NCBI RefSeq assembly: GCF_000003815.2
Contig: NC_049983.1
Span: forward strand, 16,582,018-16,646,017
Length of the DNA stretch: 64,000 bases
Direction: 5' to 3'
Origin: Branchiostoma floridae
Taxonomy: Eukaryota > Chordata > Leptocardii > Amphioxiformes > Branchiostomatidae
Part shown: positions 1 to 64,000 of the stretch, piece after piece
Layout of the letters: each line of letters starts with the position of its first letter
Position numbering within the stretch: position 1 is the stretch's first letter
Notes under the pieces: model-generated
What the model was told of the DNA's origin: nothing
What the model saw: the letters and a program-made list of their open reading frames with translations, nothing else
The model's database searches: none
Position numbers and translations under genes: made by a program

Positions 1-252
1 GTCCATGTGTAGGTGGCAGCTGAAATGACTTGCAATTTTTTCTCTTTGCCCAGTGGCAATGATTTTTCATCAAATTAGAATCAACTTTCTCAGACAAATT
101 TGAAAAAATTACAAACCGTTGACAAGTGTATAACACGTGTACAGTGTATGTTCAGCCACGTGTGCGATGTGTATGTATTCATGAGGTCCTTACATGAAAT
201 GACGCAGACAGTAAAAGAAAATAGTTCAAGCACAAAGGCATCAGTCGACAGG

Positions 253-2359
253 ATGCCGCGAAGCAAGGCACTGGTCTTGTTACTTCTGGTGTCCACACAT
301 CTACATCACGTGCTTGCAGCATCCCAATGGTGCCCTGACAGCTGTAGTGTTAATCAGAAAGCCTGTTACTGCCCCTATTATGGATATGAGAACCCCTGTA
401 GCTGGGTAGGACATGGAGGGGCTAGGTACAACTTCCGCTGGTGCATCGATGCTTTACCAACCGGCTTCCACAGAGAAACCGAAGTGATCGACATCAAGCA
501 TCTCCGATCCTCTGTTCTGCTGGCATGGTCCTTCCCAAATGTGTCAAGCCTTCAGCAACTGAAGATCGAACAGTCCAACGTTTCCACAGTCCAGTCCGGG
601 GCGTTCCGAGGTCTGCGGTTGGTGCAAAGCCTTTACCTTACGGACAACCGCATCTCTTGTCTAGGTGAGTTAAAAGTGATTCAGACGTACGTGTTGTTGA
701 CCTAAATAGCTTTAATACATACATGTATGCATCGGTATCGATGTAGCCGGTATAACCGCCTTTCGGTGTAACACACCAGATTTGCAGACATGCAGCGCGA
801 CAGCAGCTGGTTATATTACACTGAACGAGTTTGTCAGACCGACCCTTTGCATATTTGACTGCACATGTTGTTTGAAGCTATCTAGTGAGGGTGCGTCTAA
901 TGTATTTGATGACAACGAATTCCAGTGATAGGATTGGATGTCCGTTTCTTCGTCTTGTCTGAGCTGATTTAATATACTTGTACTCAGTAGTTGGTACATC
1001 TACCACATCTAAATGCTAACCTAAAGTTTTCCATCCAGTACTTGTTTAAAAGTTCTTATGGGTATGAAAAGGAATTAAAGAATTATATAGGTCCGACGTC
1101 TTGGTAATGACGAAAATTTAGAAACAAATAGGTTTTGTTATGAAGGTTTTCTTAACAAAGGGGAAATATAACTAAAAAAACTATAATATAACTAATAGAA
1201 CATATTTTGTTTCACACTCAGAGGCTGATACGTTCCTTGGACTTGACAGCATCATGACGTTGTACATCAATAAGAATGTGATGACAAGCATATCGCGTTA
1301 CGCATTTCGTGGCCTGCCTTGCATTTCCATGCTAGATTTGTCCTTAAACCTCCTGACCTCTGTGCCGGTTGATGCACTAGTGCTGCCCAAGTCATTGAGG
1401 GCTACATTTTTGTCAAAGAATCGCATCGCGACCATCCAAAGCCATATTGCCATGGAGCTGAAGAAAACAGACTTCTTCATGTTATGTAGAAAACACATCC
1501 TGAGATGCAACAAGAACTTACGTGGTTCATCTGCAACCTACCACACCTTCATCAGATCTCTACTGACGCTTTCCCAAAGTGTACGTACCCTGTTGAACTA
1601 CGAGGAACTTACCTTGCCACCGTGAGGAAGGACGTGTGCCAGAACAACACTGACTGGTCGGAAGGGGAGATGGGGGACGCCAACTATGACGACGCGTACA
1701 TCACAAGTCCTGACGGTAAGACCACTCCAATGGAGGACACTAGCATTACAGAGCACACGGATGGTAGGCCAGTCTCTCAGCATACAACTGAGATGGACTA
1801 TGTCACCATCCCAGGTGGAGACCCAATAAACAAAAAGGATGTCAGCAGCATCCACACCCTGGTTACGATCAGTGCTGTAGCAGCACCCTTCCTCCTCCTG
1901 TTATCATCAGCAGGTGTTCTCTTCATCTACAAACGCTTCTACCGTGGCGCAGGTTTAGAACAGCGTGGCCAACCGGATGGAACAGACAATGACCATCAAA
2001 CTACAACCTCCGAAACTGAAACAAGCGAGAAAATCGAGCCGTATGCAGTAGTCTACGCCGACTCCGCTGAAATGCAAGCCGCATCTGTCAGTAATAATCC
2101 TACAGACCGCCAACCTTCTCCTTCCCAAGACCAAACACTGGGATACAGTGAGACCATTCAGCCATATGCAGTGACATACGAAGACGACCATGAACCGGAT
2201 TCTGAGATCCAACCTTATGCAGTTGCTTACAAGGAAGACGTGGAGCAAAACGACCACTACAAGATCCCCCTGTATGCTGTAAGCTGTAATAACCCGCCAC
2301 CAACTGCAGCAGGCCATGTAGAGGCAGGACCTACACCACCGGAAATCACCATCAACTAA
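253..2359 (+). CDS. Leucine-rich-repeat transmembrane receptor-like protein, apparent frameshift
   Basis: Exon 1 is 253-664 and exon 2 is 1222-2359; donor GTGAGT follows 664, acceptor CAG precedes 1222, and both borders are phase 1. The ATG at 253 is chosen because it opens a classic signal peptide (MPRSKALVLLLLVSTHLHHV); an in-frame ATG at 100 gives no such start. A cysteine-rich N-terminal cap follows, then LRR units (for example LQQLKIEQSN and LYLTDNRIS), a cysteine-containing C-terminal cap, a Ser/Thr/Asp-rich stalk, a membrane segment near 1855-1930 and a cytoplasmic tail with four PYAV-like motifs (about 2032-2290). The LRRs change frame within 1490-1622: the first frame stops at 1623-1625, and the frame carrying the cap (TWFICNLPHL), membrane segment and tail is closed by TAG at 1487-1489. 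This equals one missing base, so either a sequence error or a disabled allele. Ligand and function are unknown; a cell-surface recognition role is inferred from the family. Confidence 0.75.
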
Positions 2360-2619
2360 CGGGCAGAATCCGGCATCAGACAGGTTACCCGCCCAGAGGA
2401 CCAAACACTGCCGGTACATGCAGACGTACAGTGACGTGAGAACAAAGAAGACGGGAAATGATGATGAGCCCCCAGGTATAGCTTTCATGACTGCGGTAGA
2501 ATTCTAGACTAACGAACTTTTTTTGTCAGCCGTGTTTAAAATTTGTACATGAGGTATGTATATTCAAGATGCCCTTAATTGAAATGGCACGTGGAGAAAC
2601 ACAATGAAGCAATTTCCGC

Positions 2620-2860
2620 CTATATGTGTAGGTGGTAGCTGAAATGGATTTCAGACTTGGCAATGATGTTTCATCAAATGAAAATTTTCCCAGACAAATT
2701 TGAAACAACACAATCACAAAACATTGGTAATTGTACCGCACGCCTGTACAGACAGGTGTACATTATATATTCAAGTACCTAAGTGTAACAGCTAGGAAAA
2801 AATTATAATGTCAAGCAAAATCATACATCAAGATGCCACGAAGCATACCAGATAGTCAGA
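2620..2860 (+). repeat. Degenerate copy of the LRR gene's 5' flank and start
   Basis: This stretch repeats, with substitutions and small gaps, the sequence at about 5-270: the TGTGTAGGTGG block, the TTTCATCAAAT block, CAGACAAATTTGAAA, and then AGATGCCACGAAGCA, which matches the start-codon region of the LRR gene (GGATGCCGCGAAGCA). After the equivalent of the start codon the reading frame is lost. It looks like the head of a tandemly duplicated paralogue whose body decayed or was deleted. Confidence 0.65.
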
Positions 2861-3050
2861 TAAGCAGTACTGATTTGGTGGATATTTGAAGCACTTTATT
2901 TGAAGCACTTTAAGGACCATAGAAAATTTTGACATTTTGTGCTACTCCAGACTTTTCAAAGGACAATAGCTTTACTACCTCTACCGAAAACTTCGCAAAA
3001 TGTGAAGCAGCTTTTAAATGTCACGACTGGACAAGAGTTTCTGTAGATTA

Positions 3051-3897
3051 GGCCATGTTGATTTGATTATATGGATGACATCCGCGCTCGCACCAATTTT
3101 CGGCCGTTTCCAAAAAAAAAAAAAGTTTTCCACCACACAATAAATTGTACAAAGCAGCTGTAAAATGAGCACAAATATTCCGTAGATTGAAAAAAAAGTA
3201 TCAGAAAACAGATAATTAATCATAGTCTAATGCCATAGAATGCCAAAATAAATCTAAACTCAAAGAATAAGATGTGAAAGGACAGAAATAAAAAAAATCT
3301 TCTGTTGGTAGGGGGAGGTACCAGTACAGAAATTCGGGTCCTGTTCTGGTCCAGAGGAAACTTGAGAACTGGCAATACTCAAAACAATGGTAATTGGTCA
3401 GTTTTGCTACAAAGGAATCTGTTTGGTGGACTATTGGACTCCCACTAGCATTTACAAATCCCATCTCCAAGTAATACGGGCTAACTGTCTTTGTACCTTT
3501 GACTATAGAAACTTGGTACAATTGACTATAAACTCTACTTGACTTCCTCTTGCTGTCTTCTTGGCCCCCGGTATGACCCCAAATGCCTGCCGACATAGTG
3601 TGTCCATTTTGTAATTGGCGAAACCTGTTCCTCTGATTTTTTTTCAGGTCTGTTTTATTTCGGATAGGTCCAAGAAGAAAAAAATGTCTTGCTCCTGTAT
3701 AATGTACTGGTCCCTACACCTAAGTGTTGGTATACCATGCTATGTGTGTTTAGTCCTATGTTCAACCTTCCTGGCCACTTTGATTTCACACTGGAGGCAA
3801 CTTTTTTTTTTTTGCCAAACTTTTTTTTTATTCGCTCGCTCGCATCAATTTTGGAGTTCCCAGAGGATGTCATCCATATAATCAAATCAACATGGCC
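3051..3897. mobile_element. Non-autonomous DNA transposon, PIF/Harbinger-like
   Basis: The 847-bp element has perfect 33-bp terminal inverted repeats (3051-3083 and 3865-3897) starting GGCCATGTTGATTTG, with further imperfect inverted similarity inward (GCTCGCACCAATTTT against the reverse complement of 3838-3853). It is flanked by TTA at 3048-3050 and 3898-3900. A 3-bp TTA/TAA duplication is the PIF/Harbinger signature, so that superfamily is inferred. No transposase frame is present. Confidence 0.75.
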
Positions 3898-3900
3898 TTA

Positions 3901-5167
3901 GGTGTTACTCGTGAGTGTTCGTCAGGTAGCATGACAGCGGATGCTATCTGGATATCCACCCGTGTACAAAATTTATTCAGTTGTTTGTGTAACTTTTTAT
4001 TTGTGTATCTAATTATCTGGGTGTCTAACCTTCATCTTTTTATTTAGAATGGCATTTTGTATGAAGCCGGAAGCCAGCGAATCTTGTCCATTGTGCTGTA
4101 GGGACGTTGTGTGAAGTCGTCAGTATGCACCGGCTGTGTGGTCACGATTGGCATTTTTAGGGTCATTTGGCTGGTGACGATGTTGTGTCCTTGGGAAACT
4201 CCCAGCAACTACATTTTATGGATTACATCAGGGTACTTATTAATTTTCGCCTGATTTCATTACAAAAAAAAAACAAGGATTTCTTTATTTTCTTCTGACG
4301 ATATACTAGGGAGGTAGCCGTGACTGTAGTTGAAGAAGTTAATCTCGTTTCACAATTGAAAAAGTTGCACCAATGAGTGTAGTTTCCAACTCGGCAAGTG
4401 ATACCAGTCTACGACAATAGTTTCAATCTACCTGCTGTTGTGCACTTCTTGAATAAATGATAAATGTTTTGTTTACTGTGATGTCACGTTTCGTCACTTC
4501 ATTCATGTTACAAGGTTTATAGTGTCTGTTTTGAACATTTAGCCATATTAGTGTTTTTTACCCATCCATTTTGTTTTTTCTTCGCCCTATCTTATTATTT
4601 TTGCAGTTGTCACAGGATGACATCCTTAAAAGTTACTTTCATTCAACGGCTGGAATCACTACTGCGGTACCAAGAATGACCGCTGGGGGAGCTAAAACTA
4701 ACAATTTCTTTCATAGGTCAAGTCCTAACCGCATACAAAGTTGTATAATATTCCATATGCATCTGAGTTGTCCTGCATAACTACAAACACTGTTCACATT
4801 ACAAAAAGTTACATACAAACGCTCCAAAAACATTACAATTCAACACTACCTTTAACTGAACAATGCATAAAACAATCACCCCAAAAATAGTTCAAATAGT
4901 TTAGGCACGTTTAGATTGAAGCTCTTTAGATCATTTGAGACTGCGCATGCACAAATATGCAGTTTCAAAAGCGAATGGGCCCTTCCGATTAAAGGTTAGA
5001 GGTTGTTGTCCTGTCAGACAAAACAAATTAAATCGGCAGGTCGAGGTCACAGCAGACGCCATATTGTTTCCGTGGGCGTGGTTTACTTCTGTACACGTAC
5101 CCTCCGTCTGTCAGTTTTCCAGACTCAGTCCATTTCGTACCTTCGGGAAACCAACAGCCGGCTTCAG
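3901..5167. other. Intergenic stretch upstream of the P450 gene
   Basis: AT-rich DNA with scattered short open frames that show no splice signals, domains or repeats I can support. The last few hundred bases hold the P450 promoter and 5' UTR; no clear TATA box was seen. Confidence 0.5.
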
Positions 5168-5499
5168 ATGGTAATCGACGGGCTCTGCGACTTATGGACC
5201 TCGTGGGGTCTGTTAGGGGTTTTGGTGGCAGCGGGCTGCTGTCTCCTGGTCGCCTGGATCATGCGGCGACCCCCAAACTTCCCCCCAGGTCCACGGGGCT
5301 GGCCGCTGTTTGGCGTGTCAAAGGTCTGGCGATGTTGTTGTGTTTTCATTTGTGTAACCACTGAGTTGAAGTTTGCTAATACTGCAGTCTGGGGACCAAA
5401 TACACTATGATGTATTGCAGATTGACAGTGATCATGTTATGTTTGTATCATTTTTGTTAGTACGATAAATTCATGTTTAACTTAGTATAATACACATGT

Positions 5500-5537
<38 letters not shown>

Positions 5538-8500
5538 ATAACACCCCTATGTGTCACATGATGCCCCTGGCCATGACCGACACTTATACGTCCCGACACC
5601 CCTATTTATATGGTAGACTACTCTCCTAGGGTTTGGGTCAGGGTGTGTGTACGTGTGTGTGTGTGTGTTTGCCGTGTGTGTGCACGTGTGTGTACGTGTG
5701 TGTGTGTGTGCGTGTCTTTGTGAACTGCAGTCTTACTAAAGGCTTCTTCTCTCCCCACAGGCAGGCCAGTTAGCCGTCACCGAGTGGATCCCGAAGTACG
5801 GAGACATCATCGGCTACTACCGCGGGCCGGTTCGGGTGGTCTCGCTCGGCAGTTACGATGTGATCCGGGAGGCCTTCGTCAAGAACGCTGAACATTTCTC
5901 CAGCAGACCCAGACCCTTGAACCCAACCTTGGCAACTTACAAGACTAAAGGTAAGATTTAGTACATCTCGTACCAGTCTTGTCACACGTACCGTCGGTTT
6001 GCACCATAGTCGCATATATACAGCATATGTAGACAGCAAGAAACCTTCGAGAAATATCTTAGTTTTTGTGAGTTAGACTCATAGCCGATACTATAAGTCT
6101 TTACAGATGTTAGATTACAGATGTTAACCCTTTCTCCTACCCTTAATCGGTCCAAATCATCTCCCCCATTTCGTTCAGTATTGATTGATGAATATTAAAG
6201 AAGTTGAATCTTTTCAAGTTCAAATCTTAAAACCGTAAGGCACTTTTTTTCCAATGCGAGTCAAATTTGTGACTGGCCCTAAACGTCTGTAACGCTCGGT
6301 CACTCTAACACTTTACCCATAATGTTTTGTAAAACCAATTGCAAAACACAGCACTGTAAACGTGGAGCTAAAATTCTCAACTCTTGTTCTGATTTTCTAT
6401 GCCCTAATGATATCGAATGTATACATGCTGTTAATCACCACTAACGTTATATGGAACATTTCAGGCGTCGTGCAAGAACCGTACGGCACCACATGGAAGG
6501 AGCACCGTAAGTTCACCTTGATGAGTCTGCGAGATTTCGGCGTCGGAAAGCGGAGTTTGGAAGGGAAAATTCTTGAAGAAACGAGGGCTCTCAGTGACGA
6601 AATATTGAAGAAAGAAAACCAAGGCTTTTGCATCTCAAACATGATGCAAGTTACCGTTTCAAACGTGATCTGCTCAATCGTGTTTGGCTCTCGCTACGAG
6701 TACGACGACCCGAAATTCATACGACTGATAGAAGCTATCGACCACTTTTTCTCGATCCCGAGAAGTGGTAGCGCTTTGCTACCGTCATTAATCCCCATTC
6801 TTCGCTACATTCCTGCAGTAAATCGAAATTTCTTAAAGGTACGTGTATTTATCATTTATATATATTTCTGTTCATATGAATATTTCACACCTGTATGTGG
6901 GTATGATTATTTCATACGTTCTTGTTCATATGACATTTTTGTATGAGTATTTCAAATGTTTCAGTTGCATATGATTATTTCATACTTTTCTGTTCATAGG
7001 ATTATTTCATACTCTTCTGTTCAGTTCATATGAATATTGCACACCTTTCTTGATTGTATCTTCTCATACGTTTCTTTTCATGACTATTTATATCTTTGAT
7101 TTTGATTTTTATATTTGCTGGATGGTTCTTATACCTTTCTTTTGTTATTTTTTCAAAGTTACGTGAAGTCGAGGCGTACATCGGCACTCACATCCTGGAG
7201 CAGATCCAAGAACACGAGGCGACCTTTGACCCGAACGACATCCGGGACCTCATCGACGCCTTTCTCCTGGAGAAACGACGGAGACAAGAAGACGAGAACA
7301 CGACATTTACGGAACAGCAGAACATTTTGGTAAGAAAAACAGTGGTCTTTGCAATCTTATATTATACCTTAGGCATAACATTTGCCTAACCACACGTAAA
7401 GTTGGGGTCCAGACACTACGTATTTGTTTATTTATAAAGATTCTACAAAAGACGCCCTTTCAAGGCCGCCATACTTTTAATCAATAGTGTAATGTTTCTG
7501 CAACCACTAAGAGTTTTAGTCTGCTGTATTAGATAACTATATCACACTCACAAGGTTATTTCTCCGGGCACTAGAGAAAATTGCGTTTTAAGTAGTTTGT
7601 AGTAAGGAGATTCATGGTTCCAACTGCGTATAAGCAGCGAAATACCTTACATCTTGAACGGGGACATGACAAAGGCAAGAAAGTTCTAGTCTAGACCATG
7701 ATGTTCAAATGTGCTGTATAATGTCGTAAAAGTTTCCACCTAACCATTTACATATTACTCACATTTGCATTTTGCTGCGCAATGATCTGGTCGCACCAAA
7801 CCCCTTTATATATTTTTATTTAAATCCACCTGCTCTCTGCTATCTAAATTCTTTCACTGTTTTGTGGTTCCTACCCTGAATGTTTCTCCAGGCTGTGATG
7901 GACTTTTTCCAGACATGTTTGTTTATGTCTGATGGGTCCACACCTTTGACAAATTACAAATTATTGGCCTCCTGTCAATATTGTTTGTTTCCTACCCAAT
8001 GTTTCTTCAGGTTGTGATGGACCTATTCCTGGCCGGTACGGAGACCACGTCCACCACACTCCGCTGGGCCCTGCTCTACATGATTCTCCATCCGGACATG
8101 CAGGAGAAAGTGCAGCAGGAGATAGACAGCGTCATCGGGCAGAGCCAGGACCCTTCAATGGCGCATCGCACTCAAGTTTGTCCTTTTTTTGTTTTTATTT
8201 GTTGGAATTAGCGTGGTGAAAAGATTAAATAAACCTACCACATTGACATGACGAGTGTATTGTTTTCATCCGATTCCTCTTGTAATTTGCCTGAAAAAAA
8301 TTGAAACTTTTTTTCTTGCGAAGTCAATATAGATCTGCCACTGCGATCAGCTATGTGTTATGAAAAACCATATCTTCCCTTATCCTTCTATTCAAACAGC
8401 AACTTGCGTATGCAGGGCAGACAATGGACTTGGTAGTCTGATTACGTAAAACGTGTGTGTAAGTTTGCTGTACACGTCCCTGTACCGTCCCCCACCTCTT

Positions 8501-10255
8501 TACTTATCCTTCTCAGTTAACTTGCTTGTAGAGCAGACAAAGCACTTGCTATATCATATTCTGATTAGTACGTGAAATGTGACTGTTGTTATAGATGCCG
8601 TACACGGAGGCGACCCTTACCGAGGTGAGCCGGCTGGCAAGCATCGCTCCCCTCTCCGTGCCGCACGCCGCAAGCAACGACGTCACATTCCGGGGCTACC
8701 ACATTCCTAAGGTACTTCTTAGCCGCTGATAAGTTAGCATCCTCTCATGTCAGGCAAGCATACTGGCCTGCCGTCCGGCCTTCCCGATTGGTTAGCCAAT
8801 CCCCCTCTTGCTACATGTTTGAGGAAAAGTTATCACGTTGCCCTAGACCGAAGCTATCCCAAACATGACCAAGTTTCAGCTTCCCTATTCCCACTCATCA
8901 AGAATCATCATAGAAAATGTAACCCTTTTGCAGTTTAGCCAATGAGTGCGAGGTTCGGTCATGACGGGCGTCTTTATAGTGCGCTCATTGGTAGTGTCGC
9001 ACTGTCGGCACTCAGCGGGACAGGTCTGTCCTTGGTGCTGAATGCTTGTCACCCTCTCCCCCCCCTCTCACTCTTTCTCTTTCTTTCTCTCTCCCCTCTC
9101 AGTCTCTCAGTATCTCTCTATCTCTCTCTAGACAGTTTAATTGACTACAAATTATGTCTAGTAGGCTCTGTACGTGTTAAATTTTACTCTTTGCTGGCCG
9201 CCTGTAGTTAGGGCTTTCACATTGGCACCCACTGGTACTAGCACGATTAAATCGCGCTTATAGCGACTCGCCCAACATCCAGCCGATCCTTTGCGGAGAG
9301 GGGCCAGTTACAGCCTCTGAGGAGAGCAGAGCTTTGTGTTACACAGTCTACCACAGGTACCTTTTTCATCCTTGTCATTATTCCACCAGTTCAATAATAC
9401 ATTGCCTGTGATTCCAGGGCACCGTTGTACAGGCTAACCTGTGGGCGGTGCACCACGACCCCCAGCTCTGGCCGGACCCGCACCGCTTCGACCCCGCCCG
9501 TTTCCTTGACGACGCCGGGAAGTTCGTGAAGAGAGACGAAGTCATTCCGTTCTCGATCGGTGAGTCATTCGTGTAAACGATATGAAGTAGAGAGCATCAT
9601 CATATAGTCAGCCTGTACAGACCTGAAAGAAGCCTCCATTTATATTTTAGCCATACAGCTATCATGATCATGTCATAAGCATCAAGTGGTCTGTCTTCTC
9701 GTTAGGATCATTAACTTAGAATCTTAAGTATAAGCTCATCGGTTGGGATTCCTAGCATAGCAGTTCCAAATTGTTGTGCCCTTTGGAAAGCCACTTTTCA
9801 CCTATTTCCTCCCACAGCTCAGGTAAAAGTGAGGGACGTAAATAGGGCTGTTTGAGAAGACCCACATCTCGCGTAGGTTTCAGATCTCACCACCTTCGTT
9901 GGAAAGAGTTTGGGGCCATCCCAGCGTGGATGAATCAACTCTTAAAGTCCAGTCTTACGCCGCCTTTATCATCTGTGTAAAACTGGTGTGATACGCATAA
10001 AGATAGTTTACCGTTTATGCAAAGTATGGGTTAATGTCGTTCGCTTCGCTGAAGCGGTTCTTTATCATTTCAGGTCGTCGCGTTTGCCTTGGAGAGCAGC
10101 TGGCCAGGATGGAGCTCTTCCTGTTCTTCACCTCCCTGCTGCAGCGCTTTAGCTTCAAACTGCCAGAGGGCGCACCAGTACCGTCTGAAGAAGGGGTGTT
10201 CGGAGCCACGCATTCTCCCGTGCCGTTCAAACTTGTGGCGGTAGCGAGGGACTAG
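5168..10255 (+). CDS. Cytochrome P450, clan 2 (CYP2-like), complete, eight exons
   Basis: Exons: 5168-5323, 5761-5950, 6465-6838, 7159-7329, 8011-8175, 8595-8711, 9418-9559, 10074-10255 (stop TAG). All introns are GT/AG and the phases join into one frame of about 498 aa, normal for the family. The N-terminus has a membrane anchor ([18 protein letters not shown]) and a proline hinge ([12 protein letters not shown]). Other landmarks are the C-helix WKEHRKF, the I-helix oxygen-activation motif AGTETT in exon 5, the K-helix ExxR as EVSR in exon 6, DPARF in exon 7, and the haem-binding FSIGRRVCLG spanning exons 7-8 with the cysteine ligand in exon 8. These show an intact microsomal haem monooxygenase anchored in the ER. 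Substrate cannot be read from sequence; clan-2 enzymes act on xenobiotics, fatty acids or steroids. A subfamily (for example CYP2U-like) is not assigned. Donor GTTTGT after exon 5 is weak but keeps phase. Confidence 0.93.
5512..5716. repeat. CA and GT dinucleotide tracts in P450 intron 1
   Basis: A (CA)n run at about 5512-5532 and interrupted GT/GTGTAC runs at about 5642-5716 lie just upstream of the exon-2 acceptor. Confidence 0.85.
9240..9356. repeat. Dispersed repeat, copy 1 (P450 intron 6)
   Basis: Matches 54212-54330 in the same orientation: shared GATTAAATC, CGCTTATAGC, AACATCC, GGGGCCAGTTA and TTTGTGTTACACAG blocks. No coding frame. The type of element is unknown. Confidence 0.6.
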
Positions 10256-11449
10256 CTGCTATGCGTTTACCCTAGCTAGGGTAGACTACCAAACGATCAA
10301 TTTTCCTACTTTTTTCTATCATGGTGTTCAAGTTTTCATAATCAGTTTATTTGGTCTTAGTTACAACTGTTGGTTCATAAGTACTTAATAACGTTAAATT
10401 AACATATTTAAACCCTTGAAACCATTGAAACCTTTACAAAACTGCAGAGATGTGACTGTACACTAGCGCCCCTGCCGATTATTTCATGTACTGCAGGCTA
10501 TACAGCAGGTGGATAGAAGGGAGCGTGCATTGCGGAGTGGGGAACGACCTGTGTTGTTATCAAACGTTAGACGTATCCCCTTACGTTACTTACTGTCTCA
10601 CGAATGCCCCACTTAAATAGTCCATTCTACCGACAGCATGCCCTGTGTCATGTGTGTAGGTAAAGCCGCGCCGTTGTTAGCGGTTGAGTACGCCCTAAAA
10701 AGGGCGGCACACTACACAACAGTTTACATGTACACTCGCTCTCTCACGTTTCACCTTAACACTCGGGCCTCTCAGTTTCCACATCCGACCTTCTTGTAAA
10801 CACAGCGAACGTGAGGAGCTATTATACTGCGCGGATGTGGGACGAGGGGGATTTTTGGTCTGCGGGATTTTGTTGCGGTTAATTAGTTTAGTTTCAGCGA
10901 TACTTTTGGTCACCAGTGTAATGTAAGTGATCATGATACAACAATTGTCTTCAGTTCCCATCCCACTTTGATGTGCCCTACAGCCTTGCGTTCATGTGGG
11001 TACATGTGAACTTAGGCTAAGGTTTTCAAAGGGATCAGGCTATAGAAATAGTTTTGATATTTTTATACTGGTACCCAGGTATTTTTCTGTATATTGAGTC
11101 TGACGAATGCCCTGTAAAGGCTTAAAAAGAACACTGTAGTACTGAACGACCTGTCTCAAAATTGTAAACAGCGTGCATAGTGATCATGCCAGATAGTTTT
11201 TATTGCCAGAAACTTTGCATTGTTGCTTTAGGCTTAGGTTAGTACCCAGGCCGTCTCCACATGAAATATAACTCAATATAACTCACAACTATTACTGTTT
11301 GTATAACCTACCCAAAACTTTGCATAGTTATTTGTAGTCTTGTTATTATATTTCAGCCATACATAGTATGGTGAAATATATTGTATTCGTAATGTTTCTT
11401 TCTTTCTTTCTTTCTTTCTTTCTCCTGTCAAATCTTCAAAGTGATTCAT
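10256..11449. other. Intergenic stretch after the P450 gene
   Basis: No supported gene. It holds the P450 3' UTR (no canonical AATAAA found close to the stop) and a TTTC microsatellite at about 11395-11423. Confidence 0.5.
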
Positions 11450-12170
11450 CTCCGCCGTTCCTGGACCGAATGACCTGAAATTTGGCACAGGGGTAGAATG
11501 GGCCAATACCTTGATGCTTTTTTCTCAGTTTTTTCATATCTGCCTCTAAAATGATTTTATGGAGATTTTTTGGTCAATTTTAGACCAAAACTGTATATTT
11601 TGGCCCCTGTACCCTGGTATTACAACCAAATGAGCTGAAATTTGACAGAGATGTGCCTTGATAATGCCCCCATATAAATTCGATAACACTTTTGGTGTAC
11701 AGTACAACAAAATGCTTATTTTTGCGATTTTTTTACCAATTTTTGACCAAAAAAGGACACTTTTGGCCCCTGTACATGTACCCTGGTATTACAACCAAAT
11801 GAGCTGAAATTTGACAGAGATGTGCCTTGATAATGCCCCCATATAAATTCAATAACACTTTTGGTGTACAGTACAACAAAATGCTTATTTTTGTGATTTT
11901 TTTACCAATTTTTTACCAAAAAAGGACACTTTTGGCTCCTGTACCTTGGTATTGCAACCGAATGAGCTGAAATTTGACACAGATGTGCCTTGATAATCCC
12001 TTCATATAAATTTAATAACACTTTTGGTGTACAGTGCAACAAAATGCTTTTTTTGCGATTTTTGGCCAATTTTTGACCAAAAAAGGACACTTTTGGCTCC
12101 TGTACCCTGGTATTACAATTAAATGACCTGAAATGTGGTATAGATAGGCATTTAGATACTTGGTAACAAG
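11450..12170. repeat. Degenerate tandem array, about 160-bp unit, five copies
   Basis: The block CCTGGTATTACAACCAAATG (or close variants) followed by GAGCTGAAATTTGACA recurs at about 11611, 11780, 11943 and 12104, with a looser first copy near 11457. Spacings are 154-169 bp. Each unit also carries ACACTTTTGGTGTACAGT and a T-rich block. No coding signal. Confidence 0.8.
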
Positions 12171-12386
12171 ATTCAAGTAAAATTTTTGACATAAACAACT
12201 TTAAAATGATTAATTTTGGCACTTTTCTGAGGGGAAATTTGTTTTCTTTTGGCCTCCTGACGTGACCTTCCGTGACCCCGCACAGAGCCACACCTGTGCG
12301 CGTCAGCCGGAGAGTTAATTGAATCAAAGACCTAGCCAATCAGCGAAGAGGAGGCCAAAGGCTAATTAATATTCATAAGCGGGGCC
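12104..12386. repeat. Repeat block A, copy 1
   Basis: Similar to 12727-13008: both run from CCTGGTAT through AAGTAAAATTTTTG, GGGGAAATT, the CACAGAGCC block, AGCCAATCAGCGAAGAGGA and GGCTAATTAATATTCATAAG. It overlaps the last unit of the upstream tandem array. Confidence 0.75.
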
Positions 12387-12440
12387 TCATGATCCCGTAT
12401 ATAGCAGTGTTCCCGCCAGGGGGAGCGAAGCCCGCCTAAG

Positions 12441-12700
12441 GCTCTCGCATTTTAGACTATTCAGAAGGCTTTATATTGTATCAGTTCTTAGGGGCATATC
12501 TATGATAATCGCAGCAGTCACTTAACATCTCTTCAGGAGTTTAGCGTAACACTATTTCAGGTCAAACCGTCAAAGGCAACTAAAAACAAACTTTAACGTT
12601 ACTGAGTTCAACAGTACTTATAACTTGTTATCGAAGTTGAAACGCTAGCGATGGTATTTTCGCTGCGCTGTTAGCTCCGTGCGACTGTTGTTGACGGTCT
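12441..12700. repeat. Repeat block B, copy 1
   Basis: About 260 bp, similar in the same orientation to 16888-17170. Shared blocks include GCATTTTAGACTATT, AATCG.AGCAGTCACTTA, GTTAGC and TTGTTGACGGTCT. Confidence 0.75.
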
Positions 12701-12726
12701 TATAACGGTATATTTTGCACCCCTGT

Positions 12727-13008
12727 ACCCTGGTATGAGTAACATTTGGTATAGATAGGCATAAGATAGTTGGTAAAATGATCCAAGTAAAATTTTTGGC
12801 ATAAAGTACTGTAAAAGGCTTAATTACAGCACTTTTTTTAGGGGAAATTGGTTTTCTTTCGTTCTCCATGCCATGACCTTTCGGACGTTCACCCCACAGA
12901 GCCGACATCTGCACCTGCGTCTAGCCGGCAGGAAGAGTTAATTCAATTAATGGTTCAGCCAATCAGCGAAGAGGAAAGCGAAGGCTAATTAATATTCATA
13001 AGCGGGAC
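12727..13008. repeat. Repeat block A, copy 2
   Basis: Second copy of the block described at 12104-12386, lying 27 bp after block B. The order A-B-A suggests a tandem A-B unit of about 620 bp. Confidence 0.75.
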
Positions 13009-14699
13009 CACACAATACGTTAACTTGAAGACTCAGGCCGTACAGACTTCTCGCCAGGATTTTTTCAAAGCGTCGGACAGGGGTCCGGGGGCCGCCGAAT
13101 GTCCCTGGCGGGGTCCAGGGGCAGGGCCACTGTGGGGGGGACCCAGGTGGGCGAACCCCCGGGGCCTAGCTCTAAATGTTATGCAGTAGATTTCTAGCGA
13201 GGTCAACGCCCATGAAGCCGGTTCTTTCAAATGCAGAGTAACCAATTAACGCCAGACCGGTGGCACGCGAGGGTCAGGGAGGAATGTTTCACACCTATTG
13301 TCCGTCGATTACTAGCTGTTAAATACCGTCAATACATTACAAAGGAAATCTTTCTAGGGCTTCCTTTAGTTTGCAGCATGTATTTTTGTGAGCTGGTCCC
13401 TTTAAATACTGGTAATATATAGAATAGAAGTATGGACTGAAGAATCAACAGACAACACGACTTGAGTACATAACGTAACGTTATATTTGGCAACTTACTA
13501 CAGCCGTCTTTTTACCTTATTACAAGATCCAAATTGTGAGTTGTAGAACTACGTGCTGTTTTTACTATATATTTTACAGAAATAACAACAATGTATAATG
13601 TGACACATGTTACATTAGCCCAAAACTTGACACACATCATTGCAAAATGCATGCATGATAGCATGCAATATTATGATCGTGTACTATTTAGTACATCTAC
13701 TGGCTCAACATAGGTAAGTATACAACTTCTTAGGAAATATGGATACAGTACATTTGATTATAGCAATACAAGTGCTAATACTAACTTATCGGTGACCTCT
13801 TTTTAACGAGGCCATACAGCCGACTCATCACAAAAGTGACTTATGGCGGAAGAGAAGGGTCTACCTACTTTTAATTCAACTAAATTCAATAAAATAACAT
13901 TGATCATTTATTTGTGTCCATTCTTAGGGCTAACCCAAGTCATTTCCTGCCTCTTCTGCCGTAACGCCGACATTGCAAGAACAAGTGTCCAGGTGCTGTT
14001 TGAAGCACTCTCTTGTGATCCCGAGCTTCTTGACATTTGTTTGATACACCGACGATATCTGAAACAATGTTGGATGTTTTGTCAGAAGTTGTTAACTAAA
14101 CGTTATAGAACTTAAAATCCGAGGTGGATTTTGGTTGCTCAATTCAGAAGTCGCCTAGCCATCCCCATTCAGTTACTAAAAGAAACATAAGCACTATAAG
14201 TTGTATTCCCACTAAAGTAGCTTTGTTGACATTGCCATATTGTTTTACCATGAATACATTATCGTGTTTACACAGTTAGGTGACGGACGTATTCAAATTC
14301 TGGAAGTGGTTTTGCATCACATAGAAGCAACCTTTCAACAATGTGCACGTCTTTGTCAAAGTTACATGTATGTTGTCAGCTCCGTTTGCATAATTATAAG
14401 AAGATTAACAAATGAAATAAACCAAAAGAAGCAGAATGACCGATTATATAGTGTGTGATTTACGCTGGCTGTATTACATGTAACAAAATGGATCTTGTTT
14501 TCGTGAATAGAACCTCCTTGACATAACGAAGCATATGCTGCGAAACATATCGCTTTGTAACTTTGCGTAGTGTGCAAGACACGTCACTGTTCTCAACTGA
14601 GTGCCAAGGTCTCCGGGACACTATTTAGCACACGACACTATTTTGGGACTGCCCAAAAATTACATGTAACGTTTATAGTTTATGTTTGGACAGTAACAA
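13009..14699. other. Non-coding stretch between repeat block A and the LINE area
   Basis: A GC-rich segment (13060-13170) is followed by AT-rich DNA. A 90-codon open frame at 13843-14115 has no recognisable domain and no convincing splice borders; I do not call it a gene. Confidence 0.4.
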
Positions 14700-14963
14700 T
14701 TACTCGGGATGCGCTGTTAGGTGACTGTCCTGGAAAATGCGTTCGATGTCTTCTCTCGCCGGTAGTCTGTGATTTGGGGCGTCACAATGCGCCACAAAAT
14801 CCTCACCCAGGACCAGTTTAGATTTGATTTCCCTCCATTTTTGTACGCGGTCCGTCCTGGAGAGCTTGCTCTTGTTGGGAAATGTTGGGTCAACTCGACA
14901 GATCTCACCTTCGTCGGGATCCGTTCCGTCACGTATAGCGACCGCTCCATTTATATAAGAAGT
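14700..14963 (-). other. Unexplained coding-like fragment
   Basis: Reading leftward from 14963, one minus frame stays open for 87 codons to a TAA at 14700-14702. Its composition looks like protein: IRDGTDPDEGEICRVDPTFP, then TDRVQKWREIKSKL, then HCDAPNHRLPAREDIERIF and DSHLTAHP. It has no ATG, so it would be an exon or a broken gene. The ending HRLPAREDIERIF..SHLTAH faintly recalls the H2C2 zinc-binding region of retroelement-type integrases, but this is a guess. It touches the 3' end of the LINE, which may have inserted into it. Confidence 0.35.
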
Positions 14964-16572
14964 TTATTTGCAAGTTCGTGCCCGAGGGCTAATTGCAAGT
15001 ACATAGTATACACATAGTGACAATGGACAGTCATAAACAATGTTCTAATCTAATACTAGTGTTGGCTATTTCTAAGCAGGTTGGGTTTGACTTCTTTTTT
15101 GGAAGCAGAGGGAGACGAAAAGCCCCACATTTTCTAAAATTTGTGGGTTCTGCGATTTCAAGAGAAAAGTGGCCTTCTGTTTGTCTGTCAATGTGGGGAA
15201 GTTGGGATAAGTCTTTGTGACTTCTCTAAACAAGGTGATTCTTTCGGTTTCGTTGAATGAACATTTGGAAATGAAATGTGTTTCGTCTCCCACTGCTTTT
15301 GATGTACAATATTTACAAATCCTTTCACACACTGGTAATCTCTTGTATCTCCCTCTTTCCACTTCTAGAGGATGAGCGCTAATTCTGACTTTGCTTATTG
15401 CGGAGCGCACCTCGAAATCAACTAGTTCTAAGTACTTCTCTCTAGCGTATACAGATTTACAAGTTTTGTAGAATCTCAGCTTACCGGTATCTATACTTAT
15501 ATTATGTAGAGACGTCTGGATATACATATTGGTAATTCTATTCCTTATCATATTACATACATATACAGGGTCATAGAGTGAGTTATCAGAGTACCAGAGA
15601 TAAGAATATCCACTATAATCAAGTATTTCTTTAACACGCTGCAACAATGATCTTCTCCGGCCGTTTACGACGGAGTTATGCTGTTCCAAGAGTGCATTTA
15701 CTTGTAATGGATGCTTAGTATAATCCATTTGTGTTAAACACAACCAATATTTTACAAGTCGAACGGAAATATCTATGTCTAGTGGAAATCTACCTAATTC
15801 GGACCTACATGCTAAATTACTACTATTTCTAGAGACTCCAAGAATGTTCTTGCAGAATTGGTTGTGTGTAATTTCGATCGGAGATGTATCATTTAATTTC
15901 TCGGTACCCCAAATTTCACAGCCATATAACAGAATGGGTTTAACACAGGAATCGAATATTCTTAGTAGGCTATCGGGTGAGACTGATGAACGGGTTAGAC
16001 ATTTGAAGCTGTGCATGGCTTTGCGCGCTTTGTTTGACAATTGTTTTTTGGCTAATGAAAAGGTACCTGATGATGTTATGGTGATACCTAGGTAGCAATA
16101 TGAAGATACGATGTCTACTCTCTCTTGTCCGAATAAAAAGTTTTGTTTTGAAAATAATCGGCCAGATTTGTTGAATATGATAATTTTTGTTTTCTTTAGA
16201 TTCACTTCGAGCTTCCATTTAGTGCAGAATATGTTTAGTTTATCTAAAGCGCTTTGCAGTCCTTTTTCGGTCTCAGAGAATAAAACTACGTCGTCTGCAT
16301 ATAGTAAACTTGACACTAATAAATTATTGAGTGCGGGTGGAGAACATTCGGTATTATCTAACTCGTGAACAAGGTCGTTTATAAAAAGATTAAAAAGGGT
16401 AGGGCTTAGGTTGCACCCCTGTCTGACACCCTTATTGGTAACAAATGGAGGTGTTAGGCCAGATGACGTTTTGACGCATGTGCTGGGTTTTTCATACATG
16501 CATTTAATAAGACTGTAAAAGTTCCCTCCTATTCCCGAGTTGAGTAATTTGAAGCGGAGCACCATTGAAAGT
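14955..16572 (-). mobile_element. 5'-truncated LINE (non-LTR retrotransposon), reverse transcriptase
   Basis: A minus-strand frame of 497 codons (16565 to 15072) encodes the C-terminal half of a LINE polymerase: GVRQGCNLSPTLFNLFINDL, the catalytic YADDVVLFS, the LEVNLKKTK thumb motif, a long C-terminal region, and a CX2CX9HX4C zinc-knuckle-like motif (CKYC...H...C) near the end. The fingers, the first palm aspartate and the endonuclease are missing because the copy breaks off near 16572, as expected for 5' truncation during target-primed reverse transcription. The frame is intact within what remains, so the insertion is fairly young. The 3' UTR contains a block at about 14990 that recurs at 39557-39585, and an AATAAA at 14963-14968 (minus). 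Clade is probably within the CR1/L2/Rex-like group; this is inference. The copy cannot mobilise itself. Confidence 0.85.
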
Positions 16573-16887
16573 GTAAAACTTCATCTCTACAGTCCACTAC
16601 CTCCGCTTTTTGATCATCCAACTTTCAAAGTTAGATATGTTCAAGCTGATCGATCTAGACGTACGGAAGAACTCAAAACAGCAACTCAAATGCGCTTGGG
16701 TTGAGTTTTGGACATTTACATGAAACTAGATGGCTACAAGAGGTGCAATTAGCCCGTAACTAGGCTGCCATTGGCTAATTGTCGACGGCGGTCAGTGACC
16801 TGCTAGCAGTCATCTGATTGGTCCTCGCTAGAAACCGCCGGAAATCTAGTGCATATCAAATAGTGTACACGCCCCCCCCCCCCGGAA

Positions 16888-17170
16888 GCTCTTGCATTTT
16901 AGACTATTGAGAAGGCTTCTTTTATCAGTTTTTTTAGGGCCATATCTACGATAATCGTAGCAGTCACTTACTTCTCTTCAGCAGTTTGACTTTAAAATAT
17001 TTCGGGTCAAAGCTTCAAAGACAACTAAAACCTCATAAACAACAAACTTTACTTAGCTCAACAGTATACAAAAATATTGTACGGGTTGCCATCCTTAGTT
17101 GAAGCGCTTATTTATAGCGCTAGTATCTTCGCTACGCCGTTAGCCGCCGTGCGACTTTTGTTGACGGTCT
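16888..17170. repeat. Repeat block B, copy 2
   Basis: Second copy of the block at 12441-12700, 4.4 kb away in the same orientation; the LINE lies between the two. Confidence 0.75.
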
Positions 17171-19515
17171 GATATCCCTACGTCGCCGCCTCGCTGATAT
17201 TCCCACGGACATGTTTCAAGAAAAATACCCAGCAAAAACGCTGTTCTGCGTCAAATTCTATTCTATAAAACATGTGGGACTCAGTGTTACAGTCTAAATA
17301 TTTTGTAGAAGCACCGCTGTAGGAAAGAAGGTCCAAGCAATGTAAAACATCACGTAGCATGAAGTTCGCTGTCAACTGGCACATAGCACATGACTGTTTG
17401 AAACTCAACAGCCGTGCTTGATTGATAGCCGGCGGTCCTTTGATGAAGTCGGCGAAAGGTGCGTTAGTTAGAAAATCTGCGTTTAGTTTTGATACGTAAT
17501 TATAAGTTAGACAGTGGCGAGAATGATTATTTTCTCATCAATATTTCTCTTCAGAATTATTTGAACTTAATTGTACATCTAAACAATTGGCTTACCTGTG
17601 CAATGTTTATATGATTAATGATCAGTGTACTGAAATCATGTGTAACGTATGGCTCCTAGTCAATAGATCAGCATTTTTCTCTATAGTGACCACCTGTCTA
17701 TAGTGGCCACATTTCTATCACTGGACTGGAACTTGCGAAAACTGCTGTATTTTCTCCAGAGCAAATGTATGTGTTCCTAGTGCTGTTGTTGTTTGACATA
17801 AACTTTGAACATTTAAATTGTAAGTAACTTTAAACTGCCAGAGTTTCAGCCCAATAAAACACTCTCAGCGCCAGGGTATGAACAGACTGACGAGACAGAC
17901 GAAAATAAATCCTCGAACAAGGTTCAATCGTATTTTCCGGGTCTGGCAGGACTGAGTTGTTAAACAAAAATAAGAATAGGCTCGATGGCTGATTGCATAC
18001 AAAGTAAAACAGTTTAACAGTTTTACAGCTTGAAGAAAACAAACGCTCCTACAGTACCTGCACCTGCTTGATAATTATTAAATCGTATGCCCTACTTGAA
18101 TAAAAAAAGTTCACTGCAATAATAAATGTACCCACATCACAAGGAGCTTATACTTTTTTAAACTTACACCTAGTTATCGTACTGAAAATTGTTAATGACA
18201 TTACATGAAGTCATTCAACAATTTTCAGTCATGATGAAAATTTTCTGAATGGAAGGTGTGATTATTGTCATTTTCTGAAAAATAGAAGCAAGCTCTGTAC
18301 ATGTCTTTACCTGGAATCAATTCACAATACCAGTCCACTTTGGGGGATAATGTACTGTTAAGAGGATGTTCCATTTTTGCGCAGGGGTGATTTGGAACAG
18401 TCCAATGTTGCGTGGGAAGGGGTATGGCTGAAATATGCTGTATTTGCTCTTAAGCAAATGTCGGCCTTTCTAGTTTGTAAATGCCTTTATGATGTGCATT
18501 GTAACCACTTATTTTGTATATTGTTTAGTTGTCAGAGGCCAGAGCTATCACTTTGTAGTAGCCTTCAGCTAGTTGGGAAGCGCTAGCAGTATGTATTTAT
18601 TTATACAAACCTTTAAATCAGATCAAACAAAAATAGTATGGCGCATATAGTAAAAGGGAGATTTTCTTTGGTCAAAGAAGACAAAGAGTCCTAGAAGTCT
18701 TTCATTGTGATTTGCTATAGAGTTCTTTACATATGTAGGTCCGGTTCTGAAAGAGAACCGATAACTTACGCAAGTATAAATGGTTTATTCACGAGAGCAT
18801 CTGGGGAGTGGGGTGTCACTAGTCGATACTAAGCTGCTAGTGTCTTTTTTTCTGGCGGTTAACCAGCTTGTGATTTCTTTCTCTGGCGCTCTACGTTCCA
18901 AGATATGAAAACGTTTCTTCTCAGAACTCTTTCCAAAACTCCCTCCCCTCCTCACGATGGCCTCTTAGCCTACATGTGTGGCAATCTCTTCAATATCCTT
19001 CTCTTTGAGGGTTTGTACTTGTCCATTTAAACCCCTACTCTTGCCGCAATTTAAAAAAAAGTCACAGCGCTGCTCCCAGGCGACGTGTCCCTGACAACCG
19101 ATGTTGAACCAAGCGTACAGCAAACACACCGACTACGTCACCTTCCTTAAGGCAAATGCTGCGCCTTCAAAATTTACAACAGTTGCTTTCAACGTAAATG
19201 AAATCAGCTGAAGATTTATCGAGAGGCATCGAACCATGCAAAACAACTTTTTTTTTTCTGATACGCACTGTGAGGTCTCTTCATTTTGAGAGTCAGACCA
19301 ATATTGACATGGTATTCATGTACTATGTCGAGTGAACTGGTGGCCACATTTTCAACACGGTTCTCTTTGTGTGGATGTCGTAGTGTAGAATTTGTTTGTA
19401 AGCAGTGCACGTACGTAGTTCAAACAAAGTTGTGAAATAAGTATCAATGGGTTTGGACTTGTTTTTACTTGCATGAACGTGTATTTGAAAAACATCGTTA
19501 TGTTGGATTCATCTT
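17171..19515. other. Gene-poor stretch
   Basis: No gene supported. At 17684-17712 there is a fragment resembling the end of the 178-bp element found at 58259 and 60741 (CCACCTGTCTATAGTGGCCAC). Confidence 0.45.
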
Positions 19516-19700
19516 TGATTGATTGATTGATTTTATTTTGCACTTTAAAAAATGATACATACAGAAAATTATAGAATACAACAGAACGTTGGGGGGAGAA
19601 AAAAGCCATGTGGCTTATACAAACTCTCCCCCCGTCAAAATATACAAATCATGATACAATTAAATGGTCACGAAGATTATACATCGAACAATAATAAACC
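19516..19700 (-). mobile_element. Likely LINE 3' tail fragment
   Basis: Read on the minus strand this is a short untranslated segment with an inverted GGGGGGAGA...TCTCCCCCC pair, ending in AAAATAAAATC and an AATC microsatellite (GATTGATTGATTGATT at 19516-19531). Simple-repeat tails after an A-rich end are typical of CR1/L2-like LINE copies. No coding frame remains. Confidence 0.4.
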
Positions 19701-19890
19701 AAGTGAAAATAATATAAGTCAGTGATCATACACAACGTTACAATTAATCTTAACATCAAAAACTGAAATTAGACAAAACTAAACATGATCTTTCAACATT
19801 AATACGATTATATACTGAGATGCTGGCATGATTATAGCCAGTATGTACCGTTACATTGTTAATTGAAGCATTCGTTGCAACTGTATTTCT

Positions 19891-20008
19891 TTTCGCTCCA
19901 GGCAGAGGTCTTTCTGAAGTGTTTTTATTTGGCTTTCTATTTTGCCAGGTTTTGTTTCTGTCCGACAGGTCAAAAATAAGCCAAACCCTAACCTCTGCTT
20001 GGCGAGTA
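19891..20008. mobile_element. Short inverted-repeat element (9-bp-TSD family), degenerate copy
   Basis: The left end is a mutated CTCCAGGCAGAGG, the right end CCTCTGCTTGGCGAGTA, and the interior shares TTTGGCTTTCTATTTTG with the other copies. The target duplication is not clear here. Confidence 0.55.
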
Positions 20009-21169
20009 GGTATTCGGGGGAGTGGGGAGCGTCGTGTACTTCCGAACTTGACATTTATGTAGTTTAGGATGTATATATATATATATATAAGACATGGAGA
20101 GAAAAGACGATGATTTAGGGCATCATTTTTATGACTTTGCCAACGGAAATGAACTAGAACGTTGGTCAAGTGTTACAGTCATGCTATTTTTGAGGGAGTA
20201 ACAGTTGTGTAGAAACGTGCCCTACTCTGAGAAAAAAAGAAGTTCTAACTTGGTACCTGCTATTTTGGGGACGTGGCAAACGTGCTGAACGTGACATATT
20301 TCTATCGGTGACTACTTTCAAGTACAAAGAGAAGGCGTTTTGACTTCTTAAATAATGCTGTGGATTCAACTCTTACTTGTTTACTGGCGCATTCTTAGTT
20401 TTATAAACGTTGCCATTTTTAGCTACCAAGCGTGCCTAGCGCTTGAAAAACTACGTACTAGTATGTTACCAGCAAACGTAAAGTTGTTATTCGCACTAAG
20501 TCCGGTCAGAGAGGGAGAGAGAATAAGGGAGAGTCTTTGCCATACTACCAGCATCCGAAAGAAACAAGAATCTGTGCCGCCACGACGCTTAAAATGTAAG
20601 TTCACGTCATGTGGGTCAATAACCTTACAGTCGCTTGCTGGGGAAACGTTGATCTGTAGTTAATTAATTCCGTCACGGTGAATAAGTAATCGTGAAGTCA
20701 TTTGGCCTCGCTTTATATCAAACTCTGCCTCTCTTTACCTAGCCTACATTAGGTGTCATCGCCACTTTGCCGTATTTACGCACTTTGACGGCCGCCTCAG
20801 TGGGTCGTTTCATATTACAAATTCACTATTTGATAAACATTTTAACTTGCCGACGCTGTGAGGCCGAATCGAGTTGTGGCTTGAAACTCTATTTCCACTC
20901 TACTACGAGGAAAGATTTGAGGTGTTCCACATGATTTGTGTCTTAGTGTTTTCGTTGTGGAACGTCCGGAAAAGCGGGGTGTGATCATGACGTTCTAGAA
21001 CTCCTCGGTAACCCTAGGAGACTGGTCACGTGGCGGTGAAACAACATGTTAGGACAGTACGCACGAGTGCGGGGGTAGTGCAAGTGACTACGTACGCCGG
21101 TAGAAAAACTAACGGTGCGATAACTACGACATCCTTTCTACGATGATCTTGACAGAAACCTAGGCTCAA
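20009..21169. other. Stretch upstream of the large unidentified gene
   Basis: A TA run lies at about 20071-20088. No gene supported; the last few hundred bases probably hold the promoter and 5' UTR of the downstream gene. Confidence 0.4.
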
Positions 21170-24100
21170 ATGAGCGGAAACATCGTCCTACCGAAGCTGG
21201 CGGTCTTCGGGCCAGAGAAAGAGGGAGAGGGGGACGCTTTGGGACAACAGAAACAGCGTCGGACGAAACACTCTAAACGGGTAAGTACGCTACGGCATCT
21301 ACTTTACACATAGCACAGCAAGTACAGTCTTATTAAAAAAAAGAATAGCTGTATCATAGATTTTGTGTGACATAGCCTTACGTGTACGTAATATTGTTTG
21401 CGGATTTTTAGACCACAAAAATATATTTGTTAGTCTGTGGCTTAAAAGATGAGATGACAAGTGTACAAACTTCCCCATGGCAACGCTCTGTCGTTTGGGG
21501 ATGCACTGAAGCGTGAGGATGTGCCTCTATCAACAGTGTCTATAGAAACCTTTCAAAGTACATTCTCTTCTTTGTATGTGTATGAGTGCTACATTGACTT
21601 CTGTGTATAGGACAAAAAGATACGTTCGCAAAATTCATCGTGGGTACTAGTATGTGGAAAGCGAGTATCAAAAGATTTGTGTTGAGGAAATATTACGATA
21701 ATGCTGAAGTTTATAGTTAAGTATTTTGTTTTCCGTATACTTCCGTTCAACTTCCCGTCATCCTGGGGTTTTAGTTTTACTGCGCGGACACATTCAGAAG
21801 TCGTAGTCGTAGCTACTGGCTAGAATTTTGATGTTGTATTTTCAAGCAACGCGGGTGGTGACAGAACTAGTTACCGACAAGGATCTAACACAGCACTTTT
21901 CGATAATAAATTTTGTACGTGCACGACCACCGGTACCACGCATGCGGTTGTTCGACGATACTACGGTAAATGTGTACTTCTGATATACTTTCTAGACTTC
22001 TGACTTATTGTTCTACATCATAAATAAACTGCTTGTACAATTGTTCATTGTTTTCTGGCACTAAAATTTATACAATCTAGATAAACTAAACTGGGAATGT
22101 GAGCGGGACATAAAATACGAAAACATTAAGATAAAGTATACAGCTTACACAGTACTGTTTATACGTACTTTGATGTTTATCAAACTGTAGAAACAAATGA
22201 CGTTTTGCTAAAACAACATCCCCGTTTCTATTGAACATACGGCGCCAACCACGTATTACATCAGAAAGAATGGTAAAGGTGCTGCAGTGTCATAAGTGTA
22301 ATCGCAAAAATTCTCGGGATAGTTGTAGATATGTCGTGCACTGACAGACTTGTCGCACGAACTCTCCAAGCAGAGGTTTGGCTCTGGTTGATTTTACGTG
22401 TTTTTATGGCTTTCTATTTTACCCTGTTTTGCTCATGTCTGGTGGACACTAGAATGAAACTTAAGTCAGAAACAACTGGAGCCAAATCATTGCAAGTCGC
22501 ACGATAGGTTTTTTTTGGGGGGGGGGGGGGGAGGCAGTCGTGGTTGTACACTTACAGATCGCACGACAGGCTTGCGACACCATAAATTACAAGGACAGAC
22601 ACGGACGTCTCGTACTAAAAACCCAGCTGTCCTATATGACGTAAAAAAATTTAGACCACTATTCTTTGGATCCTGGTCGAAATTTTGACGTAACACGAAT
22701 CCATACGGCGAAAGTGATTGCACCTCCATGACCACTGGGGCTCAAAAGTTGTCAACCAGCCTTCCGGGCGCGTTCGTGGAAGGGAGGGTATTGTACATGT
22801 GTATGTGTGTCTTCGTTATCAGGCAGATCGGACGCGATAACGCATTATTAGATCAGGCAATAGTAAAGTCTATTTACCTTTAGTCTGATAGGTCTGCCAT
22901 TGCGGATTGAGTGGTCGTCACACAACAGCAAGATTACACAAAGACAAAATGTTGTCGCAAAGAAAAAAATAGAAAAATCGTCAATTTTGTATCAAATATG
23001 TATGGCGACTGTTCGGTGTCCAAAAATATATAACTTTCGAATGATTACAAATTATTCCATCCGCTACCCTTCAAAGTACTAGTAGTACTACTGCTGGTAT
23101 TTGCTAAGTGAGTAATTTGCATTTGAATACCTTTAAAATAATTTCCATAATTCAGAAATAGAAAACAAACTAAATGTTCACCTTACACAATACAAGTTTA
23201 CTTAACGCCTTACCGGGATTCTGTGTCTAATATGTTTAGAGACGATGTTGTCTCTCTCCAGAATCATAAAGATCAAAATGGCGGTATTGTTCCGTGGTGT
23301 CACGCTACAAGTTGGTCTCTTTTTCATCGCTCTGGACACGCTGTCACGGCGGTGTGGACACTTCTCGCCGGTAAATATTGACGGAACCGGCTGTGTCTAA
23401 AAACCCTGTCAGTCTTTCGTGAATAAATCTTACCGGGGAAGGTTTACAAAGTGTCGAGTGAGAAGAAAGTGTTTGGGACAATGTCTCTTGGCCGCTGGAT
23501 TGTTGTCCAAAAAGGTCAGTGACATGTCGACACGAGGACCAACTAAATACATGTATTCCGAAGACGAACGAACATTGAAAAGGAAAGATAGGTACAAAAT
23601 GTTGTCCTACCGAAAGGGGGTCTATAAAATCAATTGTAGCTGCAAATGGTTCAATACTGCAGACATGTTTTGATAGAGAGTGTTTTGACTTTGAAAAGGT
23701 CAATGAGGCCCGTCAAATGTGCTAAGGTTATATATCCGGACGAAGTACCGTATGCACTTGACTCTCCTTGCGATTTTGAAGATGACATGGGCGATGACAT
23801 CCTGGCGGTAAGCAAATTAAAGCAAATGGCAGTCGCTGACAGCGTGACCAGCTAAGATACACGCAGAATTTATAAGTTATCAGCTGAGAGTTTTATCAAG
23901 TCTGGTGTTATACAAGGATTTCATCACCTGAGCTAAGACTGAATTGCATCACCTGTCCTATCATAAAATTAAAATGTCTTTGAACAGCCGCATATATTGA
24001 TAGGAAATTGCACTCATAAATAGATGTACCTCTAATCCCGATACACTTAGGCATTTATATGGCCGATTTGAAGGTCAGGATATCACGATAAGACTGGAGT

Positions 24101-27100
24101 GTTTACAGCAGTAAAACATCGATTACGTCATCATTACCCCCTGTCGTCTCGATAAGCGCATTCCCAGGATGCCACCGGGCCATTTCCGATCGTTTGATAT
24201 CAGTGCCCGGATGTGAGGGGGCCATTTCCGGTGATCATGAATTCAAAGTTCAATGTCATGACAATGTCTGGAAGTGACGTTGCATTTACGTACGGTGATT
24301 AAGTCGACAAAATTGTCGTGGAAACAATCATAATTAAATACTGTGTAACTGACGAAAACCAATGTGAAATTTGAAATCACCAAACTGTACATGCCTTCAT
24401 GTACTAAGTATTCATAACTGATTGTAGCATGGACCACAATTCCCTTTTCTATTGTACTATTTTCAATATGATTCATTGCTCTCTACTACTGCAATACACC
24501 TTTCTCACGCGGCGGCCATGATAGATCTAAAACGAGTTCAATGTGGCAAACAAAAGGCTGTCCATCATAATTAGCAGTTCGACCAATGGTAGCCTGCCAA
24601 TTAGGAAATCGACCAATAAGTGAATGGCTGCAAATTCGTTAAAAATTTGCATTATTATGTTTTTATTTTGCATCTCTTAATGGACTATGGGGTCAGTCTA
24701 CACTACTCTAAATTGCTACATTTTTCGGTGCATAACACTTATTGTAATATTTATTATTCCATCTTATATAATGAAATTTGTGTGGTTTGGGGGAAAACTA
24801 AATGGGACCTGATTTTAGAAATAAGTTTTGTCTTTTTGCCTCATTGACCTCTTCTTGGATCTATCATGGCCGCCGCGTGAGAAAGGTGTATATCAAGCGG
24901 AGTTACTTGATTCTAAATTATCCACAAGCCCCCCTCCCCTATCCGACCCCTATTGCGACCCAATGTTGCACGTCCCTTAGAAAAACCCAACACACGTGAC
25001 TATCAAAGGAATTCGTGAAATCCACACGTCCAAAACACGTTCGAGGTCAAGTTGTCTATAAACAGTAGACAAATGATATGATTGTTGTGTGATGTTGTCC
25101 TGGACTTTGAGTGGAATGGGCTCAGTGGGTGCTATAGAATGGTACTCACACATCCGTGCAGGGCTGCGTCGTTTTGATTTTTGTTTGTTCCAGTAGATTG
25201 TAGGTTTCAGCTTTGTTTGTAACTTGCGATTTGTAATGAGCGACTTTTGAAAAAAAAGTAAGGCCTACAAATCATCGTCTTTTCAGCGTGCCAGTGTGCT
25301 ACCCAGCGTCCCCCATGGCCAGACCAGCAGGGCGACGCACGGAAAGCCCCCTACGGTAGAAAAGAAATCATCTCTTAAGATCGACGTGCGGCACAGCGGA
25401 GAATTTCTCCCGACGATACAGGAACCCAGACACGCCGCTTCGAAAGGGGAGACGAGCGGGATGAAGAACAAGGTAAGGATGAGAAGAAAAGAGATAGAGA
25501 GACAATGGAGGTGGAAACGTAAACATAACTAGAGTTCCACGAAACACATACCTTCGCCAAACAATCAAGTGTTGTTATGGAGAATGCCTTTATCAATGAC
25601 TTGATGGTTTTATAGCTTCTCAAGTTATGTTCTCCGCACACACACACACTGAGCCCGCTGCAGTACCGATGGAAAATACCGGGCGAACAATTTTCAAACT
25701 CAACCTTTGTTTCTGCAACCGCTACTCAATACCAAGTACCATGAAGATCCATCAATCAGTTCTCCAGTTATACTGTTGACCTACATAAAGACTCACCTAA
25801 CACTATAATGGCTTAACCAAAAGTTAAATCTTCTTGGCGAAGGTTAGGAAAAGGCCACAAACCACCAAGCTTCCACTTTTCCCTGCCACATAAAGCATCA
25901 CCAAAATAAGGGGGAAAACGCCCCTTCACATTAAAATGGAGAAACCCCTTCCCACAGTGCACAAACAAAGAACATGGCACTTGCAAAATGAAAACTAATA
26001 AACAATGTGTCAGCAAAAATAACATCTACTGTTTTGCTGACACAAATATGTCATGAACTACACAAGTCTGGGGCACAGATGTCCTTAGACACTTAGCACT
26101 GACTGTCCAGAAAAGAGGTCGATTTGAGCATTTACACATTCTTCTAATTATCATGTTAATTAAGCCCTGATTTGCATACAATAATTTCAGGATTTTAATC
26201 ATTACCTACGGTATGTACATACCAAAAATAATGCAAATCCACCAACCCCTGCTTGATTTATTCTCTTCCAAAGATAACAACAAAATCGCCCACTGCAGTT
26301 CATAACAAGCCGCCAGGGGGCCCAAACTTACACGACTTACTCCCTACCCAAAGACGTATCCACTAGCCGAAAATCCTTAACCTGCCACTTCGGGATAACT
26401 TTAACGCCAACTTCGACGCTCCGCTGCAGTACCGCAACTTGTTGCCAGGACGCCCATAATCGAACTTGACCGTCGTTTTCCAAACCCCTAAATAATTACC
26501 AAATATAATGCAAAACAATCCTCAGCGTCAAAAGTTATCTTGTACGCAAATACACACACACACACACTCACCCCGCTGCACTCATGACAGAAAGTGCCAG
26601 AAGTACCATTTTCGTACAAAACCTTGGTATACGCAATTGCAACTCAAATACCAAATATCGTAACATTCCATCCACAGCTGCTCAAGTTATATGAGATTGA
26701 CCTACATATTGGGACACCCGAAAATTTTCTAACCAAAATATGACCTTCTTGGCGAAGGTAACAAGGAAATCAAGAGATTAAAGCATGATGAAAGAATTGA
26801 AGGGGGTGTCAGAAGGAAGAAAGGACGGAAAAGAGAACTTAGTAAAGGGCACGAAGATGGAGGAATAAAGAAATAAGGAAGGAAAATTGCTAATAAAGGA
26901 AAACTCGAAATGAGAGAAAGAATGAAGATGTGCAAGAGAAAAAGAAAGGGCGAAAACCATGCATGCTATCGGAAAAGAAAAACAAGGAATACTTACATAT
27001 ACTTGAATATAACTGTTTTTGTGTAAAATTCATGTGGTACCATTTCTACAAGTTTTGAGTCATTTTATATTACCTACAACCTGTGTGTATCTAGTTCCTG

Positions 27101-30100
27101 ACGTTCCTGTACCTACAACACGCCGTGTACGGTACCGGTACGTACGGTCAGCGGGGCAGAGCGATCCGCGACCGGACGGACAAAAACAAACTGTCGGTGG
27201 AGGGGACGGACATTCGCCTGCCGCCACCCAAAGCACCGACGGAGCCCCGGAGGAAAAGTCTCCAGGTAAGTCTCCTTTCAATGTGGAGTGGCGTGTCTAT
27301 TACGTAACAAATTAGACATTGTAACGTTTTATTATGTTGGGTAACCTTTCCATGCCGGTGCCCGGCCAGGCCGTGTGTGGAAAAGAAACGTATGATATAA
27401 AACACAACAAAACAAACTAGACGTGGCAAAAATGAACTTAGTTACCTCCATGAAATTTCATGGAGGTTATATTTTACCCCGCGTTTGTCTGTGTGTCTGT
27501 GTGTCTGTGTGTAAACAAGATAACTCAAGAACGGCTGGGTGGATTGGTTTCATACTTGGTGTGTTGGTAGGGTGTGATGAAAGCTGGAAATGATTAGATT
27601 TTGGGCCCCCTAGCGGCTCCCCTTGGTACTGCAGCGCAACTTCCGGTTTTGCTATCTTGGTGTTCTGAACATGCTATGGTCACGATTTTTGAGTATTAGA
27701 TAGCTCTTGTGCTCAGGAAGAAGTGACATAAGTTTGGGCCCCCTAGCGTCTAGTTTTGGGATAGCAGGGGCATTTTTGTCAAAAACTTCTGAAGAGGATA
27801 ACTCAAGAAGGGAACAACGGATTTTCATGATTTTTGGTATGTAGGTACCTTGGGCAATGTTGTACAAGATGAAATACTAATTATGCAAAATAGGAGCAAA
27901 TTTGCATAATTGATGACAACATTCAATCATAGCAGTTTTTTCTGTGTATCTCTTGTCTTGGACGTTATATGGTCTTGAAATTTGGGTGGTAGATAGCTTG
28001 CAGTGTCATGACAAAGTGGAGCAAGTTTCAGCCCCCTAACATTCAATTTAAGAACTGCAGGGGCATTTTTGTCAAGACATTCCAAAGAGGATAACTGCAG
28101 AAAGGATTAACGGATTGTCATCATATTAGGCATGCGGGTACCTTAGGCAAAGATGTTCATAATGATATACATGTTATGCAAATGAGGACTTAATTTGCAT
28201 AATTAATGAGGAAATTGTATAATTCCATTGTTTTCAATCAATAACTGGACTTCTGATAAATGTAACACATGTTAATTATGATAGGTGGAATATAAGCAGA
28301 TACTAAATATGGTAATGAGGAACTTATTTGCATAATTTAAGTAAAAATTGCAAAACCACTTTATGATTAATAATGGGAATTTTATAATTGCGACATGTGT
28401 ACGATTGTCAATGATGAACAACACCATGCATAAATCATGTTAATGTCTTAGTCATTTGCGTGAAATTTACAAAAGCTCTAAATTTTCATGGAGGTATGAG
28501 GTCGCCGAACTCTAGTTGTGTATATTTCTTGATACACACTTTAATTTTTTTGTAGCCACAAACAACCCGATCAGGCCACAGTTTAGAAATATGATGGAAT
28601 AATAAGGGCTTAAGGATTCACTTCAAATTGCCATAAACTACATACATTACAATTGCTGTTCGATATGACATTTTCACGTACGTGACGTCAACATGCTGCT
28701 TTGGTCAGAAGTCAATTCAAATTTACCTGACAACTTCGGGGTTTAACTATCCAAAAAGGAGTCAAAGTCACGTGACTGAAAACATCCTAACAATTAACAC
28801 CACTCTGCCAAAATCGCTCAAAAGAACTGGTATCTTAAATTGAACTTAAAACATTTCTATTTCAGAATGTGAAGTCCACGTCTACGGTGTCGTCAGAAGG
28901 TAGCCTAGAGAACCAGGCACCTGAGGCTGACGACCCTCAGACGGTACAAAAAAGACTGCATACCTTGATGAATATACACAGCATGGGCATCCCAATAGAG
29001 GTTTGTTCCACATATACATTAACATATATATACATGTATGGCCTTCCTCATCATCCGTAAGCTTGATTCCTTCAAATTTTAACTTTGCTGTTACACATAG
29101 CCTACATAGCAGGCTCTCTGTGCCCTTTTTCCGTCTATTTTTGTTAGCTCCTGATACACTTTTGCTCACCATTTCTTTCTTTTTTTCCATTGGGTCCCTT
29201 GACTGTCGGCCCTGTAAAAAGAAATGGCCAGCTAAAGTGTATCATAAGCCCCAAAAAGACGAAAAAAAGGCCCCAGAGAGCCTGCTATAGAGGCTAATTG
29301 CACCAGTGTCCCTGCATAATGGCAACTGTAATACATGTATGCATTACAGTGTATATAATTTTGTAGATTACGAACAAAGACTACGTCCCGGGCGTCATCT
29401 GCCGGCCGCTGTTCCACTGCGCGCGCTGCAGAGACGTCTGGGACAGGCTAGGAGAGGTGCCGGGCAGCTGTGACCAGCCGTCGCGGCCTGTGCGAGGCAA
29501 CGCCTTCTGGCTAACACGGGAGGCCAGCACCGGGCTGATGCAGGTCGGGACTTGATTTTGACTTTATTTGGATCCACAATTGGCTTGACATTTTTGTTAA
29601 CTATTCTTCCAGTGGTCCTAATCATAACGTCATAGGACACATCAATACAATGTCACTGTGATAACGGACATGGCAGAAAGACTACAAAAATAATCACACT
29701 AAAATTACATCAGATACATTATATACCTGTACACTTCTGCAAAATGAGAGAAAACACAAGTTCATGCAGTAGCTGTCCTATCAAGTTCCAGAGGTGAGAC
29801 ATACGGTAGAGGATGCTCTACATCCAGTCTCTCATTTTTGGCGACACCTCATAGGTGGAGCCGTTTCTACGATCGAGTTGTTTTCTTCTTCTCCTTCCTT
29901 TTTTCTGGAGTTTTAACTCGTAACTGTTTCACCAAAAAGCAGTTACTCAAGCAACTTGATTTTGGAAATGTGAGGTTCCAGAATCATATCCAGTTGCTTG
30001 AGTAACTCCTTTTTGGCGTATCTTATTACCTAGATATGTAACTTTTTCGACGTAGTGACTATTTTGTGTATAACAAGATAGACGCATAGCAAAAGAAACT

Positions 30101-33100
30101 CTCATGGAAAGTCCTGTCAGCATGTTAAGTATAAATGACTTACGGTTAGTGTCTTACCCACAGGGAGTGGACCCGAAGTCACAAGCCATTCGCATGAAAG
30201 CTGGCCGACACGGCGAGAAACTGCTACTGATGGGCGCCACAACAGTACGTTTGTTGCTCTTTTTGTGTTTTGTGTTTCTTGTTGTCTTTGACCTCTCACT
30301 TTTGTGACCCTAGCAACAACCATAAGAGCAAAGGTCTAAGATTTATTTTCACTTATTGTAGTGAAGCAAGGCACTAGCAACAATTAGTTGGCTTTGGATC
30401 TTTATGTGCATTGATTTTTATACCTATCTGGACTTACCGTGAAGGTACTTCTAGTACACGTATATACAGTACAAATGCGCTCTCCTTTCAATCACTAAAA
30501 CATGGTGACAGCGGTGGGATCCTAGAACAAAATCTAGATTGTAGGACAATTGTGACGATTTCTGTCCCAGTACTTTTACATATGAAGTATCATATACGAC
30601 ATTGCGATGCCATTATAAAGTCTAAAATGTCTGTACGTCCTTCATCCGCATGGTTGCTGCGTGTTTTTGCCATTTGCCCACTGACGTATAGTTGCAATAA
30701 AGGTCTCTTTCCGCTGTTCACAGGGTAGCCACCGTCTGCTGTATGACGAGGAAGCCTCGTCCCTCCTGAGCCTGCTGAGGGACCTGCGGCACCAGGCCGC
30801 GGCCAGGCGGGAGGAAGAGGAGGAGGATGACGACTACTGGAGCTACGGCACCGACGAGTTCAGCGAGGAGGATCTGGACGTCGAGGACGACGGAAAAGAA
30901 GGTACGAAAACATGATGGTGGTGATGAGCCGTCCCACAATTCCCGTGCCACAGGAGATTGTGGGCAAGGTCAGGGGTTAAGGCCCCCAGAAACTACCCTG
31001 GTATCCAGAGAACAGCGCTCGCGGCTACGGTTCTTTCCCGGGCCGCTAGCAACATAGCCCCGTAAACCGACTTTAGCCGGCCCGGGGAGATACGCCTCAC
31101 GCAGTGAAGGCGTAAACTCCCTTAGCCGGCTAAGTTGTACTCTGATATCCAGGGTACCAGAAACAGACTAGCTAAACGTAAGACTTTGAATGTAGACCAC
31201 AGTGCATCACTCACTCACTCACTTATAATCCGGTTTAGCGTCCGCTGTTCCCCGTACGTATTGTAATGGTTTGACGTCACAGGATGTCGTTCCATTCAGA
31301 TAGCTGACCTCCAGCTGCCTCTGGCAAGGGAGCCTTGCATATGCGCAATCGGAACCGTGATATGGCTTATTTCGATCAAGAAGAAAACTGTAGATTATTT
31401 GTATGATCGCTGACGAACACTTTAGACAGACTGATCGAGTTGCCATACTACAGTAATGTAATATGTACAATAATAAGTACAGTAATTTGTCTTTTATCAT
31501 GTTTTCTTAAACTTACACACGTACATGACTATTGTACAGTCCACGTATCCACATTTTAGAGGTCTGATAGTAAGCGGCAAACTTGCCAAAAATAAGGCAT
31601 TCTATTGACTCGTACGCGTCGTTTCGATGCAGGTACATCAATGAGAGCATCCCATCGGAAGGAAGGGCGGAGAAGAGCGCAGAAGGCATCCGTGCGGCGG
31701 AGGGGGAGTCTGGAGACCGCGCCGGAGTCGCACGCCAGCAGCCAGGACAGCGGCTTCACCAGTCAGCAGGGCGGCGGGGCCGGCCACGGGCTCCTCCCGA
31801 TGCTGCTGCGGATCCTGGAGAAGGACTCCCGGCCGGGCTCCACCAAAGTTCTCGGTGACTTGGACGAGCGGCAGCTGGTCTTGCAGCTCCTGGACGCCAG
31901 CGATGACATCGACGACGCGGCTTGGGCCGAAGAAGGCGCACACTTCTTGAACTCGTTAAAATCCAACCACGTCGTCAGGTTGACGCCTAACAACCTTCCC
32001 GCGTTGGTGGCTGAGATCAAGCGGGGAACGATAGCGGTACAGACGGGGCCTGACGGCTCGATCAGGCTCGGGACATACGGGCCGGACGGCGTGTTCGTCC
32101 CGTTCGAGGCCAGCGACGAAGACGGTAGGCCGATCTCTGAACAGTTCGCAAGGATGCTGGAAAGCACATTAACGTCACAGTTGACACAGGTGCTATCATC
32201 TGGCGGATCTACGGATCCAGACTCAAAAGGTGCGGCAGGACTTCTAAAGGCGCTGATGAACAACAGCGATCTAGCGGCCTCGGTCGGTGGGTCGGACGTG
32301 TCGGACATTGTGAACAAACTACGTGAACACCTAGCCGACGACAAACAAACAAAAGCAAAGGAAGGACCATTCGAAACAGCTCGGATGGCTGATTTCATGA
32401 TAGATATAATGAAGACAATCTTAAAAGATGGTAAACTCCTTACAGAAGATCAAGTCAAACAAGTCCTAAAATCAGGAGGGAATGAAGACTTACTGTTGAA
32501 ACGTCTCTCCGACGGTAGGCTTTACTTTGGCGTTAAAGACCATAACGGAGAATTCGTGCCTTTCGGGACATACGGAGAGGATGGAGTATTCTACTTCGGC
32601 GCTATGGATGGAAATGGAACGTTCCAACTCACGGGGAGGGTAGACCATACAGGCAACTTTGAACCTGGCGTGATCAAGGACGACGGACTATTCCATGTTG
32701 TGGAGGATGGGGTAAGCGAGGCCATGGCTTCGGTCATGTCAAAGTTGAAAGGTCAGCCGGGATGGTTGAAGCAGTACGTCGAGACAAGAATCAGACGACA
32801 GGAAGTGGTAGTTCATATCCCAGACCACGCCGGCCTTGGTAAGTCAAACATTATTCTCTTCTACTGTTTCTTAAACTTCTTCTACTACTATTTCTTCTAC
32901 TACTTCTTCTACTTCTACTGTTTCTTAAACTTCTTCTACTGTTTCTTAAACTTCGACACAGCATCACTGCATATGCGCACTCAAAAGTGTGAAATGGCTT
33001 GTTCCCACTGAATTAGTATCCATACGTCTAATCTAATATGTATTTAGGCGTTATCCAAAATCATTATGATGCTTGAAAGTAGCATAAGCGTTTGATCTTT

Positions 33101-34905
33101 GCAAAGCGTAATCGTAAATGTAAGAAATTATTTCAGCCAAAAAAAAAACAACAATAAAACACTTGCACAAGCAGAAGAAACGTTTTCTGTATTCTTTTTC
33201 AATTTGTGTTGGAAACCGTTGTAATCATAATCGTTTATGAGCACACGCGCATTGTCGTTTCGCAGATGTGACGGGAGAGGGCACCGATCTGAGCAACGAC
33301 GAGGATACAGACAGCGGCAAAACTGCCATCGAGCGACAGAAACGGAGCAAAGACGACCCCCTGTACGACATACGAGCGGCAGACGGACCCACCACGTCCG
33401 ACCTACGACAACAGTACGACTCATCCTCGTACGAACCTTTCCAACGCGACGCCAAGGGACAGAAACCCGGTGGGCAGACAGACTCTCAGGCAGTCATGGG
33501 CAAGGAGGGACGCACAGGCATTGCCCAAGACGTCACCGCAGACAAGACGAGCGACATGAAAGGACGAGAGGGAAGCTTTATGTCAAGTAGAGAGTCTAGC
33601 TCCTTAGAACCCCGTCTTGAAAAACGACACAAGGTTATGATCGGGTCAAAGAACATCAAGACGTTGCGGCAGGGAAAGAAGGCTCAAGAAAGGGAGAAGA
33701 TAAAGAACAAATTTGTAAAGAACAGGACGGGTAAACCTGACACACAGCCGGGTAAACTGGCTGACTATCCTTCCACGCCTGCGCAGGAGACAGGAACGCC
33801 CTCATTGGTTAGTCGAGAGGGAACCTTTTCCAGCATGGTTGGGTCGGAAACGAGTATCTCCGAAGCGTTACTGCGACAGCGACGAGTGTCGGTATCCTCA
33901 AATCAGGACAACTCAGTTGGAAGTAAAGTACCAGGCTCTGACGGTAGAGCTGTTCACTTGGGAGCGGACGGGAGGGACGGTCTCGCCGTACAGACAGAGG
34001 AGACGGGGTCTCAGGACACACCGTCACGGAAAAGGCGAGAAATCGTCAAGAAAACAAGATTATCGAATCAAGCAACGAGATATCCGAACAGGGCTAACCA
34101 AGGGGAAGGCATGGCAGACAGTACTGGTCACGACAGAGGAGGTGAGGACGGTATGGTTGGTTCTCAGCAGGACTTAAAAAACGGACAAAAACTCGCGTCA
34201 CTATCCTACAAAGTAGGAACAGATCTATCGGATGAAAGATTGCAATCAATAGGTATTGAAGGGGATGACTCTAACTCGTTACCCGCTCGAGGGCTGGCAC
34301 CCCTTCCCAAGTCAGTGAAGAGGTCCAGTGATGTACAAGGAATGCTTTCACCGACACCGCATTTTCCCGATCCCAAACGGAACACTCTTCCGCCGCTTCC
34401 GACGGTGGATAACTCAGGAAGAGCGTTTAAGAGTCCACGGTACCGTAGATCCACGACCTCGCTGGCGGCGCCCGTCGTACCCACCACCGAAGGCGACCTC
34501 GACGGAACAACGGAGTTCACCGTGTCTGCTTCAAACAAAAACGAGTCGTCTGAGGAGTCGTCAAACTCCACCGAGACGGAGAGCGGAAGCAGCGACAGTT
34601 CCTCGGAATCCGAGTTCGAGTCCGTCTCAAGAAAGAGACAACGTCACAAGATTGACCTCCCTGACCTTGACGGCATCTCGGCCCTCTCCTTCACCCGGGC
34701 CTTCACGTACTCGTACCTACCGCTCCCCCTAGCGTACAGGGAGAGGAACAACAAGCTGAAGGCGCGGGCGGCTCTCTTCAATCAACTGAAGAAACCGATC
34801 AAGCCGGCAAGGAAGGCGCGACCGACAAAACAGGACATTGGTGTTAATACAGACACTAAAGTTGACAAGACAAAAAAGGAAAAGAAAACTAAATCTAACA
34901 GATGA
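21170..34905 (+). CDS. Unrecognised large protein (about 1,294 aa), nine exons, Gly-x-Phe repeats
   Basis: Exons: 21170-21280, 25287-25472, 27095-27265, 28866-29000, 29367-29543, 30164-30244, 30724-30901, 31633-32838, 33266-34905 (stop). All borders are GT/AG; exons 1-6 are phase 0 and exons 7-9 join in phase 1. The start MSGNIVLPKLAVFGPEK is the first ATG. Residues about 323-346 are very acidic (REEEEEDDDYWSYG and following). Residues 476-512 and 638-706 carry short repeats of 11-12 residues built on G-x-F/Y (for example DGVFVPFE, NGEFVPFGTYGED, DGVFYFGAMDGN, TGNFEPGVIKDD), probably beta-strand units. The last exon is low complexity with a Ser/Glu run (about 1172-1202), then a less biased segment (LPDLDGISALSFTRAFTYSY) and a Lys-rich end. 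No signal peptide or membrane segment, so intracellular. I do not recognise the family and assign no function. Exons 8-9 are the most secure; the split of small exons 1-7 rests on splice sites and frame. Confidence 0.8.
22361..22495. mobile_element. Short inverted-repeat element with 9-bp target duplication
   Basis: A 135-bp element flanked by GTCGCACGA on both sides (22352-22360 and 22496-22504). The left end ACTCTCCAAGCAGAGG and the following TTTGGCTCTGGTTG pair imperfectly with the right end (CAACTGGAGCCAAATC). Same family as 37179, 37955 and 57843. It lies in intron 1 of the large gene. Confidence 0.75.
23703..23807 (+). CDS. Possible alternative first exon of the large gene
   Basis: An ATG at 23703 opens 35 codons (MRPVKCAKVIYPDEVPYAL and an acidic end DSPCDFEDDMGDDILA) followed directly by a good donor GTAAGC at 23808. 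The end is phase 0, matching exon 2 of the large gene at 25287. Alternatively it could be an internal exon starting after the AG at 23726. No transcript evidence. Confidence 0.3.
24494..24891. mobile_element. MITE with perfect 34-bp inverted ends, copy 1
   Basis: Perfect inverted repeats at 24494-24527 and 24858-24891, starting ATACACCTTTCTCACGCGGC. The flanks fit a TA or AT duplication, pointing to a Tc1/mariner-like origin. The interior is AT-rich with no transposase. A second, more decayed copy is at about 56786-57095. Confidence 0.8.
25527..26760 (-). repeat. Long interspersed repeat, reverse copy
   Basis: Starts with ACTAGAGTTCCACGAA and ends near CTTCTTGGCGAAGGTAA. Read in reverse it shares its end (GGTATGTGTTTCGTGGAACT then CTAGTT) with the repeats ending at 28517 and 41485. 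It contains internal near-duplicates (CTTCTTGGCGAAGGTTA at about 25831 and again at 26749), CA microsatellites and CCGCTGCAGTACC blocks. Non-coding, within intron 2. Confidence 0.55.
27435..28517 (+). repeat. Long interspersed repeat, forward copy
   Basis: Begins TTAGTTACCTCCATGAAATT with a short palindrome (CTCCATGAAATTTCATGGAG) and ends TTTTCATGGAGGTATGAGG followed by GAACTCTAGTTG. It contains GGGCCCCCTAGCG twice and TTGCATAATTAATGA blocks, shared with 40090-41485. Non-coding, within intron 3. Confidence 0.65.
29800..30075 (-). repeat. Dispersed repeat with a strong hairpin
   Basis: Two 25-bp arms, 29932-29956 and 29992-30016, are reverse complements with one mismatch (CCAAAAAGCAGTTACTCAAG on the left), separated by a 35-base loop. 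I associate similar strings with dispersed repeats in several invertebrate genomes, from memory only. It lies in intron 5 of the large gene. Confidence 0.5.
30994..31156. mobile_element. Foldback MITE
   Basis: A 163-bp element with ends TACCCTGGTATCCAGAG and CTCTGATATCCAGGGTA (inverted, one mismatch and a small offset). The interior is GC-rich with CCCGGGCCG and GGCCCGGGGAG blocks. It lies in intron 7 of the large gene. Confidence 0.65.
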
Positions 34906-35178
34906 CATGCACAATCAACAAATACACCGAACAAGTTTAATTCAAATTTTACAAAAAAACTTATTTACCGACAACTTCATCCACTTCAGTTTCTTCTATA
35001 GCTACACTGCCATATCGCCTAATGCATCGATCGGAATGTCCTAAAGACTAGTAAAGTGAAAAATTGAGTCTTTTGTTGGGTTTAGATAAACTTAAAGAGG
35101 AAACGGCTGGAAAATCAGAGGCGAAATACGGCTCTTTTGAGTCAATTATGAGGATCTTAGATAAGTAAGCACTTTATA

Positions 35179-35184
35179 AATAAA
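35179..35184 (+). promoter_or_regulatory. Polyadenylation signal of the large gene
   Basis: AATAAA 274 bases after the stop codon, the first canonical signal downstream. Confidence 0.6.
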
Positions 35185-35692
35185 ATGTGCAATTTGTTTC
35201 CAAATGATGTCGTGTTTATATATATTTTACGTATCGTCACTAATAGGTGGACCAGGAACAACGATGACGTGTGGGGGGTGGGTGGGTGTGATTGTGATTT
35301 GGAAATGTATATCTAGGTGCTCTTTTGGAGCCTTCATTAGACTCCCGCGGGGGTACTTAAGATACTTTTAAGTATCACAGAGAAATCACCTGCTGACATG
35401 CAGACTCTAAAGTCTTCTCACCAAGAAACTTCATGTCATGCGTATCAGTCTTTTACTTCCTACTTTATCTAATATATTTGTACCATAACGGTCGTCTAAT
35501 TCCTCTTCGGCACATCATTATCCCCAGTTGCCAGATCCGTCCACATTTGTCAGCATACCAGGAGTCTGGTAGCGTTATACGTTTCCTTTCTTTTGGGATA
35601 TTGCCTAAATGCTTTTTAGGGTACAGCCCCGGGGTTGATAGGCTCTGCAGGGGTCAAGTCCCCGAAAGGCCGCAATGTTGTGCCCTTGGGAA

Positions 35693-35841
35693 ATCTCTCC
35701 AAGCAGCTGAGGTTGAATCGAAGATATAGTAGTAGTCGGAAAAATAACACGGGCGCTCATCTTCAGGTAAGAAGAGCGTCTGTGTAGTAATTTTTTCGAC
35801 TACTACTATATCTGTGCGATTCAATCTCTGCTTGGAGAGTA
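35693..35841. mobile_element. Short inverted-repeat element, long palindrome
   Basis: The ends ATCTCTCCAAGCAG and CTCTGCTTGGAGAGTA match the 9-bp-TSD family, but the interior is a different, nearly complete palindrome around GATATAGTAGTAGTCG and CGACTACTACTATATC. The flanks show no clear 9-bp duplication. It may be a relative or a nested rearrangement. Confidence 0.55.
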
Positions 35842-36710
35842 GGTAAATTCACTTTACTCAAATTTCCTCAAACCGGCTCACTCTAGTGAATGTGGTAACC
35901 TAGCTTTGGTTAGGGTTGTTTTCAATTCAACCCTGAAACGATGATGATGTTAATAGTCATCATGGGAAATTCCCGCCCTACGATTAAATCTTTTGAAGTA
36001 TAATTAAACATTCCGTGCAAAAAAGGCGCACACGGCACCTGTCTCAGCGGAAAGGTCTGCGGGGGTTTCTACCGTTCAATTGAGTGATTTTTAAAAGAGT
36101 TTAGATAACTGAGATAGAAGATCGAGACATCCGTGTTAATGATTTCTGTATGTTGTGGTTTAAGCTCTTGTTACACATAGACCACGATGCCCTCCCGACC
36201 TTCAGTAGACCATGGTTGGGAGTTAGTCACGAGCAACATCGTCTGTTGTTGTTAGGTGATCGGCGAGGTTGTTAAGTTAAAAGTCGTCGAAACCAATTAA
36301 CTATGACCCTTGATACATCTGACAAGGGGTATTCTTCTCAGTTGAGATGAGACGAGCGAAATGGGGTTAGAGTAGGCTGGAAATTCAAGGCTATACTTCC
36401 AACCCAGCTCTTACCTGTGGCTGGGATCCAAGTCCTCAAAGGGTCCTGAAAGTGTGTCAGCAGCATGGAGAAAGATGGCGGATAGAAAATCGCACCTCAC
36501 AAAGTGTACAAATAAAGATTCTATTTGGGCGCAAATTGGTAATTAGCGAAACACCACTGCTTGGCCATCTCTGAATCAAATTCCGTGGAGCCGTGGGCTT
36601 GGGTTCTATCCTTAGAGAACAAATAATGTTTCAAATTTCCAATTGATAGTCAACCTGTTTTGAACTGCAAATTTTGACAAGGACAAGAAAGAGGGAGTAG
36701 TATTCGTTCG

Positions 36711-36810
36711 NNNNNNNNNNNNNNNNNNNNNNNNNNNNNNNNNNNNNNNNNNNNNNNNNNNNNNNNNNNNNNNNNNNNNNNNNNNNNNNNNNNNNNNNNN
36801 NNNNNNNNNN
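36711..36810. other. Assembly gap (100 N)
   Basis: Exactly 100 N, a conventional placeholder for a gap of unknown size. Confidence 0.99.
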
Positions 36811-36924
36811 ATCGCGCTGAGAAGCTCTCGCTTAATCTCAGAATAAGTGATATCGTTTTGGCATAACGTTTAAGAGTGCTTAGACCAGAACCAAAGATCC
36901 TCGGTTCGTATGTTTTCCCCGATA

Positions 36925-37440
36925 CTTTGCCCTTCGGGAAAGCTACTTTACACGGCTTTCCTCACTCCACCCAGGTGTAAAATGGTCAGTTGGGGAGGTA
37001 AAAGGCGGTGGAAGATTGTTGGGCTGTACCTCCCAATTCCGTACCCTAGACGCAGTAGATTAACAATTCACTGCCAAAGCTACTTTACACGGCTTTCCTC
37101 ACTCCGCCCGGGTGTAAAATGGCCATGATTTCTGTTGGGTAAATTAAAGGTGGTGGGAGGAGAGTGTTGGGCTCCACCTACTCTCCAAACAGAGGTTAGG
37201 CTCCGGCTGTTTAACGTTTTTTTTAGTCGTTTTTATCGGGCTTTCTATTTTGTATTCTATCTTGCTGTGCCAAAGCCTAACTGACGTACTTCAAGAAAAA
37301 TGACAAAATAGAAAGCCCGATAAAAACGACTAAAAACGTTTAAAAAACAGCCGGAGCCTAACCTCTGCTTGGAGAGTAGGCTCCACCTCCCAATACCACG
37401 CCCGAGACACAGTAGATTAACAACCCACTGCCACTCTATA
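36925..37440. repeat. Two tandem copies of an interspersed repeat
   Basis: Copy 1 (about 36925-37072) and copy 2 (about 37073-37440) share AAAGCTACTTTACACGGCTT, CACTCC.CCC.GGTGTAAAAT, GTTGGGCT and CAGTAGATTAACAA. Copy 2 is split by the 200-bp element at 37179-37378. A further relative is at about 60258-60352. Confidence 0.75.
37179..37378. mobile_element. Short inverted-repeat element with 9-bp target duplication and empty site
   Basis: A 200-bp element whose first and last ~35 bases are inverted copies (TACTCTCCAAACAGAGGTTA at the left). It is flanked by GGCTCCACC at 37170-37178 and 37379-37387. Copy 1 of the surrounding repeat shows the uninterrupted site (GGCTGTACCTCCCAATTCC at about 37020). 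The interior has the inverted pair TTTTTATCGGGCTTTCTATT and its complement. No coding sequence. A 9-bp duplication suggests a Mutator-like or related superfamily. Confidence 0.9.
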
Positions 37441-37845
37441 AAAGGCTATGGGGCCACTTAATATAGATAAAATATACCTTTACTCTTTTTAAGCTTGACT
37501 GTATGCTATGACGCTGTGACAGTCTTTTTTTACATGGACAAGAAACTGAAACAAATCAGTGGTATGTGCCGACGTCTTGTCAATGTGACAACCTGGTTTT
37601 CTTTTTATAAACTGCCAGAAAGTCAGTTTTTGTCAGAGCTTATGTTATATCTCGACAATCGCACAGCAGAATACTGGTTCTTTTCATTACAAATCTACGT
37701 CCACCAGGAAGAAGCTGTTTCTTTTGATTTCTTAAAATTTTCCTATATGTATAAGAGAATGTACATACAGTCGATATCGATTCATGCATTTCGTTCTGTC
37801 AAGGAGATCCAAATTAACGATGAGTTTATAATGATTCTTTTCCAG

Positions 37846-40146
37846 AGACTCCTGGCCGTTTCTCAGGCTGTTCCTGTTAAAGTGCAGCCCCCTGCCGCAC
37901 AAGGAAAAGACGGACTGATATACGCAGCGAACCACGCCAATGGTAAGCACCTGCTACTCTCCAAGCAGAGGTTAGGCTCCGGCTGTTTTTTTAACGCTTT
38001 TTTAGTCGTTTTTATCGGGCTTTCCTTCAGTTAGGCTTTGATACAGCAAGATAAAATACAAAATAGAAAGCTCGACAGAAATGACTAAATAACCTCTGCT
38101 TGGAGAGTAAGCACCCGCCTCACTTAAACCATTCAGCTCTATTCGATGCGGGTTTCAACTCAGTCATCCTTTTTCTTTTATATGTTACCAGTTTTACCAT
38201 CAGTCGGCTATCTTTTATAACACCTTTCTCTTAAACTACAGGCAACAAAGTTGAAATATTGAAATCAATTGTATCTAAAACTGACAGAAATCATAATTTC
38301 CAACACAACAATGGAGCTTGCCCCAATTTGGGCTCAACACCAATCTTTGTCAAGATATGATCTATTTTGTAAGACCCCAATTTGGAACTCTATACTGGGT
38401 ACAATTGTCGTTTCTACTAGCAAAAATCATGAATCGCGATTTTAATTAAATGTTTGCCCGATTGTAATCTCTGTCTGGCATGTATCATGTATATGAGCAT
38501 ACAAGAATTATGTAACTTTACCAACAGATTTAATTACGTCATCTTGCAGCTTCTTTTTTAAAATTTCATGATGTTCTTTATCTTGATCATTGACTTCTCT
38601 TACTTTCGTACGCACCATGGTTGTATTCATGATATCATAGAGGGCTATATATTGGTGTGGTTTCTATATTTTTGGAGACATTTGTAAAATCCATCCAATA
38701 ACTTGATTATTCATCTATATATTCATCCAACCATTTATCTCTCTTTTCATTAATTCGTTTATATCAATTTATTCGTCTATACATTCATTCAGTCATCCAT
38801 TGTAGACGTGTGGCCATCATAACAGAATAGAGATTTACATCAAATGTGATCACAAAAATGATATGCTACATATGTGGTGAATGTGTTATACTGAGTTATC
38901 ACAATTCGTACGATCACGTGCGCAGTTACTTTGGAGCACTCGTTCCAGATCATAATGACATTAATCGATTCATCAAATATAGGGCAGTCAGTTCAAATAA
39001 TTTCTGAAGAAATAGGAAGGAGCACAAAGTTTAATCAAATCATTTTATTTAGTTCAATGGTCTTCAATTATACACTTACAATTGGTCTATAATTTCCTCA
39101 AACTTAAGTCACATTGGTATTCTGGCACTTGCTTGACCCAATGTTTTTATGCTTTGCTTGTCTTCATCACACATGATGTCAGTGTAACAACCATTAATCT
39201 TTTCGGAAACGAATATTATAAAGTTATTGATTAGGGGTTCACATCTACTCTCCCCTGCTGGTCATGCTGGGGTGTTGTATGTGACCCAGATGTACCTATC
39301 GGAATTTAAACGTTTTGTATAATTGTTTTCTGTTGTTATAGTTTCAATGCGGTATTGTTCAATATTGGTTACATATATGTTTGCATTATTTATTCATTTA
39401 TTTCACCTCTGTTATAATGACGATTCCCGTACTTTTGTGTTTTACTTTTCATTCATTGTATTTTGTTAGTGGTGCCGTGAACATACGCTTTTAGCTTGAG
39501 TGCTGCACCACTGTGTGTGATATTTGCATATTCTTTGATAAAAAATATTTTTGGCAAGATCATGCCCGAGGGCTAATTGCAAAGTAAGGCAGTGGCATAC
39601 AGAACATGGACATTTCATCTATTGCTAATTTATATCTAGTCTTTTTCGTATGGGAGAAGAATTGCACACTATTTTCGTTATATTACATAAGCTTTCGTTA
39701 TATTATATAAGCTTGCAAAAAAATTGCATGATATAGAAAAGGAGGATGAACCAAGTTGACGACTCTGTCTCTCTTCCATCATGCTCTGCTCCCGCCAGTA
39801 CAGAGGCCAATTTGACATTGTGTTTATCATTATTAGGTTGGCAAGAGTAAGCGTCTTGCAGATGTATTTCCTATTCGTACCGAATGGTTTTGCATGCATC
39901 ATCAACAGTATTCTATATGTATATTTTGGTTCGGTCGGCCTTCATATTCGTATATGTGCCGTCCAAATATGTTTGCATTTTATGAACTACTTAGTGCTGT
40001 TATGACCGCGCCAAGGAGGTTACATGTGCGATTATAATGTACATGTGAGTGGTTTAGTAGCATAACTCAAGAAAGTCTACATGGATTGTAATGTAATTAC
40101 CTTTGCCAGAATGGCTAAGGTTATGTTTTAGGCTTATGAGTCTGTG

Positions 40147-40177
<31 letters not shown>

Positions 40178-42097
40178 GTGTTAACAGTATAACTCAAGAA
40201 GCCTTTGATGGATCCCAATAATATTTGGTAGGTGGGTAGGGGTCGGGAAAACGAAGGTCAAGTTCGATAATGGGCCCCCTAGCGGCTTGCTAACGTACTG
40301 CAGCAAAACCTCAATTTTTTTTATCTCGTGTTCTGGACCTCCTGTGGTTATGATTTTTGAGTGGTAGATAGCCCTTGGGGCAGAGAGTAAGTGCTTTAAG
40401 TTTGGACCCCCTAGCGGCTTGTTTGGAACTGCAGTCGCCGATTTCCTTTCAAACTTTGGACGAGAATAACTCGAGAACGTGTTGATGGATCGTCATGGTT
40501 TTTGGTATGTAGATAGCCCAAGTAACAATGTACACAATGGAATACCAATTATGCAAATCAGCAACTAATTTGCATAATTAATGAGGAAAGTTTATAAATC
40601 CACTGCATTTCATGATAGGACTTTCAAACTTGTCACATATATAGATGAGGAAGGGAGAAATATCAATGCATATTGATTATGCAAATGACGGTCTCATTTG
40701 CATAATTAATGAGAAAATATAAACGTGTTGACGGATCGTCATGGTTTTTGGTATGTAGATAGCCAAAGGGAAGACTTACATGATGGAATTATAATTATGT
40801 AAATCGACTGCTAATTTGCATAATTAATGAGAAAAGTTTGTAAATCCACTGCATTCCTTATAGGACTTTCAAACTTGTCACATTTTTAGCTAAGAAAGAA
40901 GGAAATATCAATACACATTTATTATGCAAATGATGATCTCATTTGCATGATTGATAGCAAAACATGAACGTGTTGACGGATCGTCATGATTTTTGGTATG
41001 TAGATAGCCGAAGTAAAAACTTACATAATGAGATACTAGTTATGCAAATTAACAGCTAATCTGCATGATTAATGAGGAAAGATAAATCCACTGCATTCCG
41101 TGATAGGACTTTCAAACTTGTCACATATGTAACTGAGAAAGATGGCAGAGAATAAGAGGTGAATGTTTGGGTCCGCTTAACGTCTTTTCTTGAACTGCAG
41201 GAGCCGGTTTAGTTTCCTACTTTGAAAGAGAATAAGGGATGAAAGGATCATCATGATTTTTGGTATGCTGATAGCTTAAATGATGCTTGATACAATTCAA
41301 TATTATTATGTAAATCTAATCTGCATAGGGATCTAATTTGCATAAGCAATGGCGAAATGTTATGAACCAACTCCAGGCATATAAAATAAAATGTAATGTG
41401 TAACACATTTATGTCTACAGACATCATTCTACATAACAAACCTGGTTTATTTGGCAAAGGTATGTGTTCGTTGAACTCTAGTTGTTTATGTGGTTAGGTT
41501 TTGTCTTATTGAAAAGTGTATCATACTTTGTGACACTGGCGGCTTTCCTTAGTACTGCAGCAAAACTTCCGGAGTTCTGGACAAGCTCTGGTCAAAAGGC
41601 TTTTTAGTGGTAGACAGCTCTTTGGCTCGAAAAGAAGTGACATAGATTCGGGCCTTCTAGCTGCTTTCGCTAGAACTGCAAATCATTTTACTTGCGAAAT
41701 TTGAAACAGGATCAGTCAGGATGAGATCTAGATAAATGAATTTTCATCTATATCTAGGGTTAGGAATTATATTGATCAAGTGTTTCACACAAGGGCCACT
41801 TCATCCATAACCTTAACCAGTTTTGAATCTGTACTTAGCGTACGTTTTGTCCCGTTGTGGCTTAGTCGATAGTTTTCGAATCTTCCTAGAACTATCATCC
41901 ACTCTACAAAGTAAGGCTGTGTGCTTCTGTGCTATCCTATATTTATCTAACTAGTACACTTATGTGCTATTCATGTACGTAAGAGTCTGCATCGATATCA
42001 GACGAAGAGAGTAATTATTGGCCCGTATATTTCAGGTGACTTCTGCCGCCTAAGAAGCCTGGAGCAGTGGATGGACGAGACTAGAGCAGCCGTTTGA
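37846..42097 (+). CDS. Two terminal exons of an unidentified gene
   Basis: Exon A (37846-37942) follows a good acceptor (TCTTTTCCAG) and ends at GTAAGC in phase 1; exon B (42036-42097) follows TATATTTCAG, continues in phase 1 and ends in TGA at 42095-42097. Together they read RLLAVSQAVPVKVQPPAAQG, then KDGLIYAANHANGDFCRLRS, then LEQWMDETRAAV and stop. The matching phases, strong splice sites and coding-like peptide support a real C-terminus. Upstream exons were not found; they may lie in or before the gap at 36711-36810. The 4.1-kb intron is filled with transposons. The stop lies only 54 bases before the next gene's first ATG. The product is not recognised. Confidence 0.45.
37955..38109. mobile_element. 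Short inverted-repeat element inserted beside a splice donor
   Basis: A 155-bp element with ends TACTCTCCAAGCAGAGGTTA and CTCTGCTTGGAGAGTA. The flanks are AGCACCTGC (37946-37954) and AGCACCCGC (38110-38118), a 9-bp duplication with one difference. It sits 12 bases after the end of exon A (37942). Confidence 0.8.
38110..39540. other. AT-rich intron sequence
   Basis: No exon or element supported. ATTCAT/TCATTC short tandem runs occur at about 38700-38800. Confidence 0.4.
39541..39590 (-). mobile_element. LINE 3' UTR fragment
   Basis: GCCCGAGGGCTAATTGCAA here equals the 3' UTR block of the LINE at about 14980-14998. On the minus strand the order of blocks is the same. No coding frame was found beside it, so it is probably a very short 5'-truncated copy extending to higher coordinates. 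Confidence 0.5.
40090..41485 (+). repeat. Long interspersed repeat, copy 3
   Basis: Begins GTAATTACCTTTGCCAGAAT, has a TGTC microsatellite (about 40148-40178), GGGCCCCCTAGCGGCTT twice, and four recurring ATTTTTGGTATG / TTTGCATAATTAATGA units, and ends GGTATGTGTTCGTTGAACTC followed by TAGTTG. Shares its architecture with 27435-28517 and, reversed, 25527-26760. Non-coding. Confidence 0.65.
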
Positions 42098-42151
42098 CAC
42101 AGGAAGAGGGACTTTTCTTAAGTCGAACTTTTTTAACTTCATTCTAAGTTT

Positions 42152-42347
42152 ATGATATATATGTATAGTATGATCAAAGAAATACTTGTTCTAGCAATCT
42201 TGGTAGGATGCACAGGTTTAGACACGGCATGTTTTCCTGGGTGCAGGAAAGCACAATCATGGGCACCCTGCGTTCCTTATAGGGTACCTCAACACGGTGT
42301 GCCGTTTGATAACACTTGTATCTCATGCACCTCGCAACAACAGCAGC

Positions 42348-42378
<31 letters not shown>

Positions 42379-44803
42379 TGAAAACTCCTCTCAGCCAGCC
42401 TCGGTATGCCTCCCTAACAACGTACATGTGGGGGTTAGAGGGTTTCCGTTTGGAATACTGTCAAAACTGCGACCACCTAAGAATAATCTAATCTCTGAGC
42501 TTGCCCTTCTTAACTGTGAAATCTCAGATCTAGAACAGGACACTTTGGCTGCGTTTCCACGACTAAATCACTTATACCTCGACTTCAACAACTTGACTCA
42601 CGTGAGGCGAGACTGGTTTGATGGCTTGGTGACCCCAGAATTGTTACTAACTTTGTCACTTTCACACAACCATATCAACAACATCGACCCAAAATGCTTC
42701 CAAAACCTGACTTACTTGCAAACACTGCTACTGGAAGGTAACTCTTTACAAAATGTCCAGCCGTCCTGGTCCCATGGATTGAAAGCTTTACTCCATCTAT
42801 CCTTGAAGTCGAACTTCATCGAAAGTATTCATCAAGAAGCTTTCAAGTCATTGTCAATGCTGGAAACCTTAGACATCAGCAGAAACGCGTTGACGTGTCT
42901 GTCAGGGGAAACTGTCAAAGGGCTAAGTGGGCTGAAGCATCTTGATTTGGGTGGGAATAGATCTCTCGTCGATTCTGCTTGGGTGATGAAATGGCATCTT
43001 AGTTACCGATACCTTCGCTACTTCGGCCATAATGTCGCCCTGCTGGTGAATGGAACACTTTTCTGTATTACTAAAGGTCACCTGAAGCGATATGACGTCA
43101 GGGTATACAAGGAAACGCAGCTAGCTCGGCCTGGTGGAGATATATACATGCGATGTCGTTCACTGAACATATGGGGTGCTGTTGGAAGTAAGACTGACCT
43201 GCCATTTGTGATGATATCAGCTAACAGAGAAGCAGACAAGCCACATGACACACTCAAGGTCACACACTTGTGCAGACGTGCTTGGGAAGATGCTGGCAGC
43301 GTTAAGATAGCATTAAGAGAGGGCTCTACTCTACAGATAGTTCCCATGGATGTAGACAAGTCTAGCAAACTTCGGTTTGTTGCTGTGGTCATGTCTGACG
43401 TCACAGCTAGAGTAGGCAGGAACACATCTTCTGTTCGGAGCTACAACGGAAGTATTGATACTTTTGGTCATGAGGAAAGTAAGAATGTGACTTGTTTGTA
43501 TAACGCGCTAGGAAAGACCCACAGGTATGTCTTCACCGCGCCCGTGTCAAACACCCCTGGAAGCCCCGTGTGTGAAGAGAAGATGAGAGTGACTCACACA
43601 ACATCAGAGCCCCAAACCCACACAACCAGGGGCATCCTGGACCAGACCAACTCCAACACAACTCCAACTGTGACGGTACAACCGGGGAAGGAGAGATCCC
43701 TACACGTAGGAATCATCGCAGTGTTAGCTGTAGTAGGGGTTGTCTTGGTAGCACTGCTTGTAACATGTCTGATTCGGAGACAACAGTGTTGCTCACGGGG
43801 TCACCACGCTGCGGCTGGTTCGCAGGGGCCTCCGCTGGCCGTCATCTCTACGGGTCGCTGGATGATCAGTGAAGAAAACAGTCGGGATGTATCAGAGGAG
43901 GTCAGCCAAAACGAGGCTGACCAGGTAACAGGCACGGGCACGGGCACGGGCACGGGCACACGGGACGCTTCATCTGCGGATGATGATGAGGCCCAGTACA
44001 GCGGAATTCCCGACGAGTACTTCAACTACTACAACACACGGCCGGGAGTACAACATCCTTACTGGGAGATTCCTGATGACTTCTTCAACTACTACAACAC
44101 ACGACCGGGGGCACAAAATCCTTACTGGGAGATCCCAGATGAGTACTACAGCTACGAGAACACACGTCCCAAATCCTTCCCCCCATCATCCCGCCGACAC
44201 CCCGAGGATGATGACACGGTACGTTTCTACGCCGCTGGAGCTGAGGTGGCCCTTCCTTCATCAACCAGGCTGGGCGACAGGCATCCAGCCTATGGCACAG
44301 CCTCGCCAACAACAGCAGCTCGAAACAGTTACCAAACTGCACGTCAGAGGACGACAAGCATCAGACCGTATGGAACACTCCCCCGAACCAGGTCAGACCC
44401 ACAGATATCTGTACGCCACCGGATGGTACACGTCAGTTCGTATGGAGTGTCTGTAGCAGGCAGAAACAGAGCCAGGGATCTAGCTTTAATGGGTAAATAT
44501 AGCAGACTACAGGGCAGGAGACAGGACAGAACCTTGTACCATAACCCCACTGCTCATGCTGCAATGGCAGCCACACAGCGCAATAACGTAAGGTACCAAG
44601 TTAACAACAAAACACGCGAAAACATGTCATACCAACCAGCACAAAACATTCCCCCCACCGAATCTACAGGTGAAGACTTCCCGATGACACAGGAGCAGGG
44701 CAGAGAAGGCCGGATTTACAGGGCACAAACCTTCAGCACTGCTGAGGTAAAGTCAGGGGTAAAGCAGTCCACAAACAAGGCTAGCCATCGCAAAAGTATT
44801 TAG
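42152..44803 (+). CDS. Intronless LRR transmembrane receptor-like protein with polyglutamine
   Basis: One 883-codon exon. The seventh residue (ATG at 42170) is an equally good start and gives a shorter signal peptide (MIKEILVLAILVGCTGL). A cysteine-rich N-terminal cap contains a run of 14 glutamines (residues 62-75, mostly CAA). LRR units follow at about 113-270 (for example LNHLYLDFNNLTH, LQTLLLEGNSLQN, LETLDISRNALTC). A region of about 240 residues with scattered cysteines and N-glycosylation sites replaces a standard LRR C-terminal cap. The membrane segment is about 517-541 (VGIIAVLAVVGVVLVALLV). The tail has a GT dipeptide run (594-603) and three units of about 21 residues built on IPDEY.NYYNTRP (619-676). 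These suggest a cell-surface receptor with tyrosine-rich cytoplasmic signalling or docking sites; ligand and partners are unknown. An ATG-proximal acceptor-like CTAAG at 42145-42149 may mark a 5' UTR intron. Confidence 0.88.
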
Positions 44804-44920
44804 GCAGTGTTTTATCCTTTCACAGCTCCAGCATACTAAAGTTACACTTTCCACACTTCCAGCACATCCCACCACATAAAAATAACCAGCTCAAAACCTA
44901 ACCATCCTTACAGCGTTAGA

Positions 44921-44926
44921 AATAAA
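44921..44926 (+). promoter_or_regulatory. Polyadenylation signal of the intronless LRR gene
   Basis: AATAAA 118 bases after the stop codon at 44801-44803. Confidence 0.6.
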
Positions 44927-44934
44927 GTTTCACA

Positions 44935-45215
44935 CTTACCCAATATCCCAATGTTAAAAAACGGCATCCAAACATTATACGGCTTTGAAAGGGAAGCTCC
45001 ACATTTCCTAGCAACTCCACGCTTACCCCACATCAGTCTTTAAAAAGTACAGCTTCACACTTACCGAGCATCAAAGCAGTAAAATGAAATGCCGTTCTAA
45101 GCTTACATAACATCCTAGCAGTAAAGATGCAGCTACACGCTTACGCAACATCAAAAGGTTAAAAATGCATCCCCATAGGCCACACTAGTACTTACCCAAC
45201 ATTCCGGTGTTAAAA
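44935..45215. repeat. Degenerate tandem repeat after the LRR gene
   Basis: A block like CACGCTTACCCAACATC followed by a GTTAAAAA or GTAAAAAT stretch recurs at about 44935, 45013, 45061, 45102, 45142 and 45192, with uneven 40-78 base spacing. Confidence 0.5.
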
Positions 45216-45559
45216 ATACGGTTGAAGACTACAGTGTCACAGTGTAATACCCATATCTCTGATACATGCACCTAATATTTTAAACAAGGCTTCTACGTCC
45301 AGTCTGAAACTAGCAATAGGAAATAATCTAAATTTGCAGGTTGATGAATTTTTCTGCAGGTACTTTGTTCTTGCCATGGCAACAGAATCATGAATTCGTT
45401 TCTTTATATTTTCTCTTGCACCCAGGAACTCTGCCGTGTTGTATATGTATACGTTACTGTAATTGTGGGTTTAGACACTGTTTTAGAAAGGGTGTATAGA
45501 AGCACATTGTTCGTATCATTACACTGTGCGAAAGGGTGTGATTTCCGGACAAAGTCGGA

Positions 45560-46500
45560 GTTGACATATTTTTGGACATGCTAAATATTCGGACTGCGTC
45601 CGGGCACGATGTTCAATATTTCCCATATCTGGAAATATCATGAGTCAGGAATTGTCTTGTTATGTATCCGGACAAATAAGACTTTCCTGTTTTTCAAGAT
45701 ACGCGCCATTGACGTTTCTTGCCTCCGAATACGTGATATGTTCTACATTCTTTGCATATCCAAGGTCCATATATTTCGTTAAGGAATACCCGGACAAATT
45801 AGGAGTTTGCACGAAACATGATGTGAATTTTTTCTGGGCCATTGTCAGATGACATTTTCATATTCATTATGTCTCAGAATGTCATGATTCATGAAATGTT
45901 TTGGCACATGCCCGGACGGATAGAATTTCCCGTTCTTCCGAATACGTGCCAGCGACGTTTCATGTTTTCGAACTCATACTATTTTCTTTTCCTTCCATTT
46001 ACGAGACATATCCGCGACAGATATTCCATGGATTTTAGGACAGATTTGGAGTTAGCATATTCTGACCGTTACTGATAAAGGTATTCTATACGTGAATTGT
46101 GAATCGGTGATTGTTTTATTGCGCATCTGAACAAATAAGACTGCAATTTTTTGCCGAAATTTTCGCTCCTTCCAAATTCATATTCCGTTCCATTTACGAC
46201 AGATGTCGACAGATTACGACAGATGATTTGTTGGGTATCCTAAAAAGGTTTCCTATCTTGTCAAATACACGTCATTAACGTTTTTGTTTCTGTATATGTG
46301 TTTTTATTTTACAACGAGTATGCCCGATGTCGATGTATGTTTACTCTTTAATTTTCTGGTAATTAAGGCTTATTAGCTACCATATACATGTGCAAATATA
46401 CTAACATCGACATTCACAATCAAATGACACAGAAAACAATTTTTGCGATGGTATCAATTATGAGTCAAGTATTATTGTTTCTTTGCATATCCGGACAATA
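45560..46500. other. Satellite-like stretch with scattered CCGGA motifs
   Basis: Repeated loose motifs (TATCCGGACAAAT at 45668, ACCCGGACAAAT at 45788, GCCCGGACGGAT at 45910, CATATCCGGACAATATC at 46487) without a fixed period. The open frames here are not convincing genes. Confidence 0.45.
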
Positions 46501-46523
46501 TCAAGAACAACATTCACTCAAAA

Positions 46524-47027
46524 CACTCCACCCCAGCGGTGCAGTTTGGGATAGGTCCATATCCGGATAATATCTTGAACAAAGTTCAGTCAAAACACTC
46601 CACCCCAGCGGTGCAGTTTGGGATAGGTCCATATCCGGACAATATCTTGAACAAAGTTCAGTCAAAACACTCCACCCCAGCGGTGCAGTTTGGGATAGGT
46701 CCATATCCGGACAATATCTTGAACAAAGTTCAGTCAAAACACTCCACCCCAGCGGTGCAGTTTGGGATAGGTCCATATCCGGACAATATCTTGAACAAAG
46801 TTCAGTCAAAACACTCCACCCCAGCGGTGCAGTTTGGGATAGGTCCATATCCGGACAATATCTTGAACAAAGTTCAGTCAAAACACTCCACACCAGCGGT
46901 GCAGTTTGGTATAAGTCCATATCCGGACAATATCTTGAACAAAATTCGGTCAAAACACTCCACACCAGCGGTTCAGTTTGGGATAGATCCATATACGGAC
47001 AATATCATGACAAAAAGTCACTCATGA
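46524..47027. repeat. 72-bp tandem array, seven copies
   Basis: Unit starts occur at 46524, 46596, 46668, 46740, 46812, 46884 and 46956, exactly 72 bases apart. Copies 2-5 are almost identical; copies 6-7 diverge. Each contains CATATCCGGACAATATC. Since 72 is a multiple of three, long open frames arise on both strands (24-residue repeats), but there is no start context or splice support for a protein. Confidence 0.93.
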
Positions 47028-47175
47028 TATTGAATACCAGCGTTGCTATGTGGGAATGGTCCATATCCGGACAATATCACGAGGCACTCGTAAAGCGGTT
47101 ATGCAAGCTGTGCAAAGTGCCGAGCAGACCAGTGCGTTGGCATGTCAACGGTGCGCCAGGCACTGGGGAAGTCGC

Positions 47176-47475
47176 TGCAGATAACAGCCTACACCGCGCC
47201 ACAGCGTTTGCTGCTGTGTACAACTTTGAAACTGGTAAGTACATGATGCATTTATTCACAAAAATAATGCACAATGCCATGTGTTTCTGTGAAACAGGCA
47301 TGATGGATGACACTAACTTGCTTGGAACCATCTGGAGGAGTCCTTAGGTAACAAGACCATATTAGGAAGTCACATGGCTTGACTAGACCAATAGTAGACC
47401 AGCTGGTGACAGCAGTTAGGTTTGAAACTAGATTTGAACATCAGTTGTCGCCGCCGCTAGCCGCTACCGGACCAA
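47176..47475. repeat. 300-bp duplicated segment, left copy
   Basis: Identical, as far as read, to 47600-47899 (offset 424). It contains a GTAAGT donor-like site after CTTTGAAACTG at 47235, so part of it could be exonic (left-side peptide NGAPGTGEVAADNSLHRA), but no acceptor or family was recognised. Confidence 0.9.
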
Positions 47476-47496
47476 CATCAAATGTCACGTGACAGA

Positions 47497-47596
47497 NNNN
47501 NNNNNNNNNNNNNNNNNNNNNNNNNNNNNNNNNNNNNNNNNNNNNNNNNNNNNNNNNNNNNNNNNNNNNNNNNNNNNNNNNNNNNNNNNNNNNNNN
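47497..47596. other. Assembly gap (100 N)
   Basis: Exactly 100 N between the two identical 300-bp copies. Confidence 0.99.
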
Positions 47597-47599
47597 TGA

Positions 47600-47899
47600 T
47601 GCAGATAACAGCCTACACCGCGCCACAGCGTTTGCTGCTGTGTACAACTTTGAAACTGGTAAGTACATGATGCATTTATTCACAAAAATAATGCACAATG
47701 CCATGTGTTTCTGTGAAACAGGCATGATGGATGACACTAACTTGCTTGGAACCATCTGGAGGAGTCCTTAGGTAACAAGACCATATTAGGAAGTCACATG
47801 GCTTGACTAGACCAATAGTAGACCAGCTGGTGACAGCAGTTAGGTTTGAAACTAGATTTGAACATCAGTTGTCGCCGCCGCTAGCCGCTACCGGACCAA
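47600..47899. repeat. 300-bp duplicated segment, right copy
   Basis: Same sequence as 47176-47475. Only its outer flanks differ (GAACTTGAAG to the right, against CATCAAATGT after the left copy), which fits an unresolved overlap or two haplotypes around the gap. Confidence 0.9.
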
Positions 47900-48479
47900 G
47901 AACTTGAAGAAGTGAGTAGTGTAGCTCTCTAGTACATAGATTGTATATACATAGCAGTTACCGTTCTTAGTTCCGTATATGTCTGTCAGCAATGTCTGTT
48001 ATCCCTTCCTAGTGTTTTGTGTATTTAATAATTAGTAGTGTGATCTTTTTGTAAAGATTGTTGTATGATAGATCACTTCTCTTTCAGTTGGAACCCCCGC
48101 GTGTCATCCCCAGCTTGTTTACAAATTGCCCGTTCCATAGTTAGTTAATTTCTCATATTATTTTGTGCTGTAAGTGCCGTAACGGTTGCTTCTAAACTTT
48201 TCTGTCCTATTGTTTTGGCTGGCTAAATCTTTATAGAACCAAGGAGGAACTGTAATCTCCTTACTACTGGGACCAATGTGATTGTGTGCATATTCAAATT
48301 CCATTCGTTCTTTGGGGTCCTTATCTGTGCCATCTGTGTGGCCCTCGCCCTTTGATGATAGCCGACTCCAGATTCCTGCCTTTGTCCCCCGTCTTGTCCT
48401 GCTGTGATTGTTATGGCCGTGTTGTTTGAATAATTTTACATGTACCGTTCATGGGTTCGGGGCAGTTACAAGCCGTTCT

Positions 48480-48748
48480 TTTCCATTCCAGCCACTGAGC
48501 CCCTGTTTCCCAATCGCCTGTCCTGCCATGCCGACGACCGAGGCCTACCTCCTCGTAACACTTACGACAGTCTGTGCCCGGTGCCGTTGCATCCTGCCAG
48601 AATTGTTTCTACTCTGAAGACGGACAGTGCCGGAGCGGGCTGTCCTCGAGACGTGAAGTCGATATTGCGGGGTCTTGCCAGAGCATCTTCCGTCGCCAAT
48701 GATCGTCCACTACCACAAAGACGCAGAAGAGGGCTCCCCGGACGATGA
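48480..48748 (+). other. Possible terminal exon or retroelement fragment
   Basis: After an acceptor-like TTCCATTCCAG at 48491 one frame stays open to a TGA at 48746-48748: ATEPLFPNRLSCHADDRGLP, then PRNTYDSLCPVPLHPARIVS, ending in Arg-rich residues. GC and codon use look more coding than the flanks. No upstream exon or family recognised. Confidence 0.25.
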
Positions 48749-49369
48749 TTCCACAGTCAACACGATACGGACTTATAGAGGACTTGAAAATGGACTGTCG
48801 TACTGATTTCGCAATGACATTTTTATCCTACGAATATTGATTGTATGGTATATAACGTTAGACTTGTGTCGAATACTGTACATTTGATATTGCACATTTA
48901 AACTGATCAGTTTTGTTATGATGTTATTGACTTGGGCTTGATATTATTGGATCTGACAGTGATTGTCTGAACTGTTTAACTTTGGCTTCGTTCGAGCTTC
49001 ACTTTTTGTGAAGACCAATGAGGTTGTAGTGAGCTAAAACTTCCTTCGTATGACTAAGAGACAAATGCATATTGATTTGCCCCTTGACGTTAACATGATC
49101 TGTTCCTCCACATAATGTATATGTTGTGATACTTGTGTCATCTGATTTATACAGGAAAGTCTTTGAAAAGCTTTCACAAAATGTAGCCTTACCGAGTAAG
49201 CATTTTCGGGGTTAAAACGGACAGGAAACGTTAAATATTAGGTATTTAGCATGATCGTAAAGTTACTGGATATTCTGAAATAATGTGTTGTATTGTTCCT
49301 ATGATGTTTCAGTATATCTTTAGTTTATGCAACCTTTCCGAGGCGTAATAGCCCCGAACGCGCTCAGAA

Positions 49370-49990
49370 AATATGAAATATTCGGAACGTGTTTAATTTG
49401 TCTCCAAAGTGTCCGAGAACGTTCCATAATTTGGAATCCGGATATGAGACATGATAATACGGTCCCATTCTGGAATACGGAAATGCTCAGCATATGCGAC
49501 CATTCCGGGGCGTAAAAGGTCTGGACGTGATCAGAAAACATGAAATATTAGCCAATGTCTTTTGTCTCCAATGAGTCCTAGAACGTTCCATTACTTTGAA
49601 TCCGGATATGCGACATGATCATATGGTTCCATTCTTGACTCCTGAAATTATCCGGATTTATGCGAAACTAGTATTCGGAACGTGATTTGTATCCAAAGAG
49701 TCCGGAAACGTTCCATAACTAGAAATCCGGATATGAGACGTAATTATTTGGTTCCGTTCCGGACTCCTGAAATTATCCGGATATATACGAAATATTCGGA
49801 ACGTGTTTTGTCTCAAAAGAGTCCGAAAACGTTCCATTACTGGAAATCCGGATATGAGGCAGGAATTAAATGGTCCCGTTCCGGACTCCTGAAATTATCC
49901 GAAAACGCAGGGGAGTCATGTCAGATTTCGTCCGGATATTGTCCGGATATATCCAGAAACGGTCCCGATCCGGATGTATACAAACATAGA
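49370..49990. repeat. Degenerate tandem repeat rich in ATCCGGAT and TTCCGGA
   Basis: Blocks TTCGGAACGTG, CGTTCCAT, AATCCGGATATGAGAC, GGTTCCGTTCCGGACTCC and TGAAATTATCCG recur; the last full units (from about 49678 and 49796) are about 119 bases apart. Earlier units near 49382 and 49520 are more diverged. Confidence 0.75.
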
Positions 49991-50199
49991 AACGTCCGGA
50001 AATGACACCCTTTCGCACAGTGTTAGTTTTGTGAGCCAATAACTCAACTGTTAAGGAAGCTTTGAAATTCCGAACACTTAAATATTGATGATTGGCTAAC
50101 CCGATGAATGTAGTGACTGTGCGCCACCTAGCGGCGCGTTTAGTCACTCCATATTTTAACGTCATTTCTGCCTTGTAAAATTGCATACCAGCATATTGG

Positions 50200-52044
50200 G
50201 TCTAGTTCGTCAGTTTATACAGTTTCTGAGCAACAAATGTACAATGACATGGATGAATGAAAACTGAGGATTTTTTTAAAGCAGAGAAATAACAGTTATC
50301 TGCATGTTGGTTGCCACATATGGCACATTTCACAACTATAACGTTATACGAACCATTTGCTATGTTCTGCTGTTTGACTGGAATGCAATCTAGTCACGTG
50401 ATATTGCCTTTGACCCAATCAGTTTGTCCTCTGTAAAACGTGTTTTTTTTTTTTCTTCAATAAATCGCTGTTGTAATTGTAAATGCCATTGCCTCTAGTC
50501 TGGTGACTCTGAGTCAAATGTCTCACTTGTGTTTTTGTACTCTGAATAGAAGGTGGGGCGGGAATTTTAGCTGATGTACTAAAAAAACTTCATACATATA
50601 TCATATAACATATGTGTAATATCAATTTCAGCAATTTCACAAAGATTTCTCAACCAGAGCAGCGTCATGGTGAATTTTATTGTACACTTCTTGTTTTGTC
50701 GACACTTGCACAGTTCTACCTATTTATTTACCCTTCATATAAGTGGAAAGTTTGTCTCGATTTGTAGTGTTTCATGGACTCTGCCTAAAGGGGTACAGTT
50801 AGTGGAGAAATCGCTAGAGAGCGCTGTTTCATCAGTCACGAGAACTCCACACCCTTTTGTGACATATTCGCAACACATTCAAACAGGATTACCTCAAACC
50901 AAGGACATTATATACATTAGCCTAGATTATGTATTTGCTGAAACCTGGGCACAGTGAAACAGAAATGTCCTCCGATAGATTTGCCTCCTGCAGTACAACC
51001 TAGAACCATTGCTTCCCTATTTGCCTTGCATATTCAGATATATTCTCGTATATAACACTTTTCTCGGCAAGCAAGTCCCAACGCGATATCAGCGACTTGT
51101 ATACAAAGGAAAGTTTCATGTATTAGCTAGTCAGGGAAAAGTAGTATTAAGATATAAAATGATACTTTGGACCATGCAATAAGATACAGAACTAACTAAA
51201 CTGCCAGTATGTACCAGAGTCGTGTGTTGGCTAAAAATACATGCAGAACATACACTGTTTGAACTTTCAAATATAATAAAATTCTGTACATGTTACACAA
51301 GGAGAGTTGACATCCTTTAGAAATTTCATGAAACATTTTATACACTTCCTTTCAACACTAACTTTCAATCATTTTATTATTAGGACCGATTTGTATGTTC
51401 GGCTAAGGCACATAGTGTCATAGCAATTTTGCTGTGTAGTGCTCTATAGAACGGTTTGTCGATAATGTATAAGATAAGAAAACATAGCAGGACACTATCT
51501 GGATTGTGTGCCACACTCTATGTTGACCGGCGATCAATACAATCTGACTCTTAGCGCAAAGTCCATATTTTCATAGCTGACGGCGCCTCAAACGTGGTTA
51601 TGAATCACACAGTCAGTCAGTCTTACAAAATGAAAATCTTGACATTTTAATTATTCGATTAAAATCGAATTAGAGGTTGCATCATGTATATACATCTATA
51701 TTGAACCATATTCGTGTGAGCCTCCTTTGCAGACCTTATTGCTGCGGCTGACGTTTTTTTTAGAAGCGCTGATTTGTTCAATTATGCAAATTTGCTCTAG
51801 ATGTGCATACTAAGCACCTCATCTTATCATCACTACAAGGTAGCTTCATACCAAAGGTTATGACGATATGTCAACCCTTCTTGGAATATCGGCCTTCAAA
51901 ATCTCGAACAAATCGGCCCTTGTAGTTTCGAAAATGGTACTAGGGAGCCAACAGCTACATTACGTCTGAACAAGCCTCAGAGCTATCTATCTATCAGAGC
52001 TACCTTAAAAAGAAAATAAAACCATAGCATAGCCAAAACAAGTA
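50200..52044. other. AT-rich intergenic stretch
   Basis: No gene, repeat array or element supported. Confidence 0.4.
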
Positions 52045-52269
52045 TCAAACCGGGAGTCCTCCTGTAGTACCTTCAGTAGCCACTAAGGGTCCCATAATCA
52101 TTTCTTCATCTACACATAGCCGACAACGAATACCATTAATCATAAAATCAAATAAATCCACAATTTTTAGACTTATGCCGCTCACAAACAGGCACACAGA
52201 ACCTAAAATAGAGGCTTTTCTTGTGAATGTAGCAAATGAAATGTAGTCTCTTTCAACTTTACCTAACAT
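52045..52269 (-). CDS. Candidate small membrane protein, minus strand of a head-to-head pair
   Basis: A minus-strand ATG at 52267-52269 opens 74 codons beginning MLGKVERDYISFATFTRKAS, with a probable membrane segment (ILGSVCLFVSGISLKIVDLF) and a polar end. It starts 46 bases from the ATG of the plus-strand exon at 52316. The frame also extends 8 codons upstream without an ATG. No family recognised. It may be a single-exon gene or the first exon of a longer one. Confidence 0.35.
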   Translation of the reverse strand: MLGKVERDYISFATFTRKASILGSVCLFVSGISLKIVDLFDFMINGIRCRLCVDEEMIMGPLVATEGTTGGLPV

Positions 52270-52315
52270 TTCCTCCGGGTTATTTGGTCTCACGGCCTCA
52301 TGTCAGCCGACGGCC

Positions 52316-52420
52316 ATGTTTGATTCTATCTTTCGTGCTTTTGGCCCGCCACCAGAAAAACACAAAAGCGAGCTCGTGGTGTCGATGGCAGTCGCTTTGT
52401 TAGGGTGTTTATGGGCCAAG
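52316..52420 (+). CDS. Candidate first exon of a small membrane protein gene
   Basis: The ATG at 52316 (context CGGCCATG) opens MFDSIFRAFGPPPEKHKSEL followed by a hydrophobic run (VVSMAVALLGCLWA), ending K in phase 0 at donor GTAAAC (52421). The composition looks strongly coding and resembles the start of a small mitochondrial or ER membrane protein, but I cannot name it. Confidence 0.45.
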
Positions 52421-52552
52421 GTAAACAATCTGTAGCTAACAAAATCACTCACAAGTCACAAGGATGATCCAGATGATTATCTATTCAACTGGAAAAGGAG
52501 AAATGTACATTTGAGCAATGTTTACTTCATTAGATTTTCACAAACTTTAAAG

Positions 52553-52805
52553 TCGACCTGTGGAAAAGAAAAGATGAAGAAATACAATGCGAGTGAAGGA
52601 ATGTTTGTTGAGTCTTGTTGTAAGGATTTAATAATAGCACTGCCAAGGGGCAAATACCGACAAGAACTTGTTCTACGAGGCCTGAGAGAACCCATGCAGA
52701 GAACGCTGCTGTCGGCTCCATTGTTTGAAGAAAGGCCAGGGCTTACACAGTCTTTAGATTACACAATTTGTGATGTCCTTTTTTATGGGCCAAAATGCTA
52801 CCAAG
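52553..52805 (+). CDS. Possible second exon of the plus-strand gene
   Basis: An acceptor-like CTTTAAAG ends at 52552. The following frame is open in phase 0, as the first exon requires: STCGKEKMKKYNASEGMFVE and then LPRGKYRQELVLRGLREPMQ and SAPLFEERPGL. The open frame runs on to 53044 but becomes AT-rich after about 52810, where GGTCAGT could be the donor. The acceptor has a weak pyrimidine tract. Confidence 0.25.
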
Positions 52806-53167
52806 GGGTCAGTCGGAATTTTCATTATCTTCGCCGAGAATGTTATGTTTTGGGTAGCGTTTGTATGTATGTATGTTTGTATGTTTCTAAGATATGTTAC
52901 ACTCACATTTCTAAGTCAAGTGTCATAAATAGATTAATTTTTCTTTTTTATCACTGTTTGCTCGCTCACAATGTGTACGCTGAGTCTATATTTGCATTGT
53001 CTGACATATTTAAGCCGACTTTTTATAGCCGAGTCAACTTTTAACCTATAGTAATCATAGCAAGCATTTGCTCAAGACGATTTGAGAGATTGTCCTAAAA
53101 TCAAGAGCGCCTTTTTGCCATACTACTAGTATGTCGTTTAGTAGCAGTCACGTTGGTCCTAGTATTG

Positions 53168-53332
53168 TTATCTGTCTTACGATTGGTTTCTGTCGTGCGA
53201 TTATTATCTGTTGTACGATTGGTTTCTGTCGTACGATTGCTTTCTGTCGTACGATTTTTATCTGTCGTACGATTGTTTTCTGTCGTACGAATGTTTTCTG
53301 TCGTACGACTGTTTTCTGCCGTACTATTTTTG
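53168..53332. repeat. 18-bp minisatellite with TCGTACGA palindrome
   Basis: About nine units of TTTCTGTCGTACGATTGT type. The last five are exactly 18 bases apart; the earlier ones are more varied (TGTCGTGCGATTATTATC, TGTTGTACGATTGG). Confidence 0.85.
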
Positions 53333-53344
53333 CATCGATAAGGA

Positions 53345-54211
53345 TTTAATGATATGACAACATTTTCCGTCGCCAGAGAGCCGAATTCTTTCAGACAGAT
53401 TTATGTAAAATTTGCCACTGCCACATACCAAAAATGCCCTAATTTTGTTGCCTGTAGCTGTCGTACGACGTGTTTGACATCCCTTGCAGCTAGACTGTAA
53501 AAAACAACCTTTGATTTACAATCATAAACTTTTTTCGACCCCTCACTACGGAGGGTATTAGCCTTTGCCCTTTGGGTATTTCAGAACAATGACTCCAGAC
53601 AGACAACACTGAGGAAAGATCATATCATACGTATCTGACTCCCAGGTCTTTAGAAAGTGCTCCGAGGGCACATTCTTCCTGGTCTGACAGTATAGCAACA
53701 TTCTCTTTCAATGACTCTTGTACATTTATTTATTACAGAGCTTATTTCATATAGTAATGGTGTTACAGAAATCTTTGTGGTATTAACTCAGAAAACACAT
53801 GTTATTTCTCAATGCCAACAGTATATTTGGATAATTAGTACAAAACTACTAATCATCACAACGTCACTTAGTGACAATGTTTAAGTGGCAACTTTCATAT
53901 CTCCCGTACGCACATATCATTACCGACGTGCTAAGATTTAAACAAAAAAATACCAGAGCTTCACAGACGTTCTGGCGATAAGAAGTTGCGCGTAATATCT
54001 CTTATATAGAATGGCCATGGAGGCACCCGTGTTATAAACGAGACATACGTGCCAACCTGATACGTAAAACGGTATGTGAGTATAAGTAGCTGTCGTTCAA
54101 ATCATCGCCGGCTACCGTATCACGTACTATCTCATGACCTCACCACTCTTGACACCCTTTAAAAGTCTTCGCGTACGAATTAATTCTCCTGACGAAGTTG
54201 ATCGGTAGCCT
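53345..54211. other. Intergenic stretch
   Basis: No gene supported. Confidence 0.4.
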
Positions 54212-54330
54212 GATTAAATCTCGCTTATAGCAGCCCGCCAAACATCCGCCGGCCCACTATCCTCCGCGGGGAGGGGCCAGTTAGAGCCCTGGACAGCGGA
54301 GTTTGTGTTACACAGACTAGTTGATCGGTA
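54212..54330. repeat. Dispersed repeat, copy 2
   Basis: Counterpart of the copy in P450 intron 6 (9240-9356), same orientation, about three-quarters identical by eye. Confidence 0.6.
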
Positions 54331-56785
54331 TCGCTTCCTGTAAACAAACCCCCAAGCTCAAACTGTGCCGCTCCTGGGCCTGGTCATATCTGTGATAAAG
54401 ATTTCATTCATCAGAACGTGGTGGGTTACACATTATAATTGGGGATAAAGTCGAAAGTCTGGGAGGGTTAAAAGGTTACTTTAGGCACAGCACTGGTTGT
54501 GTTCTTCGCGTCACGTAGAATTATAAGGGATAGATGTTATGATAAAAAGAAGAACACATCAAAGACACTTAACTAATCTGTTTGTAATGTGCTGTGTGGG
54601 AAAATGATTTGTAAAAATAAGTTGTCGCTACTTTGCAACCTATCTTTGCCACCGATCTCCCTAAGGGAAGAAAATCTGTGGTTTGTAACTTGAATTGTCA
54701 TTGTCATTCTGATCTTTCATGTTATGAAACTTTACAGCTATGGCCTACTTCCTTTTGCGCAATCAACAAGATCATGGCGTGTTATTGCTAGGATTGGCCT
54801 AGGATAAGAATTTATGAATGAATAGGTTGGGCTGATTTATGAATGAATAGTCCAATCTGTACGACAAACTACACACATCGTCTGTTTGTGTGACAGTGAT
54901 GTGGTCTGTTATGACATCTTTATGAGATAACACCCAGGAATAATTATCTACAGATTATTAATTAATGTCACTTTTTTTCTGATTCATATGCCCTCCGATC
55001 CCCTCTTTTATATCATATGAAGTTCTCATGGTACAAACATACTCACGGCTACCTGGGTACACTTATTTCGATGTGTAAAATCATAACAGTTTGAGAGGAA
55101 ACCCTTACTCAGCACATCTGGACTTGTTGTGTAGGAGTGCCATGTATTGCCTGTTGTTTACAATACAAACCAATGGCTTTATTTGGCCCGATTTAGATTC
55201 ACAAGGAGTTGGTGGGAGGGGGGCAAAACACACTTGGGCTGTCAGCATCTATATTGACAACGTGTAAGAGTGTCCTGATACGTTCTACAGAGCTAGAGTG
55301 GTACCTCTTGCCGACCAAGTCCTCAAGACCTGCAAAACACTACTCATAAATCGTGATAGATGATATGATACCATTCATTCATAAATCGTCCAAAGAAGTG
55401 TAGTTGTGCCAACAATTTTAGCACGTCCGCATAAAATGTTAATGAGGGCATTAATGCATAGCAAATGCACCCTGTGCAAATCCGAACTAGTTTCTATAGT
55501 TTTACTTTTCTTTCAAAAGTGATGCAATGGTTTGTGTCTTGGCCTAACTTGGCAAGTCCCATTTACAATGTCACCCACGTAAGTTTTGCAAGTCATACCT
55601 GTACAACTGACGTCCACAGTTGTATACATTTCCGTTCAAATACATTATATAATACAAACACGGTCTATATTTAACGCCTTAGCTAATGTCTACATGCACG
55701 TGGGGCTGCGACGTGCCAAGAGATCTACGGAAAATAATGGCGCTGTTGACGTGTTTGGAAGTCTAAATTTCCCATTATCAACACTTAGGAAACGGAATAC
55801 TCGTGCTCGTGTTGCTTATTGATAATTGTAAGAGAAAGTTTTCCGGGTGAAGGAGACACAACACAACCTTAGCTGGGTCAGAAATTTGTCAGCAGTGTTT
55901 CTGTCTGCTCGCCCACACTAGATGAGGGCTTGTCGATGCTTCAAGTTTTATCCCCCCCCCCCATTAAAAATTGGGTTTCTCTGATGTGCATGGTTTTAAA
56001 AATCCAACTGTAATGAAATTCATTCCTTTTGATGTTCTACACTTTTTTTGTCAACCTTCTCTTGATAATTTTCTTCGTGAAATCTCTGTACACACGTGCA
56101 CACGTGCACACACACAAGCACAGTCAAGATCTTTTTCCGTCACTATCGCATACATAAGGCACGTTTACTGAAACAATTTGATATCAAAGGCTTCTTCTTC
56201 GATAGTCCTGGATGTGTCGTGTAGAGTCGTATACAGTATTCATTTGTCTTGTGGTGGAAAGCGCAGTGGTTCATCCTGGGTCATTCTATAGTCCACAGCT
56301 TTTTCCGTAATGACACTAACAAAAGAATCGTGATGTTGCTGTCGTACGATTCATGTCGTGCGACAGCCGCTAATGGTGTCAGCCGAAGTCTCAGTAGAAG
56401 TAACATTAAGAATTGTTAATAAAAACAATCGTAAACTGACCAAGTATAGTGTGTGGCTATGACTTAACTCGCATGCATTAAAGTCATTAAAGGATACTGC
56501 GACTCGTACGACGTTTCAAAGTTACATAATCATGGATCATCGTGTATTTATAACTCCAACCGCAAACTACACAATGTGCAGGTTTGGGGATTTTCATGAC
56601 GCTTCACTCAAACGTCCTTTACCACAACAGTGTTGCGTGAGGACACAGGGGTGAGAGCGGAGGACAACATTCCTCTGTGTACATACTGCATGTATCATCA
56701 CGACACTGGTATGGTATGGTATGGTGTACGGTAGGGGTCGTCCGACGGGGGGGAGGATACGTTGAATACTCGGAGAGGTGGGGAA
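54331..56785. other. Intergenic stretch
   Basis: No gene supported. Isolated TCGTACGA-type motifs occur near 56342-56360, like those of the minisatellite at 53168. Confidence 0.4.
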
Positions 56786-57095
56786 TACACCTTTCTCATG
56801 CGGTGGACATTAATGATTGAAACCGAGACCAATGTGTCAAACAAAAGAGTGAACATCATAATCAGCAGTTCAACCAATGATAGCACGGCATTTAGGAAAT
56901 CGTCGGTCAAATATTTGCATTATTATGTTTTTATTTTGCATCTCTTAAAGGGACTATGGGATCAGTCTACACTACCCTAAATTGCTATATTTTTCGGTGC
57001 ATCACACTGGTTATGCTATCTATTATTTCCGTGGTTGCCTCATTGACCTCGTTTTTTATCTATCATGGCCGCCGCAATAGCTACGAAAGAAGGTA
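56786..57095. mobile_element. MITE, copy 2 (decayed)
   Basis: Relative of 24494-24891. It shares ATACACCTTTCTCA, TTGCATTATTATGTTTTTAT, TTTTGCATCTCTTAA, ATTTTTCGGTGCAT, TGCCTCATTGACCTC and TCTATCATGGCCGCCGC. The inverted ends are no longer perfect. Confidence 0.7.
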
Positions 57096-57842
57096 TACTA
57101 CTATCTCTATCCTATGTTCTTCCATACTTAATAGAGAATGCATGTATTCAAGACTTTTGAAAGTCACTAACAAAAACCCAACTACAGTACTTAAGACAGC
57201 CGCGAGGGGACCATGCTATAAAGTTTAACATACTGTAATTCAGTTGTCTTCTCGGTACCAAACTTTCACGGTCTGAGAAAATTACCTTGTTCTCGGAACT
57301 AAATGTTCATGGTGGCAGCAGGTGCACATGAAAAAGTCTCTTATATCATTTGTTATCAGTAATGATAAGTTCACGTTACAGTCGCCACCGTGAAAACCGT
57401 GAACATAAAAATACATTTAAAAAAATCAGGAATTACATCGGAATGCCAATAGCTATCTACCACATTATGTAAAACAAGATAATGACCAAGAATTTTAGCA
57501 CAAAAGCTGTTAAAATAATGTGTGAATCATGTGTGTAATAAGACCCTGTTAGCAAGGATAACTACATTTGGTATATCTTTGTGTCCAGCATGATAATAAA
57601 TCAATTTGAAGGCACAATCATGATAACGATCGGAGTAGACAAAAAATGGTGAAGGCCATATATAATAGACGAGGTCATGGGAGGTCTCTCAGATTTATGA
57701 ATGAAGTCGCTTCGGGCACTAGGAAGACATTGTGAATGGGGTCGTAAGGGGTCACACACCTGAATCCCCCTGGGACTTAGTGACAGACAAGACTAGTCTC
57801 TCTGTTACCATGGTACTGGGGTACGTCATAGTACTAGTGGTG

Positions 57843-58019
57843 TAATCTCCAAGCAGATCCTACAATGGCATAAGATAGTACCAAACTGGCCAAGGAGTGT
57901 AGTCAGCCAACTCGGAGGTGTCCATTTGCCATATAGCGAAACACACTTCTAAGCCGGCTTCACTCCTCTGTCAGCTTTTGACATTATCTCATGCTACCGT
58001 ATGATCTGCTTGGAGATTA
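57843..58019. mobile_element. Short inverted-repeat element with perfect 9-bp target duplication
   Basis: A 177-bp element with ends TAATCTCCAAGCAGATC and ATCTGCTTGGAGATTA, flanked by CTAGTGGTG at 57834-57842 and 58020-58028. The interior differs from the other copies, so it is a related subfamily. Confidence 0.85.
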
Positions 58020-58258
58020 CTAGTGGTGAATGTCAGCCAAAACTGGTCGGGTGACCACCTCCAGTCACAAGCCACAGTTAAACAGTACCGTCACATTTTA
58101 CGTGTTCAGTACAGAAACCATCTGTTCTCAGCAACTATCATATGGTATTTTCTTCAGTTCATATTGCTTCAGTGATGAATCCAGGTTTGACTATATCTGT
58201 CTATCTATATCTATCCATTTATCTCCATCCATCTACCTCTCTGTTAACTTTGTATCTA

Positions 58259-58436
58259 CAGTCAAACCTGTCTATAGCGGCCACTCAAGGGACCGGACAA
58301 ATTTGGCCACTATAGACAGGTGGTCTCTGTATAGAGGTGGCAACTTGTAGATAAAATACCCAAGGGACTGACAAAAAGTGGCCACTATGGACAGGTGGCC
58401 CCTCTGTAGAGGTGGCCCCTAATACAGGTTTGACTG
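58259..58436. mobile_element. 178-bp pogo-like MITE, copy 1
   Basis: Ends CAGTCAAACCTG and CAGGTTTGACTG flanked by TA on both sides. The interior holds repeated GGCCACTATAGACAGGTGG type blocks. CAGT ends with a TA duplication fit the Tc1/mariner/pogo superfamily. No transposase. Confidence 0.85.
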
Positions 58437-60146
58437 TACCTGTACATTTGAAAAAGTTCGCGGTGGTTTCAGTTTTGGGGTTTTTGCGGTTAGCTCTGCA
58501 AAGTGAATTCATATCGCCGCGAAAATGCGCCTCCTGTTGTTACTAACCGTACTACAGACGAAGCCTCCTTTCCCGTCCACGACGAAATAAAGTCAACCCG
58601 AAAATAAATAACTGGACCTTGTATATCCAGTGCCCATTCATCTATGTGTCGGTTCAAGGACGTACACAGTGGAATCTCTCTTCTCAATGGTTAGGTTAGA
58701 ATATAATAAGACACTGCGTGAAATGGTCAATTATTTCTTTTATACTTACTTATCGCTTGCTTACTTTCACTGAATAGTTTTCTATTGCATTGTGTTCCTA
58801 AGAAAGCGCATTTTTTTTTTACTTTAACGGTCTCAGAAAGGCGTCAGCAAGTGACTCTGCTGTAAATATGTATATTTTCAGCCAGTCAAACAGACGATTA
58901 ACAGATCTTTGTGAAAACGACAGCATACTGTCACAGGTCAAAGGTTATGAATGTCTACCATAGTCCCTCGTTACGTCTGATAGAAAACAAAGTGTTGACC
59001 CAGTGTTCCAGAGCCTTTACCTTACTATTGACGGACTCTTGCGGATCTTCAAGATAGTCACGCTTTCCTTTCAAGATGTTTTCTTCGAGGACGTTTCGGT
59101 AAACAATCAAACCGACACGCCCTTGGTCTATAATAGCCACTCGGAGACATTTCAAAACATGCTCAGTGACAGTAGGTCAACAGAACGCATTTCCGATTTG
59201 AATTGCTATACTAGTAGGCTATTGGTTGTTCGAACTCACGTGACTATTGTGTAAGTGTTGCCCGCCATGTTGGGTGGTTAAGCCTGAAAGTAGACAGGTG
59301 AATTTGAATTCAACACGTGCCAATCTAGCTATTGGTCAGGCTCTACCAGGATCAACCAACCAGCATTGCACGGGGCTGTGACGTCATGTGTAAAAAAGGC
59401 CTTATAACTTGGAGAAGATTATCAATTTAGTCATGACTTGGTGTCCTCATTACTGTTTGCCAAGGAACAACATCGGAATGCCATATTTAGTCATTAAACC
59501 TTCTGGCCGCACCTTAGCAAACTTGTCGTATTGTATGCGCAATGATGAATCAGAAATTGTACTGTTTAATGAACCATCTGGTAGTTCAACTACTGTCTAA
59601 AAAGGCAAATTTCAAACAAGAAAAATTGTAAATAAATGGCATCAGAGACTGATCAAAGATCAACAAGCAAGTAACTGTGGCTAGCCAGACAAGGGAAACG
59701 CGTTGTCATAGTGTCTTGCCAGCCACAATGGTACATGCAGTTTCGGTCAAACCACACCGAATATCCTCCAACAAATATCGTCCGACATACGCGAGACTCT
59801 GAGCTTTCGCCAAGAGTTCGAGTGGTATCTAAAACATTTGGTTGGATGTACTGGGGGAAACATAGAAGGGAAAAGATAATCGTATCGAACGACTAGATAT
59901 TGATGACAGATAAAGATGTTCCGGGCGTTACTTTGAAGAACAAAAGTCTTCAACTCCTCCCTGAATGAATGTCCACCTCAGTCTGGTCTGTCTGGTCTTA
60001 TTTGTTCTTTGACTACAAGCAATGGTCACTATCTTGGCCGGTTTCTACTTCGCACGGAGGGAGTGCAAATGCCAATTTGCTCACGTATGGTGTAGGCTGA
60101 CCTGTTTTCGTTGCGCTTTTGTGCCACCTAACTTTAAGGATAAACC
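58437..60146. other. Intergenic stretch
   Basis: No gene supported; short open frames lack domains and splice context. Confidence 0.4.
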
Positions 60147-60240
60147 TACTCTCCAAGCAGAGGTTAGGCTACGGCTGTTTTTTTCCAATTTGTAGGCATA
60201 TTTGTCGGGCTTTCTATGTTGTACTATTTTCTTGATGTCT
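60147..60240. mobile_element. Short inverted-repeat element, left end only
   Basis: TACTCTCCAAGCAGAGGTTA and the following GGCTACGGCTG and GTCGGGCTTTCTAT match the left half of the 9-bp-TSD family. No matching right end follows nearby; an isolated right end (ATCTGCTTGGAGATTA) is at 61614-61629. Confidence 0.6.
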
Positions 60241-60740
60241 CGCGGTTACTCTGTTTGGAGGGGGATGAGGGATGGCTCCGCCTTCCAATCCATGCCAAAG
60301 ACATGTTGGATAACAACCCACTGCCTCAAGGGCCTTTAAAAGGCTATGGAACTACATTTTCTTAAAGCCACACAAATATTTACCGCTCTATTCCGCAGAT
60401 AGAGTAGTTGAGTACTGGGGTTTGTTGAGGGCAGGTTCGTTGGTCGAAGGAACATGCGAGAAAACAGAAACGTCACCTGAAACTGACGTCACCATGACGA
60501 CTGTGGAGTTTACTGACCTCTTTGCTATGATTGATGTGTTGATCACCTATTTTTTGAGTTTTGCTCCAAGGAAAATACATTGTACTGAAATACTGTCAAC
60601 CGGGTGTCACTTTCCGCCTTTAGGGTTTTAAAGGTATTTTACCATGCAGATCTGGGTTACAGTAAATGCTCTGCTGGTCACAAAACATTGAGTGCCTTGC
60701 TATTTTAGAGAGAAAATGATAAAACATTTTAGCTTTTGTA

Positions 60741-60918
60741 CAGTCAACCCTGTCTATAGCGGCCACTCAAGGGACCGGACAAATTTGGCCACTATAGACA
60801 GGTGGCCTCTGTATAGAGGTGGCAACTTGTAGATAAAATACCCAAGGGACCGACAAAAAGTGGCCACTATGGACAGGTGGCCCCTCTGTAGAGGTGGCCC
60901 CTAATGCAGGTTTGACTG
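60741..60918. mobile_element. 178-bp pogo-like MITE, copy 2
   Basis: Same length and nearly the same sequence as 58259-58436, again flanked by TA (60739-60740 and 60919-60920). Confidence 0.85.
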
Positions 60919-61149
60919 TATGTGTGTTAGGGGCATTTGAAATGAAAAAGTATGCAATTACTAGAGAAGGAAAGTTGTGAAAAGATGATGTAGAACCAGT
61001 ATTTTTGTTATTGAGATTTGCCACATTAGTGAAAGGGTTACTATAAGTTGTCGGGTGACTATCACTTTGTTGTCGGATGTCAGCCGACGTAACGCGCTAG
61101 TTTTGCACACTAGTACAAGCTGTGTGAGACGGTTAAGTTTGATCCAATT

Positions 61150-61415
61150 ACACCGGAAAGTGTTACCCATAGTAAGTGTGGTGGGATCTTTAACGTTCTT
61201 GAGGCGTGACTCTCCTCCGCCTCAAAGTCAAACATTGGACTTCGAGCTCCCGCTTTGCCGTAGTAGCCGAGAGGACGTACCTAAGAACACATTTTCCATG
61301 AGTCCATTAAGGAAATTCTTGTCATGCACAATTCTCGCGAGGGATTCGAACCCAGACACTTTAGATTCTAAGTCAACATCCCTAACTACAAGATCACCTG
61401 CCTCCTTGCAGAAGG
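61150..61415 (-). mobile_element. tRNA-derived SINE
   Basis: Read on the minus strand it begins with a tRNA-like head: GTGATCTTGTAGTTAGGGAT resembles an A box, a TTAGAATCTAA anticodon-like stem follows, and GGGTTCGAATCCC is a canonical B box (pol III promoter). The tail continues to the GTGGTGGGATC block near 61180. It is unlikely to be a functional tRNA gene because acceptor and D-arm pairing are poor. No target duplication was resolved. Confidence 0.6.
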
Positions 61416-61630
61416 AAAACTGAAGAAAGAAGAAGGAGACGGACTGTACAAGAAAGAAGCGATGATCATGAAACAGACGAAATTGGGAAGAATGAAAATC
61501 TTAAAGATATTTATTGAGATATTTTTTACCACGTATATGCGATATTTTGCTTGTCTTGTAGGTAGCGATGATTACAAACAACGACACAAAACAGTACACA
61601 CACCAGAACCTAACATCTGCTTGGAGATTA

Positions 61631-62828
61631 AAGTTGTTCGCCATCGTAGACTGATGGAGTTTTGAGTATTATGTAAGTGGACTCTAATCGACCTACAAAG
61701 TAGGTCTGAAATGAGCACACGGTGTTCTCTTAAGCGCAAGTTTTATGTGCTCATCCATATATAATCTGAAATTAATGATGCCTAATTCGGCGTTTAATCT
61801 AGTCTTAGTAGATCGGCCTATATTGTCTCTACCCAATTGTGGTGTTTGTGACTAACAACAAAACTGAAGTGGCCCTCCCTCTTTAAATTCTATTGTGCAA
61901 TTATTCCCAAAGCAAACACTCCTTGGAAACTTAAGTCGACAATAAAAACGGCTAACATCGTCTTGAAGTGGGCTTGTTTCATCCGGACTGACGCAACGAC
62001 CAGCTTCCTATTTCCCGCAGCTTCACTTGAATTTGTCGTGAGTGTCCCTCTACCCGAGTAGTAGCAGCAAGCCAAAGTCTTTAGTCCCCCACTGGGTGAA
62101 AGCTGGAACATATGCATTGTACCCAGTGCCCTTCCCAGTCTTGAGTTGCCGAAAGAAAAGAAAGCTCCGATGTAAACACGTTGTCATTAGCATTCTATTG
62201 GGGCTTGACATGCATGGTTAACAGGTTGCACAAAACAAGGCATATAGCACTTCATCAACATTAAATTAACGCCGTGTTGACCAGAGTTAATGGGTAATGC
62301 GCGCCGTGCAATGATTAATGAGGCCTGTGGTGACGCGCGGACTGAACTTGGCAAATAAGAGGACGGGGTTTTGCGGGTTTTTGGTGAGATGCCAGTGGAA
62401 GGTTTGGGTGGTGGGGTTTGCTTTAGTTATCGCAAACTGTGCAAGTTACACATGGCTCGACCAATGGCTGCGGAGCACCACGTGGGAACAGGTTGTTCAG
62501 GTTGGTCGTCGCTGCGCCGAGGAGTTGGACTAGTGTTCTGACTGAACTCAAACACTGGTCGTGCGCAAAACCACACACACAAACTCACACACACTCACTC
62601 ACAGCGGTGGAACCTATACCCTCAGCACACGGGGCAAGAAGCTTGCTTAGAAACTTTACTTTGGCACCTGTCCCGAGCGCACACGGTAGAACTTGCCCTG
62701 CGTTCTCCCGAGCGGACACATAACTCATACCAGGTGGAGGGAGACCCCGCGACGCCCGGCTGCGCTTCTCCCAGCTCCGGTTCACCCCCGGTACGAGCCG
62801 CGTCAAGGAGATAGCAAGGGCACCAAAC
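61631..62828. other. Upstream region of the Kruppel-like factor gene
   Basis: No gene supported at 61631-62300. From about 62300 the sequence becomes GC-rich, consistent with the promoter and 5' UTR of the downstream gene; a CA tract lies at about 62572-62596. Confidence 0.5.
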
Positions 62829-63659
62829 ATGGTGGACTACCTCCGCACCAACTCGAGTTTAGAACGCGAGCAGTGGACGCTGCAGCGACTCAACTCCTTC
62901 GAGGACATCAGCGACAGCTCGAGCTCGACCTCCTCGGTGTCGTCCGACAGGTTGAGTCCCGGGAGTGGGTCGTCAGATCTCAGCCCGTGTTCAGAGGACG
63001 GGGACGTCTTTCTCGACTACTTGTTTTCGCAGGGGCTGGCCGACGCGATGGACCGGGCGCACGCAGAGCTCTCGTGGGATGACATGGCAGCTGAGTACAG
63101 GTCGCAAACCGAAGCCATCGATCACCAACCACCACACGTGGCTTCAGACGGTATACCTAAAGACCTCGTAGACCTCTTTTTAAAGGACGATTACTTCGCC
63201 CCGACTGACGAGAAAGTCGGTATCATCACCGCCGCCGCAAGCCCGCAGTTCGCCGCGGAGCCGTACTTCGCCGAGCCCGCGCCGCCACAGCTACTGTCGG
63301 GCCATCAGGATGTCAATCAACCCGCCATGCCTGTCGATCTGTCCACCGCCAGTCACCGACACGTGTCCCCCAAACCCGTGGTCAAAACTGTGGATGTGAC
63401 GAAGCAAGTCCTCACCCTACCCCTCAAGCCCAACAAGCCCCCGCCGGTCCTGATCAAGACCGTGAAGATGCCCGTGCCGATCTCCCCCAAGCCCGTCCAG
63501 ACCAGGCGGGAGATCTCTCACCACCAGCCGGCCGCTCAGGTAGCGATGGTCGGCGGTCTGCGGGACATGTCGGCGGACCTCGACAACAGCGACCTCCGTA
63601 TACACAAGTGCAGCTACGCGGGATGTTCCAAGACCTACACCAAAAGTTCACATCTGAAG
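62829..63659 (+). CDS. KLF: Kruppel-like factor, first coding exon (partial gene)
   Basis: The ATG at 62829 opens 277 codons. The N-terminus is Ser-rich and acidic. PVDLS at residues 168-172 is the CtBP co-repressor docking motif known from KLF3, KLF8 and KLF12. A Pro/Val/Lys-rich region follows (KPVVKTVDVTKQVLTLPLK). Zinc finger 1 starts at RIHKCSYAGCSKTYTKSSHL (C261, C266, H275) and stops after K277 at donor GT (63660). An intron right after SSHLK in finger 1 is the usual KLF position, so the other histidine and fingers 2-3 lie beyond the window. The product should be a nuclear regulator binding GC/CACCC boxes, probably a repressor by analogy. The orthology group (3/8/12) rests on PVDLS only. 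Confidence 0.88.
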
Positions 63660-64000
63660 GTTGGTGTTTGTTTTTCCACTAGATACCTACATGTGTATTT
63701 TATATATGACATGTTAAGGTATTTCATGATTTATTAACTGACACTGCATACCTCTGCATGGAACCTTAGTAGCGGTATTTTTCACAATTTTTATAATTTT
63801 CATATGCATGGTCGTCTGCCACTGAATTCTTGCCAACATACTAGGTTAGTGGACTTGTTTTTTTGACACTGGGTTGACCCCTGCGCGATTGTTGCTGGCG
63901 TTCTATTGTCCACAAGGAGGGTATTTAAAATACCATAAACTTGCGCCTCAGGTTTTATTTTAACTCACAGTCTTGTACAATAGTGTCATTATGTGTCAGA
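63660..64000. other. Start of the KLF intron
   Basis: Intron sequence to the window edge; no further finger-coding exon is present. Confidence 0.8.

Follow-up and report, generated by a model that had tools for sequence, protein, structure and literature searches.

The MORN repeat, in the part of its published description used here, is a unit of 23 residues that folds as one hairpin, made up of two 6-residue strands and loops of 5 and 6 residues, and its residue code places GxG at positions 1–3, followed by LxY, a glycine at position 10 and YEGEW at positions 13–17 (PMC7725318). The CPAP domain, according to the portion of the report we draw on, consists of about 20 strands in one free-standing open meander sheet (PMC3776556). 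Here, we compare with these systems a gene of Branchiostoma floridae that lies at positions 21170–34905 on the plus strand of a 64,000-nucleotide stretch of DNA (the window; NC_049983.1, positions 16,582,018–16,646,017), to which all coordinates below refer.

The exon boundaries of this gene were set by eye on the sequence and then checked by script, placing exon 1 at 21170–21280 (residues 1–37), exon 2 at 25287–25472 (residues 38–99), exon 3 at 27095–27265 (residues 100–156), exon 4 at 28866–29000 (residues 157–201), exon 5 at 29367–29543 (residues 202–260), exon 6 at 30164–30244 (residues 261–287), the acidic exon 7 at 30724–30901 (residues 288–347, last codon split), exon 8 at 31633–32838 (residues 347–749, both end codons split) and exon 9 at 33266–34905 (residues 749–1294 plus the stop codon), all on the plus strand. 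This confirmed a preliminary description of the DNA, which had proposed nine consistent exons encoding about 1,294 residues: all eight introns are GT..AG, their phases agree, and the model reads through 1,294 amino acids to a stop codon. The start ATG at 21170 is preceded by an in-frame TAG nine bases upstream, at 21161, and an AATAAA polyadenylation-like signal (35179–35184, plus strand) lies 274 bases 3' of the stop codon. An alternative in-frame acceptor inside exon 3 was also spotted by eye.

The protein contains four cysteines, all in exon 5 (residues 213, 219, 222 and 236), and inspection by eye shows no hydrophobic leader at its start, which together favour an intracellular protein. Downstream of exon 8, residues 749–1180 are 24 per cent hydrophobic, and the Ser/Glu-rich linker noted previously was seen as a Ser/Glu/Thr-rich stretch near residues 1170–1205 (34528–34635, plus strand), followed by a basic C-terminal segment, residues 1211–1294, with 21 Lys/Arg and 8 Asp/Glu (34651–34902, plus strand). 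Two smaller features are recorded in passing: the exon 5 cysteines are spaced C-x5-C-x2-C-x13-C (29400–29471), a possible metal site, and a single LC8-like motif at residue 1273 has Asn at a position where Gln is usual.

Exon 8 holds both of the repeat clusters that had been described as runs of 11–12-residue units. The clustering of G-x-F/Y and the Asp-Gly or Asn-Gly turns beat shuffled sequences, using patterns picked after inspection of the sequence: exon 8 contains [DN]G.[FYIVL] 8 times, whereas 20,000 shuffles average 1.3 and never exceed 7, and six G.[FY] within 70 residues were matched by none of 20,000 shuffles; the plain G.[FY] count of 9 stands out less, as shuffles reach up to 11. 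The proposed unit length did not hold. Autocorrelation over residues 637–712 peaks at an offset of 23, with a mean BLOSUM62 score of 0.79 and 15 of 53 positions identical, a score that none of 5,000 shuffles reached over 35 offsets (maximum 0.76), whereas scores of −0.45 at offset 11 and −0.23 at offset 12 led us to reject a repeat of 11–12 residues. That length corresponds to one predicted strand, and the full repeat of 23 residues comprises two. Across the whole protein, the 12 best 69-residue segments start at residues 632–643 and all have period 23, and the repeat code would read roughly DG-x-[FLI]-x-[FL]-G-x(5)-[ND]G-x-F. The repeat module is duplicated inside exon 8, the upstream copy being the shorter: residues 487–511 and 640–664 are identical at 11 of 25 positions with a score of 52 (shuffle maximum 51 in 5,000), and a comparison of residues 399–590 with 591–748, free of eye-picked stretches, scored 57, a value reached by 1 of 3,000 shuffles.

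Low-confidence AlphaFold2 models draw hairpin-like strands in exon 8, in line with the stacked beta-hairpins previously suggested. In the upstream domain, D1 (residues 465–511; 31986–32126, plus strand), a predicted helix at residues 465–477 is followed by three strands at 481–484, 490–495 and 501–504, and in D2 (residues 618–718; 32445–32747, plus strand), which carries the 23-residue period found by autocorrelation, predicted helices at 618–627 and 706–718 flank six or seven strands between residues 633 and 702. Both AlphaFold2 runs, at low confidence, gave identical first five D2 strands with 5-residue turns. In a structure comparison of the model, 28 of the 50 matches listed were hairpin-sheet or sheet-shell proteins, which we take, partly from general knowledge, to be 7 MORN, 5 CPAP, 5 OspA and 11 Rhs or teneurin structures. 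The single-layer sheet of OspA would be a structural analogue only; OspA is a bacterial surface protein, and no OspA sequence appeared in the PDB searches. Taken together, the models suggest a sheet fold.

The protein had been described as having no recognised family, a view that the profile and sequence searches support. Pfam returned no row for the whole protein at E ≤ 1 and, for three parts (exon 8, exon 9 and residues 1–346), a single row at E ≤ 10, RAP1, which we attribute to chance (E 0.92, 8.2 bits versus a curated cut-off of 26.3); as a control, Pfam families were found in 5 of 6 neighbouring pieces. NCBIfam gave no row for exons 8 and 9, PDB sequences gave none at E ≤ 10 for the same exons, and a profile of the four repeat units reached a best E of 0.58 against PDB sequences. 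Besides the window's own genome, the sequence collections covered were prokaryote, phage, plasmid and viral records: exon 8 had 3 pattern matches in viral contigs and residues 595–748 had 76 in prokaryote contigs, none of either confirmed, and there was no match in plasmids with exon 8 or in phages with part of exon 8 (reading frame unchecked). Within the own genome, which spans 513 Mb in 431 contigs, the only match of exon 8 at E ≤ 10 was itself; exon 9 matched itself and three places at E 1.1–5.7, and exons 4–7 matched themselves plus a single further place at E 5.7. Since these searches recover essentially the gene itself, with no second copy in the assembly, it appears to be single-copy at their sensitivity. 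Among the literature titles and abstract openings covered, none names the gene, which has no name to search by. Overall, it seems to be an animal gene present in one copy, coding for a large protein without a match among catalogued families; large genes that lack a family are frequent in animals.

From this anatomy, we give roughly even chances to the proposal that this single-copy gene encodes a 1,294-residue, probably intracellular adaptor, in which a duplicated module of helix and open hairpin sheet binds partners through its exposed faces. Each module is predicted to begin with a short helix and to continue as an open single-layer sheet of beta-hairpins at a 23-residue pitch. By analogy with the CPAP open meander, the exposed faces of the sheets may bind partner proteins or peptides, so that the two open sheets would serve as docking faces, and the long, presumably flexible flanks and the basic C-terminus could tether or spread the bound partners. 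A further-reaching reading, which we offer only tentatively and think more doubtful than probable, is that the module represents an unnamed animal repeat family, an open hairpin sheet capped by a helix, which arrived at the 23-residue pitch of MORN independently, has a code of its own and was duplicated within a single-copy gene.

A close known system is MORN (PF02493; TbMORN1, SET7/9 and MORN5). The exon 8 repeat resembles it in having a 23-residue pitch, the best of 35 offsets, with two short predicted strands per unit and glycine turns; the earlier statement that the spacing is unlike MORN was therefore not borne out, as the unit has the MORN length and it is the residue code that differs. 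The four aligned exon 8 units lack the MORN signature of GxG at positions 1–3 and YEGEW at 13–17, with GxG present in one of the four, YxG in two and Trp in none, and the turn glycine is shifted by one. We consider it unlikely that the repeat descends from MORN and is a MORN array so strongly diverged that its residue code has eroded. Pfam gave no MORN row for the whole protein (E ≤ 1) or for the three parts (E ≤ 10), and none of the 13 places in the own genome with Pfam MORN at E ≤ 0.001 falls in the nine-exon gene. Two profiles built from MORN chains scored the repeat segment at 3.6 and 3.3 bits, values reached by 89 and 34 of 2,000 shuffles (1,913 and 1,371 of which scored), and a profile from the genome's own MORN loci scored it at 4.1 bits, equalled or beaten by 27 of 2,000 shuffles (1,517 scored); these scores, meaningless alone, place the segment among the best 1.4–4.5 per cent of shuffles, and the reversed segment scored 2.6 and 2.4 bits and was unscored in the third profile. 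With hhalign, the repeat matched MORN at a probability of 0.6, with 27 of 200 shuffles equally good, versus 97–98 for three MORN frames of the own genome; a fourth control frame, from a MORN locus and absent from the MORN frame list, reached 75. A reverse check, in which the four-unit profile was run against 380 frames of MORN loci, leans faintly towards MORN, with MORN frames making up 4 of the top 6 and 13 of the top 39 rows (17 in all), but its top row is a non-MORN frame (6.2 bits, E 0.29) and only 6 of the 17 MORN frames scored above 95 or more of the 100 shuffles made from each. Because the residue code and profile tests fail, we set aside filing the repeat as MORN; it has the MORN pitch without the MORN signature, and its lean towards MORN is faint.

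The other explanations concern the fold and the gene model. One is that the sheet resembles the CPAP G-box (TCP10) meander and binds a linear motif, proline-rich or otherwise, perhaps at cilia or centrioles. An open-sided meander would be the shared feature, and CPAP entries are among the listed structure matches, but CPAP itself has about 20 strands in one free-standing sheet, the TCP10 model, presumably present in the Pfam library, matched neither the whole protein (E ≤ 1) nor any of the three parts (E ≤ 10), and the region 20170–21280 holds no X-box-like site at fewer than two mismatches and so gives no ciliary evidence; we regard this as very unlikely. We rank lower still the view that the stretch forms part of a beta-propeller or a set of kelch-like blades, which seems highly improbable even though the 69-residue hairpin stretch retrieved 15 rows from PDB sequences, led by eight Cake chains, which we take to be designed propellers (whole-sequence E 0.0002–0.12), with streptogramin B lactonase at 0.12, and Foldseek rows also include virginiamycin B lyase and Seh1. 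The Cake rows were rejected as a family because their scores sum 8–9 copies of one 16-residue match worth 4–5 bits (in the three alignments shown), and no single stretch passes even E 10; the seven and three strands of the low-confidence models are few for a propeller, and Pfam gave no kelch or WD row. Finally, the model might fuse two genes or be partly wrong in exons 1–7, the true protein consisting of exons 8–9 with another start. Scored with a small codon model, exons 8 and 9 both rank the used frame first, but only two of exons 1–7 do so (exons 4 and 7), and, while the used frame is open in all seven, a second frame is also open in two of them (exons 3 and 6); one donor is unusual (GTCGGG), and no relative was found that backs exons 1–7. 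Against this stand the eight GT..AG introns with matching phases and a single open frame, together with a G+C content of 0.50–0.66 in every one of exons 1–7 versus 0.416–0.447 in the three 4-kb blocks spanning 20001–32000, and we hold such an error to be improbable.

If the independent-family reading is true, the 23-residue pitch would reflect what is physically optimal for an open sheet of hairpins and would not mark MORN ancestry. A MORN pitch with another code offers a test of geometric convergence of hairpin sheets versus a MORN family reaching past its profiles. Residues 608–719 make a defined fragment to express, and the repeat pattern can be used for searches in other deuterostomes. We consider the gene a worthwhile but modest lead.

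X-box-like sites with two mismatches are common, numbering 197 in the window, and the one perfect match, at 30304 in intron 6, compares with about 0.7 expected by chance (hand arithmetic). Intron 5 holds two X-box-like 14-mers in opposite orientation with one mismatch each (29942–30008); these matches in introns 5 and 6 probably reflect chance or a small inverted repeat.

Several other features of the window were observed alongside this gene. A leucine-rich repeat gene lies at 1176–2356 (LRR_8, E 9e-12 for 1176–1619; membrane segment by eye), followed by a cytochrome P450 gene of several exons at 5000–10252 (Pfam p450 in both pieces searched) and a reverse transcriptase frame, LINE-like by eye, at 15075–16580 on the minus strand (RVT_1, E 3e-20). 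At 42137–44800, a single frame of 887 residues encodes further leucine-rich repeats (Pfam LRR_8, E 4e-31), again with a membrane segment by eye, and contains at 44006–44166 a 63-base tandem repeat (2.6 copies, 83 per cent matches) that gives Tyr-rich repeats. A coding-looking frame at 62724–63734, a piece that alone has no Pfam row, looks to the eye like the beginning of a Kruppel-like zinc-finger factor, and a 72-base minisatellite at 46486–47078 comprises 8.2 copies with 92 per cent matches and has several frames open.
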